Positions 1 through 64,000 of a stretch of DNA of 64,000 nucleotides are shown here, in pieces. Under the pieces are notes generated by a model. That model had not been told where the DNA came from. It saw only the letters and a list, made by a program, of their open reading frames with translations, and searched no databases. The stretch is from Clavaria fumosa. Taxonomy: Eukaryota > Basidiomycota > Agaricomycetes > Agaricales > Clavariaceae. The first letter of the stretch is position 1; every line of letters begins with the position of its first letter. The stretch lies in NCBI GenBank assembly GCA_951802425.1, contig OX637796.1, positions 4,574,162 to 4,638,161 on the forward strand, in the 5' to 3' direction. A program made the position numbers and the translations under genes.

Positions 1-434
1 TTGTGCTTTTTTGGTGTGGCTGTATGGACATGACCCATTATAACCACACTCATTGTGTTGAAGGTTCAAAAAAGTTGTAATATGACTTATCCCTCAAAAG
101 AACCAGACTCAATAGTATATTGAGTGTTTAGTTCTATGTAAAGGGATCTGTCCTCTCTGTACAGTCACAATGCAGTATATATAGGTGAGTGGCCCTTAAG
201 AGGGCCACTGACATAATCATAGCCAAGTGGCTATGCTAGTAAACTAAATAAGGTATATAACTTATGTAATCAAAGGACATAGAAGGCCTGTGGCCTTACA
301 CCAGACTTTGATATTCTCACTCTGCACTGCTCTGCTACAAGTTTGACCTAAGGTCCCAATAAGGAAATCATCTCATGACCATCTCACAACCTTTTCTCAG
401 CCTTCTGTCCTCTACTTTTGGATCAACCACAACA
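1..434 (+). repeat. Degenerate LTR remnant related to element F
   Basis: The stretch up to 434 resembles the 3' half of the F LTR (12252-12852): CTTTGATATTCTC followed by a TCTGCAC block, a C/T-rich stretch with CTCACAACCTTT, and an end of the form TTTTGGATCAACCACAACA. A TATATATA box lies near 176-183. The left boundary is unclear and may be outside the window. No coding sequence is visible. It reads as an old, partial or solo LTR. Confidence 0.4.
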
Positions 435-647
435 AGTATTCATATGAATAGACTTAAGTATCTAATATCTCATTATTGGTTGGATATTAAGGCAAGGTGT
501 AAGAGGATGAAATAGTCGAAATGACTATGGAAATCCTTTGGTTAATTGCCCTTGTTTGATATATTGATGCTTGAGTCACTATAGAATATTTCTATTTGCT
601 GCCCACATTAGCAATGCCTTGTAGACAACATTAAGGTTATCTTAGTA

Positions 648-671
648 CAGTCAACGCCCTCTTAACCCATA
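648..671 (+). repeat. Left terminal inverted repeat
   Basis: It begins CAGTCAACGCCCTCTTAACC and matches the reverse complement of 3184-3207 over 24 nt. Target TA at 646-647. Confidence 0.93.
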
Positions 672-792
672 CCATTTGGTCACAGCCCCGAGCTATGGGT
701 TATGGAGGAGTATGGCTTATGAGGGCGTGGTCAAAAAAATCATTTATTTTTTAAATAAAAAATTGGTGGAGCCTTTAACAGATGCATAGAAG

Positions 793-2526
793 CTATATAC
801 GAGAAAAGTAGTCAGTTACGAGGGTAGGAACCATAGTACGAGAGTCTTCCAACTGTATTTGACGGCAGAACGAGGCCAAAATAGCCTCTAGTTTACGCAC
901 AACAGGATTATGTGCAAAACCAATATACCTGTTGATAGTCGCGAGTGCTTGAAACACCTCACAACATCTAGGGCACGAGTGAACCGATGCATCGTCATCA
1001 ACATCATCATCTCCACCATTGATTGCCGCATCTTCCTGTGCATCCCGGGCATCCAGCACAGCCATGCAGATCGCATCATCTGTTGTTTCATCCATAATCT
1101 GTGCCTCATCCACCGGGTTGAGTATCTCTTCAAGGTCCATTCGGTTGCGAGCCTGAAGTGATCCTGTCGACACGAGCTCATCAAGAGCAGCCTCAACTTG
1201 CCTCTCAGCCTCTGCAATGGGATCTTCCAGTGGTTTGTTGGCATGAACAAGTGACGAGATTGGAAGAGAGGGATTCGGTACAGCAGGAGGGTGCATTTCA
1301 GGAAGGATGGCTGCTTTGGACCAGCAGTGTCTAATTGTGGTTGTGTCCACTTCATGCGAAGCAGCATCGGCAAGCCGCATAGCTTGAAGCTGATTGATGT
1401 CGTAGATTTCCGAAGGAGTCACACCGCTATCGTAGTGGTCAATTGCACGGAGGATGTATTTTGCGCGATAGTGAGCCTTGAAGCATCGGATAATACCCTG
1501 ATCCATTGGCTGGACATGTGCAGTAAGATTCGGCTCAAAATTCTCAATGCGAATGTTTCGAAGGCCGTCTGGGATGATGTGGCCAGAGAAATTATCTTGG
1601 AGGAGGAGGATCTTGCGATTCTTCAGTCCCAATTCCCGATCCCACTGTTCAAGCCACTCTTGATAGAGGCTTGCCGTCATCCAAGCCTTCGCGTTATTCT
1701 GATAATAAAATCCAAGTTGTGTTCCTGTCTTGTTTCGGAATGCTCGAGGCTTTTTTGCCTTCCCAATAACAAATGCCGGCAGCTTTTCAGACCCATCTGC
1801 ATTTGCCGCAAAGGCATAGGTCAACCTGACCTTTTTGCCCTTAACTCCGGGGCATCGTTTGTCAGCAAGACTGCGATTGGGAGGCATCCTATCACTGAAA
1901 TAAGGATGCTTTGAATTTGGAAGAAAAAATAGTGCGTGCCCATAAAATAGCCCCGTTTCATCCATGTTAAAGAGGTCCTTCAGCCCGTACCCATACTTTT
2001 CAATCAACTCCTGAAGACGCTTTCTCTCGCTCGCAATTGTCTCTGGGTTTGCTGATCCTGCTTCGCCGTGATGCTTGAACTGTTTCAAGCCATTCCTAGC
2101 TTTGAAACAAGCCAACCAACCATCGCTTAATGTAAGGTGCTCGTCCTTTGGGATGCCGGCAAGCTCTGCAAATCTTGACCACTTCTGACGAAGTACCTCA
2201 CCCATAATGAGAATTTTGTCAGCCATCGCCTTTGATACCCACAGGTCCATCATTTCTGTGACATCCGGATGCTGTGTTTGACGGGCTCGTTTCGTTTTGC
2301 GGCCTCCACCACTGGAGCTGGCCCACTCTTCCCACCACCTCACCTCATCCTTTATCCATGACGACACCAGAGGCTGTTTAATTTTGAGGTTTGGATAGAT
2401 CGGATCAAAATGGGCTGCAGTTCTCAACTGATTCTTCCCATTCGCATGGTGCCAGTCAAGAATTTCAATGCGTTGTTCAAGAGTCGCATTTTCCTTCTTC
2501 GCAAAAACTGGGGTTGTCTTTGACAT
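793..2526 (-). CDS. pogo/CENP-B-type DDE transposase, 577 aa
   Basis: This would cut and paste the surrounding transposon. The N-terminus (about residues 15-70) looks like a psq/CENP-B-type helix-turn-helix with two Trp residues, followed by a second CENP-B/Tc5-like DNA-binding segment (about 90-170). The catalytic core has three acidic motifs in the expected order: NMDETGLF (about 186-193), LLLQDNFSGH (about 307-316) and QPMDQGI (about 341-347), giving a DDD triad. The C-terminal tail has an acidic stretch (GGDDDVDDDAS), a CPRCC motif, and ends near TLVTDYFSRI, which loosely recalls the PCNA-binding tail of some pogo transposases (weak). The frame is uninterrupted from an ATG just inside the element. 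Family assignment is firm; activity is inferred. Confidence 0.93.
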   Translation of the reverse strand: MSKTTPVFAKKENATLEQRIEILDWHHANGKNQLRTAAHFDPIYPNLKIKQPLVSSWIKDEVRWWEEWASSSGGGRKTKRARQTQHPDVTEMMDLWVSKAMADKILIMGEVLRQKWSRFAELAGIPKDEHLTLSDGWLACFKARNGLKQFKHHGEAGSANPETIASERKRLQELIEKYGYGLKDLFNMDETGLFYGHALFFLPNSKHPYFSDRMPPNRSLADKRCPGVKGKKVRLTYAFAANADGSEKLPAFVIGKAKKPRAFRNKTGTQLGFYYQNNAKAWMTASLYQEWLEQWDRELGLKNRKILLLQDNFSGHIIPDGLRNIRIENFEPNLTAHVQPMDQGIIRCFKAHYRAKYILRAIDHYDSGVTPSEIYDINQLQAMRLADAASHEVDTTTIRHCWSKAAILPEMHPPAVPNPSLPISSLVHANKPLEDPIAEAERQVEAALDELVSTGSLQARNRMDLEEILNPVDEAQIMDETTDDAICMAVLDARDAQEDAAINGGDDDVDDDASVHSCPRCCEVFQALATINRYIGFAHNPVVRKLEAILASFCRQIQLEDSRTMVPTLVTDYFSRI

Positions 2527-2577
2527 GGCCTCTCTTGCAGGCTCTTTTGGTTTGTTCTCTGGTCCTAAATGCCATTG

Positions 2578-2919
2578 TCACCATGTTGAAATGATGGGAT
2601 CACACAGATGCATACGTTTCCATTTTTTCCCCACTGCTTTCATCAAGTCGCCGGCTGCCTGTCGAAGTCTTCTTACCACACTCTTCTGTACATCATCTAG
2701 CCTCTCCAAACCCCTGTCATAGTCTGAAGCATTCTCCAGGACCTCCACAACCTGCTGCTCGTCCACCAAGTTTGCTTCACCATCAAGCCACCTCTCTTCT
2801 TGAGAAGAGATTGACTGCTTCTCAGCCAGTCAAGCTTCGAGTTTTTGTTTCTTGGTTTTATATTGATTTTGTAGAGTTTTTAGGCCTCTCCTCAGGACTG
2901 CGAGAGGCTTCGATGCCAT
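2578..2919 (-). pseudogene. Small accessory ORF of the pogo element, one in-frame TGA
   Basis: This lies between the transposase and the right inverted repeat, on the same strand. An ATG at 2919 opens a Lys/Leu-rich helical reading frame (about 29 codons). It meets a single TGA at about 2830-2832 and continues in the same frame for about 84 more codons of charged helical sequence (motif VVEVLENASDY, then DDVQKSVVRRL). The codon flow across the TGA suggests either one point mutation or a short intron I cannot place. I do not recognise the product; it could be a second transposon protein or the broken start of an accessory gene. Confidence 0.45.
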
Positions 2920-3183
2920 AGATTGGCCGAATTCGAGCAATAAAAAATATCTATTTGTGGCAATTTTTGTTTTGCGTGACTCAATACCGGTCAGCAAGCT
3001 TTTTGCTGGTGACAAATTAGGCAAATTCCCATGTGTTCACCCAAATTCATGGGTTTTCAACCTCGGAAAAGGTATGGGTTATGGGGTATGGGGGAGGTAT
3101 GGGTTATTGCTCCAAAATCACTGCAAACCAGCTTGGTAACATGAAAATCTTATGGGGTTTCAGGGAGTATGGGTTAAGAGGGC

Positions 3184-3207
3184 TATGGGTTAAGAGGGCG
3201 TTGACTG
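3184..3207 (-). repeat. Right terminal inverted repeat
   Basis: Mirror of 648-671, ending GCGTTGACTG and followed by target TA at 3208-3209. A second near-copy of TATGGGTTAAGAGGG stands directly inside it (about 3168-3182). Confidence 0.93.
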
Positions 3208-3388
3208 TAGTACAGGGGTTGTTGTAAGTCCTAATTCAGGCTGTCCATCCACTGATTGGCTTCCAGCAGCTAAGCCGAGCCCTACCCGAGCCCTGTCATA
3301 TCAGGTCTTACTGACCGTCACAAATCCGAGTTTCTTGCACCAGGCGCTGGCGCTCTCTTTTAGTGGCAGAAGGCATTGTGTCCTAGCG

Positions 3389-4842
3389 ATGCCAGTGGCA
3401 GGGAAAAAACTGAGTGGCTACGATTTTTACCGAGAAGTCCTAGGTAGCCCAAAATTTATCCTGGCGCCGATGGTCGATCAGAGTGAACTCGTGAGTACGC
3501 CGAGTCTAAATCTTTATTTCATAAATAAATAAGAAAAACACAGGCTTGGCGGTTACTATCAAGGAAATACGGAGCGCAAGTGAGTGTAGACCGCGCGTTT
3601 GCTCACGGACGCCTTGATCAATTGCGCAGCTCGCGTACACCCCAATGATCAATGCGAAGGCATGCCAAATCTACCGTCTCAACTTCACGCTCATATCCTA
3701 GTGTAACAGATTTTCTCCACTGCCGGCAGCGTAGTGCGCCGAGATCGTATGTTCGACATTTCGCATGGCGAGGAAGGCGGTCCATTGGACCGTCCGCTCA
3801 TCGTCCAATTCTGTGCAAATGATCCCAGTCAACTCCTCGACGCCGCAAGAATTGTTGAACCATATTGTGATGCCATCGATATCAACTTGGGTTGTCCACA
3901 AGACATTGCGAAGAGAGGTCATTATGGTGCATTCCTACAGGACGATTGGGATTTGATTTTCAAACTCGGTACGTAAATGTTCGCGTCGTCTCTGATGTTT
4001 GAAATTTGTCTCGATAAATTTGTTTCCTCTAGTCAACGTGCTACACACAAACCTCTCCATACCCGTTACCGCCAAATTTCGTGTTTTCCCCACTACCGAG
4101 AAGACAGTCGAATATGCAAGGATGCTAGAGAGTGCTGGTGCTCAGATCCTCACTTGTCACGGACGCACGAGGGATCAACGAGGTCACAACAGTGTATGCG
4201 TGTGCTCTCCCGGATTCGAAGACTTCCTAACATGTGTCCAGGGCCTTGCTGACTGGGAGAAAATCCGCGCCGTCAAAAGTGCTGTTAGAGTGCCTGTGTT
4301 GGCGAACGGCAACATTCTCTATTACTCCGACATTGCAAAATGCATTGCTGCGACTGGGGCAGATGCGGTTATGTCTGCGGAAGGCCAATTGTACAACCCA
4401 GCCATCTTCGCTACGTCGTTTGATTCCCTCTATCCAGATGGCGGCTCGCATCCATACCACACGGAGCTGGCGCTTGAGTACTTGGCAATAGTCAAGGGTC
4501 TGAAGACAACCACCACACTAAGCGCTGTCAAGGGTCATTTGTTCAAATTAATGCGACCAGGTTTAGCTATGGAGAGGGGCTTACGAGAGAAACTGGGCAA
4601 GATTGTGGCGAAGGATGGCTGGTTGGACCTGTTCCATGATATAGTCATGGAGGTGCACAGGCAGATGAAGGTGCTCTCTGGTTGCTTTTCTAGAATAACA
4701 AATAACAGGGTCAACACAGCACGATGCCCGAATGGGCGAAGATCCCGCTACAGATCTGTCATACAAGAGCCATCTTTTACCAGGAATCAAGCCATTGCCA
4801 CACTGGCTTGCCCAGCCGTACATCCGTAGTCCACATGTGTGA
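3389..4842 (+). CDS. DUS1: tRNA-dihydrouridine(16/17) synthase, Dus1 type; 7 exons, 379 aa
   Basis: This is an FMN enzyme that reduces uridine to dihydrouridine in the tRNA D-loop. My exon model is 3389-3490, 3544-3579, 3630-3659, 3710-3968, 4033-4193, 4242-4670 and 4720-4842 (1140 nt). Family marks in order: [11 protein letters not shown] near the start (flavin barrel), [30 protein letters not shown] with the catalytic Cys, [31 protein letters not shown], and a C-terminal [11 protein letters not shown]. Introns are 48-64 nt. Intron 3 (3660-3709) uses a GC donor, the only choice I found that keeps the frame. Exons 2 and 3 are only 36 and 30 nt. The start is the first ATG in frame, just before the barrel. 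It converges on the Dsk2 gene with 177 bp between stops. No lesions seen. Confidence 0.9.
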
Positions 4843-5019
4843 CTGTTAATTCATAAATTCATTTCGCGGTTGTACAGCATTCTTTAACTTGGTACAACGC
4901 CACGGGTCGCTCGCAAGCGTCAAGGAGAAAATAGGAACAGGCAGGGGCATGAGTACGGGCAAGGCGTGAACCAAGTGATGAAGAATGGAACTTGTTACAA
5001 ATCATTTGATTACGAGTCC

Positions 5020-6392
5020 TCACAAACCTCCCCCACCTAGAATATATTCTATAGCAGAATTGACATTGCCGCCAGTCGCGAGAAGAGCCCTGATATTCTG
5101 CGACGCGTTAGTAAAGCCCATGTCTTGCAGTTGCTATAGAACGCAGTGTGAGCTTGTGCTAGGATGTGATACGAATGATATTGTTTACCTGCAGCTGCAC
5201 TTGAAACCTCTCCTCTGCCGGCCGAGGATCTACAGGTCCTCCGCTGAGAGGGGCGGAACCAAAGCCGCTCGCGAAGAGATACTGCATGAGGGCAGGGTTA
5301 AATGAAGGTAATGCAGGGGGAGATCGGCCATCCACTGCACTTCCTTGTGGCCCTGATAAATTAGGATTGTCAGGTGTGGGCGGCGTCTGGTCAACAGCAG
5401 GATTGGGGAAGCCAGTCGCTGGTTGGGAGACAGATGGAAGTCCAGGTGCCGGGAAGCTAGAAGGGCCACCGCCTAAAGTGGCGCCCGGCTCACGAAGCAT
5501 CGAGGACATTTGCAGCATCATACGCAATGACTCGGGATTAGACCTGTTGAAAGCTTCAGTAGGATGGGGAAGTCTATGAGGAATATTCGCACATCAATTG
5601 TCTGAAGTTGGCGCTTTGGAGTACTTCCCTGACTTGCGGACTCATGCCAGCAAGTTGAGGGTTGGATGCAATAATCTGATCCAGAACGGCAGGATTGGAC
5701 ATGACACTGGATATCTGCTGAAGAAATTGGGGCGAGCTCATCATAGTTGCCAACTTGAACGAGACCGAGTTAGATTATTCTCGACTAGAGTAATGTCTCA
5801 GTCGCGCACCATGTTGGGATCATTCTGGTTCAGGCCTGTCTCTGCAAATGGATTGAATCCAGCCATGAGCCCGTATCCCTGATGGCTGTTGAGTTGGGTG
5901 AGTGGATCATGTGGGTTCTGGCCTGCTTGCATAGACGGCAGCGGATGCGAAGCAGAAGACTGCTGTGAGGATGACGGAACGGTGCGTGATGCTCCTTTGA
6001 CCATGTGAATAGTGTGCGAAGACTGAATCTTATAGACTGAAAGTGGATCTTCGTCCTAGTATATGCTTCTGTAAGGAAGTGATCAGCCGAGGAGGCAAAA
6101 TACACCTCACCTTGAGGACTCGGCCTGACCATTGCGTAAGTCGAGAGCACCTGGATGAGGTAAAAGAAAACATACCTGAGTATATCAACCTTTGACGATC
6201 TGCCTCAACATCAGACTTGGCGGCAATTGCGTGTTTTAGATCTAGCACAAGTTTGTCAGGACTTATTGCGATCTGTAACTTCAATTCGTTTGGGCCTGTG
6301 AAATGGATTCAAGGCATTGTAAAACGCATTCAAAAGCCACGGCGCGCACCTTTGACATTGATCTGAATTTCACCTGTTGGATCGTCTGCCAT
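5020..6392 (-). CDS. DSK2: Ubiquilin/Dsk2-type ubiquitin receptor; 7 exons, 350 aa
   Basis: This protein shuttles ubiquitinated proteins to the proteasome. My exon model on the minus strand is 6350-6392, 6176-6295, 6111-6124, 5810-6055, 5593-5753, 5189-5543 and 5020-5133 (1053 nt). An N-terminal ubiquitin-like domain (about residues 9-80) shows RLIYSGRVLKDEDPL and SSHTIHMVKG across three introns. A Ser/Gln-rich linker follows, then an STI1-type segment (SSPQFLQQISSVM, SNPAVLDQIIASNP, SNPESLRMMLQM), a Pro/Gly-rich linker, and a C-terminal UBA domain (QLQDMGFTNASQNIRALLA). Exon 3 is a 14-nt micro-exon needed to join the ubiquitin-like fold. Introns are 49-56 nt. Length is close to that of yeast Dsk2. 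The start ATG fits the ubiquitin-like domain. No lesions seen. Confidence 0.9.
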
Positions 6393-7258
6393 GGTGCAAG
6401 CCGAGGAAGGTCCTACGTCGAAGATGTGCAATGGCTTGCTGCGACATGTTTGGTCTTGATGACAAAGTATGACTGCCAAACGAGGAAAAAAAAAATCTCC
6501 TTATTACTGTAAAAAGCTCGGTCCGTGGGAATTTTCGCTTACATAAATTTATTTCTGCATTAAACATTTTGTAACACCTCAACCACTCATCTGATTGACA
6601 TGCCCCCAGCATATGAATTATAGACCCACTCACCCTCTCTCTACCACTCATTTTTTCGTGATTTTTAGTCAAGAATTGAAGGAGGTGTGGTCCTAACAAA
6701 AAACTTGATTATGTAAAATTACATTAAATCACTTTTGGTCCTATTTACATCTCAGCCACTCCATACACAACCATGAGAAGTAAAAGTATCCCATGATCAC
6801 AAGATAGAAATGTCACTCCATACAGATCACAACCTAGAAAAGTCACATGTGTGGCATTGACCTGTCTGCCTTACATATTGATATGGTGTCTTCACAACTG
6901 TCAGCTGTTTTCCTATGGACAGGGCAGGGCATCTGTATTGATGTAGTCATTGGGACTGTCTGCAGTTTGCATATGGACAGTACAGGGCATGTTTCCCAGG
7001 TGTACTGTGGGTCCTTGACAATGCTTATCCAAGCAGTCTGGTGATGATGGGTACCTGTTATGATTGTGCTTGGAGGGTTGGAGGTCAGAATGAAGTCCGG
7101 TCAGATGTCAGTCAGGATTCCAGGCCTGCTGGAATTTGGACTTCAGGGTTCAGGTGGGACTTGGCAAACATATTGAAATGATGCCCCTATGTGTTAGGGC
7201 CTGTCCTGTCTCATAAGTAGCACCATAGCTGAATACTTATGTGCACGAGTTGTATGAG
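6393..7258. other. Intergenic stretch, no gene seen
   Basis: The part next to 6393 is probably the promoter of the Dsk2 gene. The rest is A/T-rich with two imperfect repeats of an ACTGTC...CATATGGACAG block (about 6895-6985). I see no conserved coding frame or RNA gene. Confidence 0.5.
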
Positions 7259-7943
7259 TGCAAAGGGAGGTTTCCCATCCATGCAGGTCTGGCCGGAGCA
7301 CCAGCACTGCTGTGCCTTCTTGACACCTCATGGACTCTTTGAACCAGCTGTCATGTGGTTTGGACTGCAGAATGCGCTGGCCACCTTCCAATGTTTCATG
7401 AACCATGTGCTGAGGGAGGAGATTGCAGGAGGGCATGTCTGAGCATACATGGATGGCAAAGCCACTCTTCCAGCTGACTGGGAATGTTCCATGGAAATGG
7501 GAGGAGGAGGAGGAAGCAGCCTTCCGAGATCTCCGCCAGGCGCTTGTATCAGCCCCGGTCTTGGCTCTGCCTCAGGACAAAGGGAGATGGAAGGTAGAGA
7601 CAGATGCAAGTAACCTGGCAACTGGTGGAGTGCTCTCACAGCAGCAGACAGATGGAACCTGGAGAGTTGTTGACTATATCTCCAAGGCCCTCACTGCAGC
7701 TGAGAAGAACTATGATGTGTATGACAAGGAGTTCTTAGCTGTGATTTGGGCACTTCACAAATGGTGGGCATACCTCATTGGAGTGGAGGAGACGATTGAG
7801 ATCTGGATGGACCATGCAAACCTCCAGTACTTCCAGAAGCCCCAGAAGTTGAAACCGAGACAGGTCTGTTGGGTTGGGGAGCTCCAGTGCTTTGACTTTG
7901 AGATAAAGTATTGCACTGGCAAGTCAAACACAAAGGCAGATGC
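7259..7943 (+). pseudogene. Family-A gypsy pol fragment (RT + RNase H) with internal deletion
   Basis: This starts inside the reverse transcriptase palm (KGGFPSMQVWPEHQH, then FGLQNALATFQ) and jumps at about 7445 from the end of GGHV directly to AKPLFQLTGNVPW. That loses roughly 100 codons, including the YVDD catalytic box and the thumb. RNase H follows (ETDASNLATGGVLSQQ, YDKEFLAVIWAL) up to SNTKADA, where it is cut by the 5' LTR of element A at 7944. It is an older, deleted relative of the elements at 7944, 42405 and 48362, and was the insertion target for element A. Confidence 0.85.
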
Positions 7944-8232
7944 TGTTAGGATCGCTTATGTAAGCCATCCCAAAGTGCAGTTGTGGAGAAACTGGGGAGG
8001 GTTGTTGGAAGGTCACATGACCTGTGGCTGTGGTCAGATTACATAATCGTAAGATCACATGACCTGGGCCTGGGCGCATCACGTGATCTGAGGGTCCGAG
8101 CGTGGGAAAGTCGGCAAGTCCCGAGGCTCTCGCTATATATACTGCGTCCTTTCCATTTTTGTACTCTTTTCCCCTTATCTTAGTATTGTTGTCATGACCT
8201 TACGCTTAAGTTGTGTGAGACCCAGTCTGATA
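7944..8232 (+). repeat. 5' LTR of element A (289 bp)
   Basis: It starts TGTTAGGATCG and ends CAGTCTGATA, so it ends in TA rather than the usual CA; all family-A copies here share this. It carries CACATGACC and ATCACGTGATC palindromic motifs (about 8014-8087) and a TATATATA box at about 8134-8141. The length and ends match the 5' LTR of D at 48362-48650. Confidence 0.92.
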
Positions 8233-8244
8233 TAATACTAAGAT
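8177..8244 (+). promoter_or_regulatory. Self-primer pair of element A
   Basis: ATCTTAGTATT at 8177-8187, about 43 nt after the TATA box, is the exact complement of AATACTAAGAT at 8234-8244, which begins one nt beyond the LTR. There is no TGG-type tRNA primer site. This is the layout of Tf1-type self-priming, where the 5' end of the transcript folds onto the primer-binding site. The inference rests on complementarity and position. Confidence 0.8.
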
Positions 8245-8806
8245 CCGCCTGTCCGCCCTAGCCCCGTGTCCTAACCCGGCTAGCCTGGACCCTTAATTTC
8301 AAACTGTGACACGTTGTCACAGCTCAGCCCCTATCATCCTCTTCTCCTTTACCCTGCCCGCGGTGTGTAACAGAACCGCGCGAAATTTTTACTGTGTGTA
8401 GATACACGTGACCAGACCCAGAGGAAGTCAACTGTGACCCTCCCCAAGTGATACCGAGTGCCCAAGGCCCGGAACTTTGTTTTACAGCTACGTACCAGTG
8501 AATCGTGTAGTGTACAGGGCAAGGAAAGGCCCCTACATAGTCTTTCTGTAGTTTCCTGGTCCAGTGGACAGGGCCCTTGCTCTGTGACCATTGTCAGAAG
8601 GGCGCACGGGCAACTCATTAGGAGTTGTGGAGTGACCACCTGGGACACCATTTGGGCCCCACGTTAACAAAAGTTTCATAGAATAAGAGTTCTATAGGTA
8701 CATAAGTACACAGAAGAGCAGCCTAAGAGGACAGGACTGTTAAGAGATCGAAGAAATCCTGAGTGCCCAAGGCCTGGAACTTTATCTACAGCATCCAGGG
8801 CCTGTG
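8245..8806 (+). other. Leader of element A between primer site and gag
   Basis: No coding frame is convincing. It contains an inverted repeat TGTGACACGTTGTCACA (about 8306-8322) and a direct repeat whose core is GAGTGCCCAAGGCC followed by GGAACTTT and TACAGC, at about 8457-8490 and 8761-8791. Both features recur in the leaders of the related elements and may serve packaging or splicing. Confidence 0.5.
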
Positions 8807-11800
8807 ATGGCAGACCATGTCGCCCCGCCTGTAGCCCAACCTATGAGGCTTGACCTATCTGTTGCCCCCTTTGATGGGCAGAAAAGGAACTTCCGTACAT
8901 TCCTCCGATCCCTTCGCCTCCTGTTTATGGCGAACCCGACTGTCTATGCTGTGGACCTGGTGAAGGTCCTTTTTGCTCTGAGCAAAATTACTGGAGAAGG
9001 ATTCGCTGCAGAGTGGGCGAATATGAAGGCGGAAGAGATCCTGGGTAGTGGCAAGGCCGGAACCTGGGCAGAGTTTGTGGAGGAGATGAAGCGCGCATTC
9101 GACGACCCGAATGACCGTGCGACTGCCCTTGCTGATATTGCAGGGCTGAAACAGGGTGCCACGACAGCACCAGAGTTCTTCGCGAAATTCGAGATGCTGT
9201 CCCGACGGGCGAAGTTGAGTGCAGAGAAGGACTCAGGAATCCTAGTCCATTGGCTGGAGTTGAACCTGAGTAGGAGGTTGGTGGAGAGAATCTATGGTGT
9301 CTCCCCGATGCCAGAGACATATGGAGAATGGAAGGTGCTGGCTGAGAGGCTTGATGCCCAGCAAAGGCGACTGGATGGGATACTCATGGAACGGACACCG
9401 CGACCCACTGTGACCCTACCGCGACCTGCCGTGACCGTTTCGCGACCTCTTGTGACCCCTCTGCTGTGTACTCCAGATGTGGCCATGGCCCGAGGATGGG
9501 CCCCTGCTGATGAGAGATGTTGTTTCCGATGCCACCAGACTGGCCATGCTGTCCGTTTCTGCCCCCTGCCTGATACGCGTCTGCAGGTCCCAAGGGCCCA
9601 AACCCGGGCAGCACCATGTGCCCCCCAAATGGCGGAGGGATATGAGAAAGAGATTGCACGGCTCCGAGCCTGCATAGAGCTGTGTGAGAGAGAGAGGAGG
9701 ACTCCCACTGGGGAGAAGAAGTGTGCCAGCCCCCTTTCCGTCCCTGTGCCTGCTGCAAGTATACCCCAATATACTATCTTGCAGCGGAGACATACCCGAA
9801 TTGGGGCTGAGGTGAAGGAGGAAGTGAGACTGGCAGAGCGCCTAACCAGAGTGCGGCCAGAAGTGCGGAAACATGTGCCACGAGAGCTAGCCATCCAGGT
9901 GCACTTGGAGGCTTTCAGCACTGGCAAAGGGACCACAATGAAGGCCCTTGTTGACTCAGGGTGCACCAACTGCTTCATGGATTTGGAGTGGGCGAAAGGA
10001 GTGGGACTGGAGCCATCTCTCCTGCTGAACCCAATCACCATGTATAATGTGGATGGGACACAGAACAGGGATGGAAAGGTCCGATATGGGATAGAGGTGC
10101 TGGTGAGAGTTGGTGACCACCAGGAGCGGATCCACTTTCTGCTGGGAAAGACCCAGTCCCACAAGGTCATCCTTGGGCATGACTGGCTCAAGCGGCATAA
10201 CCCGGATATCGACTGGCAGAAGGCAGAGCTGAGCCTTACCCGCTGCCCCCCACAGTGTTCCCCATCCCCTCGAGCCCCTGCACCCCTGAAAATGAGTACC
10301 CTTGCATCCACGAGTATTCTGGACACCCGTTTTCCCAACTCTGGCCCTACCCCTGATTGGCCCAGCTGCTACCCTTTGGTGTTTAGTGAAGCAAAGTGGG
10401 ATGAACTTCCCTGCTCCCGACCAGACTTCGATATTAAGATCAAGTTCAAAAAGGACCCTGAGCACCTCTCCTCCAAGCTGTATTCTTTGACACGGCAGGA
10501 GATGGTGGAGATGAACCGTTGGGTGGATGAGCAGCTTGCTTCTGGACGAATCCAGCCCTCGAAATCCCCGTATGCCAGCCCCTTCTTCTTCAAACATGAG
10601 AAGGACAAACTGCGGCCAATCATCGACTACTCGAGGCTGAATGCACACCTGATCAAGGACAAGTACCCCCTCCCCCGCATCTGAGACACAGTGGATGTGC
10701 TTAAAGGAGCGTCGATCTACTCTAAGATTGATGCAAAGGGAGGTTTCCCATCTATGCAGGTCTGGCCCGAGCACCAGCACCGTTGCGCCTTCCTGACACC
10801 CCGTGGACTCTTCGAACCAGCTGTCATGTGGTTTGGACTGCAGAATGCCCCTGCCACCTTCCAACGCTTCATGAACCATGTGTTGAGGGAGGAGATTGCA
10901 GGAGGACATGTGAGGGCCTATGTGGATGATGTCATTGTGTTTGCAGAGGACTTGGCTACACACCGGTACTGGATGGATCGGGTCTTGAGGAAGTTTGGAG
11001 AGAATGGGTTGTGTCTCAAACTCAGTAAATGCGAGTTTGAGAAGAGTGAGATCATCTTCCTGGGGATGAAGATCTCCCACAACAGACTAGAGCATGATCC
11101 GGCCAAGGGTGCGGCAGTCCAAGATTGGCCACGTCCTAAGAATGTGAAGGATGTCCAGAGGTTCAATGGGATGCTGAACTACCTCCGCCGGCACATCCCA
11201 AATCTTTCTGCCCGGGCAAAGCCACTCTTCCGGCTGACTGGGAATGTTCCGTGGAAATGGGAGGAGGAGGAGGAAGCAGCCTTCCGAGATCTCCGCCAGG
11301 CACTCGTATCAGCCCCTGTCTTGGCTCTGCCTCAGGACAAAGGGAGATGGAAGGTAGAGACAGATGCAAGCAATCTGGCAACTGGTGGAGTGCTCTCGCA
11401 GCAGCAGACGGATGGAACCTGGAGAGTTGTTGACTATATCTCCAAGGCCCTCACTGCAGCTGAGAAGAACTACGATGTGTACGACAAGGAGTTCTTGGCT
11501 GTGATTCGGGCACTTCGCGAGTGGCGAGCATACCTCATTGGAGCAGAGGAGATGATCGAGATCTGGACAGACCATGCAAACCTCCAGTACTTCCGGAAGC
11601 CCCAGAAGTTGAAGCCGAGGCAGGTTCGTTGGGTTGGAGAGCTCCAGTGCTTTGACTTTGAGATAAAGTATCGCACTGGCAAGTCGAACACAAAGGCAGA
11701 TGCACTCTCCCGGAGACCGGACTATGGAGAGATGGTGGAGGAGGATGCACCAGTGCAGGTCTTCCCAGAAACGGAAGTCTGTGTGTCATTCACATTGGAA

Positions 11801-12124
11801 ATAGAGATGCTACTCCAGAAAAATAGCACAGTACACACACAGAAGCCAGAGGAGCTTGATGACAAGTGGACACGAGATTGTGCTGGACTCTGGTGAAAGG
11901 GGATAGTCACTTGGGTCCCCCTAGGAGCTTGTGAGGCCGTCCTCAAGTTTGAGCATAACCTCCCTGCTGCTGGACACCCTGGGCCCCAGAAGTTGAGAGT
12001 GGCACTAGTGAAGGGTTATTGGTTGCCAGACATGGTGAAAGATGCAGATCAGTATGCCCAGGGGTGTGAGACCTGCCAGCGGATGAAGCCTGACTGTACC
12101 AAGCATGCTGCCCCACTGCACCCC
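8807..12124 (+). pseudogene. Gag-Pol of element A, one frame, two TGA stops, truncated
   Basis: Gag runs from the ATG at 8807 (about 390 codons), with the retrotransposon Gag helix region (PFDGQKRNFRTFLRSL) and a CCHC knuckle, CFRCHQTGHAVRFC. Aspartic protease has ALVDSGCTNCFMD. RT has [13 protein letters not shown] and the catalytic YVDDVIVF (about 10920). RNase H has ETDASNLATGGVL. The integrase zinc domain has CETCQRMKPDC. All parts lie in a single frame, so Gag-Pol was one polyprotein, as in Tf1. The frame is stopped by a TGA at 10682 (an Arg CGA in copy C) and a TGA at 11894 (Arg CGG in B, Trp TGG in G). Sequence ends in integrase, so it cannot encode a working set. Confidence 0.9.
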
Positions 12125-12251
12125 CACCTTATACACACCTCCAAGGCTGTTTTGGACTTCCATCATGCTTATCCAAACAAGCCTGGACCTCTCAATTCCC
12201 TTTAGACCTTACTCCACTTACTCTGATACCCCAAAATTTTATTTCCTTTCT
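12125..12251. other. Short unassigned sequence between elements A and F
   Basis: This belongs to neither A nor F. Its last five bases, TTTCT (12247-12251), are the left target duplication of F and recur at 38840-38844, so this piece was originally continuous with 38845 onward. Confidence 0.6.
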
Positions 12252-12852
12252 TGTTGTGGTGACATCACGTGACCAGCCCAAGGTCACAATCACATGACCT
12301 GTCACATGATCAAGTGAGTCATGGGACTCACATGACTACTGACTGACAGTACGGCCCATTTGTGTGATGGCGCATCAAGCAGGATGCCATCACCCTGTCA
12401 TTGTAGTGACAGCTGTCGTTGCCCCATCAAATGATCATTCCTATCCCCACCTTGTATCCCTGGACTTACTACGTTACTGCTATCCCATTCCCCTGACACC
12501 CTTATTCCCTCCCCATGGTGGCTTCACATTCCCTCACCTACCCCTTGTACCCCACCAACATCATGACACCGCCCTGATCGTTGCCTGGATATGTTCATTC
12601 CCTCCCTACCATTGTTCCCTTAGAGTGCCTTCCTCAGTTACATTGTATTACACTGTCTCCATGAGACTGAACCTAGTATATATATGTACTTGTAGACTAC
12701 TTGCCTGTATTTTCCTTAGCTTTTGATATTCTCAGACTCTGCACCTTTCTACTTCAAAGTAAGACCAAGTGTCCACTTACCACATGACCTCCATGACCTT
12801 GTTGCGACCTCACCACAACCTTTGGGCTCCCAATTTTGGATCGACCATGACA
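12252..12852 (+). repeat. 5' LTR of element F (601 bp)
   Basis: It starts TGTTGTGG and ends GACCATGACA. It contains ATCACGTGACC, AATCACATGACC, GTCACATGATC and ACTCACATGACT motifs in the first 100 bp, and a TATATATATG box at about 12677. The partner LTR is 37521-38839, interrupted by J. Confidence 0.92.
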
Positions 12853-12866
12853 TAATATCAAAAGCT
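12718..12866 (+). promoter_or_regulatory. Self-primer pair of element F
   Basis: AGCTTTTGATATT at 12718-12730, 41 nt after the start of the TATA box, is the perfect 13-nt complement of AATATCAAAAGCT at 12854-12866, one nt beyond the LTR end. The sequence is unrelated to that of families A and B, but the arrangement is the same. Confidence 0.8.
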
Positions 12867-13674
12867 CACCCTGCCTCTTGTCCCAACTCAGTGTCTGCAA
12901 CACTCTGACATCAATGAACGGCACCCACCACACCTTGCCCAGCCAGCCTAAAGTACTTGGAGCCATGACCCTCGCTATATCGACAAACTGGATTCCCAAT
13001 CTTTGTGACAGAAACATCTCCCCGAACTGCTAGGACTTACTGACAGACAGAAAGCACATCGACACTACACATTGCGCCTCATCGACATCGACACACCGAA
13101 TGCCCCACTTACTCGTTGCCACACTCCAAGAGGAAGGGACCCATGGAGCACCGTATATTGCTCTTCAGAAAGACACTTCCTGAAACCAAGCCTCTGGACC
13201 TCACAAGAGATCTGTGAGCAGAGACAATTCCCAAACTACACCCCTGACGAATTCCCTGAGCTACTCACCCTTGCCCTAAATCAAGAAATTATCCCTCAGA
13301 CCATAGAAGGTCTAACGGTTGAAGACATCGAAAATGTTGAGTCCCCGCCGAGAACACCCTTGCCCGCTCCTTCCACACAACACCCTACCTACACTGATGC
13401 CTCAGTTCAGACCGATGCCCCTGAGCCCGAACCCAGAACCAACCATCTCCTACAAGCATGCACATCCAACACATGGCTCATCATCAACACCAGTCGCCAC
13501 CCACCCCAACTTGTCTCCTGGGCGCCCATCAACCCCCGAGTCTACCCTAGTGCCTGGCCTCGGCCTACTTCAGATATCGGACGAAGTCTTCAGGACACCC
13601 TCAACCAGCCCTGCATGCTCACTGCCCACTGCGACCCTTGCCCTCCCCATACCATCCCCACCTCGGAGCCCCTC

Positions 13675-13979
13675 TGTCAGACTTAGTCTCACTGTTCACA
13701 CAACTTAACGTAAGGTCGATGATGACGATACTAACATAAGGGGAAAAGGGTACAAGTAAGAAAACGACGTGGTATATATAGCGAACGCTTCGGGAGTTGC
13801 CGGCGTTCCCACGCTCGGACCCTGTGCGTCACGTGATGCGTCCAGGCCCAGGTCACGTGATTTTCCCATTATGTAATCCACCACCCATTTGGGTCACGTG
13901 ACTCGTCTGCAAACTTCCCGCAACTCTTTTGCGATCCTTTCTTGGCCTTTCCAACCTGCTTATGTAAGCGATCCTGACA
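13675..13979 (-). repeat. 3' LTR of element B (305 bp)
   Basis: It starts TGTCAGACTTAG on the plus strand and ends CGATCCTGACA. It carries GTCACGTGATGCG, GTCACGTGATTT and GTCACGTGACTC motifs (about 13827-13905) and a TATATATA box. Confidence 0.93.
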
Positions 13980-13990
13980 TCACCCCCCTC

Positions 13991-16900
13991 TTAAGGCTGG
14001 GTGTCTCGACCTGCCAACTTTGCCTTGTCAGGGTATTGCTGGAAGAAGTCCCGGAGCAACAGTGCAACGTTAGTGAGGTTGCGACGAGGTTCCCAGGTGT
14101 TCTCCTCTGCAGGGTATCCTAACCACTTCACCAAATACTCCACTCCCCGTCCAACCTTCTTGACATCAAGAATTTCCTCCACCTCATACTCCAAGTGGTC
14201 GTCGTCAATCGTGGGGGGTGGGGGTGGAGGCAAGTTCTGGGAAGGGAATGAGGGAGCAATATACAGGGTGAGTAGCAACTCATTGAAAACCCAGTGAATG
14301 CACCATGCTCGGGGGAGCTTGAGTCGGTATGCTGCTGGTCCAACCTTCTCTTCGATAGTGAAGGGTCCAGCCCACTTGTTGTCAAGCTTCTTGGATGGTT
14401 GATCCATTTTCAGGTTCCAGGTATCCAGCCAGACTAAGTCCCCCTTTGAGTATTCACGACTCGGGTGCTTTCCTTTATCATAGCTAGCCTTCATCGCATC
14501 TGCCGCCTTCCCCATTGCATCCCTGGCTGCTCTTCGGGATTCCGTGAGCTTGGCCATCCACTTGTCTGCTGCAGGGTTCACTTCAGAGGGCGGCCGGATA
14601 CCACCATTCCAAGGGTGCTGGCCATACTCCAGATAGAAAGGTGTGAATCCGGTGGCTGAGTGCTCACGGTTATTGAGCGCGAATTCGGCTGTGGATAGCC
14701 ACTCTGCCCAATCATCCTGCAGATGGTCAACATAGGCCTGGAGATACACTTCAACCTCCTGATTGACCCGCTCTGTCTGTCCATCTGTTTGTGGGTGGAA
14801 GGCAGTGCTCAGGTTCGCCTTAACTCCAATCATCCCATAGAACTCCCTCATGAATCTGGACACGAATTGGGTTCCCCGGTCACTCACAACTTTCTGCGGG
14901 ACTCCATGGTCGCGGAAGACCTGGTCTCGAAGGATCTGAGCAGCACCAAGTCCCGTGAAGTCAAGGCCAATGGCTTCGATGAGAGTTCGTTTTGTAAACT
15001 TGTCGACAATGACAAGGATCGCATTGTGACCACGTGAGAGGGGGAAAGGCCCAACAATGTCCCAAGAGATGACTGCCCAGGGGCTCTCAGGGACAGGGTG
15101 CGGATGGAGCAGAGCAGCGCGCCTGGTATGATCAGGCTTGATTCGTTGGCATGTCTCGCATACTGATTGGAATCCTTCACCATGCCCACCCACCAGTAGG
15201 ACCTCAGCAGAGCCGCCCTCAGTTTCCGTGGACCAGGGTGCCCTGCGATGGGGAGGTCATGCTCAAAGGTGAGCACTGCCTCACGTGCTTCTGGGGGCAC
15301 CCAAGTGATTTCTGCCTTCCGCCAGAGTCCCATCTGATCTCTCGTCCACTCATCATCAAGCTCCTCCGGCTTCTGCACATATACCGCGCTGTTTTTCTGG
15401 AGTAGCGTCTCCATCTCCGATGTGAACGATGTCCAGGTCTCAGCCTCTGGGAAGACCTGTACTGGTGCATCCTCCTCCACCATCTCTCCATAATCTGGCC
15501 TCCGTGAGAGTGCATCAGCTTTCGTGTTTGACTTCCCAGTACAGTACTTGATCTTGAAGTCAAAGCACTGGAGCTCTCCAACCCAACAGACCTGCCTTGG
15601 TTTCAACTTCTGGGGCTTCCGGAAGTACTGGAGGTTAGCATGGTCCATCCAGATTTTGATAGTCTCTTCCACCCCAATCAGGTAAGCCTGCCACTTGCGT
15701 AGTGCCCGGATTACAGCCAGGAACTCCTTGTCATACACGTCATAATTCTTCTCAGCTGCAGTGAGGGCCTTGGAGATATAGTCTACAACTCTCCAAGTCC
15801 CATCCACCTGCTGCTGCGAGAGAACTCCTCCAGTCGCCAAGTTGCTTGCATCTGTTTCTACCTTCCATCTCCCTTTGTCTTGTGGCAGAGCCAAGACCGG
15901 GGCTGATACTAGTGCCAGGCGGAGATCTTGGAAGGCTGCTTCCTCCTCCTCCTCCCATCTCCACGGGACTTTCCCTGTCAGCCGGAAGAGTGGTTTTGCC
16001 CAGGCAGAGAGGTTCGGGATGTGCCGGCGGAGGTAGTTCAGCATCCCGTTGAATCTTTGTACCTCTTTCACATTCTTCGGTCTGGGCCAGTTACGGATCG
16101 CCGCACCTTTAGCTGGGTCATGCTCTAGATGGTTGTGGGAGATCTTCATCCCCAGGAAGAAAACCTCACTCTTCTCGAACTCGCACTTGCTGAGTCTGAG
16201 ACACAGGCCATTCTCCCCAAACTTCTTCAAGACCCAATCCATCCAATACCAATGTGTAGCCAAATCCTCTGCAAACACAATAACATCATCGACATAGGCT
16301 CGGACATGCCCCCCTGCAATCTCTTCCCTCAACACATGGTTCATGAAGCGCTGGAAGGTTGCAGGCGCATTCTGCAGCCCAAACCACATAACTGCTGGTT
16401 TGAAGAGTCCACGAGGCGTTAGGAAAGCACAGCGGTGCTGATGTTCTGGCCAGACCTGCATCGATGGGAAACCTCCCTTTGCATCAATCTTGGAATAGAT
16501 GGTCGCCCCCTTTAACACATCCACAGTGTCTCATATGAGGGGGAGGGGGTACTTGTCTTTGATTAGATACAAGTTCAGCCTAGAGTAATCGATAATCGGC
16601 CGCAGCTTGTCCTTCTCACGTTTGAAGAAGAAGGGGCTCGCATACGGGGACTTCGAAGGTCGGATTCATCCAGAAGCTAGCTGCTCATCCACCCAGCGAT
16701 TCATTTCCACCATCTCTTCTCGCGTCAGAGAGTATAGCTTAGAGGAGAGGTGTCCAGGGTCTGTTTTAAACTCGATTTTGATATCAAAGTCAGGGCAGGA
16801 GTGGGGGAGCTCATCCCACTTTGCTTCACTAAAAACCAAAGGGTAGCGGCTGGGCCAATCAGGGGTAGGGCCAGTGTTGGGAAAATGGGTGTCCAGGATA

Positions 16901-18210
16901 CTGGCCGAGGCCAGGGTACTTGCTTTTGGTGGAACTGAGGGTCGAACAGGGGACTGGTGGCTGTGTGGGGAGGGGGCACAGGTGTTGGGGCAGCGGGTGA
17001 GCCTTACTTCAGCTTTCACCCAGTCAATCTCTGGATTATGTTGCTTTAGCCAATCATGCCCAAGGATCACCGTGTGGGACTGGGTCTTCCCTAGCAGGAA
17101 GTGGATCCGCTCCTGGTGGTCGCCAACCGTCACAAGCAGCTCCATCCCATACCAGATCTTACCATCTCTGTTCTGTGTTCCATCCACATTATACATGGTG
17201 ATTGGATTCAGCAAGGGAGATGGTTCCAATCCCACTTTTTTCGCCCACTCCAAGTCCATAAAGCAGTTGGTGCAGCCTGAGTCGACAAGGGCTTTTGTAG
17301 TTGCCCCTTTGCCAGTGCTGAGAGCCTCCAGGTGCACCTGGATGGAGAGCTCTTGGGGCATACGCAATAGGGTGTCCTTCAGCACCTCTGTAAGGCGCTT
17401 TGTTGGCTCCACTTTGCTGCTAGTCCCCTTTTCTCTTTTCAGTATTTCACTCTTAGCGGTTTCCGTTTCCGCTTTGTCCTTCTCCTCAGCCTCAATTCGG
17501 GTATGTCTCTGCTGCAAGATTGTATATTTGGGTATACTCACTGCGGACACAGGGACGAAGGGGGGCTGGGGTGACTGGGGGAGGGGTCGGCTGGCTATGG
17601 GCAGAGCTGGGCGGACGGAATTCTGCTGCGTGATGACTCCATCAAGGCGGTGCTGCTGGGCATCAAGTTTTTCTGCTAGTGCCTTCCACTCCACATAGGT
17701 CTCGGGCATCGGTGAGACGCTATAGATCTTCCCCACCAATCTCCTACTCAGGTTCAACTCTAGCCAGTGAACCAAGATATCCGAATCAGCTGCCTCGGCC
17801 ATTCCTGCTCGGCGGAACAGTGTCTCGAACTTTGCAAAGAACTCTGGGGCTGTCGCAGAGGCCTGTTTCAGCCTCGCAATGTCTGCGAGGGCAGTCACAT
17901 GGTCATTCGGGTCATCAGGTGCCCGTTTCATCTCCTCCACGAAGTCTACCCAGGATCCAGCCTCATCATTTCCCAGGATCTCTTCTCCTTTCATATTTGC
18001 CCACTCAGCAGCAAACCCATCCCCAGTGATCTTGCTGAGGGTGTAGAGGACCTTTGCTGGGTCCGTGGCATAGATAACCAGATTCGCCATAAACTGGAGG
18101 CGAAGCGAATGGAGGAATGTGCGGAAATTCTTTTTCTGCCCATTGAAGGGGGCAACAGATAAGTCAAGCCTCATTGGTTGGGCTGCAGGTGGGGCGACGT
18201 GGTCAGCCAT
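13991..18210 (-). pseudogene. Gag-Pol of element B, few lesions
   Basis: Reading from the ATG at 18210: Gag (PFNGQKKNFRTFLHSL), protease (ALVDSGCTNCFMD), RT (about 16130-16800, YVDDVIVF), RNase H (ETDASNLATGG), integrase (SWDIVGPFPLS, VVSDRGTQFVS, TERVNQEVE as the D,D,E set) and a C-terminal chromodomain (LEYEVEEILDVKK, EYLVKWLGYPAEENTWEP), stop at 13991. Unlike A, C and D, no CCHC knuckle is seen in Gag; the segment between Gag helices and protease is shorter. Lesions: TGA in RT near 16664 and TGA near 16531, both at codons that read CGA (Arg) in a sister copy, and a frameshift near 15150 between the integrase zinc domain and core. Otherwise open throughout. Confidence 0.9.
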
Positions 18211-18851
18211 CACAGACCCTGGTGGTGGTGATGGGGTTTCGGGGACGTCAGTAACGGGGGAATCGGGGGGGAGCTGGGCTTGACCCAGTCTCGGACGCAG
18301 ACACTGTAAATAAAATTCCGGGCCTCGGGCACTCAGGATTTCTTCGATCTCTTAGCAGTCCTGTCCTCTCAGGCTGCTCTCTATGTATCTAGGTACTTAT
18401 AGAACTCTTATTCTATAAAACTTGTTGCTAGTGTGGGGCCTGAATGGTGTCCCAGGTGGTCACTCCACAACTCCTAGTGAGTTGCCCGTGTGCCCTTCTG
18501 ACAATGGTCACAGAGCAAGGGCCCTGTCCACTGGACCAGGAAACTACAGAAAAACTATGTATAGGGCCTTTCCATGCCCTGTACACTACACAATTCACTG
18601 GTACGTAGCTGTAAAGCAAAGTTCCGGGCCTTTGGCACTCGGTGTCTCTTGGGGAGGGTCACAGTAGACTTCCTCTGGGTCTGGTCACGTGTATCTACAC
18701 ACAGTAAAAATTTCACACAGTTCTGTTGCACACCGTGGGCAGGGTAAAGAGAAAGAGGATGAGGGGGATAAGCTGTCACAGAGTGTGACAGTTTGAGATA
18801 GGGGTCCAGGCTAGCCGGGTTAGGACACAGGGCTAGGGCGGACAGGGGTGG

Positions 18852-18926
18852 ATGTTAGTATTGTGTCAGACTTAGTCTCACGGTTCACACAACTTAACGT
18901 AAGGTCGATGATGATGATACTAACAT
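18852..18926 (-). promoter_or_regulatory. Self-primer pair of element B
   Basis: In the element's sense, ATGTTAGTAT inside the 5' LTR (plus 18917-18926) complements ATACTAACAT just outside it (plus 18852-18861), 10 nt, two nt beyond the LTR. Compared with family A the third base of the LTR copy is G instead of C, and the outer copy changes in step, a compensating pair. Confidence 0.78.
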
Positions 18927-19168
18927 AAGGGGAAAAGGGTACAAGTAAGAAAACGACATGGTATATATAGTGAACGCTTCGGGAGTTGCCGGCATTTCCA
19001 CGCTCGGACCCCGTGCGTCACGTGATGCGTCCAGGCCCGGGTCATGTGATTTTCCCATTATGTAATCCACCACCCGTTTGGGTCATGTGACTCATCCGCA
19101 AACTTCCCGCAACTCTTTTGCGATCCTTTCTTGGCCTTTCCAACCTGCTTATGTAAGCGATCCTGACA
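18864..19168 (-). repeat. 5' LTR of element B (305 bp)
   Basis: Same ends and length as 13675-13979. In this copy several CACGTG cores have become CATGTG, and other CpG sites show TG or CA. Confidence 0.93.
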
Positions 19169-20349
19169 CCCTCTCCCCCTCATCAGTCTCATCAGTCTCC
19201 TCCATCTCCTTCTCCTCAGATTCCATGGAACTCCCAGACATTGATGACAAAGTATTTGGATACGATGTCTAGCAGACTTTCCCTCGCCCCCTTCAATGGG
19301 GATAAATGCACTTACCAGACCTTCATCCAGCAACTCAACACTATTTTCCTCTCAGATGGGGAACAATTCATTATGGACATAAAAAAGGTCTTGTTCTCCT
19401 TGAATCAAATGTGCGGAGGTTATGCCAAGGAATGGGCGAACTCTGTGGTCAAAAGGATAGTCATGAACCCCGCCTCCTGCCCCACCTGGGTCGCCTTCAG
19501 GGCAAGACTAGACGCCAAGTTCGCTAACTTGGTAGAGAAAGAAAGCGCCTATTTGAAGCTTGGAAAGATCAAGTGACCAGTCAATGAGTTCCTAACAGAA
19601 TTTGACCAGCTGGTCGCAAAGGCCGAACTTTCGGAGGAAACTCACAGAGACCTCCTCATCACCCTCCTCAAACCCACCCTCAACTTCGCCATAACTGACC
19701 ATATATGCCAGTGCCTCACTTCCCCCCAACTACTCTGCCTGGAAGAGGAAGGCTATCACCATCGACATGATGCTCGAACATCGTGGTGCCATGCACCCTG
19801 CCCGGACCATCATCTATGTCAAACCTCCCAATCGCCCGCCCCCGCGACCTTCCGCACCCCCTCAACACGATCCTAATGCGATGCAAGTCGACCGCATCCT
19901 TTCCCATGGCGACTGCTACAACTGCCACAAGCCTGGACACCTTGTGAGGAACTGTCCCGAACCTCACTGAATCCCATGAGTCACCCACTTGGAAGTCCAC
20001 ATGACCGACACTGTTATGCCTAATGTCCCCGATGAGCTTGAAGCCCTGGTGGCTCAACTCTGCAACATGGTTGAGATCCAAGCAAGGAGCTTGAGGCATT
20101 AAAAGCATTGCAGAAGGATTTTGTAGAAGGCAAGGAATGAAAAGAGCTGCCTCCCTGCCTGAGTCATCCCCCTCCCCCTCCCCCTCTGTACTATCTACCG
20201 TGACCAATACCACTTCTGATTCTTCACCCTCTCTGCTCTTGAGGTCTGTAAAGATCCAGGGGAGTCCCAAGACCTCCCAACTCGAGTTCTGAGTAAAAGT
20301 CTCTCACCCCACCAACCCTCTGTGATTCACCACCGCATAAACCCTCATC

Positions 20350-21428
20350 AATAGTGGTGCTACTTCCTCTGTCATGGACGCCTCCTTTCCCAAACAAAAT
20401 CATTTTCCCCACATCCCCCTGAAACAGCTTATGGCCACTCATAATGCAGATGGAACCATGAACTCTTTAGGGATGATTACACACATGGTCAAGGTCATGA
20501 TCAAATTTGGACATGGACATCGCAAGGTTATAGAGTGCTATGTGGGTAACTATAGTACCTTCGACCTCACCCTCAGCGACAATTGGCTCCGGAAACACAA
20601 CCCCCTCATTGACTGGCAAAAGAGGACAATGGAATTCCATTGATGTAAGGACTGCGCCTGCTCCATTGTTCGTTCCGTCGCCGCCACTCCACCCGATTGG
20701 CCCACGATTTTCCTGCGAGTATTTGGAGAGGAATACTACAATTGTCTACCCCCACACCATCTTGATATCAACATAGATATCAAGCTGACCCCTGGTTCCT
20801 GGCCTTACTGCTCCTCAATCTACCCAATCCCGAAAGCCTATCACAAGGAACTTTGTAAATGGCTCAATGAAAACCTTGCGACTGGACGTATCTTCCCTAC
20901 GCAATCCCCCTGGGCTTCCCCATTGTTTTTCAAGAATGAAGGGGACAAGCTCCACCCAGTGGTTGACTACCATGAATTGAACAAGGTCACAGAGAAGATC
21001 GCTTACCCGCTCCCGCTCATTCAAAATATCTACGATTGCCTTCGGAAGTTCAAGTACTATAACAAGATTGACATCTGAATTGGGTTTAACAATATCTGCA
21101 TGTTGATGGAAACCGAGCGACTCCTGGCCTTTATTTGCGAATTCAGACAATTTGCTTACAGGGTAATGCCTTTCGGAGTGTCTAATGGACCGGCTATCTT
21201 CCAGGGATTCATGGACAAGATCTTCTCAAGACTTGTTGTGACTGGACAAGTATTTGTCTACATCGACAATATCCTGATCACTTCCAATTCCCTAGACAAG
21301 CTTCACGACCTTATGAGACAAGTTTTCTGAGTCCTCAAGGAGAACCACCTCACAGTCAAGCCCTTGAAGTGCGAATTCGAGTGAATGCAAGTCCTCTTCC
21401 TCAGAAACCTAGTCTCCCAGGGATCTAT
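20350..21428 (+). pseudogene. Element F pol, first part (protease and RT)
   Basis: A protease remnant reads INSGATSSVMD (about 20348), with Asn where the catalytic Asp is expected. RT follows in several broken frames (LHPVVDYHELN, YRVMPFGVSNGPAIF). The active-site box reads YIDNILITSN (about 21258), so the second catalytic Asp is replaced by Asn, a single G-to-A change. The frame is stopped at about 21076 and 21328, and the element is cut at 21428 by the LTR of G. These changes mean F cannot make a working RT. Confidence 0.8.
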
Positions 21429-21733
21429 TGTCACACTTAGTCTCACGCTTCACACAGCTTAACATAAGGTTGATGATGACGATACTAACATAAGGGGAAA
21501 AGGGTACAAGTAAGGACAAGTCGCAGTATATATAGTGGGAACCCCGGGAGTTGCTGGCGTTCCCACGCTCGGACCCCAGACGTCATGTGATGCGCCCGAG
21601 GCCTGGGTCACGTGACGCACCATTACCTAATCCGGTGCCCGTTCCAGTCACATGACTTTCCCGCAATCCTCCCGCAGCTCTCTTGCAATCCTATCCTGAC
21701 CTTTGTTACATGCTTATGTAAGCGATCCTGACA
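21429..21733 (-). repeat. 3' LTR of element G (305 bp)
   Basis: It begins TGTCACACTTAG (one change from B's TGTCAGACTTAG) and ends GATCCTGACA. Same length as the LTRs of B. Confidence 0.9.
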
Positions 21734-21744
21734 TCACCCCCCTC

Positions 21745-22758
21745 TTAAGGCTGGGCATCTTGACCTGCCAACTTCGCCTTGTCAGGGTGTTGCTGGAAGA
21801 AGTCTCAGAGCAACAGCATGATGTTAGTGAGGTTGTGATGAGGTTCCCATGTGTTCTCCTCCACCAGATATCCCAACCACTTCACCAAATACTTCACCCC
21901 CCATCCAACCTTCTTGACATCAAGAATGGCCTCAACATCATACTCCAAGTGGTTGTCATCGATTGTGGGCAGAGGTAGGTTCTGAGAGGGGAAGGAGGGA
22001 GCAGTGTATGGGGTGAGCAGCACTTCATTGAAGACCTGGTGTATGCGCCAGGCTCAAGGGAGCTTGAGCTGATATGCTGCTGGTCCCACCTTCTCCTCAA
22101 TGATGAAGGGTCCTGCCTGCTTGTTATCAAGTTTCTTGGATGGCCAGTCCATTTTCAAGTTTCAGGTGTCCAGCCAGACTAAGTCCCCTTTCCCATATTC
22201 TCGACTTGGCTGCTTTCCCTTATCATAACTGGCTTTCATTGCATCTGCTGCCTTCGCCATCACTTCCCTGGCTGCTCTTCAGGTCTCTGTGAGCTTGGCC
22301 ATCCATTCGTCTGCCACAGGGTTTACTTCCGAGGGTGGCCGAATTCCTCCATTCCATGGGTGCCGGCCATACTCTAGGTAGAAGGGCATGAATCCAGTGG
22401 CTGAATGCTCCTGGTTATTGAGCGCAAACTCAGCCGTAGACAGCCATTCTGCCCAGTCGTCCTGTAGGTGGTCCACATAGGCCTGGAGATACACCTCAAC
22501 CTCCTGGTTGACCTGTTCCGTCTGTCCATCTGTCTGGGGGTGGAAGGCTGTACTCAGGTTTGCCTTAACTCCAATCATCCCATAGAACTCCTTCATGAAC
22601 CTAGACACAAACTGGGTGCCCCAGTCACTCACAACTTTCTGCAGAACTCCATGGTCATGGAAGACCCAGTCACGGAGGATATGAGTGGCACCAAGTCCAG
22701 TGAGGTCAAGGCTGATAGCCTCGATGAGGGTCCACTTTGTGAACTTGTCCACAATGAC
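21745..22758 (-). pseudogene. Element G integrase core and chromodomain
   Basis: The frame is broken in several places. The chromodomain is at about 21805-21980 (LEYDVEAILDVKK, KYLVKWLGYLVEENTWEP). The integrase core at 22279-22752 has VVSDWGTQFVS, with Trp where the family has Arg next to the second catalytic Asp, and TEQVNQEVE. The sequence is interrupted at 22758, within the MDKFTK motif, by element H. Confidence 0.85.
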
Positions 22759-23246
22759 TGTCGGGCTTGTGACAGCAAAACCCCTTTGGTGTGCAAGGGT
22801 AGAGCGAAGGGTCTGTTCAGTTTCTAATGCTAGTCGATAGTCCTGGCGGACTTGTCTCTCGATGTACAGGGAATACTCCTGCAGTAGTCGAAGTGTCTGG
22901 TAATAAGTCTGGGGATTGGCTCGGAGTAGTCGGTCCTTTATCCAGGTCCTTGTATACCTTTGGTAATACTCGAACCGATAGAGGTTCTGCTCAATCGATG
23001 GGTGGCTGGTGAAACTCTCAGGAGGGATGACTTGCGACCTTAAGGGTGGGAAGACGAATCCTTCCAGTGCGAAGTTCTCAGCAGCGACGTTTGCTGTCAG
23101 ACTTAGTTGAGGTCTCTCAAGTAAGTGTATAGACGAAAAGATCGAAGCTAGGGTACATGTGGGCTGGTCCCAGGTCTTATATACTCTAGCTATGGGCTGT
23201 ACGTGATGTATGAGTCATTGATTAAATATCGGAATCTGATAGATGA

Positions 23247-23530
23247 TCAGGAAAGCTGCGCGCTTGCACTGGAATGATGAGTCCGAGCAGTGTCAATCTT
23301 TGTTGGGATCTTTGTGATGATGATGTCATCTGCGATCAGATAGGGTCCCCGCTTCAATGCATTACATTATGTCGGCTGCATCTGATCTTGTTGGGGATAT
23401 GATCGGAGGGTTAGCCGATCTGTGATCGAGCTGTTCTGAGTCATGATCACTTGATCGATCGGTGTGATGCAGTGATCGAGTGAAACTGATCTTTGATCAG
23501 AGATCTTCTTAGGGGTGATCGTGTCTGGTG
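23247..23530. promoter_or_regulatory. GATC-rich interval between divergent LTR promoters
   Basis: About sixteen GATC tetramers occur in under 300 bp, mostly as TGATCGA, TGATCA or TGATCTT, where about one would be expected by chance. The interval separates the gag-pol TATA box (minus strand, about 23176-23183) from a TATA-like GGATAAAAGG on the plus strand (about 23579-23588) that stands 50 nt before the antisense ATG. The same layout is in the other H LTR at +7402. It may be a shared control region for both promoters. Confidence 0.55.
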
Positions 23531-23630
23531 GATAGGGGTCTGCCCAATCGAGGTTGAGATCAGTCTGTGGCGGTTATTGGATAAAAGGACGGTCTTCCTC
23601 CTTTCGTCGTCCCTTCAGAGTCTGCCTGCT

Positions 23631-24417
23631 ATGTGCTTCCAAGGCCACCACCTTGTCGAGTTCTTCCACAGCTCCTCCCTCTTCGCTCCTCGTACTGGAA
23701 TCAAGCTCTCTTGCGATACCTTCCACTGGTGGGTTCAACTCGTCCCTGCCGATGCGGACCTCTACTGGGTCCTCGACCGATGCTTCGCCTGTGGGGATCC
23801 CTCCCACCTTGTCAAGGATTGCTCCTTGACCCAAGGTCCTTACCGACGTATCTGTGACCTTCTCGAGGACCCTCATGGTGAGTTAGCCGAGCTGCTTCTC
23901 TCTGTCTCCAGTAAGTCTGATTCTTTATAGATTGGGACTGGGCTCCTCCCCGCCCTCCCTCGCCAACTGCTTGGGCCACCACCCCTTGGGGTGATCAAGG
24001 TACTTGGTACCAAGGTGGGCAGGATTGGGCTGAGATTGGTTCTGGTCCTGTACATCCGGCTTACCGTCCCCAGGTCCAGATCCCCAACCTCTGGATACCC
24101 CGTTGGTGGCGCCTCCTCCGTCGCCCTCCCTTCCTACCGTTGACCTCCCCCCCGCCTATTCCCCCCTCCCGTCTCCTACTCTGGACGACGGAGGTTCTCT
24201 CGGCGCTGTGCGAGATCTGCGAGAGGCTGCCCTGGAGGCGGGAATCTGGGATGGTCAGTTTGCCTCCCATCCCTTGAGGGTAGCTCTCGGGTTCGTGGGT
24301 GAGTCTGACTTCTCAGACTCTTCAGATGAGTCATGGGAAGAGGAGTCTTGGGGGTCTGAGTACGGCACCTCGGGCTCCTCCCTTGATGAAGAGGGGTCTT
24401 GGCTTTCTTTCGTGTAG
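23631..24417 (+). CDS. Antisense LTR gene: CCHC zinc-knuckle protein, 2 exons, 207 aa (left copy)
   Basis: This lies in the U3 part of the H LTR, opposite to gag-pol. Exon 1 is 23631-23910, exon 2 24074-24417, intron 163 nt with GTAAGT donor and CCCCAG acceptor. The ATG at 23631 is the first after a TATA-like box at about 23579. The protein has a hydrophobic/aromatic region (LSCDTFHWWVQLVPADADLY), a CX2CX4HX4C knuckle, CFACGDPSHLVKDC (about residues 52-65), a Pro/Ser-rich middle, and a conserved C-terminus (REAALEAGIWDGQFASHP) with an acidic Ser/Glu/Trp tail. The knuckle is of the Gag nucleocapsid type, suggesting origin from a retroelement Gag. The H2 copy shows mostly silent differences. 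Function unknown. Confidence 0.72.
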
Positions 24418-24562
24418 ATAAGTATTGTACTTATCTTGCGATAATATATAGTTGGGGTTTAGCCCCTTGTTCGCCTGATTTGCATGGTGTTCCTTAAGTT
24501 AAAGAATTGAAATTTGCTGGCCTGGTAGTACGGACGACGCTTTCATGACACGACCCTCTCTC

Positions 24563-27500
24563 TTAAGCTTCACCGGAGATTTTCGAGGATGAACCACGGG
24601 CCTTCCTCCTCTTAGCAGTCATCCAGACGAACTCTGGATGGGTGTCATGAAAGTGTCTGATTGCCTCTTCCGCGTGTCCCAATTCCTTCTCTGGTTTCCA
24701 CATGTCTTCGTTTGGTCCATATCCTTCCCATCCGACTAGGTACTGTTTCTGACTTCGCCATAGCCGTCCATCCTTGATTTCACCAATCTCGTACTCCTCC
24801 TCTCCCTCCACTTCCACTGGTGGTGGTGGGGGTTCTACTCGTCCTGGAATCATTGATTCTTCGTATGGATATAGCAGGGAGATGTGAAACACTGGGTGGA
24901 CCCGAATCGAGGCTGGTAGCTCCAATTTGTAGTTGACGTCAGAGAGAACTTCAATGACTTCAAATGGTCCTAGTCGTCGATCGGCCAGTGTCTTACTGGG
25001 GGCGGTGGTGGTGATATTTCTGGCATCTAACCACACCTTCTGTCCTAGTTTAAATGGTGATTCTTTCTGACGGTCCTTGTCGTAGTACCGCGCCATTTGT
25101 TCCTGAGACAGCTTCATAGCTGCTCTCAGTTCGTCCTGTACCTGATGGAGATGGCTGACTACTTCCTCCGCCTTGGGTACCCCTGTATCCTTTCCTGTGT
25201 CAAATGTCATCCTTGGATGATATCCCCTCGCAGCATAGAAGGGAGATTGCTTAGTGGTGGTGTTAACATTGTTGTTGTAGGCGAATTCTGCCATTGGCAG
25301 GTAGTGGCTCCAGTCATTCTGTCGATAGCGACAGAAGAGTCGTAAGTATTGCTTTAAGGTCTGATTGATTCGCTCGGTCTGTCCATCTGTCTGTGGGTGG
25401 TATGCAGTGGAATAGGCCCCCTGTACACCTAACTTCTTGAACACTCCTCTCATCAGCTTGGATGTGAATTGTGTTCCTCGGTCTGAGATCATCTTCTCTG
25501 GGACTCCATGCAGCTTCCAGATATGCTGTAAATACAAGTCAATGGTCTCTTCTGTGTCAATGTCTGACTTGACTGGAATGAAATGTGCCTCCTTGGTTAG
25601 ATGGTCTGCTACCACCCAAATTCCATCGTATCCTGCCGACTTAGGTAATTCCACGATGAAGTCATTGGTGGCCACCTGCCAAGGTCGTTCTGCTGGTGGA
25701 ATGGGTCGAAGTTCCCCTCTGGGCTTCTGCGCCCAGTTCTTCTTCCGATTGCAGGTGTCGCAGGTTTCTACGTAATGCTTGATGTACCTGGTCATCCCTG
25801 GCCACCAGTAGTTCCGGGAAATAAGTTCCATTGTCTTGTAGACCCCTGGATGGCCTACTTCTAGTGAGTCGTGGTGCAGTTTAACCAGATCTCTTCGTAT
25901 CCCTGGGTTGTCTGGTACGCATACCTTCCCCTGAAAGAGTAGCAACCCATCTTCCAGGTTCCAATCTTCCAGTCCTTTTCGCAGTTGCCTTGGTCCCATC
26001 TTCAGGAGTTTCATTGCTTCCATCACCTCCGGGTCGTATTCTACTTCCTTCCTAATTCGTTTCCGAATAGGGTGATCCTGGAGGCTTGAAGCATGTCCTC
26101 TCTTCATGGCACAGATCCTAATCCTTTCTGGTTGTAGCACCTCTGGGGAGTTCAGCTGTAGGACCTGCCATCCTTGGTTGTCTGGGGTTTCTGGCTTATG
26201 GTCGGGCCTCCGTGATAGTTTGTCTGGCTTCCCTCCCAGTCGTCCAGGTCGATGCTTGATCTCGTAGTCAAATCGTGTCAGGAATAAACCCCACCTCGCC
26301 TGTCTCCGGGTGAGTGTCTGTGCTCCCCCAAAGTACTGCAAGTTCTGATGGTCAGATAGAATGGTTACCCTGTGTCGTGCCCCTTCCAAGTAATGTCGCC
26401 ACTGCTTAAGCGCCAGAATGATAGCCAGTAGCTCCTTGTCGTAAATCTGGTAGTTTCTTTCGGCGGCATTCATTGCTTTTGACATGAAGGCTATCGGGTG
26501 CACATTCCCATCCTCTCCCTTCTGTGACAACACTGCTCCGACTGCAAAGTCTGAAGCATCACACTCCACTACATAGGGCTCCTCCGGATTTGGGATGATC
26601 AAGACAGGGGCGTCCTTGAACTTATCCTTGTACTGTCTGAATGCTTGTCTTTGTTCCTCTCCCCATTCAAAGACCTTCCCTTTCTTCAATAGACTAGTCA
26701 AAGGTCTGACCTGTTCAGAGTACCCTTTGATAAACCTTCGGTAGAAATTGCCGAACCCCAAGACTTCCTGTATCCCCTTCACAGTTGTTGGTTCTGGCCA
26801 GTCCATGATCGCCTGTACCTTTGCTGGATCCATTCTGATTTGATTGTGTGAAATCAAAAACCCTAAGTATTCCGTCTCCCCACGGAAGAACTTGCACTTC
26901 TCTGGTTTACAGAATAGGTCATTCTCTTGTAGTCGTCGAAGCACCTCCAGGACTGTCGTCACATGCTCCTCTCTTGTCTCTGAGAATATCAGGATGTCGT
27001 CCAGGTATACCACCACGTTGGCCATATCTTGGAATATGTCGTGCATCATCCGTTGGAAGGTTGCCGGGGCATTACACAGTCCGAACCCCATAACCTCCGG
27101 TTCATACAATCCTTCCTCAGTCACGAAGGCAGCCTTGTACTGGTCTCCTTTCCTTACCCGGACGTTATTGTATCCCCACCGTAAATCCAAGGCCGTGAAG
27201 TAATAGGCCAAGGCCAGCTTGTCAAGTAAGGTCTGAGTCAAGGGTAGTGGGAATCGATCTTTGATGGTAATTGCATTCAGCTTCCTATAATCAACCACTA
27301 ACCTCAGGCTACCATCCTTTTTCTTGATGAAGAACACTGGTGAGGCTGCTGGTGACCCTGGTCCTTCTGACTTCCTGATGTACCCTTTGGCTAGGTTCTC
27401 GTTCAAGTACTCCATCAAGGCTTCTCTTTCTTTTGGGGACATGGCGTACTTCTTGGAGTTAGGTAAGGGCGCTCCTTCCTCCAAGTTTATTGCGTGGTCC

Positions 27501-28426
27501 CATGGTTTCCTCTCGGGGAGGCGTTCTGATGCCTTTTGTTCGAACACCTTCCTGTACCTTCGAAACTCCTTGGGTACCATTTCTTCGAACGTCCGTACCT
27601 TCTCTTGTCGAAGTACCTGCTCTGCTATTTGCTGTGACTTGGTAAACCCTGCCGCAATTTGCATGATCCTTTCTGTATCCGTAACCTCGAACACTTGGTC
27701 TCCCTCTTCGGGTTGGTCATCTTCATTGGGTTCTTCTTCTTCTCCCTCTAGACATTCAGTGGTGTCCTCGAATTCCTTCATCAACCTCTGAAAGGTGTCC
27801 TTTGCATTTATTCCTCCAAAGCTCATTGTCACTGGGGTATAGCGCCTCCCTTTCTCTTTCGTGCAGCTCACCGGGCACTTGGAGAATGTGAACTTCCCTG
27901 TCCTCCAATCTATGGTTGGGTTGTGTCTCCTCAACCAGTCGATTCCTATGATGACGTCTTCGACCCCTATGTCTGCTATCAATAGGTTCTCCTTTGATTC
28001 ATGCCCCTGTGCCTTCAGGGTCGCCTTCACTTGATGGGTGATCTTCCCGATCTGGTTAGGGGTCCCATCAATATTGGTCAGGGAAATTGCCTTTCTGAGG
28101 TGCTGTCGCCTGAATCGCTTGGCCAGTCTTGGGGATATGAACAGACTTGAGGCCCCACTGTCCACCAGTGCCCTTACCTTAGTATTTATTCTCTCAGTCT
28201 CCAGCATGATGTCAAGATAAATATGGTCATCATTTGGGACTGATCGAATAAATACAGGTGCAGACTCTGGGGTACTATAGGTCAAAGAGTTTGTGGGTTC
28301 TCCCTTCAACCTTCCTGAAAATCCTCTTCTTTCTTGGTTTCTTCGTTTGCTGTTCCTCGGATTTGCATTTTCTGTCGTTGAGGACACTCGCGAGCCAGGT
28401 GTCCTTTCTGGTCGCAAATAAAACAT
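24563..28426 (-). CDS. pol: Element H Pol polyprotein (protease, RT, RNase H, integrase, chromodomain), 1287 aa
   Basis: One uninterrupted frame. Protease shows VRALVDSGASSLFIS (about residue 85-100). RT shows LRLVVDYRKLNAI and the catalytic box VVYLDDILIF. RNase H shows VECDASDFAVGAVLSQ and YDKELLAIILALKQW. The integrase zinc domain is an H-H-C-C type ending CDTCNRKK; its core has ATNDFIVELP, MISDRGTQFTS and QTDGQTERINQTL for the D,D,E residues. A chromodomain closes the protein (YEIGEIKDGRLW, QYLVGWEGYGPNEDMWKP), as in chromoviruses that target heterochromatin. The frame is -1 relative to gag with an overlap of 121 nt (28306-28426), so a -1 ribosomal frameshift is the likely way of expression; no canonical slippery heptamer was found. 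All catalytic residues are present. Confidence 0.95.
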   Translation of the reverse strand: MFYLRPERTPGSRVSSTTENANPRNSKRRNQERRGFSGRLKGEPTNSLTYSTPESAPVFIRSVPNDDHIYLDIMLETERINTKVRALVDSGASSLFISPRLAKRFRRQHLRKAISLTNIDGTPNQIGKITHQVKATLKAQGHESKENLLIADIGVEDVIIGIDWLRRHNPTIDWRTGKFTFSKCPVSCTKEKGRRYTPVTMSFGGINAKDTFQRLMKEFEDTTECLEGEEEEPNEDDQPEEGDQVFEVTDTERIMQIAAGFTKSQQIAEQVLRQEKVRTFEEMVPKEFRRYRKVFEQKASERLPERKPWDHAINLEEGAPLPNSKKYAMSPKEREALMEYLNENLAKGYIRKSEGPGSPAASPVFFIKKKDGSLRLVVDYRKLNAITIKDRFPLPLTQTLLDKLALAYYFTALDLRWGYNNVRVRKGDQYKAAFVTEEGLYEPEVMGFGLCNAPATFQRMMHDIFQDMANVVVYLDDILIFSETREEHVTTVLEVLRRLQENDLFCKPEKCKFFRGETEYLGFLISHNQIRMDPAKVQAIMDWPEPTTVKGIQEVLGFGNFYRRFIKGYSEQVRPLTSLLKKGKVFEWGEEQRQAFRQYKDKFKDAPVLIIPNPEEPYVVECDASDFAVGAVLSQKGEDGNVHPIAFMSKAMNAAERNYQIYDKELLAIILALKQWRHYLEGARHRVTILSDHQNLQYFGGAQTLTRRQARWGLFLTRFDYEIKHRPGRLGGKPDKLSRRPDHKPETPDNQGWQVLQLNSPEVLQPERIRICAMKRGHASSLQDHPIRKRIRKEVEYDPEVMEAMKLLKMGPRQLRKGLEDWNLEDGLLLFQGKVCVPDNPGIRRDLVKLHHDSLEVGHPGVYKTMELISRNYWWPGMTRYIKHYVETCDTCNRKKNWAQKPRGELRPIPPAERPWQVATNDFIVELPKSAGYDGIWVVADHLTKEAHFIPVKSDIDTEETIDLYLQHIWKLHGVPEKMISDRGTQFTSKLMRGVFKKLGVQGAYSTAYHPQTDGQTERINQTLKQYLRLFCRYRQNDWSHYLPMAEFAYNNNVNTTTKQSPFYAARGYHPRMTFDTGKDTGVPKAEEVVSHLHQVQDELRAAMKLSQEQMARYYDKDRQKESPFKLGQKVWLDARNITTTAPSKTLADRRLGPFEVIEVLSDVNYKLELPASIRVHPVFHISLLYPYEESMIPGRVEPPPPPVEVEGEEEYEIGEIKDGRLWRSQKQYLVGWEGYGPNEDMWKPEKELGHAEEAIRHFHDTHPEFVWMTAKRRKARGSSSKISGEA

Positions 28427-29697
28427 GTTCCTTCTTTGAGTCGTCTCATCCGTTCTGCTGGGGCGAGTCTGGAGGCTTTGATCGCTACTCTGTTCATGTC
28501 TCCCCTAGCTGTCTCTCCTTTGAAGGGTTGTCTGGGCATCTTCCAGACTGGTCCCCTTTCTCTGATTCTTGTTAGGATACTCTGTTCATACTGAATGGCC
28601 ACTCCAAGCAGTCCGGACACCGTCTCTGGTCTCTCGACATGCACCAGGAGATCCTTGATTGCTGGTTTCAATCCGTGGTAGAACATTTCTCCTAAGGCGA
28701 TTTCATTGTATCCACTTGGTACTGACCATCTGGTGAACATGGCATGGTACTCAGATACTGTCTTCTCCTGTCTGAGTTCCCTGAGCTTTGTTCTGGCCAT
28801 CTGTGGTTCATTGATGGGACCCCAGAGTTTGGCAGCTTCCTCGAGGAGCGCGTTCCAATCACTGAGAAAGGGATGTGGCTGCGGGGTCCCTATTGTTGTC
28901 AATAATCCATAGGCCCAAGTCTTTACTACAGGTCCTTCAAACCATCGCAGGAACTGTAGGCACCTCGCTTCGTCTTGACCGGTTCCAAAATAGAATGGGT
29001 ATGCTGCGAAATATAGGTATGCCTGCACCACGAATGGTCCCCAGTTCTCTCGCTCTCCATCAAATGGGACAGGGGGTGTTGGCTTTGGTGGTTTAGGTAT
29101 TCCTATCCTTTCTGGCATTCCGATCATTCCTGGGTACCCTCCTCCTGGTGGGCCTCCTCCTGGTGGGCCTCCTCCTGGTGGGCCTCCTCCTGGTGGGCCC
29201 CCACTTGGTGGTTCCCCTCCTGGCGGTCTCCTCCCGAACGGTTCACTCCCAGAAGGGTCCCTCCCTGGTGGGCCTCCACCTGGTGGTTTGCTTCCGGTCC
29301 CTCTTGATAAGGTGAAGGGGTTAAACTCTGCTGCAGGTGTGGTGCTTTCCTTTACTCCTTCGAAGGGATCTGTCGACATGGTGACCCTTCCTTTGCCCTT
29401 TGGTGCTGGTGTTGGTGTTGTCGGTTCCTGCTTGGGTATAAAGTATTCTCGTTCTGCACTCACGGAGGTCTCCACCTCTGGTAGTCCCATCCTCGCCCTA
29501 TATGTGGCTTCTTCTTCCCTGTGTGCGGCCATTCTGGCTTCAAACTCTCTTTCCTTCTTGAAGATATCTTCTTCTAGACTTGATGCCATAAGTGAAGTCT
29601 GTCTTTCTGCTGTATAGGCCGTGGCAATCTTTGCCCCTCCCTTGCTCCCTGGAATATCTTCTTTAACGGAGCTCATCGGTATGACTTCTTCTTTCAT
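28306..29697 (-). CDS. gag: Element H Gag, 463 aa
   Basis: Capsid/nucleocapsid precursor. The N-terminal part is charged and probably coiled (KKEREFEARMAAHREEEA, about residues 45-65). A Pro/Gly repeat region follows (about 130-190). The retrotransposon Gag domain shows PFDGERENWGPFVVQAYLYF (about 212-230) and KLRELRQEKTVSEY. A CCHC knuckle, CFICDQKGHLAREC, lies near residues 424-437. Its ATG at 29697 is, by my scan, the first ATG in any frame downstream of the proposed transcript start at 30551. The frame is open and ends within the pol overlap. Confidence 0.93.
   Translation of the reverse strand: MKEEVIPMSSVKEDIPGSKGGAKIATAYTAERQTSLMASSLEEDIFKKEREFEARMAAHREEEATYRARMGLPEVETSVSAEREYFIPKQEPTTPTPAPKGKGRVTMSTDPFEGVKESTTPAAEFNPFTLSRGTGSKPPGGGPPGRDPSGSEPFGRRPPGGEPPSGGPPGGGPPGGGPPGGGPPGGGYPGMIGMPERIGIPKPPKPTPPVPFDGERENWGPFVVQAYLYFAAYPFYFGTGQDEARCLQFLRWFEGPVVKTWAYGLLTTIGTPQPHPFLSDWNALLEEAAKLWGPINEPQMARTKLRELRQEKTVSEYHAMFTRWSVPSGYNEIALGEMFYHGLKPAIKDLLVHVERPETVSGLLGVAIQYEQSILTRIRERGPVWKMPRQPFKGETARGDMNRVAIKASRLAPAERMRRLKEGTCFICDQKGHLARECPQRQKMQIRGTANEETKKEEDFQEG
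29137..29290 (-). repeat. Tandem Pro/Gly codon repeat in H gag
   Basis: Tandem copies of a 15-bp unit (plus strand CCTCCTCCTGGTGGG) encode GGPPG repeats, perfect at about 29149-29203 and degenerating to PPGG variants around them. Unit number is likely to vary between copies of the element. Confidence 0.8.
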
Positions 29698-30551
29698 GCG
29701 GGTTCCTGCAAATGATCTCTATGATCCTTCCTTCCGGGTTATGCTCGATCTGTACTTCTGCTCTGAGTGCGTCAAGCCAGGTGATTGGGTACCCTAGGTT
29801 GGCGTAGTCTTGGTGTTTAAACTCGAGTGCGGGTACAAATGAGATGACTGGATTTCTTTCTCGCTCTGCTATCCCTTCCTGGGCAGCGTATAATACTTGC
29901 AGGTTCCGATGTGCGGTTCTCCTCTGAATGCTTCTGGGGGGTATTACTCTCCCTAAGGGTCGTGTCCACAATACTGCGGCGTCTAAGACTCGTCCCACTA
30001 CGTTCTGTTCCAAATTGGTAACAGAGATATCTGAATCGTCTGGGTCAACGTGTCTTCTTCTTCTTCGAGGTAGTCTCTCTCGTCTTTCTTCAGAGGTGTC
30101 TGTGGTCTCCCAATCCGGTTCTCTCTCTCGCTCTAGGCTTACTGAAGAGCTTCGATCTTGTGTCGGGCTTGTGACAGCAAAACCCCTTTGGTGTGCAAGG
30201 GTAGAGCGAAGGGTCTGTTCAGTTTCTAATGCTAGTCGATAGTCCTGGCGGACTTGTCTCTCGATGTACAGGGAATACTCCTGCAGTAGTCGAAGTGTCT
30301 GGTAATAAGTCTGGGGATTGGCTCGGAGTAGTCGGTCCTTTATCCAGGTCCTTGTATACCTTTGGTAATACTCGAACCGATAGAGGTTCTGCTCAATCGA
30401 TGGGTGGCTGGTGAAACTCTCAGGAGGGATGACTTGCGACCTTAAGGGTGGGAAGACGAATCCTTCCAGTGCGAAGTTCTCAGCAGCGACGTTTGCTGTC
30501 AGACTTAGTTGAGGTCTCTCAAGTAAGTGTATAGACGAAAAGATCGAAGCT
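29663..30551 (-). other. ATG-free open frame running from the 5' LTR through the primer site to gag
   Basis: From the proposed transcript start (plus 30551) one frame stays open for about 295 codons, across the LTR/internal junction at 30161 and the primer site, and stops at 29663-29665, 32 nt inside gag and in a different frame. It encodes varied, protein-like sequence (SIEQNLYRFEYYQRYTRTWI, YSLYIERQVRQDYRLALE, LEFKHQDYANLGYP). No ATG occurs in any frame over these about 850 nt. Possible readings: a protein made from a non-AUG start, an exon of a spliced message, or the relic of an N-terminal Gag part. The LTR half is also open in the diverged H2 copy. I do not recognise the product. Confidence 0.5.
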
Positions 30552-30585
30552 AGGGTACATGTGGGCTGGTCCCAGGTCTTATATA
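30148..30585 (-). promoter_or_regulatory. Promoter, transcript start and self-primer pair of element H
   Basis: In the element's sense: TATATAAG (plus 30578-30585), then AGCTTCGATCTT (plus 30540-30551) starting 34 nt later, and its exact 12-nt complement AAGATCGAAGCT (plus 30148-30159) one nt beyond the LTR. If transcription starts at the A of AGCTTC, the RNA 5' end can fold on the primer site, as in Tf1. Confidence 0.82.
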
Positions 30586-31952
30586 CTCTAGCTATGGGCT
30601 GTACGTGATGTATGAGTCATTGATTAAATATCGGAATCTGATAGATGATCAGGAAAGCTGCGCGCTTGCACTGGAATGATGAGTCCGAGCAGTGTCGATC
30701 TTTGTTGGGATCTTTGTGATGATGATGTCATCTGCGATCAGATAGGGTCCCCGCTTCAATGCATTACATTATGTCGGCTGCATCTGATCTTGTTGGGGAT
30801 ATGATCGGAGGGTTAGCCGATCTGTGATCGAGCTGTTCTGAGTCATGATCACTTGATCGATCGGTGTGATGCAGTGATCGAGTGAAACTGATCTTTGATC
30901 AGAGATCTTCTTAGGGGTGATCGTGTCTGGTGGATAGGGGTCTGCCCAATCGAGGTTGAGATCAGTCTGTGGCGGTTATTGGATAAAAGGACGGTCTTCC
31001 TCCTTTCGTCGTCCCTTCAGAGTCTGCCTGCTATGTGCTTCCAAGGCCACCACCTTGTCGAGTTCTTCCACAGCTCCTCCCTCTTCGCTCCTCGTACTGG
31101 AATCAAGCTCTCTTGCGATACCTTCCACTGGTGGGTTCAACTCGTCCCTGCCGATGCGGACCTCTACTGGGTCCTCGACCGATGCTTCGCCTGTGGGGAT
31201 CCCTCCCACCTTGTCAAGGATTGCTCCTTGACCCAAGGTCCTTACCGACGTATCTGTGACCTTCTCGAGGACCCTCATGGTGAGTTAGCCGAGCTGCTTC
31301 TCTCTGTCTCCAGTAAGTCTGATTCTTTATAGATTGGGACTGGGCTCCTCCCCGCCCTCCCTCGCCAACTGCTTGGGCCACCACCCCTTGGGGTGATCAA
31401 GGTACTTGGTACCAAGGTGGGCAGGATTGGGCTGAGATTGGTTCTGGTCCTGTACATCCGGCTTACCGTCCCCAGGTCCAGATCCCCAACCTCTGGATAC
31501 CCCGTTGGTGGCGCCTCCTCCGTCGCCCTCCCTTCCTACCGTTGACCTCCCCCCCGCCTATTCCCCCCTCCCGTCTCCTACTCTGGACGACGGAGGTTCT
31601 CTCGGCGCTGTGCGAGATCTGCGAGAGGCTGCCCTGGAGGCGGGAATCTGGGATGGTCAGTTTGCCTCCCATCCCTTGAGGGTAGCTCTCGGGTTCGTGG
31701 GTGAGTCTGACTTCTCAGACTCTTCAGATGAGTCATGGGAAGAGGAGTCTTGGGGGTCTGAGTACGGCACCTCGGGCTCCTCCCTTGATGAAGAGGGGTC
31801 TTGGCTTTCTTTCGTGTAGATAAGTATTGTACTTATCTTGCGATAATATATAGTTGGGGTTTAGCCCCTTGTTCGCCTGATTTGCATGGTGTTCCTTAAG
31901 TTAAAGAATTGAAATTTGCTGGCCTGGTAGTACGGACGACGCTTTCATGACA
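30161..31952 (-). repeat. 5' LTR of element H (1792 bp)
   Basis: Same length and ends as 22759-24550 and nearly identical. Order in element sense: antisense gene, GATC-rich interval, TATA box, self-primer, then the LTR half of the open leader frame. Confidence 0.95.
31033..31819 (+). CDS. Antisense LTR gene: CCHC zinc-knuckle protein, 2 exons, 207 aa (right copy)
   Basis: Copy of the gene at 23631-24417 in the other LTR of element H: exons 31033-31312 and 31476-31819, intron 163 nt. I saw no difference in the coding parts, as expected for LTRs made from one template at insertion. In this LTR the gene reads outward, away from gag-pol and into the flanking element G. See the left copy for domains and doubts. 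Confidence 0.72.
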
Positions 31953-31957
31953 ATGAC

Positions 31958-34900
31958 CAAGATTGCATTGTGCCCACAGGAGAGGGGGAAAGGGCCCACA
32001 ATGTCCCAAGAGATCACTGCCCAAGGCCCTTCAGGCACAGGGTGAGGGTGGAGCGGAGCAGCACACCTAGTGTGGTCAGGCTTCACTTTCTGGCACATCT
32101 GACACCCTCCCACATACCAATCCGAATCCTTCACCATCCCCACCCACCAGTAGGACCTCAGCAGTGCTGCTCTCAGCTTCTGGGGGCCTGGGTGACCAGC
32201 AATGGGAAGGTCATGCTCAAAGGTGAGCACTGCCTCACATGCCTCTGGGGGCACCCAGGTGATTTTGGCCTTCCACCAGAGTCCCATTTGATCTCTCATC
32301 CACTCATCATCCAGCTCTTCTGGCTTCTGCACATGTACTGCACTATTTTTCTGGAGTAGTGTCTCCATTTCCGATGTGAATGACGTGCGGGTCTCCACTT
32401 CTGGGAAGACTTGCACCAGCGCATCCTCCTCCACCATTTCTCCAGAGTCCGGCCTCCGCAAGAGTGCATCTGCCTTTGTGTTCAATTTTCCAGTGTGGTA
32501 CTTGATCTCGAAGTCAAAGCACTGGAGCTCACCAACCCAATGGACCTGCCTTGGCTTCAGCTTCTGGGGTTTTCAGAAGTACTGGAGGTTTGCATAGTCT
32601 GTCCAGATCTCAATCATCTCTTCCACTCCAATGAGGTATGCCCGCCACTTGTGAAGTGCCTGAATTACTGCCAAGAACTCTTTGTCATACACGTCATAAT
32701 TCTTCTTGGCTGCAGTGAGGGCTTGGGAGATGTAGTCCACCACTTTCCAGGTCCCATCCATCTGCTGCTGTGAGAGCACTCCACCAGTCACTAGGTTACT
32801 CACGTCCATCTCTACCTTCCATCTCCCTTTGTCTTGTCGTAGAGCCAAGACAGGTGCCAATATGAGTGCTAGGCAGATCCTGGAAGGCCATTTCCTCCTC
32901 CACTTCCCATTTCCATGGAACCTTCCCAGTCAGCCGGAATAAGGGTTTGGCTCAGGCTAAGAGATTTGGGATGTGCCGATGGAGGTAGTTCAGCATCCCG
33001 TTAAACCTCTGCACATCCTTCACATTCCTAGGTTGTGGCCAGTTTCGCACTGCTTCACCCTTTGCCGGATTGTGTTCCAAGCAGTTGTGAGAGATCTTCA
33101 TCCCAAGGAAGATGATCTCACTTTTTTCAAACTTGCATTTACTGAGTCTGAGGCACAACCCATTCTTTCCAAACTTCTCAAAAACTCGATCCATCCAGTA
33201 CTGGTGAGTAGCCAAGTCCTCTGTGAACACTATGGCATTGTCAACATAGGCCCGGACATGTCCTCCCGCAATCTCTTCTCTCAGCACATGATTCATGAAG
33301 TGCTGAAAGGTTGCAGGCGCATTCTGCAGCCCAAACCACATGACAGCTGGTTCGAAGAGTCTGCAAGGTGTTAGGAAAGCGCAGCGGTGCTGGCGTTCTG
33401 GCCAAACCTGCATCGAGGGGAAGCCACCCTTTGCATCTATCTTGGAGTAGATAGACGCACCCTTAAGCACATCCACTGTGTCTCTGATGCATGGGAGGGG
33501 GTATTTGTCTTTGATCAGATGCGCATTTAGCCTCAAGTAGTCAATAATCGGCTGCAGCTTGTCCTTCTCATGTTTGAAGAAGAAAGGGCTTGCATACAGG
33601 GATTTCGAGGGTCAGATACGTCCAGATGCTAACTGTTCATCCACCCATTGGTTCATCTCCACCATCTCCACCTGTGTTAATGAGTACAGCTTAGTGGAGA
33701 GGTGCCCAGGATCAGTTTTGAACTCGATTTTAATGTCAAAGTCAGGGCAGGAGCGGGAGCGGGGGAGCTCATCCCACTTTGCTTCACTAAAGACTGTGGG
33801 GTAGAGACTGGGCCAATCAGGTGTGGGGCCAGCATTGAGAAAATGGGTGTCCGGAATACTGGCGGAGGCCAGGGTACTCGTTTTTGGGGGTGCAGGGGCT
33901 CATTTGGGAGTTGGGCGGCTGTGTGGGGAAGAGGTACAGGCATGGGGGCAGTGGGTGAGTTTTACTTCAGCTTTAGCCCAGTCGATCTCTGGGTTATGTC
34001 ACTTTAGCCAGTCATGCCCAAGGATCACCATGTGGGACTGGGTCTTCCCTAACAGGAAGTGGATCCACTCCTGGTGGTCACCAGCTACAACAAGCAAGTC
34101 TATCCCATACCGGATTTTTCCATCCCTGTTCTGCGTCCCATCCACATTGTGCATGGTGATTGGATTCAGCAGGAGGGATGGTTCTAATCCCACCTTTTTT
34201 GCCCATTCCAAATCCATAAAGCAGTTGGTGCAGCCTGAGTCGACAAGGGCTTTTGTAGTAGCCCATTTGCCAGTGCTGAGAGCTTCCAGGTGCACCCGGA
34301 TGGAGAGCTCTCAGGGCATATGCAATAGGGTGTCCTTCAGCACCTCTGCAAGGTGCTTCGTCAGCTCCACTTTCCTGCTAGTCCCCATTTCTCTTTTCGG
34401 TATTTTGCTCTTAGCGGTTTCTGTTTCCACTTTGTCCTTCATCTCAGCCCCAATCTGGGTGTGTCTCCACTGCAAGATAGTATATTTAGGGATACTAGCT
34501 GCAGATACAGGGATGGGAGGGGGGCTGAGGTATCTACTCCCGAGGCTCCAGTTTGGACTTACTGGGCCTCATCTCCAAAATCCTGCTCCTCAACAGGAGC
34601 CTTCCTTTCTCTCTCAAGCAACTGCACCTGGTCTCGGAACAGTGCGATCTCATTCTCGTAATCTTGAGCATTACGAGCTGGGCTTTCCCCTGCATGGAGC
34701 TGTGGCCTCTGGGTCTGCGGGCGTGCATCTGGGAGCGGACACTCTCTCACCATGTGGCCAGCTTGACCACAATGGAAGCAAGTGCGCACTACTCCAGGGG
34801 CATGGGCATGGTCCACCACCATGGCATCACCAGCACTGCACGGACATGGCATGATGGGAGGGGCAGGGGTGCGGGCCAGTGGCTGGGCCAGGAAGGGGCG

Positions 34901-35557
34901 TGGGGCCGGAGCGAAATGGGTTGGCAGGGTGGGTCGATTCGCCATGGGCAGGGCAGGGCGGGTAGCGTTCTGCTGGGCCACAACACCCTCGAAGCGTCAC
35001 TGCTGGGCATCCAGCCTCTCAGCAAGTGCCTTCCACTCCCCATAGGTTCCCGGCATCAGAGAGACATTGTATATCCTCGCCACCAATTTCCTGCTGAGGT
35101 TCTGCTCTAACCAGTGGACTAGAATGTCCAAATCGGCTACCTCTGTCATCCCTGCTCGGCGAAACATTGTCTTGAACTTGGCGAAAAACTCTGGGGCTGT
35201 CATGGTGCCATGCTTTAACCCAGCAATGTCTGTGAGGGCAGTTGTACGGTCGTTCAGGTCGTCAAAGGCCCACTTCATTCCCTCCACAAACTCCACCCAG
35301 GTTCCAGCTTCACCACTCTCTAGGATCTCTTCAGCTTTCATGTTTGCCCACTCTGCAGTGAATCCCTCTCCAGTAATTTTGCTTAGAGCAAAAAGGACCT
35401 TTGCCAGGTCCATGGCATAGACTGTCAGATTCACCATAAACAGGAGGTGAATTGACCAGAGGAACGTGCGGAAGTTCCTTTTCTGCCCATCGAAGGGGGC
35501 AACAGATAAGTCCAGCCTCATGGCTTGGACTACAGGTGGGGTGACATGGTCAGCCAT
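31958..35557 (-). pseudogene. Element G Gag-Pol, 5' part (Gag to integrase zinc domain)
   Basis: Continuation of G beyond H. The integrase zinc domain lies at about 32040-32160 (CQMCQKVKPDHTRC), RNase H at about 32573-32860 (EMDVSNLVTGG), RT at about 32952-33560. The box that should read YVDDVIVF is YVDNAIVF (about 33230-33253), so the second catalytic Asp is lost. Protease shows ALVDSGCTNCFMD (about 34205-34245). Gag has a CCHC knuckle, CFHCGQAGHMVREC (about 34750-34790), and the PFDGQKRNFRTFLWS helix region. Frames are broken at many points, several of them TGA where sister copies have CGA. Start ATG at 35557. Non-functional. Confidence 0.88.
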
Positions 35558-35897
35558 CACAGACCCTGGTGGCAGTGATGGGGTTTCAGGGACATCGGTA
35601 ACAGGGGAATCGGGGGGGGAGCAGGGCTTGACCCAGTCTCAGTCTCAGATGCTGTAAATAAAATTCCGGGCCTTGGGCACTCAGGATTTCTTCGATCTCG
35701 TATCAGTCCTGTCCTCTCAGGCTGCTCTTCTATGTACTTATGTATTTATAGAACTCTTATTCTATAAAACTCTTGCTAACGTGGGGTCCAAATGGTATCC
35801 CAGGTGGTTGCTCCACAACTCTTAATGAGTTGCCTGTGCACCCTTCTGACAATGGTCACAGAGCAAGGGCTCTGTCCACTCGACCAGGAAACTAATC
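35558..35897 (-). other. Remaining leader of element G, truncated
   Basis: Matches the leader of B (18211-18560) up to GACCAGGAAACTA, then stops. The next bases belong to element F. The rest of the leader and the 5' LTR are missing. Confidence 0.8.
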
Positions 35898-37509
35898 AGA
35901 CAACCATTTGAGGTCCATACAGATCACCAGAACCTCTCTTACTTCCAGAAACCAAATCCCCTCAATGGTAGGCAGAACAAGTGGCGCCAGTTCTTAACCT
36001 TGCTTGATATCAAGATTGTTCCCTGCGCTGGTAAATCCAACGCTGCAGCCGATGCTCTCTCCTGGCACCCCGACTATGGTGATGCCCTGCCACGACCTGA
36101 TGCGACCCTACTCCCCACCCAATACTTCCGAGCCTCCAAGACCATGACTCTAATGGAGAAGCTGAAAGTCGAACAGGCTCTGGCCACTCCACCAGACAAT
36201 GCGAAGAAGGACCAGGAAGGACTCCTCCAGGTACAGGAGAAGCTCTGGGTCCCACCATCCCTAGTCAAGGACATCCTCAACCTCCACCATTCAGCACAGA
36301 CTACTGCCCACCCAGGGATCACCAAGACCTTGGTAGCAGTAAAAAAGTATTGGTATTGGTCCACCCTAAAGAAGGACACCTGTGACTATGTTATCCGCTG
36401 CAACATCTGCCCACAGATCAAACCCCAGCAAGGAAGAAAACCCGTGCCCCTCCACCCTCTCCCCATCCTCTCGCGACCTTGGCAGGTCATTGGTTGGGAC
36501 CTTGTAGGTCCTGTCTCAGAGTCCACAGGTTTTGACATGGTCCTAGTAATCAAGGATTATCTCACAAAGTATATAATCCTTGCCCCAACTAACCAGGAAC
36601 TCATTTCGGAAGGAGTGGCTGCTGTTCTCTTGGAGAAGGTCTATGCCTACTATGGCCTTCCTGAGAAAGTGGTCTCAGATCAAGGGAGCCAGTTCGTGTC
36701 CAAGTTCATGTGGGAGGTCTATGATAAGTTGGGGATCAAATCCACTGCCTCCACTGCTTACCATCCCCAGACTGACGGACAGGTGGAGAGGGCCAATCAA
36801 GAAGTCGAGGTAGTAATCCGAGTGCTAACCAAGGAGGATCAAGCCGATTGGGCTGCCATACTCCCCCTCACCCAATTCGCCTTGAACACCTGACCCATTC
36901 GTGACTCGGACATCACACCCTTTGCAGCCCTCCATGGCTTCGAACCTGCCCCATTACCTGGGTTTTCCATTGGATCTGGTGTCCCCACCACCAATGACTT
37001 CCTCACAAGACTCGCTGCTACTCACGACCGACTCTGGACAATCCCCCAAGAGGGACAGAAGTCTGACTCCGTGACCTACAATGCCCATTCGCATGAGCCA
37101 GAGATCTACCAAAAGGGCGACTTAGTATACCTCGACTCCTGAAACCTCCCCCTTGAAGAAGTTCGGTCCTAAATTCGTTGGCCCCTTCCCCATAAATGCG
37201 AAAGTAGGAACCTCCGCCTACTGCCTCGACCTCCCTGCGACTTGGCGAATCCACAATGTCTTCAACAAGGCTCTGCTCAAACCAATCCGCAGAGACCTGA
37301 TGTCAGTTCATCCACTGCCAGAACTCATCGAAGGGGGCAAGGAGTACGATGTCGATAAAGTCCTCACCAAAAGGAAGCACCGAGGCAAGGTCCAGTACCT
37401 GGTAAGCTGGAAGGGGTACTCTCCTGAAGAGAATACATGGGAGCCACTCGAGAACCTCACAAGGGCGAGGGAGGCAATCACTGACTTTGTCCAGGAGTCC
37501 AAATCTTAG
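35898..37509 (+). pseudogene. Element F pol, second part (RNase H end, integrase, chromodomain)
   Basis: This starts within the end of RNase H and tether (KIVPCAGKSNAAADALSW). Integrase has the zinc ligands HH and CNIC (about 36280-36420), then WDLVGP, VVSDQGSQFVS and ERANQEVE for the D,D,E residues (about 36500-36800). The frame is stopped at 36891 (TGA) and again near 37141, then a chromodomain is at about 37340-37480 ([32 protein letters not shown]), stop 37509. A purine-rich AAGGGGGATA directly before the LTR at 37521 is the polypurine tract. Between the RT end at 21428 and this point roughly 130 or more codons of F are missing. Confidence 0.85.
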
Positions 37510-37520
37510 GAAGGGGGATA

Positions 37521-38839
37521 TGTCGTGGCGACATCACGTGACCAGCCCAAGGCCGCAATCACATGACCTGTCACATGATCAAGTGAGTCATGGGACTCAT
37601 GTGACTACTGACCAACAGTACAGCCCATTTGTGTGATGGTGTCATGGTCCTAACAGGTTAGTAGCAAAGGGGTTAGCAGAGCAGAGCAGAGATGTTCTAT
37701 CGGAGTCCAATCAGAGTCCAATATCAGAGAAATGGAGAAGTAAACAAGAAGGAGGAGACTTATGGGACTGCGGCCTCAACATATGTGTTGTGCCACCATG
37801 TATATATGTGTCCCTATTTATCAAACAGAAACAATACCCAAGAGAGAATCAGAACATAAGTCAAACTCCAAAGTTGATTGGAGTCCGCCAGAGTTGCTCA
37901 GAGTTGGTCAGATGACATGGAGAACATTGAGGATGATGAGGATGAAAGCTCAGAGATGTTTAGGATCAAGAGATGTTAATATTCGAACTGAGGAGCAGGG
38001 AGATACAGGTGGGAACTTATACTGCAAGGACAGAGTATAGGAGTAATGTGAAACAATGTACATATCAAATTACTAGGAGAGTTTCACCACAAGTGCCTGT
38101 GCAATTTTCATGGAACAAAGAAATAACAACAAAAATAACTCCCATGGGTCAAGGGTATCCTCTCAATGGTAAACAGAATGAGGGGATGGAGGGAGAAGGT
38201 TCTAGAATGAAGTCCAAAAGGTCCGAAGTATGGTGGAACAGAGTCCGAAGAAGGTGCGGAGCAGAGGATGCAGAGTTATGGAGGGGCAGATCAGAGATGG
38301 CCGGAGTTGGTCCAGAGCGGGGATTGTGCATATGTGATCGGATGGGGTCATAACAGATGGCGTGTCAAGCAGGATGCCATCACCCTGTCATTGTAGTGAC
38401 AGCTGTTGTCACCCCATCAAATGATCATTCCTATCCCCACCTTGTATCCCTGGACTTACTATGTTACCACTATCCCGTTCCCCTGACGCCCTTATTCCCT
38501 CCCCATGGCAGCTTTGCATTCCCTTGCCTACCCCTTGTACCCCGCCAACGTCATGACACCGCCCTGATCGTTGCCTGGATACGTTCATTCCCTCCCTACC
38601 ATCATTCCCTTAGAGTGCCTTCCTCAGTTACATTGTATTACACTGTCTCCATGAGACTGAACCTAGTATGTATATACTTGTAGACTACTTGCCTGTATTT
38701 TCCTTAGCTTTTGATATTCTCAGACTCTGCACCTTTCTACTTCAAAGTAAGACCAAGTGTCGCTTACCACATGACCTCCACAACCTTGTCGCAACCTCAC
38801 CGCAACCTTTGGGCTCCCAATTTTGGATTGACTGCAACA
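37521..38839 (+). repeat. 3' LTR of element F, interrupted by J
   Basis: LTR segments 37521-37639 and 38356-38839 match 12252-12852. The self-primer sequence CTTTTGATATT recurs at about 38709. Many CG sites of one copy are CA or TG in the other. The right flank TTTCT (38840-38844) closes the target duplication. Confidence 0.9.
37640..38355 (-). repeat. Solo LTR J (716 bp) inserted in the 3' LTR of F
   Basis: Ends TGTCATGG and GGTCATAACA, flanked by GATGG at 37635-37639 and 38356-38360. No coding sequence between, so it is a solo LTR left by recombination or one end of an element now lost. A related copy is at 55931-56627 and a truncated inverse copy at 40504. Orientation is inferred from the purine tract next to the copy at 40504. 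Confidence 0.9.
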
Positions 38840-38844
38840 TTTCT

Positions 38845-39374
38845 ATTCTACATACATTTCTCCATCTCCTCTGAAAAGCAAAATAAAATTCTTAGATAGA
38901 TCCATCTCTCTGTCTCTCTTCTCTCTGTTCCTTTACTCTGTTTTCTCCAAAACTCTGAAAAGACTATTCTCTCTTCTCTATGTTCCTTTACTCTGTTTTC
39001 TCCGAAACTCTGAAAAAAATATTCTTCTTTCTCTCTATTCCCTTATTCCGCTTTCTCTGAAACTCTGAAAACAAGATTCTTGCCTTCTTCTTCTCCAAAA
39101 AATAAATAAATAATTGTAAATGGAACTTTTATTCTCTCAATTCCAACTCCAAATCTCTTTCTTTGTTTTCTCTGTCTTGCCTTACTTTATTTTCCTTTCA
39201 CTCTGCTTACTTTCACTCAAGTTCAAAGATAAAAACAATAAATTTATAAAAAGAAAAAAGAAAAAGAAAAACAATAAATACAATGTAGATATTATTTATT
39301 TATTTAGGCAGAGGGGGGCAAGCCGGGCAATGCCTGCAAAATTCCTTCAGGCTCCTTCAGCCTGGACTCTGCTC
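38845..39374. repeat. Pre-F sequence with a ~58-bp C/T-rich tandem repeat
   Basis: Three tandem copies of a unit built on CTTTACTCTGTTTTCTCC and GAAACTCTGAAAA occupy about 38930-39090. The remainder is A/T-rich (runs of AATAAATAAAT and AAAAAGAAAAAG) up to about 39300. No gene seen. The part after 38844 was joined to 12251 before F inserted. Confidence 0.6.
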
Positions 39375-40269
39375 CTACTTCACCCTCCTCCACCTCCACT
39401 TCTCTGCCTCTGCCTCTGCCTCTGCACACTTCTCTGCCTCCTTCTTCTCTGCCTCTGCCTCCAACTCCTTCTCCTTCTCTGACTCCACAACCTCCACCAC
39501 CATCTTCTCCTCCTCCATCTTCTTCTCTGCCTCCACTCCCCACTTTCCCATAAAAAACTCCTGGAGGATCCTCCAATCCTCTGCTGCTGCCTTCCTCTCT
39601 GCCCTCAACTCCTTCCTCTCCACTCTTGCCTCCTTCCTCCACTCCTCCAGCTCCGCCACCCTGCAGGCCACCAAGTCAAGAGTGGCCCATGCCAACCTTG
39701 CCTGCTCCACCTCTGCCCTCTCCAACTCTGCTTGCTCGCAGAGCCCGCACCTCCCACACCTCCTCCTCCTCCTCCACCACCCTCTTCAACTTCACAGAGC
39801 GGAGTTTCTTCCGCTCTGGCCCCACTGCCTCTCCACCCACACACTTCTGCTTTGCCCCCACACAGGCAACACAAGAAGTGCCCTGCCCTCTGCTCAGGTA
39901 TGCACAGTCCAGTGACAACCACCAGCACCTATTGCACAAACCCCACTCCACCTTGGACTCCGGCATCAGAATCCACTTCCGCCCCACTCCCTGCACCCAC
40001 GTGATCTCCTCAGTGCACCACTTCACCTCCACTGCCTTCGCCCGCTCCATCTCCTCCTGCTGCATCTTATCCACCTTGTGTCTTCTCTTCCACTCCTCCT
40101 CCTCCTGTGCCTTCTTCTCTCGCAGCGCCTTGAGCTGCCCCATGAGTGCCACGATCTCGGGGTCTTTGTCCTCCACATGCGGCAGCACAGGGACAGCAAC
40201 CACAGGGTGTGGTTGATGGTGGGAGGGGTGACTGGGCCCTGCCCCAGGTGTAGTTGGGTTGTTTGACAT
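39375..40269 (-). pseudogene. Frameshifted ORF with a Zn2Cys6-like cluster and long coiled coil
   Basis: The frame opens at an ATG at 40269. It reads a Pro/His-rich N-terminus, a charged helix (VALMGQLKALREKKAQEEEE), then six cysteines spaced CX2CX6CX10CX2CX6C (about 39815-39920, starting CNRCWW and ending CVACVGAKQKC), which fits the fungal Zn(II)2Cys6 pattern. A basic segment (ERKKLRSVKLKR) and Glu-rich helix follow. The frame ends at 39676, but the neighbouring frame continues the same coiled coil (LRAERKAAAEDW and so on) to 39375, so a frameshift lies near 39730. It may be an old transcription-factor-like gene or a retroelement protein; similar-looking proteins occur with fungal transposons. 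Identity uncertain. Confidence 0.5.
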
Positions 40270-40503
40270 CGAGTATAGAGATTTTAGAAGAGATTTTGCC
40301 TGTGCTAGGGGCTAGTGATGGTGGTTGTGGGTTAAGGAAGGAAAAAACTGGAGTGCAACATGTGTGGCCTTTTGACCCCCAAAATTTTTTCAGACTCCAC
40401 TCAACATGCTGCAAAACTCCAAGACTAACTCATTATGGAGGACACATGTTCATGCAGACTTTGGCCACAGGGTCTCAGGGGTTCGACCCTAAGAGGGGGA
40501 TAC

Positions 40504-41056
40504 TGTTATGACCCCATCCAATTGCATAAGCACAATCCCTGCTCCAGACTCCAGACTCTGCACCAACTCTGGCCATCTCTGATCCACTCCTTCATAACTC
40601 CACATCCTCTGCTCCACGCCTTCCTCAGACTCCATTCTGCTGTACTTTGGAGCTTTCAGACTTCATTCTAGAACCTTCTCCCTCCATCCCCTTGTTCTGT
40701 TTACCATTGGGAGGATGCCCTTGACCCATGGGAGTCATTTCTGTTGTTGTTTCTTTGTTCCATGAAAATTGCACAGGCACATGTGTTGAAACTCTCCTGG
40801 TAATTTGATATATACTATGTTTCAAGCACTCCTATACTCCTGTCCTTGCAGTATAAGATCCCACCTGTATTTCCCTGTTCTGCAGTTCAAATATTATCTC
40901 TTGATCCTAAACATCCCTGAGCTTTCATCCTCATGTCATCCAACCAACTCCAACCAACTCCAGCAGACTCCAATGAACTTCAGAGTTTGACTTCTGTTCT
41001 GATTCTCTTCTGGGTATTGTTTCTGTCTGATAAATTGGGACACATATATATGTGGT
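40504..41056 (+). repeat. Truncated J-family LTR
   Basis: It begins TGTTATGACCCC, the reverse complement of J's end, and follows J up to about GGGACACATATATATG before similarity fails. The bases just before it, AAGAGGGGGATAC, look like a polypurine tract, so this would be the 3' LTR of a plus-strand element whose body I cannot recognise. Nearly all CG dinucleotides seen in the copy at 55931 are CA or TG here. Confidence 0.7.
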
Positions 41057-42404
41057 TAAGGTTAGAGCTGGTTTCTGATGAATTTGGAGTTGACTGAAAG
41101 GTGCCTTTCTTTTTACCCACAATGTGTACCCTAGCCCAAGGACAAGCAAAAGAATGTTGTGGTGTTGAACAGGCAGCCTGTGCTTAGCAAGATTGGGAGG
41201 CTGGGTCTGGGTCTACTTGCTGAGATTTGGTTTCCAGGCACAAGGCACCAGTGTAGTAAACAGGGTTGTTCTCTATCATGAAAATTTAATCATAAAATGT
41301 CTTTAAACTTGAATTGAAGCCAGTCTAAGACCACTCAAGTCAGTTTGACCTTTTCCTGATACATCCACCCATGCATTTGCCCATGCAGTCACCCACTCAT
41401 TGTCCACTCATTGCCCACTCATTGCTCACTCATTGCCCTTTGATCAGTTTAGACTTCGTCTGAATTTGGAATTTACAATAAGGTTTAAATGTCAATCTAC
41501 TTTTCAAGTAATCATTGTGCCTAAATGTGAATCAAAACATTAAGTAATGACTACAATTTGGATCTGGCCCAAATTTGGTATTTTATTTCCGAGTTTGACT
41601 TAACATTTTGTGCCAGTTTTAACTCCAAATTTGGATTCAGATTTAAATGTTTATTTTATTCAAAGTTTAAGATGGCATTTAAATTGACATTTAGCCTGTT
41701 CTAAATACAGAAACCCCTGATGTGTCAGCTTGTCATTCCTGATAACTCCATCCCTTCACATCCAATGTGACTGTCTCACCCTCCAATCTAACCACATTGG
41801 ACCCTCTGACTGTGAGTATCACCAGACTGGCTTCAACAACCTTACCCACATTTGGTGCTGATTAGAATGCCATGTGGCCAGTGGAAGATTGGCAAGATTT
41901 GATCACATGACTTCCCCATTTCAACCTCTCATTGTTGGATGCCATGCCTATGCAAGACTCCTTACCAAGCAATATGTCATCCCTTACTGGTCCATTGCAT
42001 GCAAGATGTGACAAGCAACTTCTATACTTGGCCCTAACAACACAATTTCGATGAACACCAACATCTCTGCCAGTTGCCAAGTCCATTACCACCAATACAG
42101 AGCCTGTTCAACCCAGACAGAAGAGGAAGAGGTGGCCCAGTGTTTCAGACAAAAACTTGGCACCATTAGGTCCCCATGTTCCCTACCTCTCAGCTCAACT
42201 GAAGGAGAATGGTTATGTTCCACCAAAGAAGGGTAGCCAGCCTGCCAAGGCCAAGGCCAAATTGTTGAAGGGAGATTCTGTGGGGAAATCAGCAGGTATT
42301 GTAATGTGTGGGGTGCAGTGACTGGGTAGGACAGCATAACTTGTACACCTGGCCAACAAGATGTGGCACAACACAAGTGCAAAGACATACATACCCATGA
42401 GTTC
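41057..42404. other. No gene seen; short tandem repeat at 41390-41440
   Basis: A/T-rich, with a run of roughly four 12-bp units of the type CACTCATTGCCC at about 41390-41440 and repeated ATTTGGATTT-like words at 41460-41700. Short frames near 42050-42240 show no family marks. This is the sequence left of element C. Confidence 0.5.
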
Positions 42405-42693
42405 TATCAGACTGGGTCTCACACAACTTAAGCGTAAGGTCATGATGACAATACTAAGATAAGGGGAAAAGAGTACAAAAATGGAAAGGACGCAGTATAT
42501 ATAGTGAGAGCCTCGGGACTTGCCGACTTTCCCACGCTCGGACCCTCGGATCACGTGATGCGCCCAGGCCCAGGTCATGTGATCTTACAATTATGTAATC
42601 TGACCACAGCCACAGGTCATGTGACCTTCCAACAACCCTCCCCAGTTTCTCCACAACTGCACTTTGGGATGGCTTACATAAGCGATCCTAACA
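42405..42693 (-). repeat. 3' LTR of element C (289 bp)
   Basis: Plus-strand start TATCAGACTGGG, end CGATCCTAACA. ATCACGTGATGCG and GTCATGTGACC motifs and a TATATATA box inside. Confidence 0.92.
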
Positions 42694-42704
42694 TCACCCC
42701 CCTC

Positions 42705-45700
42705 TTAAGGCTGGGCATCCCAACCAGCTAGCTTGGCCTTGTCAGGGTGGGAGAGGAAGAAGTCCTGGAGAAGCAACATTACGTTAGTGAGGTTCCTACA
42801 GGGCTCCCAAGTGTTTTCCTCCACTGGATATCCCAACCACTTCACCAAGTACTTCACCCCATGTCCCACCTTCTTAACATCAAGGATCGCCTCCACATCA
42901 TACTCCAGGTGGTCATCATCAATCGTAGGGGGTGGAGGGAGAGGCAGGTTCTGAGAAGGGAAGGAGGGGTGGTGGTATGGTGTCAACAGCAACTCATTGA
43001 AGACCCGATGGATGCGCCAGGCCCAAGGGAGCTTGAGGCAATACCCAGCAGGTCCCACCTTCTCCTCAACTGCAAAGGGGCCTGCTCTCTTGTTGTCAAG
43101 CTTTTTACAGGGCCGGTCCATCTTCAAGTTTCTAGTATCCAGCCAGACCAGATCTCCCTCAGAGTACTCCCGACTTGGGCGTTTCCCCTTATTGTAGCTC
43201 TTCTTCATCGCTGTCACCGCTTTCTCCATTGCCTCCTTGGCTGCTCTTCAGGACTCTGTGAGCTTAGCCATCCACTCGTCTGCCGCTGGGTTCACCTCAG
43301 AAGGTGGCCGGAGCCCCCCATTCCATGGGTGTTGTCCATTATCAAGGAAGAAAGGTGTCTGTCCTGTCGCTGAGTGCTCACGATTATTAAGAGCAAACTC
43401 CGCAGTGGACAACCATTCAGCCCAGTCATCCTGGAGATGGTCCACATAAGCCCAGAGATAGATCTCCATCTCCTGGTTCGCCCGTTCCGTCTGTCCATCA
43501 GTCTGCAGATGAAAGGCAGTACTTGGATTTGCCTTTACCCGGATCATGGAGTAGAACTCCTTCATGAAGTGGGACACGAACTGGGACCCCCAGTCACTCA
43601 CAACCTTGTGAGGGACTCCATGGTCACGAAACACTTGATCCCAGAGGAGACGCGCCGCTCCAAGTCCTGTGAGGTCAAGCCCGATCGCTTCGAGCAGTGT
43701 CCGTTTCATGAATTTGTCGACAATAACAAGGATGGTGTTATGTCCACAGGAGAGGGGGAGGGGACCGACTATGTCCCATGAGATCACCGACCAGGGACCA
43801 TCAGGCACCAGATGGGGGTGCAGTGGGGCAGCATGCTTGGTACGGTCAGGCTTCGTCCGCTGGCATGTCTCACACCCCTGGGCATACCGATCCACATCTT
43901 TTACCATGTCTGGCCACCAATAACCCTTCACTAGTGCTGCTCTCAACTTCCGGGGCCCAGGGTGTCCAGCAGCAGGGAGGTCATGCTCGAACTTGAGAAC
44001 GGCCTCACGAGCTCCTAGGGGGACCCAAGTGACTATCCCCTTTCACCAGAGTCCAGCACGATCTCGTGTTCACTCATCATCAAGCTCCTCCGGCTTCTGT
44101 ATGTGTACTGCGCTATTTTTCTGGAGTAGCGTCTCCATTTCCAATGTGAATGACACACGGACTTCCGTTTCTGGGAAAACCTGCACCAGTGCATCCTCCT
44201 CCACCATCTCTCCATAGTCCAGTCTCCGGGAGAGTGCATCTGCCTTTGTATTCAACTTGCCAGTGCGATACTTTATCTCAAAGTCAAAGCACTGGAGCTC
44301 TCCAACCCAACAAACCTGCCTCGGCTTCAACGTCTGGGGCTTCCGGAAGTACTGGAGGTTTGCATGGTCCGTCCAGATCTCGATCATCTCCTCTGCTCCA
44401 ATGAGGTATGCTCGCCACTCACGAAGTGCCCAAATCACAGCCAAGAACTCCTTGTCGTACACATCGTAGTTCTTCTCAGCTGCAGTGAGGGCCTTGGAGA
44501 TATAGTCAACAACTCTCCAGGTTCCATCTGTCTGCTGCTGCAAGAGCACTCCACCAGTTGCCAGGTTGCTTGCATCTGTCTCTACCTTCCATCTCCCTTT
44601 GTCCTGAGGCAGAGCCAAGACTGGGGCCGATATGAGTGCCTGGCGGAGATCTTGGAAGGCTGCTTCCTCCTCCTCCTCCCATTTCCATGGAACATTCCCA
44701 GTCAGCCAGAAGAGTGGCTTTGCCCGGGCAGAAAGATTCGGGATGTGCCGGTGGAGGTAGTTCAGCATCCCATTGAACCTCTGGACATCTTTCACATTCT
44801 TAGGACATGGCCAATCTCAGACTGCCGCACCCTTGGCCGGATCATGCTCTAGTCTGTTGTGGGAGATCTTCATCCCCAGGAAGATGATCTCACTCTTCTC
44901 AAACTCGCATTTACTGAGTTTGAGACACAACCCATTCTCTCCAAACTTCCTCAAGACCCGGTCCATCCAGTACCGGTGTGTAGCCAAGTCCTCTGCAAAC
45001 ACAATGACATCATCCACATAGGCCCTCACATGTCCTCCTGCAATCTCCTCCCTCAACACATGATTCATGAAGTGTTGGAAGGTAGCAGGGGCATTCTGCA
45101 GTCCAAACCACATGACAGCTGGTTCGAAGAGTCCACAGGGTGTCAGGAAGGCGCAGCAGTGCTGGTGCTCAGGCCAGACCTGCATAGATGGGAAACCTCC
45201 CTTTGCATCAATCTTAGAGTAGATCAATGCTCCTTTAAGCACATCCACTGTGTCTCGGATGTGGGGGAGGGGGTACTTGTCCTTGATCAGGTGTGCATTC
45301 AGCCTCGAGTAGTCGATGATCGGCCGCAGCTTGTCCTTCTCATGTTTGAGGAAGAAGGGGCTGCCATACGGGGATTTCGAGGGCCGGATTCATCCAGAAG
45401 CAAGCTGCTCATCCACCCAATGGTTCATCTCCACCATCTCCTGCCGTGTCAAAGAATACAGCTTGGAAGAAAGGTGCTCAGGGTCCTTTTTGAACTCGAT
45501 CTTAATATCGAAGTCGGGTCAGGAGCGGGGAAGTTCATCCCACTTTGCTTCACTAAACACCAAAGGGTAGTGGCTGGGCCAATCGGGGGTAGGGCCAGAG
45601 TTGGGAAAATGGGTGTCCAGAATATTTGTGGATGCGAGGGTACTTGTTTTCAGGGGTGCAGAGGCTCGAGGGGATGGGGAACACTGTGGGGGGCAGCGGG

Positions 45701-47153
45701 TAAGGCTCAGCTCTGCCTTCTGCCAGTCGATATCCGGGTTATGCCACTTGAGCCAGTCATGCCCAAGGATGACCTTGTGGGACTGGGTCTTTCCCAGCAG
45801 AAAGTGGATCTGCTCCTGGTGGTCACCAACTCTCACCAGCACCTCTATCCCATACCGGACCTTTCCATTCCTGTTCTGTGTCCCATCCACATTATACATG
45901 GTGATTGGGTTCAGCAGGAGAGATGGCTCCAGTCCCACTCCTTTCGCCCACTCCAAATCCATGAAGCAGTTGGTGCACCCTGAGTTGACAAGGGCCTTCA
46001 TTGTGGTCCCTTTGCCAGTGCTGAAAGCCTCCAAGTGCACCTGGATGGCTAGCTCTCATGGCACATGTTTCTGCACTTCTGGCTGCACTCTGGTTAGGCG
46101 CTCTGCCAGTCTCACTTCCTCCTTCACCTCAGCCCCAATTCGGGTATGTCTCCGCTGCAAGATAGTATATCAGGGTATACTTGCAGCAGGCACAGGGACA
46201 GAAAGGGGGCTGGCACACTTCTTCTCCCCAGTGGGAGTCCTCCTCTCTCTCTCACACAGCTCTATGCAGGCTTGGAGCCATGCAATCTCTTTCTCATATC
46301 CCTCTGCCATTTGGGGGGCACATGGTGCTGCCCGGGTTTGGGCCCTTGGGACCTGCAGACGCGTATCAGGCAGGGGGCAGAAACGGACAGCATGGCCAGT
46401 CTGGTGGCATCGGAAACAACATCTCTCATCAGCAGGGGCCCATCCTCGGGCCATGGCCACATCTGGAGTACACAGCAGAGGGGTCACAAGAGGTCGCGAA
46501 ACAGTCACGGCAGGTCGCGGTAGGGTTGCGGTGGGTCGCACGGGGGTCACAGTGGGTCGCGGTGTCCGTTCCATGAGTATCCCATCCAGTCGCCTTTGCT
46601 GGGCATCAAGCCTCTCAGCCAGCACCTTCCATTCTCCATATGTCTCTGGCATCGGGGAGACACCATAGATTCTCTCCACCAACCTCCTACTCAGGTTCAA
46701 CTCCAGCCAATGGACTAGGATTCCTGAGTCCTTCTCTGCACTCAACTTCGCCCGTCGGAACAGCATCTCGAATTTCGCGAAGAACTCTGGTGCTGTCATG
46801 GCACCCTGTTTCAGCCCTGCAATATCGGTAAGGGCAGTCGCATGGTCATTCGGGTCATCAAATGTGCGCTTCATCTCCTCCACAAACTCTGCCCAGGTTC
46901 CGGCCTCGCCACTACCCAGGATCTCTTCCGCCTTCATATTTGCCCACTCTGCAGCGAATCCTTCTCCAGTAATTTTGCTCAGAGCAAGAAGGACCTTCAC
47001 CAGGTCCACAGCATAGACAGTCGGGTTCGCCATAAACAGGAGGCGAAGGGATTGGAGGAATGTACAGAAGTTCCTTTTCTGCCCATCAAAGGGGGCAACA
47101 GATAGGTCAAGCCTCATAGGTTGGGCTACAGGCGGGGCGACATGGTCTGCCAT
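42705..47153 (-). pseudogene. Gag-Pol of element C, several stops
   Basis: From the ATG at 47153: Gag with PFDGQKRNFCTFLQSL and knuckle CFRCHQTGHAVRFC, protease (ALVNSGCTNCFMD, where Asn replaces the catalytic Asp), RT with YVDDVIVF, RNase H (ETDASNLATGG), integrase (SWDIVGPLPLS, VVSDWGSQFVS, TERANQEME) and chromodomain (KYLVKWLGYPVEENTWEP), stop at 42705. Stops occur at several points, including TGA near 45521 and at the Leu-Trp-TGA position shared with A and D (about 44048). The codon after PHI (about 45255) is still CGA (Arg) here, while it is TGA in A, B and D. Loss of the protease Asp and of the open frame means it is inactive. Confidence 0.88.
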
Positions 47154-47673
47154 CACAGGCCCTGGATGCTGTAAATAAAGTTCCAGGCCTTGGGCACTCA
47201 GGATTTCTTCGATCTCTTAACAGTCCTGTCCTCTTAGGCTGCTCTTCTGTGTACTTATGTACCTATAGAACTCTTATTCTATGAAACTTTTGTTAACGTG
47301 GGGCCCAAATGGTGTCCCAGGTGGTCGCTCCACAACTCCTAATGAGTTGCCTGTGCGCCCTTCTGACAATGGTCACAGAGCAAGGGCCCTGTACACTACA
47401 CGATTCACTGGTACATAGCTGTAAAACAAAGTTCCGGGCCTTGGGCACTCGGTATCACTTGGGGAGGGTCACAGTTGACTTCCTCCTGGTCTGGTCACGT
47501 GTATCTACACACAGTAAAAATTTCGTGCAGTTCTGTTACACACCGCGGGCAGGGTAAAGGAGAAGAGGATGATAGGGGCTGAGCTGTGACAACGTGTCAC
47601 AGTTTGAAATTGAGGGTCCAGGCTAGCCGGGTTAGGACACGGGGCTAGGGCGGACAGGCAGATCTTAGTATTA

Positions 47674-47963
47674 TATCAGACTGGGTCTCACACAACTTAA
47701 GCGTAAGGTCATGACAACAATACTAAGATAAGGGGAAAAGGGTACAAGAATGGAAAAGACGTAGTATATATAGCGAACGCTTCGGCATTTGCCAGCGTTC
47801 CCACACTCGGACCTCTCAGATCACGTGATGCGCCCAGGCCCAGGTCATGTGATCTTACGATTATGTAATCTGACCACAGCCACAGGTCATGTGACCTTCC
47901 AACAACCCTCCCCAGTTTCTCCACAACTGCACTTTGGGATGGCTTACATAAGCGATCCTAACA
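47674..47963 (-). repeat. 5' LTR of element C (290 bp)
   Basis: Same ends as 42405-42693. Between the box TATATATA and the LTR end it carries GCGTTCCCAC-type sequence like family B, showing two sub-types of family-A LTR. Confidence 0.92.
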
Positions 47964-48361
47964 CCCACAGCTGCCTAGCTGCGTTGCAATGGGTCATGCC
48001 CAATGGCCTTGTTGATGCCTGCTTCCTCGCCTGCAGCCCATGTTACAAAGCTGTCTGTCTCTGTCTCCAAATCTTACTCACTCCCCAAATCTCTCTGTGC
48101 CATTGCTTGCCCGCTTCCTTGCCCACAGCCTGCACTGCAATGTGTCAGATAGATGGCCTTCTTGATGCCTGCTTCTCACCTCCCAACAAATCTCATTGCA
48201 ATGTGCTTCAGGGTGCACAATGCATGGATAAGGTGAGGGATTCCATTTTCTGCCTTTTGCAATGCTTATGCCTATCGACATGGAAATGTGCATGCCCGCA
48301 CATGCCACACCAGCTTTGCTGCAATGACCCTCCCCATCTTGCCAGTTTCACTGCAGGATCT
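47964..48361. other. 398-bp spacer between inverted elements C and D
   Basis: No element marks. It has an internal imperfect duplication: GATGCCTGCTTC with TTGCAATGGGTC or TGCAATGTGTC occurs twice (about 47985-48035 and 48130-48175). No gene seen. Confidence 0.5.
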
Positions 48362-48650
48362 TGTTAGGATCGATTATGTAAGCCATCCCAAAGTGCAGTT
48401 GTGGAGAAACTGGGGAGGGTTGTTGGAAGGTCACATGACCTGTGGCTGTGGTCAGATTACATAATCGTAAGACCACATGACCTGGGCCTGGGCGCATCAC
48501 GTGATCCGAGGGTCCGAGCGTGGGAAAGTCGGCAAGTCCCGAGGCTCTCACTATATATACTGTGTCCTTTCCATTTTTGTACTCTTTTCCCCTTATCTTA
48601 GTATTGTCGTCATGACCTTACGCTTAAGTTGTGTGAGACCCAGTCTGATA
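48362..48650 (+). repeat. 5' LTR of element D (289 bp)
   Basis: Starts TGTTAGGATCG, ends CAGTCTGATA. ATCACGTGATC and GTCACATGACC motifs at about 48430-48505 and TATATATA at about 48551. Confidence 0.92.
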
Positions 48651-49170
48651 TAATACTAAGATCTGCCTGTCCGCCCTAGCCCCATGTCCTAACCCAGCTA
48701 GCCTGGACCCTTAATTTCAAACTGTGACACGTTGTCACAGCTCAGCCCCTATCATCCTCTTCTCCTTTACCCTGCCCGTGGTGTGTAACAGAACCACGTG
48801 AAATTTTTACTGTGTGTAGATACACGTGACCAGACCAGGAGGAAGTCAACTGTGACCCTCCCCAAGTGATACCAAGTGCCCAAGGCCTGGAACTTTGTTT
48901 TACAGCTATGTACCAGTGAATCGTGTAGTGTACAGGGCCCTTGCTCTGTGACCATTGTCAGAAGGGCGCACGGGCAACTCATTAGGAGTTGTGGAGCGAC
49001 CACCTGGGACACCATTTGGGCCCCACGTTAACAAAAGTTTCATAGAATAAGAGTTCTATAGGTACATAAGTACACAGAAGAGCAGCCTAAGAGGACAGGA
49101 CTGTTAAGAGATCGAAGAAATCCTGAGTGCCCAAGGCCTGGAACTTTATTTACAGCATCCAGGGCCTGTG

Positions 49171-52100
49171 ATGGCAGACCATGTCGCCCCGCCTGTAGCC
49201 CAACCTATGAGGCTTGACCTATCTGTTGCCCCCTTTGATGGGCAGAAAAGGAACTTCTGTACATTCCTCCGATCCCTTCGCCTCCTGTTTATGGCGAACC
49301 TGACTGTCTATGCTGTGGAGCTGGTGAAGGTCCTTTTTGCTCTGAGCAAAATTACTGGAGAAGGATTCACTGCAGAGTGGGCGAATATGAAGGTGGAAGA
49401 GATCCTGGGTAGTGGCGAGGCCGGAACCTGGGCAGAGTTTGTGGAGGAGATGAAGTGCACATTCGATGACCCGAATGACCATGTGACTGCCCTTGCCGAT
49501 ATTGCAGGGCTGAAACAGGGTGCCATGACAGCACCGGAGTTCATTGCGAAATTCGAGACACTGTTCTGATGGGCAAAGTTGAGTGCAGAGAATGACTCAG
49601 GAATCCTAGTCCATTGGCTGGAGTTGAACCTGAGTAGGAGGTTAGTGGAGAGAATCTATGGTGTCTCCCCGATGCCAGAGACATATGGAGAATGGAAGGT
49701 GCTGGCTGAGAGGCTTGATGCCCAGCAAAGATGACTGGATGGGATACTCACGGAACGGACCGCGCGACCCACCGTGACCCCGTGCGACCCACCGCGACCC
49801 TACCGCAACCTGCCATGACCGTTTCACAACCTCTTGTGACCCCTCTGCTGTGTACTCCGGATGTGGCCATGGCCCAAGGATGGGCCCCTGCTGATGAGAG
49901 ATGTTGTTTCCGATGCCACCAGACTGGCCATGCTGTCCGTTTCTGCCCCCTGCCTGATACACGTCTGCAGGTCCCAAGGGCCCAAACCCGGGCAGCACCA
50001 TGTGCCCCCCAAATGGCAGAGGGATATGAGAAAGAGATTGCACGGCTCCAAGCCTGCATAGAGCTGTGTGAGAGAGAGAGGAGGACTCCCACTGGGGAGA
50101 AGAAGTGTGCCAGCCCCCTTTCTGTCCCTGTGCCTGCTGCAAGTATACCCTGATATACTATCTTGCAGCGGAGACATACCCGAATTGGGGCTGAGGTGAA
50201 GGAGGAAGTGAGACTGGCAGAGCGCCTAACCAGAGTGCGGCCAGAAGTGCAGAAACATGTGCCATGAGAGCTAGCCATCCAGGTGCACTTGGAGGCTTTC
50301 AGCACTGGCAAAGGGACCACAATGAAGTCCCTTGTTGACTCAGGGTGTGCCAACTGCTTCATGGATTTGGAGTGGGCGAAAGGAGTGGGACTGGAGCCAT
50401 CTCTCCTGCTGAACCCAATCACCATGTATAATGTGGATGGGATGCAGAACAGGAATGGAAAGGTCCGGTATGGGATAGAGGTGCTGGTGAGAGTTGGTGA
50501 CCACCAGGAGCAGATCCACTTTCTGCTGGGAAAGACCCAGTCCCACAAGGTCATCCTTGGGCATGACTGGCTCAAGCGGCATAACCCGGATATCGACTGG
50601 CAGAAGGCAGAGCTGAGCCTTACCCGCTGCCCCCCACAGTGTTCCCCATCCCCTCGAGCCCCTGCACCCCTGAAAACAAGTACCCTCGCATCCACAAGTA
50701 TTCCAGACACCCATTTTCCCAACTCTGGCCCTACCCCCAATTGGCCCAGCCACTACCCTTTGGTGTTTAGTGAAGCGAAGTGGGATGAACTTCCCTGCTC
50801 CTGACCAGACTTCGATATTAAGATCGAGTTCAAAAAGCACCCTGAGCACCTCTCTTCCAGGCTGTGTTCTTTGACACAGCAGGAGATGGTGGAGATGAAC
50901 CATTGGGTGGATGAGCAGCTTGTTTCTGGATGAATCCGGCCCTCGAAATCCCTGTATGCCAGCCCCTTCTTCTTCAAACATGAGAAGGACAAGCTGCAGC
51001 CGATCATCGACTACTCAAGGCTGAATGCACACCTGATCAAGGACAAGTACCCCCTCCCCCGCATCTGAGACACAGTGGATGTGCTTAAAGGAGCATCGAT
51101 CTACTCTAAGATTGATGCAAAGGGAGGTTTCCCATCTATGCAGGTCTGGCCTGAGCACCAGCACTGCTGCGCCTTCCTGACACCCTGTGGACTCTTCGAA
51201 CCAGCTGTCATGTGGTTTGGACTGCAGAATGCCCCTGCTACCTTCCAACGCTTCATGAATCATGTGTTGAGGGAGGAGATTGCAGGAGGACATGTGAGGG
51301 CCTATGTGGATGATGTCATTGTGTTTGCAGAGGACTTGGCTACACACCGGTACTGGATGGATCGGGTCTTGAGGAAGTTTGGAGAGAATGTGTCTCAAAC
51401 TCAGTAAATGCAAGTTTGAGAAGAGTGAGATCATCTTCCTGGGGATGAAGATCTCCCACAACAGACTAGAGCATGATCCAGCCAAGGGTGCGGCAGTCCG
51501 AGATTGGCCACATCCTAAGAATGTGAAGGATGTCCAGAGGTTCAATGGGATGCTGAACTACCTCCACCAGCACATCCTGAATCTTTCTGCCCAGGCAAAG
51601 CCACTCTTCTGGCTGACTGGGAATGTTCCATGGAAATGGGAGGAGGAGGAGGAAGCAGCCTTCCGAGATCTCCGCCAGGCACTCATATCGGCCCCGGTCC
51701 TGGTTCTGCCTCAGGACAAAGGGAGATGGAAGGTAGAGACAGATGCAAGCAACCTGGCAACTGGTGGAGTGCTCTTGCAGCAGCAGACGGATGGAACCTG
51801 GAGAGTTGTTGACTATATCTCCAAGGCCCTCACTGCAGCTGAGAAGAACTATGATGTGTACGACAAGGAGTTCTTGGCTGTGATTCGGGCACTTCGCAAG
51901 TGGCGAGCATACCTCATTGGAGCAGAGGAGATGATCAAGACCTGGATGGACCATGCAAACCTCCAGTACTTCCGGAAGCCCCAGAAGTTGAAGCCAAGGC
52001 AGGTTCGTTGGGTTGGAGAGCTCCAGTGCTTTGACTTTGAGATAAAGTATCACACTGGCAAGTCGAATACAAAGGCAGATGCACTCTCCCAGAGACAGGA

Positions 52101-53613
52101 CTATGGAGAGATGGTGGAGGAGGATGCACCGGTGCAGGTTTTCCTGGAAACGGAAGTCTGTGTGTCATTCACATCGGAAATGGAGACGCTACTCCAGAAA
52201 AATAGCGCGGTACACATACAGAAGCCGGAGGAGCTTGATGATGAGTGGACACGAGATCGTGCTGGACTCTGGTGAAAGGGGATAGTCACTTGGGTCCCCC
52301 TAGGAGCTCGTGAGGCCGTTCTCAAGTTCGAGCATGACCTCCCTGCTGCTGGACACCCTGGGCCCCGGAAGTTGAGAGCAGCACTAGTGAAGGGTTATTG
52401 GTGGCCAGACATGGTAAAAGATGTGGATCGGTATGCCCAGGGGTGTGAGACATGCCAGCGGACGAAGCCCGACTGTACCAAGCGTGCTGCCCCACTGCAC
52501 CCCCATCTGGTGCCTGATGGTCCCTGGTCGGTGATCTCATGGGACATAGTCGGTCCCCTCCCCCTCTCCCGTGGACATAACACCATCCTTGTTATTGTCG
52601 ACAAATTCACGAAACGGACACTGCTTGAAGTGATTGGGCTTGACCTCACAGGACTTGGAGCGGCGCGTCTCCTCTGGGATCAAGTGTTTCGTGACCATGG
52701 AGTCCCTCACAAGGTTGTGAGTGACCGGGGGTCCCAGTTCATGTCCCACTTCATGAAGGAGTTCTACTCCATGATCCGGGTAAAGGCAAATCCAAGTACT
52801 GCCTTTCATCTGCAGACTGATGGACAGATGGAACAGGCGAACCAGGAGATGGAAATCTATCTCTGGGCTTACGTGGACCATCTCCAGGATGACTGGGCTG
52901 AATGGTTGTCCACTGCAGAGTTTGCTCTTAATAATCGTGAGCACTCAGCGACAGGACAGACACCTTTCTTCCTCGATTATGGACGACACCCATGGAATGG
53001 GGGGCTCCGGCCACCTTCTGAGGTGAACCCGGTGGTGGATGAGTGGATGGCTAAGCTCATGGAGTCCCGAAGAGCAGCCAAGGAGGCAATGGAGAAAGCG
53101 GTGGCAGCGATGAAGAAGAGCTACGATAAGGGGAAATGCCCAAGTCGGGAGTACTCTGAGGGAGATCTGGTCTGGCTGGATACTAGAAACTTGAAGATGG
53201 ACCAGCCCTGTAAAAAGCTTGACAACAAGAGAGCAGGCCCCTTTGCAGTTGAGGAGAAGGTGGGACCTGCTGGGTATCGCCTCAAGCTCCCTTGGGCCTG
53301 GCGCATCCATCGGGTCTTCAATGAGTTGCTGTTGACACCATACCACCACCCCTCCTTCCCTTCTCAGAACCTGCCTCCCCCTCCACCCCCTACAATTGAT
53401 GACAACCACCTGGAGTATGATGTGGAGGCGATCCTTGATGTTAAGAAGGTGGGACGTGGGGTGAAGTACTTGGTGAAGTGGTTGGGATATCCAGTGGAGG
53501 AAAACACTTGGGAGCCCTGTAGGAACCTCACTAACGTAACGTTGCTTCTCCAGGACTTCTTCCTCTCCCACCCCAACAAGGCCAAGCTAGCTGGTCGGGA
53601 TGCCCAGCCTTAA
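49171..53613 (+). pseudogene. Gag-Pol of element D, many CGA-to-TGA stops
   Basis: Gag starts at 49171. Knuckle CFRCHQTGHAVRFC lies near 49908, protease SLVDSGCANCFMD near 50330, RT with YVDDVIVF near 51308, RNase H near 51740. Integrase plus chromodomain form an open frame of 413 codons (52372-53613) with SWDIVGPLPLS, VVSDRGSQFMS, MEQANQEME and KYLVKWLGYPVEENTWEP. In-frame TGA codons at about 49567, 49732, 50266, 50804, 50932 and 51066 stand where a sister copy has CGA. A further TGA at 50150 replaces CAA, and one at 52273 is shared with A and C. Small indels near 49780 and 51390 shift the frame. The pol end is the best preserved integrase of this family here. Confidence 0.9.
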
Positions 53614-53624
53614 GAGGGGGGTGA

Positions 53625-53914
53625 TGTTAGGATCGATTATGTAAGCCATCCCAAAGTGCAGTTGTGGAGAAACTGGGGAGGGTTGTTGGAAGGTCACATG
53701 ACCTGTGGCTGTGGTCAGATTACATAATCGTAAGATCACATGACCTGGGCCTAGGCGCATCACGTGATTCGAGAGGTCCGAGCGTGGGAACGCTGGCAAA
53801 TGCCAAAGCGTTCGCTATATATACTACGTCTTTTCCATTCTTGTACCCTTTTCCCCTTATCTTAGTATTGTCGTCATGACCTTACGCTTGAGTTGTGTGA
53901 GACCCAGTCTGATA
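53625..53914 (+). repeat. 3' LTR of element D (290 bp)
   Basis: Starts TGTTAGGATCG after the polypurine tract and ends AGTCTGATA. Its middle follows the GCGTTC sub-type, as in the 5' LTR of C, while the 5' LTR of D has the other sub-type. Confidence 0.92.
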
Positions 53915-54493
53915 GATGACTCCATCGAGGCGATGCTGCTGAGCATCTAGCCTTTCAGCAAGTGCCTTCCACTGCACATAGGTCTCTGGCATTGGCAAAA
54001 CACCACAGACCTTTCCCACTAGCCTCCTGCTCAGATTCGACTCCAGCCAATGGACCAGGATGTCCGAATTGGCCACTTCTGTCATCCCCGCTCTTCGGAA
54101 CATTGTTTCAAACTTTGCGAAGAACTCAGGTGTCGTCATGACACCCTGTTTCAACCTCGCAATGTCTGCAAGGGCAGTCGCATGGTCGTTCGGGTCATCG
54201 AATGCTCACTTCATCTCTTCCACAAATTCTGCCCAGGTTCCAACCTCGTTGTTACCCAGGATTTCCTCTCCCTTCACATTTGCCCATTCTGCGGCAAACC
54301 CCTTGCCAGTAATTTTGCTGAGGGTGTAGAGGACCTTTGCCAGGTCTGTGGCATAGATTATCAGATTCGCCATAAACAGGAGGTGGAGCGACCGGAGGAA
54401 TGTACGTAAATTTCTTTTTTGCCCATCAAATGGGGTGACAACTAAATCCAGCCTCGTGGCATGGACTTCAGGCGGGGTGACGTGGTCAGCCAT
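53915..54493 (-). pseudogene. Element E gag fragment
   Basis: ATG at 54493, then the Gag region (TPFDGQKRNLRTFLRSL, KGFAAEWANVKGEEILG). A TGA at about 54206-54208 follows MK, where sister copies have an Arg codon; the frame continues as FRRAGMTEVANSDILVHW and is cut at 53915. No knuckle, protease or pol remains. Confidence 0.85.
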
Positions 54494-55146
54494 CACAGAC
54501 CCTGGTGGTGGTGATGGGGTTTCGGGGACGTCAGTAACGGGGGAATCGGGGGGGAGCTGGGCTCAACCCAGTCTTGGTTGTAGACGCTGTAAATAAAATT
54601 CCGGGCCTTGGGCACTCAGGATTTCTTCGATCTCTTAGCAGTCCTGTCCTCTCAGGCTGCTCTCTAGGTACTCCAGGTACTTATAGAACTCTTATTCTAT
54701 AAAGCTGTTTGCTAGCGTGGGGCCCAAATGGTGTCCCAGGTGGTCGCTCCACAACTCCTAATGAGTTGCCCGTGCGCCCTTCTGACAATGGTCACAGAGC
54801 AAGGGCTCTGTCCACTGGACCAGGAAACTACAGAAAGACTATGTAGAGGGCCTTTCCCTGCCCTGTACACTAACGATTCACTGGTATGTAGCTGTAAAGT
54901 AAAGATCCGGGCCTTGGGCACTCGGTATCACTTGGGGAGGGTCACAGTAGACTTCCTCTGGGTCTGGTCACGTGTATCTACACACAGTAAAAATTTCGTG
55001 CAGTTCTGTTACACACTGCAGGCAGGGTAAAGAAGAAGAGGATGAGGGGGATAAGCTGTGACAGAGTGTCACAGTTTGAGATAGGGGTCCAGGCTAGCCA
55101 GGTTGGGACACGGGGCTAGGGTGGATTGGGTTTGATGTTAGTATTG

Positions 55147-55346
55147 TGTCAGACTTAGTCTCACGCTCACACAACTTAACGTAAGGTCAATGATGACGAT
55201 ACTAACATAAGGGGAAAAGGGTACAAGTAAGAAAAAGACGAAGTATATATAGCGAACGCTTCGGGAGTTGCCGGCGTTCCCACGCTCGGACCCGTGCGTC
55301 ACGTGATGCGCCCAGGCCCGGGTCACGTGATTTTCCCATTACATAA
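55147..55346 (-). repeat. Element E 5' LTR, truncated to 200 bp
   Basis: Matches positions 1-200 of the B LTR on the plus strand (TGTCAGACTTAGTC through GTCACGTGATTTTCCC) and then changes to satellite sequence (AAGAAAGCATGGCTATCATG). Confidence 0.85.
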
Positions 55347-55930
55347 TAAGAAAGCATGGCTATCATGAGTGCCAGTGTCACACAACAGACATGCTGTTGT
55401 CGGGCTTGTGACAGCAAAACCCTTTTGGTGTGCAAGGGTAGAGCGAAGGGTCTGTTCAGTTTCTAACGCTAGTCGATAGTCTTGGCGGACTTGTCTCTCG
55501 ATGTGCAGGGAATACTCCTGCAGTAGTCGAAGTGTCTGGTAATAGGTCTGGGGATTGGCTCGGAGTAGTTGGTCCTTTATCCAAGTCCTGGTATACCTTT
55601 GGTAATACTCGAACCAATAGAGGTTCTGCTCAATCGATGGGTGGCTGGTGAAACTCTCAGGAGGGACGACTTGCGACCTTAAAGGTGGGAAGACAAATCC
55701 TTCCAGTGCGAAGTTCTCAGCAGCGACGTTTGCTGTCAGACCCAGTTGAGGTCTCTCAAGTAAGTGTATAGACGAAAAGATCGAAGCTAGGGTACATGTG
55801 GGCTGGTCCCAGGTCTTATATACTCTAGCTATGGGCTGTACGTGATGTATGAGTCATTGATTAAATATCGGAATCTGATAGATGATCAGGAAAGCTGTGC
55901 GCTTGCACTGGAATGCTGAGTATGAGCAGT

Positions 55931-56627
55931 TGTCAGGGTCCTAACAAGGTTAGTGGCGAAGGGGTTAGCGGAGCGGAGCAGAGATGTTCTATCGGAATCC
56001 GGTCGGAGTCCGATATTGGTGAAACGGAGAAGTAACAAGAGGAAGGAGACTTATGGGACTGCGGCCTCAACGTATGTGTTGTGCCACCACGTATATACTT
56101 GTCCCTATTTATCAAACAAGAACAATACCTAAGAGAGAATCAGAACGTAAGTCAACTCCGAAGTGATCGGAGTCCGTCGGAGTGGGTCGGAGTTGGTCGG
56201 ATGACGTGGAGAACATCGAGGATGGTGAGGACAAAAGCTCAGAGATGTTTCTGGGATCAAGAGACGTTATATTCAAACTGAGGAGCAGGGAGATACAGGT
56301 GGAAATTTATACTGCAAGGACAGAGTATAGGAGTAATGTGAAACAATGTACTTATCAAATTACTAGGAGAGTTTCACCACTTGTGCCTGTGCAATTTTCT
56401 TGGAACAAAGAAACAACAACAAAAAAGCGACTCCCATGGGTCAAGGGTATCCTCTCAATGGTAAACAGAACAAGGGGATGGAGGGAGAAGGTTCTGGAAC
56501 GAAGTCCGAACGGTCCGAAGGCCGGCGGAGTGAAGTCCGATGAAGGTGCGGAGCGGAGCACACGGAGTTACGGCGGAGCGGATTGGAGTTGGTAAGGAGC
56601 TCGGAGTCCGGAGTGGGGGTCATAACA
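55931..56627 (-). repeat. J2: solo J-family LTR (697 bp) inside H2
   Basis: Ends TGTCAGGG and GGTCATAACA. Flanks GCAGT at 55926-55930 and 56628-56632. It lies in the interval between the two divergent promoters of the H-type LTR. Many CG dinucleotides are kept here (for example CGGAGTCCGTCGGAG) that are lost in J at 37640. Confidence 0.92.
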
Positions 56628-56972
56628 GCAGTGTCGATCTTTGCTGGGATCCTTGTGATGATGATGTCATCAGCGATCGGATAAGGTCCCTGCTTCAATG
56701 CATTACATCACGGTCAGCTGCGTCTGATCTTGTTGAGGATAAGATCGGAGGATCAGATAATCTGTGATCGAGCTGTTCTGAGTCATGATCACTTGATTGA
56801 TCGGTGTGATGCAGTGATCAAGTGAAACTGATCTTTGATCAAAGATCTTCTCAGGGGTGATCATGTCTGGTGGATAGGGGTTTGCCCAATCGAGGTCAGG
56901 ATCAGCCTGTGGCAGTTACTGGATAAAAGGATGGTCTTCCTCCTTTCGCCATCTCTTCAAAGTCTGCCTGCT

Positions 56973-57698
56973 ATGTGTTTCCAAGGCCATCACCTCGTCA
57001 AGTCCTTCCACAGCTCCTCCCTCTTCGCTCCCCGCACTGGGATTAAACTCTCCTGCGATACCTTCCATTGGTGGGTTCAACTTGTCCCTGCCGATGCGGA
57101 CCTTTACTGGGTCCTCGACCGATGCTTTGCCTGTGGGGATCCCTCCCACCTCGTCAAGGATTGCTCCTTGACTCAAGGTCCTTACCAGTGTATTTGTGAC
57201 CTTCTCGAGGATCCTCATGGTGAGCTAGCTGAGTTGCTTCTCTCTGTCTCCAGTAAGTCTGATTCTTTATAGATTGGGACTGGGCTCCTCCCCATCCTCC
57301 CTCGCCAACCATCTGGGCCACCACCCCTTGGGGTGACCAGGGTACCGTCCCCAGGTCCAGATTCCCAACCTCTGGGTACCCCGTTGGTGGTGCCTCCTCC
57401 ATCGCCCTCCCTTCCTACCATTGACCTCCCCCCCACCTATTCCTCCCTCCTGTCTCCTACTCTGGACGACGAAGGTCCTCTCGGCGCTGTGCGAGATTTG
57501 CGAGAGGCTGCCCTAGAGGCAGGAATCTGGGATGGTCAGTTCGCCTCCCATCCTTTGAGGGTTGCCCTTGGGTTCGTGGGTGAGTCTGACTTCTCAGACT
57601 CTTCGGATGAGTCATGGGAAGAGGAGTCTTGGGGATCTGAGTATGGCACCTCGGGCTCCTCCTTTGATGAAGGGGGGTCTTGGCTTTCTTTCGTGTAG
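56973..57698 (+). CDS. Antisense LTR gene in H2: CCHC zinc-knuckle protein, 207 aa
   Basis: Homologue of 23631-24417. Exon 1 is 56973-57252 (280 nt) and exon 2 57355-57698 (344 nt), exactly the same exon lengths, while the intron is 102 nt against 163 nt. The knuckle CFACGDPSHLVKDC and surroundings are unchanged in protein. From the APRTG motif to the end of exon 1 I count 16 codons with silent and 2 with replacing differences; from GAVRDL to the C-terminal region 11 silent and 2 replacing. Only the Pro-rich middle varies freely. The TATA-like GGATAAAAGG is kept at 56921-56930. This pattern points to selection on the protein. The gene is intact although the rest of the element is gone. Confidence 0.72.
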
Positions 57699-57833
57699 AT
57701 AAGTATTGTACTTATCTTGCAATAAAATATATAGCTGGGGTTTAGCCCCTTGTTCGCCTGATTTGCATGGTGTTTCTTAAGTTAAAGGATTGAAATTTGC
57801 TGGCCTGATAGCACGGACGACGCTTTCATGACA

Positions 57834-58330
57834 GCTGTGAATAACTCCAACACTCATAATGCCTTACATCCATATAACAACTGCCCAGCCCAGAATGTTA
57901 CTCAAGGATTATAATCAGTACACCCTTATACAATAAGATCAAGGATCAAGTCAAGATTGCAGCATCACTGAGAAAGCATACTTGATGAAAATAACATAGG
58001 TCATCTTCACTTTCAACCTTCCCTTACTATAGGAAAGATAGGCTCCCATGAGCATAAGTTTCCCAAGACATATATGTCGTGAATAACATTTTGCAGTAAA
58101 AATGTTATTCAAGGATCAAGGCTTAATCAGTACACCCTTATTACATCAATGATCAAGTCAAGATTGTGGCATCACTGAGAAGGCATACTTGATGACAATA
58201 ACCTAAGTTATCTTCACTTTCAACCTTCTCTTACTATAGGAAAGATAGGCTCCCATGAGCGTAGGTTTCCCAAGACATATATGTCGTGAATAACATTTTG
58301 CAGTACAAATGTTATTCAAGAAAGCACCCA
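57834..58330. repeat. Two tandem copies of a ~215-bp satellite unit
   Basis: Units at about 57900-58112 and 58113-58325 share AAGGATCAAG, AATCAGTACACCCTTA, GGCTCCCATGAGC, CAAGACATATATGTCGTG and AATAACATTTTGCAGTA. The TATGTCGTGAATAAC core is also part of the 91-bp unit that follows. Confidence 0.8.
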
Positions 58331-59190
58331 ATACACCTTTGTGAAAAGGTACATCAATTACTCAGTCCAAAATAGGTCAGTCACTCATGAAGCAAGAAGG
58401 CATACTTGAAGAATGTCACTTGTAGAGGTCAAACAACCACTCCACGCTTTATTTTCTTTCAACCTCCTCATGTGAAAGGAAAGTGCAGATGCAGAGTCAT
58501 ACAACAGATATGTTGTGAATAACTCCAAGACCCACTAAAACCTCACTTCCATATAGTAGGAAAGTGTGGCTACTATAAGTGCCAGTATTGCCCAACAGAT
58601 ATGTCGTGAATAACTTTAGCACCAATTTCACCTTACAATCCATATAGTAGGAAAGTATGGCTACTATAAGCACCAGTGTTGTACAACAGATATGTCGTGA
58701 ATAACTTTAGCACTCATTTCACCTTACAATCCATATAGTAGGAAAGTATGGCTACTATAAGCACCAGTGTTGTACAACATATAGGTCGTGAATAACTCTG
58801 GCACCAATTTCACCTTACATTCCATATAGTAGGAAAGGATGGCTACTATAAGTGCCAGTGTTGCACAACAGATATGTCGTGAATAACTTTAGCACTCATT
58901 TCACCTCACAATCCATATAGTAGGAAAGTATGGCTAATGTAAGTGCCAGTGTTGTACAACAGATATGTAGTGAATAACTCTGACACCCACCAGCTAAAGA
59001 TCTAATTCAGTAGTTACTAGGCACACTACAAAAGCAAAGTGAGGAATCACTAACAGGTCTACAAAACTCTGTGACATGGAGTGTAGTAAAAGTAATTCAC
59101 TACTAACAAGACTACAACACTCAAGTAAGTAATTACTAATGTGGACTACAATGAGCCTACAGAACTCTTATAGGTGATTACTAATGAGAG
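58331..59190. repeat. 91-bp satellite, about five copies, with degenerate borders
   Basis: The core CAGATATGTCGTGAATAAC recurs at about 58596, 58688, 58779, 58870 and 58961, spacing 91 bp, with CATATAGTAGGAAAGTATGG and CTACTATAAG inside each unit (58500-58990). Outer parts are less regular. The unit split by H2 shows that the array once reached left to about 55347. Confidence 0.85.
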
Positions 59191-60115
59191 TACAAAGCTT
59201 GTTTAAGATATTACTAACAGGACTACAAGACATGTTTAAGAGATTACTAATGAGGCTACAAGATTTGTATAAGTCATTGCTAATGGGACTACAAGACTTG
59301 TATAAGTCATTACTAATGGGACTACAAGACTTGTATAAGTCATTACTAATGAGACTACAAGACTTGTATAGGTGTATACTAATGAGACCACAAGACTTGT
59401 ATAGGTGTGTACTAATAGGACTACAAGACTTGTACAAGTCATTACTAATGAGACTACAAGACTTGTATAGGTGTATACTAATGAGACTACAAGACTTGTG
59501 TAAGTCATTACTAATGGGACTACAAGACTTGTATAGGTGTGTACTAATAGGACTACAAGACTTGTACAAGTCATTACTAATGAGACTACAAGATTTGTAT
59601 AGGTGTATACTAATGGGACTACAAGACTTGTATAGGTGTGTACTAATGAGACTACAAGACTTATATAGGTGTATACTAGTGAGACTACAAGACTTGTTTA
59701 AGAGATTATTAATGAGACTACAAGACTTGTGTAGGTGATTACTAAAGAGTTACTAAAGAGACTACAAGACTTGTACAGGTGTATACTAATGAGACTACAA
59801 GACTTGTATAGGTGATTACTAATGAGACTACGAGACTTGTATAGGTGATTACTAATAAGAATACAAGACATGTATAGGTGACTACTAATGAGACTACAAG
59901 ACTTGTATTAATAAGAATACAGAACTTGTACAAGTGATTACAAGACTTGTATAGGTGTATACTAATGAGATTACAAGACTTGTATATGTGATTACTAATG
60001 AGACTACAAGACTTGTATAGGTGTATACCAATGAGACTACAATTCTTGTATAGGTGATTACTAATGAGACTACAAGACATGTATAGGTGATTACTAATGA
60101 AACCACACCTATAAG
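59191..60115 (+). repeat. 33-bp minisatellite, forward orientation
   Basis: About 27 tandem copies of a unit such as TACTAATGAGACTACAAGAC plus TTGTATAGGTG or TTGTATAAGTCAT. The 33-bp period keeps frames open on both strands (repeated LQDLYRCIL), which is an effect of the period, not evidence of a gene. Confidence 0.9.
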
Positions 60116-60345
60116 ATTTCTGTAACATCATTGGCAATCACTTACAACAGTTTTGTAGTCTCATTAGCAATCACTTATATATATCTTGTATTCTCATCAG
60201 TAATCACCCATACAACTCTTGTAGACATTAGTTCACACTTATATGAGTTCTGTAGTCTCATTAGCAATCACTTCTACAAGTTTTGTAACCTCATCAGTAC
60301 ACATTTATACAAGTCTTGTAGTCTCATTAGTAATAGGACTTCAAC
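60116..60345 (-). repeat. Same 33-bp minisatellite, reversed
   Basis: From about 60120 the units read as reverse complement (CTTGTAGTCTCATTAGTAAT, TCATTAGCAATCACTTA). Five to seven degenerate copies. The switch point lies near 60115-60135. Confidence 0.85.
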
Positions 60346-61094
60346 TCAAGTCAGTGATTTCACAATACTCAAGTAAAAATTAGATTACAACCCTTAAGTA
60401 AGTGATGACTTACATGACTACAAATCTAAAGTAAGTAATTAGTGACATGACTACAAGTAACTATTAATATGACTCAAAGGGCCTTTAACCCCTCTTCCCC
60501 TCCACCCCATCTTTAGCATACATGAACAAGTGGCAAAGTTCAAATAACCCTGCCCTAAAGTTCATGCATGGAAGTGAATCAAATAAGTGTTACTACAAGT
60601 AATTACTAATAAGATTACAATCATAAGCTTAGTGATTATTAACATACTACAAAGCCTAAGTAAGTAATTAGTCACACAACTACAACCCCAAAGTAAGTAA
60701 CCCAAGTGACAAGACAAAACTCCGTGACAGAGTCCAAGGATCTCTTCAGTAGCCAGACTTTACTATGGAGTTCTGTAACTTGTTAGTAATTAATTACTAA
60801 TGAGACTACAACAAAAGACTCCCCAAAAGAGTCTTATAAGTATCCCATTGCTGGCAAGACCAAGTAATTACTAACAAGCTCACAGAGTCACAACACTTCA
60901 TGATAGCAAGGTAACCAATTACTAGTAAGACTCCTAAGCTCTATTATAGAGTATCTAAGAAAGCAGTTACAAACAAGCCTTCACCATTTATTCATGACAT
61001 TTGCAATGTTTGACATATAGGACAATCAGGGCCAGGTCTACCATATATGTTCACATTCCTGCATCACTGAGTTTCTTCCTTGAATACAGCACTA
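60346..61094. other. Decayed repeat DNA, no gene seen
   Basis: Words such as AAGTAAGTAATTA, TTACTAATGAGACTACAA and ACAACCC recur without fixed spacing, so this looks like eroded minisatellite. A short unique part (60480-60590) holds no clear frame. Confidence 0.5.
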
Positions 61095-62346
61095 TGGCCC
61101 CAAGAAAGAAGAATAACAAAACCAATCAAAAGCAACATGTCAAGCCCTCAGATGAGCATCCTCAGACCCATTCCCAAGTTGACAGTTTGTTACTCTCATC
61201 TTATTCTTCATTTCTATTCTTCCTTTCATATCTTCAGTTTATGTTTATTATGTGGCACAGTGTCTAATATGTATCTCACAGAACACAGGTCTGAGTCTGC
61301 CAATGTCAACCCAGATACTGTTGATGCTGCAACAACCAATCAAGGCATACTTCACTTGTTGGATGTTAGTTCATGGCTGACATTGATTGAATAGGGACAG
61401 TTAAACGACCACAACGCACAATCAGAAGCCCTTCAAAACTTCCTGTCCAAGTTGCACTTCATCAGAATGAGATGGCTACTAGAGGTAGATGCACATTTGT
61501 GACTTCAATAGACATTATATGACTAACTGAATAATGTAAGGGAGTCAAGCAGCCCAGGTTCTTTTTACTCTATGATCCAGGCATCCACATAGATCAATGC
61601 AGCCTCCATCACCAACTCCTTTTCACATTCCCCAGCCTATCTTTCATCCAATTGTGTTCCTCCTGGATCTCAACCTCAAGCTCAGCCTCCACCTACTCAA
61701 GCTGGCCCTCGAAGCAAGGAACCACAATGGCACAAACAGCATAAGGCCACTGATGTGAGGACATTTTTTGAACTGAGAGAACAAAGACAATATTGCAAGT
61801 TTTGCTTGTGGGTGGTCATTGGTCAATAGAACTTAGGTTATGATTCTTACTTATTGAATGTTAATAGGGAATTCTCAGCTGCCAATCCTGACTATAAAGT
61901 CATCGACTTCAGCCATAAGACATCAACTGGAGTTCTTAGGTGTCATCTATATGAGAACCACATTGAATTGTGGATCCAAGCCTGTGATGATGCTGGGATT
62001 GAGATTACAGCTCAAGATGCTCAACCAGTCATCCAGGAATACAGGAAAACAACAGGCGATGTAGTACAGCAGTTATGGCACCAGCCTTTCTCAAAACAGG
62101 CATTTCTTGATGCCCTAGTTGAGTTTATGGTAGCTGATGACCAGGTCAGAGTAGAACACTATCCACAAACCATACTGATTTCAGGTTTAGTCTCTAAATG
62201 TCATTGAATCTTCACATTTACACAAGATCTTCTTACTTCTGCGAAGGGAGCTCAAGGAAGCAGACATTCCTCATCATACTGCCATTCACACTCATATCAA
62301 TAAGGTCTACCAGGCCTATATTGATCACTTAGCTGAGGAGCTGAAG
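61095..62346 (+). pseudogene. hAT-family transposase, N-terminal exons only
   Basis: A basic start (MAPRKKNNKTNQKQHVKP, ATG 61095) may be exon 1. The recognisable exons are one ending at 61807 (about 61660-61807), 61868-62144 and 62191-62346, joined by introns of 60 and 46 nt. The joined reading frame has a BED-type zinc finger (YCKFC, then VLRCHLYENH), and the conserved stretch FLDALVEFMVADDQ, SLNVIESSHLHKIF, LLLRRELKEADIPHHT typical of fungal hAT transposases. A GTAGGT donor at 62347 follows AEELK, and the next bases are a TTAGG-like array; no catalytic core or hAT dimerisation region appears in the remaining window. It is either truncated or interrupted there. Confidence 0.7.
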
Positions 62347-63320
62347 GTAGGTTGGTTGGTAAGTGTTAGTGGTTAGTAAGTAAGTGTTAGTGGTTAGGAA
62401 GTAAGTGTTAGGAAGTATTAGTAATGGTTAGGTTAGGTTAGGTTAGTAGGGTAGGTGAGGTTAGTAAGTAAGTGTTAGTGGTTAGGTTAGTATAAGTTAG
62501 GTTAGTTAGGTTAGGTTAGGTTAGGGTTAGGTTAGGTTAGTTAGGTTAGTTAGGTTAGTTAGGTTAGGTTAGGTTAGGTTAGTTAGTGTTCAGGAAGTAT
62601 TAGTAAGGTTAGTAGGGTAGGTGAGGAGTTAGGTTAGGTTAGTAGGGTAGGTTAGTAAGAATTAAGTTAGGTTGGTTGGTAAGTGTTAATGTTAGTAAGT
62701 AAATTGTTAGTGGTTGGTAAGTGTTAGTGGTTAGTAAGTAAGTGTTAGTGGTTAGGAAGTAAGTGTTAGGAAGTATTAGTAATGGTTAGGTTAGGTTAGT
62801 TGGTAAGTGTTAGTGGTTAGGTTAGTTAGGTTAGTGGTTAGGAAGTATTAGTAAGGGTTAGGTTAGGTTATTTGGTTAGTTAGGTTAGGTTAGGTTAGTT
62901 AGGTTAGGTTAGGTTAGTAAGTGTTAGGTGTTAGTTAGGTTAGGTTAGGTTAGTTAGGTTAGTTAGTAAGTGTTAGGTTAGTTAGGTTAGTTAGGTTAGG
63001 TTAGTTGGTAAGTGTTAGTGTTAATAAGTAAATTGTTAGTGGTTAGGGTTAGTGGTTAGGAAATATTAGTAAGGGTTAGGTTCGGTTCGGTTAGGTTAGT
63101 TGGTAAGTGTTAGTGGTTAGTAATGTTAGTGGTTAGTAAGTAAGTGTTAGTGGTTAGGAAGTATTAGTAAGGGTTAAGTGTTAGTGGTTAGGAAGTAAGT
63201 GTTAGTAGTTAGGAAGTATTAGTATTTAGGAAGTATTAGTAAGGGTTAATTTAGGTTAGGTTAGGTTAGGTTAGTTTAGTTAGTAAATTGTTAGTGGTTA
63301 GGAAGTGTTAGTTAGGGTTA
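62347..63320 (+). repeat. TTAGG-like array, G-rich strand forward
   Basis: About 970 bp made of TTAGG/GGTTA 5-mers with the longer variants TTAGTGGTTAGGAAG and TTAGTAAGTG. It starts right after the last hAT exon. It resembles a telomere-type repeat but is irregular and mostly lacks the third G of TTAGGG. Confidence 0.9.
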
Positions 63321-63384
63321 CTAACCTCACCTCACCTCACCTAACCTCACATAACCTAACCTAACCTAAAATCACCTCACCTAA
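63321..63384 (-). repeat. TTAGG-like array, reversed
   Basis: At about 63320 the strand switches: CTAACCTCACCTCACC and CATAACCTAACCTAACC follow. The array ends where LINE coding sequence begins. Confidence 0.9.
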
Positions 63385-63825
63385 CTTTGCTGTTGATGCA
63401 TTACAAAATTTGTCTATTGTTTGTTTTAAATCTTTTATTTTGTCTTTCTTATTCATGTATATCAATGTATCATCTGCAAACAGTGACACAAGTAATTTTT
63501 TCACTATTCCTGGAATTTCTATTCCTTTCATCTTTGATTTCCTTATAGCATTAGCTAGGGGCTCTATGGCAATGTTGTAGACAAGGCAAGACATTGGGTC
63601 TCCCTGTCTTACTCCTCTTCCTATTTTTATTGGTCTTCCTTCTACAATGTTTACATAGATGGAGGTTTCTGCCTCGCTGTATAGTGTTTGCACTATTCTT
63701 ATTATTTTTTCAGGTATCTTATATTTCCTTAGTGTTCTCCATAGGTATTCATGGTCTATTTTGTCATATGCTTTTTCTTGGTCTAATGAATACAATTGTA
63801 TGGGCACTGATGCAGCCAAGGGCAT
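63385..63825 (-). pseudogene. Non-LTR (LINE) reverse transcriptase fragment
   Basis: The central RT palm of a LINE-type element. The frame reads SLDQEKAYDKIDHEYLW (motif around the first catalytic Asp), RQGDPMSCLVYNIAIEPLA, and LFADDTLIYM with the catalytic FADD. It stops abruptly at the repeat junction (after CNAST), before the thumb. Upstream of about 63825 no further RT domain is readable, so the 5' side is also incomplete or shifted. No endonuclease or tail seen in the window. Confidence 0.85.
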
Positions 63826-64000
63826 TGACTTTAAGATGCTTTGCCCTCTCCTCCTCAGACCTCAAATTAATGAGGACCCAAGGGTTTTCAAATCCTAGTG
63901 TAGTTAATGTACAGTAACATTGTCTCTTAATAATGCAGATTTGATAGCCTTTTGTATGTACGTCCATTTAGTGTCATTTCCTTTCCTCCCAAAGCAAGCT
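63826..64000. other. Window end, unassigned
   Basis: 175 bp upstream of the LINE fragment in its own sense. No conserved frame that I can tie to the RT; possibly older host sequence or decayed LINE. Confidence 0.3.

Follow-up and report, generated by a model that had tools for sequence, protein, structure and literature searches.

Antisense accessory genes of LTR retroelements are known yet unexplained; can such a gene sit in the long terminal repeat (LTR) itself, and what might it do there? The window is a stretch of 64,000 nucleotides from Clavaria fumosa, in which the original prediction placed, within each LTR of a gypsy element labeled H, a plus-strand gene of two exons with a CCHC knuckle, antisense to gag-pol and under selection. 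The plus-strand open reading frame, the motif, the predicted splice sites and a twin 7402 bp away are all there. We find a protein-coding gene, antisense to gag-pol, at both ends of elements from two related gypsy families; its constraint, about that of the end of pol, is visible between copies and largely absent after insertion.

Element H (Table 1) has the traits of a Ty3/gypsy chromodomain element: LTRs with TG..CA ends, a 5-bp target site duplication (TSD; ATGAC, at 22754-22758 and 31953-31957), gag, the order PR-RT-RH-IN, and a chromodomain. Its LTRs differ at 1 base in 1792, and its two copies of the antisense gene (L001 and L002) have no coding difference. The primer-binding site points to self-priming of the Tf1/sushi type, and the start of the genomic RNA is put at 30551 because the 12-nt self-primer is there, 34 nt away from the distal end of the gag-pol TATA box. 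In the solo LTR H2, the frame of the original prediction is open, and exon 2 and intron 2 are partly deleted.

Table 1. Features of element H, of its antisense gene and of the solo LTR H2 (window positions).
Feature	Positions	Strand	Remarks
Element H	22759..31952	gag-pol minus	Complete chromodomain gypsy (Ty3-type); LTRs, TSD, Pfam domains
5' LTR of H	30161..31952	-	U3 31952-30552, R/U5 30551-30161
3' LTR of H	22759..24550	-	Carries gene copy 2
gag ORF	28306..29697	-	Pfam Retrotrans_gag, zf-CCHC
pol ORF	24563..28426	-	Pfam protease, RT, RNase H, integrase, chromodomain
Primer-binding site	30148..30159	-	12-nt exact complement of inferred RNA 5' end at 30551
gag-pol TATA box	30578..30585	-	TATATAAG (minus-strand reading); diverges from antisense-gene TATA box
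Inter-TATA region	30592..30980	.	17 GATC, 1.3 expected (mononucleotide shuffles)
Antisense-gene TATA box	30982..30990	+	GATAAAAGG; ATAAAA begins 50 nt before ATG
Exon 1	31033..31279	+	82 codons + 1 nt; N-terminal domain, CCHC knuckle C51 C54 H59 C64
Intron 1	31280..31332	+	53 nt; GTGAGT...CTGAT...TATAG
Exon 2	31333..31416	+	D/G-WDWAPP...WATTPWGDQGTWYQ; inside the originally predicted intron
Intron 2	31417..31475	+	59 nt; GTGGGC...CTTAC...CCCAG
Exon 3	31476..31819	+	Proline-rich linker with PPxY, acidic/aromatic tail, stop TAG
Gene copy 2 (3' LTR)	23631..24417	+	Exons 23631-23877, 23931-24014, 24074-24417
Solo LTR H2	55398..57833	-	Diverged, interrupted; antisense gene from 56973, plus strand

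The U3 of H holds the entire gene, antisense to gag-pol and with a TATA box of its own, and the best model has three exons and a product of 224 amino acids. The splice sites of the two-exon model are present, but its 163-nt intron holds coding sequence: change in the segment 31333-31416 falls mainly on third codon positions of a different frame, which receive 51 of the 81 non-CpG changes. On this codon pattern we rejected the 163-nt intron as the sole splice form and keep it as a possible isoform, with a longer exon 1 (donor after 31312) and exon 2 skipped; the GT of that donor is found in all kept copies, and the codon evidence for the 33-nt extension is ambiguous. As had been noted, the segments of H2 measure 280/102/344 nt, against 280/163/344 in H; the 102-nt “intron” reflects a deletion between about 31406 and 31463, so that H2 lacks the intron-2 donor of the three-exon model.

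The pieces of this model are not equally secure. Exon 1 shows 0.27, 0.06 and 2.71 non-CpG changes per site at the first, second and third codon position, and the GT and AG of intron 1 are kept in 85 of 85 retained copies. For exon 2, the ratio pN/pS of nonsynonymous (N) to synonymous (S) change is 0.13 on internal branches and 0.48 on terminal ones, and its peptide is also present in P0003, P0005 and P0008. Intron 2 is the weakest piece: its GT is conserved at 99%, its AG at 100% and its CTTAC is unchanged, and the frame of exon 2 runs on into it with a pN/pS of 0.26 (internal) and 0.45 (terminal). Exon 3 counts 307 S:183 N in frame, summed over 14 lineages that are not independent, and its beginning, 31478-31613, is weakly constrained (pN/pS 0.54). 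Read in a wrong frame, which serves as a control, exon 3 is closed by a TAG in many of the diverged copies.

The genome searched comprises 48.8 Mb in 17 contigs. About 115 of the best 150 rows of the search are H-type, and the alignment holds ranks 1-90, the roughly 25 most diverged or fragmentary H rows lying outside it; counts on the tree use 84 copies, five fragmentary copies and one duplicate being removed. Frame and splice sites are intact in 67 of the 90 copies read. The premature stops, carried by 17 copies, are all CGA>TGA (21 of 21). On the tree, 10 exon-1 stops fall on terminal branches and none on internal ones, and two exon-3 stops fall on internal branches. CpG sites in the LTRs change about seven times faster than others (6.9 versus 0.98 changes per site).

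Comparison of 15 elements with one yields a pN/pS of 0.10 for the gene (189 S:59 N) and of 0.13 for the last ~708 nt of pol in the same elements (204 S:91 N). Exon 1 is beyond doubt constrained, with a pN/pS of 0.06; its frame sums to 243 S:50 N over the 14 non-independent lineages. Exons 2 and 3 stand at 0.2, a smaller drop than is apparent, because the non-coding U3 and tail give 0.35-0.81, not 1, by the lineage measure. Maximum likelihood omega is 0.27 for the whole gene, 0.135 for exon 1, 0.56 for exon 2 and 0.36 for exon 3, values that exceed the lineage pN/pS and come from 51 intact copies including decaying tips. The originally proposed selection and orientation are borne out by codon statistics over 90 copies, by an unvarying TATA box on the strand of the gene, by conserved splice sites and by the same arrangement in a second family. 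Where 27 silent against 4 replacing differences were reported for the conserved segments of H2, our count over the 207-aa frame is 33:15, of which exon 1 makes up 21:4; the lineage sums and the intact copies place the pattern far outside chance.

The picture differs within elements. Since insertion, 14 LTR pairs have accumulated N33:S19, against a neutral nonsynonymous share modelled at 0.69 (p = 0.37), a share that assumes a kappa of 3 and a sevenfold CpG rate and lies between 0.67 and 0.76 under alternative settings. Adding a fifteenth pair gives N39:S32, a departure from neutrality (p = 0.014); this odd pair, L063/L064, is 8.5 kb apart, has 13 S:6 N and is kept outside the main count, the 15 pairs having been picked by spacing without a prior rule. 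With constraint visible between copies, change since insertion summing close to neutrality in 14 of the 15 pairs, and exon-1 stops confined to terminal branches, selection seems to act in the replication of the element.

The second family is a gypsy family whose reverse transcriptases (RTs) are 68-70% identical to those of H, and the exon-1 proteins of the two families are about 42% identical. In eight stop-free copies of its exon 1 (one, plus seven further copies selected among stop-free ones), the minimum changes at the three codon positions are 32/16/76. In the one copy read for structure, the counterpart of intron 1 is 52 nt long and interrupts the same codon, and TATATAAG begins 44 nt before the antisense ATG. 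Among RTs from the best 150 of 1840, the gene lies on both sides of 16 of 20 H-type RTs (on one side of 3, on neither side of 1) and of 4 of 4 family-2 RTs, and each of the 45 neighbouring genes runs antisense to its RT. The typing covered 111 of the roughly 115 H rows and 51 of the 62 rows resembling family 2; fragmentary and truncated copies were left out.

In the product, an N-terminal domain with a CCHC zinc knuckle is followed by a linker rich in proline and then by a tail of acidic and aromatic character. The knuckle, C-X2-C-X4-H-X4-C, is present in 79 of 81 gap-free copies; outside it, residues M1, H7, F11, S15, C28, F31, H32 and C75 are invariant, and they found no match in any comparison made. 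In the 67 intact copies the 37-residue tail has on average about 10.9 acidic, 0.06 basic and 6.0 aromatic residues. A PPxY motif is carried by every one of the 81 gap-free H copies and was not seen in the one family-2 protein read; it was therefore dropped as a defining feature of the family. The suggestion that the protein derives from Gag found no support beyond the knuckle: the sole notable alignment with the element's own Gag covers 18 knuckle residues, 7 of them identical, Pfam zinc-knuckle matches are all sub-threshold (zf-CCHC, 15.6 bits, under the cut-off of 20.8), Retrotrans_gag is unmatched, and no homology to Gag capsid was found. Among PDB sequences, the knuckle comes closest to those of retroviral nucleocapsids (E 0.0036 and weaker).

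We infer that the gene is transcribed, and away from gag-pol as originally proposed, starting from a TATA box on its own strand; the family-2 copy read has the same layout. Both TATA boxes, ATAAAA on the side of the antisense gene, show no change in 84 copies. Sites of the GATC cluster between them changed slightly less than others (1.49 versus 1.96 changes per site), and the U3 of L091, read by eye, has CAGCTG-containing repeats. No U3 motif common to both families was seen, H being GATC-rich and L091 having CAGCTG repeats; we rejected the GATC cluster as binding sites of the protein, since conservation lends it little support and family 2 none.

It is tempting to conjecture that each U3 carries an autonomous, divergent and spliced gene for a regulatory protein of the element, most likely an activator of the divergent promoter region of the LTR, a reading that we favour with somewhat less than even confidence. 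The antisense gene would be transcribed from its own TATA box, back to back with that of gag-pol at about 400 bp, then spliced. Its product, presumably nuclear, would bind nucleic acid with its N-terminal domain and knuckle, and the tail would recruit cofactors for the activation of transcription. A full element would have two doses of the gene, and a solo LTR with an intact gene could stay a source of protein. Such a regulator needs a preference for acting in cis, because a trans-acting product should let defective copies ride, and yet the gene is about as constrained as pol. Against it also stand the CCHC knuckles, which bind RNA more often, the families without a common U3 motif, the slight conservation of GATC, and the fold models: two AlphaFold models have a poor mean pLDDT (60.8 and 64.8), and the second, searched with Foldseek against PDB, gave no match at E <1.

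A protein that acts on RNA is the content of another reading, possible and clearly less probable than a regulator, in which the product is an accessory nucleic-acid chaperone or assembly factor, working in the cytoplasm on element RNA or cDNA, for instance in packaging, self-primed reverse transcription or import into the nucleus, while PPxY would recruit a ubiquitin ligase with WW domains. The Gag type of the knuckle, the nucleocapsid matches, the PPxY kept in every gap-free H copy and a constraint close to that of the end of pol, which fits a cis-acting step, speak for it; but Gag has its own knuckle already, no similarity to Gag was seen outside this motif, PPxY is missing in the family-2 protein, and a separate antisense promoter is odd for a particle component. 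The mRNA would also be perfectly complementary to the U3 sequence at the 3' end of the genomic RNA, so that double-stranded RNA is expected. We consider it rather unlikely that the gene serves as an anti-silencing or self-defence factor against host RNA interference or cytosine methylation: the sense/antisense overlap follows from the map, and the fast CpG changes and the uniform CpG transitions among stops suggest that the host modifies the copies, but no domain of a known suppressor was found with Pfam.

The same perfect complementarity could make protein or antisense RNA a brake on copy number, much as Ty1 p22 or antisense RNAs limit transposition, and copies dispersed in solo LTRs would give a dosage feedback. 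Selfish copies should however lose a brake, while this gene is kept about as well as the end of pol, and the selection on exon 1 concerns a protein, not only an RNA; we hold this reading to be improbable. Still further down comes a host gene captured by the LTR and maintained by the host: introns, an own promoter and the many intact copies resemble a cellular gene, but the gene is common to two element families, change after insertion is near neutral in all pairs but one, and no free-standing homologue was recognised among the best 150 rows of each search of the genome, a minority of their surroundings being examined. That there is no gene, only a chance frame or constraint from cis-elements of U3 or a minus-strand frame, would suit an LTR region that is regulatory DNA, and is next to impossible: three-base periodicity shifts phase at the splice sites, exon 1 is recognisable as protein between families, and the codon statistics refute a chance frame. 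Of the minus-strand frames over exon 1, the one that shares the wobble position has 4 stops in the window copy, and the other two have a pN/pS >2.

MMTV sag and lentiviral nef are accessory genes that lie, at least partly, in U3 and are duplicated with it; they are sense-strand genes read from viral RNA, whereas the H gene is antisense. HBZ of HTLV-1, a bZIP protein, has most of its coding sequence outside the LTR, in contrast with the H gene, whose coding region is entirely in U3, in both LTRs. Closest in kind is brtn, reportedly described by Zhao et al. in 2011 as an antisense gene of Boty-like gypsy elements of Botrytis cinerea: there too, a fungal chromodomain gypsy element has an extra gene antisense to gag-pol. 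The excerpts available class it, like the antisense genes of Grande and Retand, between pol and the 3' LTR (PMC7264820), and describe a Boty-like element as two LTRs and an “internal gag-pol gene with brtn-106” (PMC4227169). The H gene has the conserved antisense frame of this aORF-3R type, but not its location: it lies wholly in U3, two per element and one per complete solo LTR. The frames of Retand (TRP28 domain) and Grande (gene23) are likewise antisense and kept in most copies, that of Grande has its own promoter, and the protein is suspected to be nuclear or DNA-binding; they differ in belonging to the internal region of plant elements, and the excerpts at hand mention no CCHC domain (PMC11963269, PMC7264820). 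As excerpted, a source on HBZ and other retroviral antisense genes places their promoters inside the 3' LTR (PMC10186651). No antisense gene inside an LTR was found in the literature searched.

Protein-coding genes can thus reside in solo LTRs, where both gene annotation and repeat masking could misread them, and the solo repeats left in a genome may go on producing a protein of the retrotransposon. More tentatively than for the regulator itself, we suggest that this is an undescribed LTR architecture, in which U3 is, besides a promoter, a full divergent spliced gene for a trans-regulator, and solo LTRs, commonly regarded as dead, live on as a scattered gene family making the activator. Each retrotransposition would then add two regulator genes, and excision by LTR recombination would not silence the element family. 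With divergent TATA boxes about 400 bp apart, a small protein and about 100 copies of graded age in one genome, the locus offers a test system. The protein pattern (M.....H...FF..S, C..FH, the CCHC spacing and ICxLLEDPH) would be the signature of an entire lineage of gypsy elements in fungi; with the patterns used, no relatives were found in IMG/VR and prokaryote genomes, and relatives of the product do occur among public genome and metagenome proteins.

Element H is a complete chromodomain gypsy element whose LTRs, of 1792 bp each, differ by one base, with ATGAC as its 5-bp target site duplication. Its ORFs are gag and pol, the latter with protease, reverse transcriptase (RT), RNase H, integrase and chromodomain (Pfam). 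Just internal to the 5' LTR, the minus strand carries a 12-nt exact complement of a stretch that starts at 30551; the gag-pol TATA box has its far end 34 nt from this start. Judged by sequence, the complement is a putative self-priming site of the Tf1/sushi kind. A self-priming stretch beginning there places U3 at 31952-30552, and the plus-strand gene at 31033-31819, repeated in the other LTR, lies entirely within it.

The original prediction gave this gene two exons, 31033-31312 and 31476-31819. Substitutions were counted on a tree of 84 copies, with CpG positions removed (6.9 changes per site, versus 0.98 for the others). They uphold a plus-strand coding gene but not its single intron, since the wobble phase shifts inside it: the changes per site by phase are 0.27/0.06/2.71 in 31033-31279, 0.49/1.58/0.42 in 31333-31475, and 2.10/0.45/0.36 at the 3' end of the gene. 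These shifts thus fit two introns around a further exon, and a spliced frame of 675 nt, or 224 amino acids.

Element H and the inner pieces of the three-exon model
Feature	Position	Strand	Remarks
Complete chromodomain gypsy element H	22759-31952	minus	LTRs, TSD, gag and pol ORFs
Intron 1	31280-31332	plus	53 nt, GTGAGT...CTGAT...TATAG; GT and AG in 85/85 copies kept for the count
Exon 2	31333-31416	plus	third-phase wobble in its own frame, inside the intron first proposed
Intron 2	31417-31475	plus	59 nt; CTTAC unchanged, upstream of CCCAG

Intron 1 has independent support: L091, the one copy read of a second gypsy family of the same genome (family 2), is interrupted at the corresponding codon by an intron of 52 nt, after ...ICDLLEDPH. 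A second line of support is the exon-2 peptide WATTPWGDQGTWYQGG, which is found again in the proteins P0003, P0005 and P0008. The least secure piece of the model is intron 2. Read on through it, the exon-2 frame has a pN/pS of 0.26 for internal branches and 0.45 for terminal ones, where exon 2 proper has 0.13 and 0.48, and this continued constraint makes a predicted transcript form that keeps intron 2 possible. The donor first proposed, at 31313, is fully conserved in the copies kept, and the codon evidence is ambiguous for the 33-nt extension of exon 1 up to it, so that the two-exon form may be an exon-2-skipping isoform. Exon 3 starts with a linker under weak constraint (31478-31613, pN/pS 0.54).

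The gene is intact, all splice sites included, in 67 of 90 copies under the three-exon model, and in 68 under the two-exon model. Sums over 14 diverged lineages, with the window copy as reference, give 243 synonymous to 50 nonsynonymous differences in exon 1 (pN/pS 0.06), 74 to 47 in exon 2 (0.19) and 307 to 183 in exon 3 (0.21); the alternative plus frames of these exons yield 0.69-3.4. The baseline is itself below 1, at 0.35-0.81 for non-coding U3 and tail in any frame on both strands. Maximum-likelihood omega over 51 intact copies is higher, 0.27 for the whole gene and 0.135 for exon 1, because the tips include decaying copies. When 15 elements are compared with one, the gene shows 189 synonymous to 59 nonsynonymous differences (0.10); for the C-terminal end of pol the figures are 204 to 91 (0.13). 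The gene is thus about as constrained as that end of pol.

Change since insertion looks different: differences within elements, between paired LTRs, amount to 33 nonsynonymous and 19 synonymous over 14 pairs (p 0.37 versus a neutral model with a nonsynonymous share of 0.69), and to 39 and 32 when a 15th, oddly spaced pair is added (p 0.014). Over the 15 pairs, coding sites have changed at least as often as non-coding ones (0.0070 vs 0.0054 per site). Stops fall on 0 internal and 10 terminal branches in exon 1, and on 2 and 7 in exon 3; each of the 21 premature stops, spread over 17 copies, is a CGA to TGA change. The simplest reading is that selection acts during rounds of transposition and that decay by CpG deamination follows, upkeep by the host being less simple. 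CpG sites change about 7 times faster than other sites in the 90 H LTR copies read, and these repeats seem to be subject to a process resembling methylation or RIP.

The encoded protein has eleven residues that are invariant in 13 diverse members (M1, H7, F11, S15, C28, F31, H32, C51, C54, H59, C75). Of 81 gap-free H copies, 79 have an intact knuckle, C-X2-C-X4-H-X4-C, and all 81 have a PPxY motif, which the one family-2 protein read lacks. In 67 intact copies, the C-terminal 37 residues include a mean of 10.9 acidic, 0.06 basic and 6.0 aromatic ones. Pfam returns only sub-threshold zinc knuckles, and a fold search with the predicted structure, a poor one, was empty. Fifteen public genome and metagenome relatives have E <1e-16 in one or both of two profile searches, and one more reaches 1.7e-12. 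Three of these proteins bear the name "hypothetical protein" and the others are nameless.

A search of the same genome with the gene gives at least 150 scored rows; among the matches listed, identity is 78-100% for about 115 and 35-47% for 35. An RT query, considered over the best 150 of 1840 candidates, finds 20 RTs at 93% or more, with the gene on both sides in 16, on one side in 3 and on none in 1, and four at 68-70%, all with the gene on both sides; each of the 45 neighbouring genes is on the strand opposite to its RT. The remaining 126 RTs, at 58% or less, have the gene on both sides in no case and on one side in six, three per strand. Since the both-sided antisense gene is confined, among these best 150 of 1840, to RTs of at least 68%, it goes with a clade, and we infer that it predates the split of H and family 2. 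Eight stop-free family-2 sequences of exon 1 require at least 32/16/76 changes at codon positions 1/2/3, with pairwise pN/pS of 0.14-0.7, mostly 0.2-0.3. The one family-2 LTR piece read is laid out as in H: TATATAAG begins 44 nt upstream of the ATG, and the opposite-strand TATA box lies another 384 nt upstream; in H, the TATA is 50 nt before the ATG, with about 400 nt between boxes, both unchanged in 84 copies.

In the accessible parts of PMC7264820, PMC11963269, PMC4227169 and PMC8365987, antisense extra genes are known from plant Grande and Retand and from fungal Boty (brtn), and are described between pol and the 3' LTR, in contrast with the H gene, which is wholly inside U3. Retroviral antisense genes have promoters within the 3' LTR in control, according to the accessible part of PMC10186651. 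Titles and abstract openings listed by searches for LTR-internal or antisense genes of such elements, in a coverage with most subscription journals outside it, mention no protein gene antisense wholly inside an LTR. Antisense extra genes of LTR elements are already known; the placement wholly inside the LTR appears to be new.

The gene is coding, antisense and constrained at the level of the element, in an architecture common to two families. Its plus-strand TATA box would drive transcription of the predicted antisense mRNA, which would be spliced, and the protein would bind nucleic acid. Activation domains are typically rich in acidic and aromatic residues and lack basic ones. Because the tail is of this composition, and because the gene adjoins, in every complete LTR, the promoter it would serve, we prefer to see the protein as a putative regulator of the divergent promoter region, probably an activator. 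Strict constraint on such a trans-acting protein asks for cis-preference. Rival explanations would make it an RNA or cDNA chaperone, an anti-silencing factor, or a brake on copy number. Whatever its role, the antisense mRNA would pair perfectly with the U3 part at the 3' end of the genomic RNA, and sense-antisense effects are therefore likely.

Between the divergent TATA boxes, the 389 bp at 30592-30980 hold 17 GATC tetranucleotides where 1.3 are expected, a possible operator array; their positions are only slightly better conserved than the surroundings. Right at the stop codon is a perfect 8-bp hairpin, GATAAGTA-TTG-TACTTATC (31819-31837), whose stem, by eye, is little changed in the 84 copies and whose loop is more variable.

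Eleven family-2 copies of exon 1, 84-93% identical, have matches that all start at residue 24 among those listed, and sit at distances of about 8-194 kb from the end of a contig (C1:5171674, C2:4848639, C3:21562, C4:4565940, C7:73039, C9:75786, C11:2866581, C12:2608401, C14:21367, C14:111047 and C15:7590 of G000, the genome of H itself). They seem to be a truncated LTR gene spread with a chromosome-end repeat. An old copy at G000 C10:447299-447943, with one open frame of 228 amino acids running through exon 1 and the region downstream of it, is a candidate domesticated or fused derivative. Other nested and inverted repeats of the window, about 75-98% identical among themselves, occupy 8563-12129, 13675-19168 and 42403-55347, the last including a 5.6-kb inverted pair at 96% identity (42403-47963 and 48362-53916).
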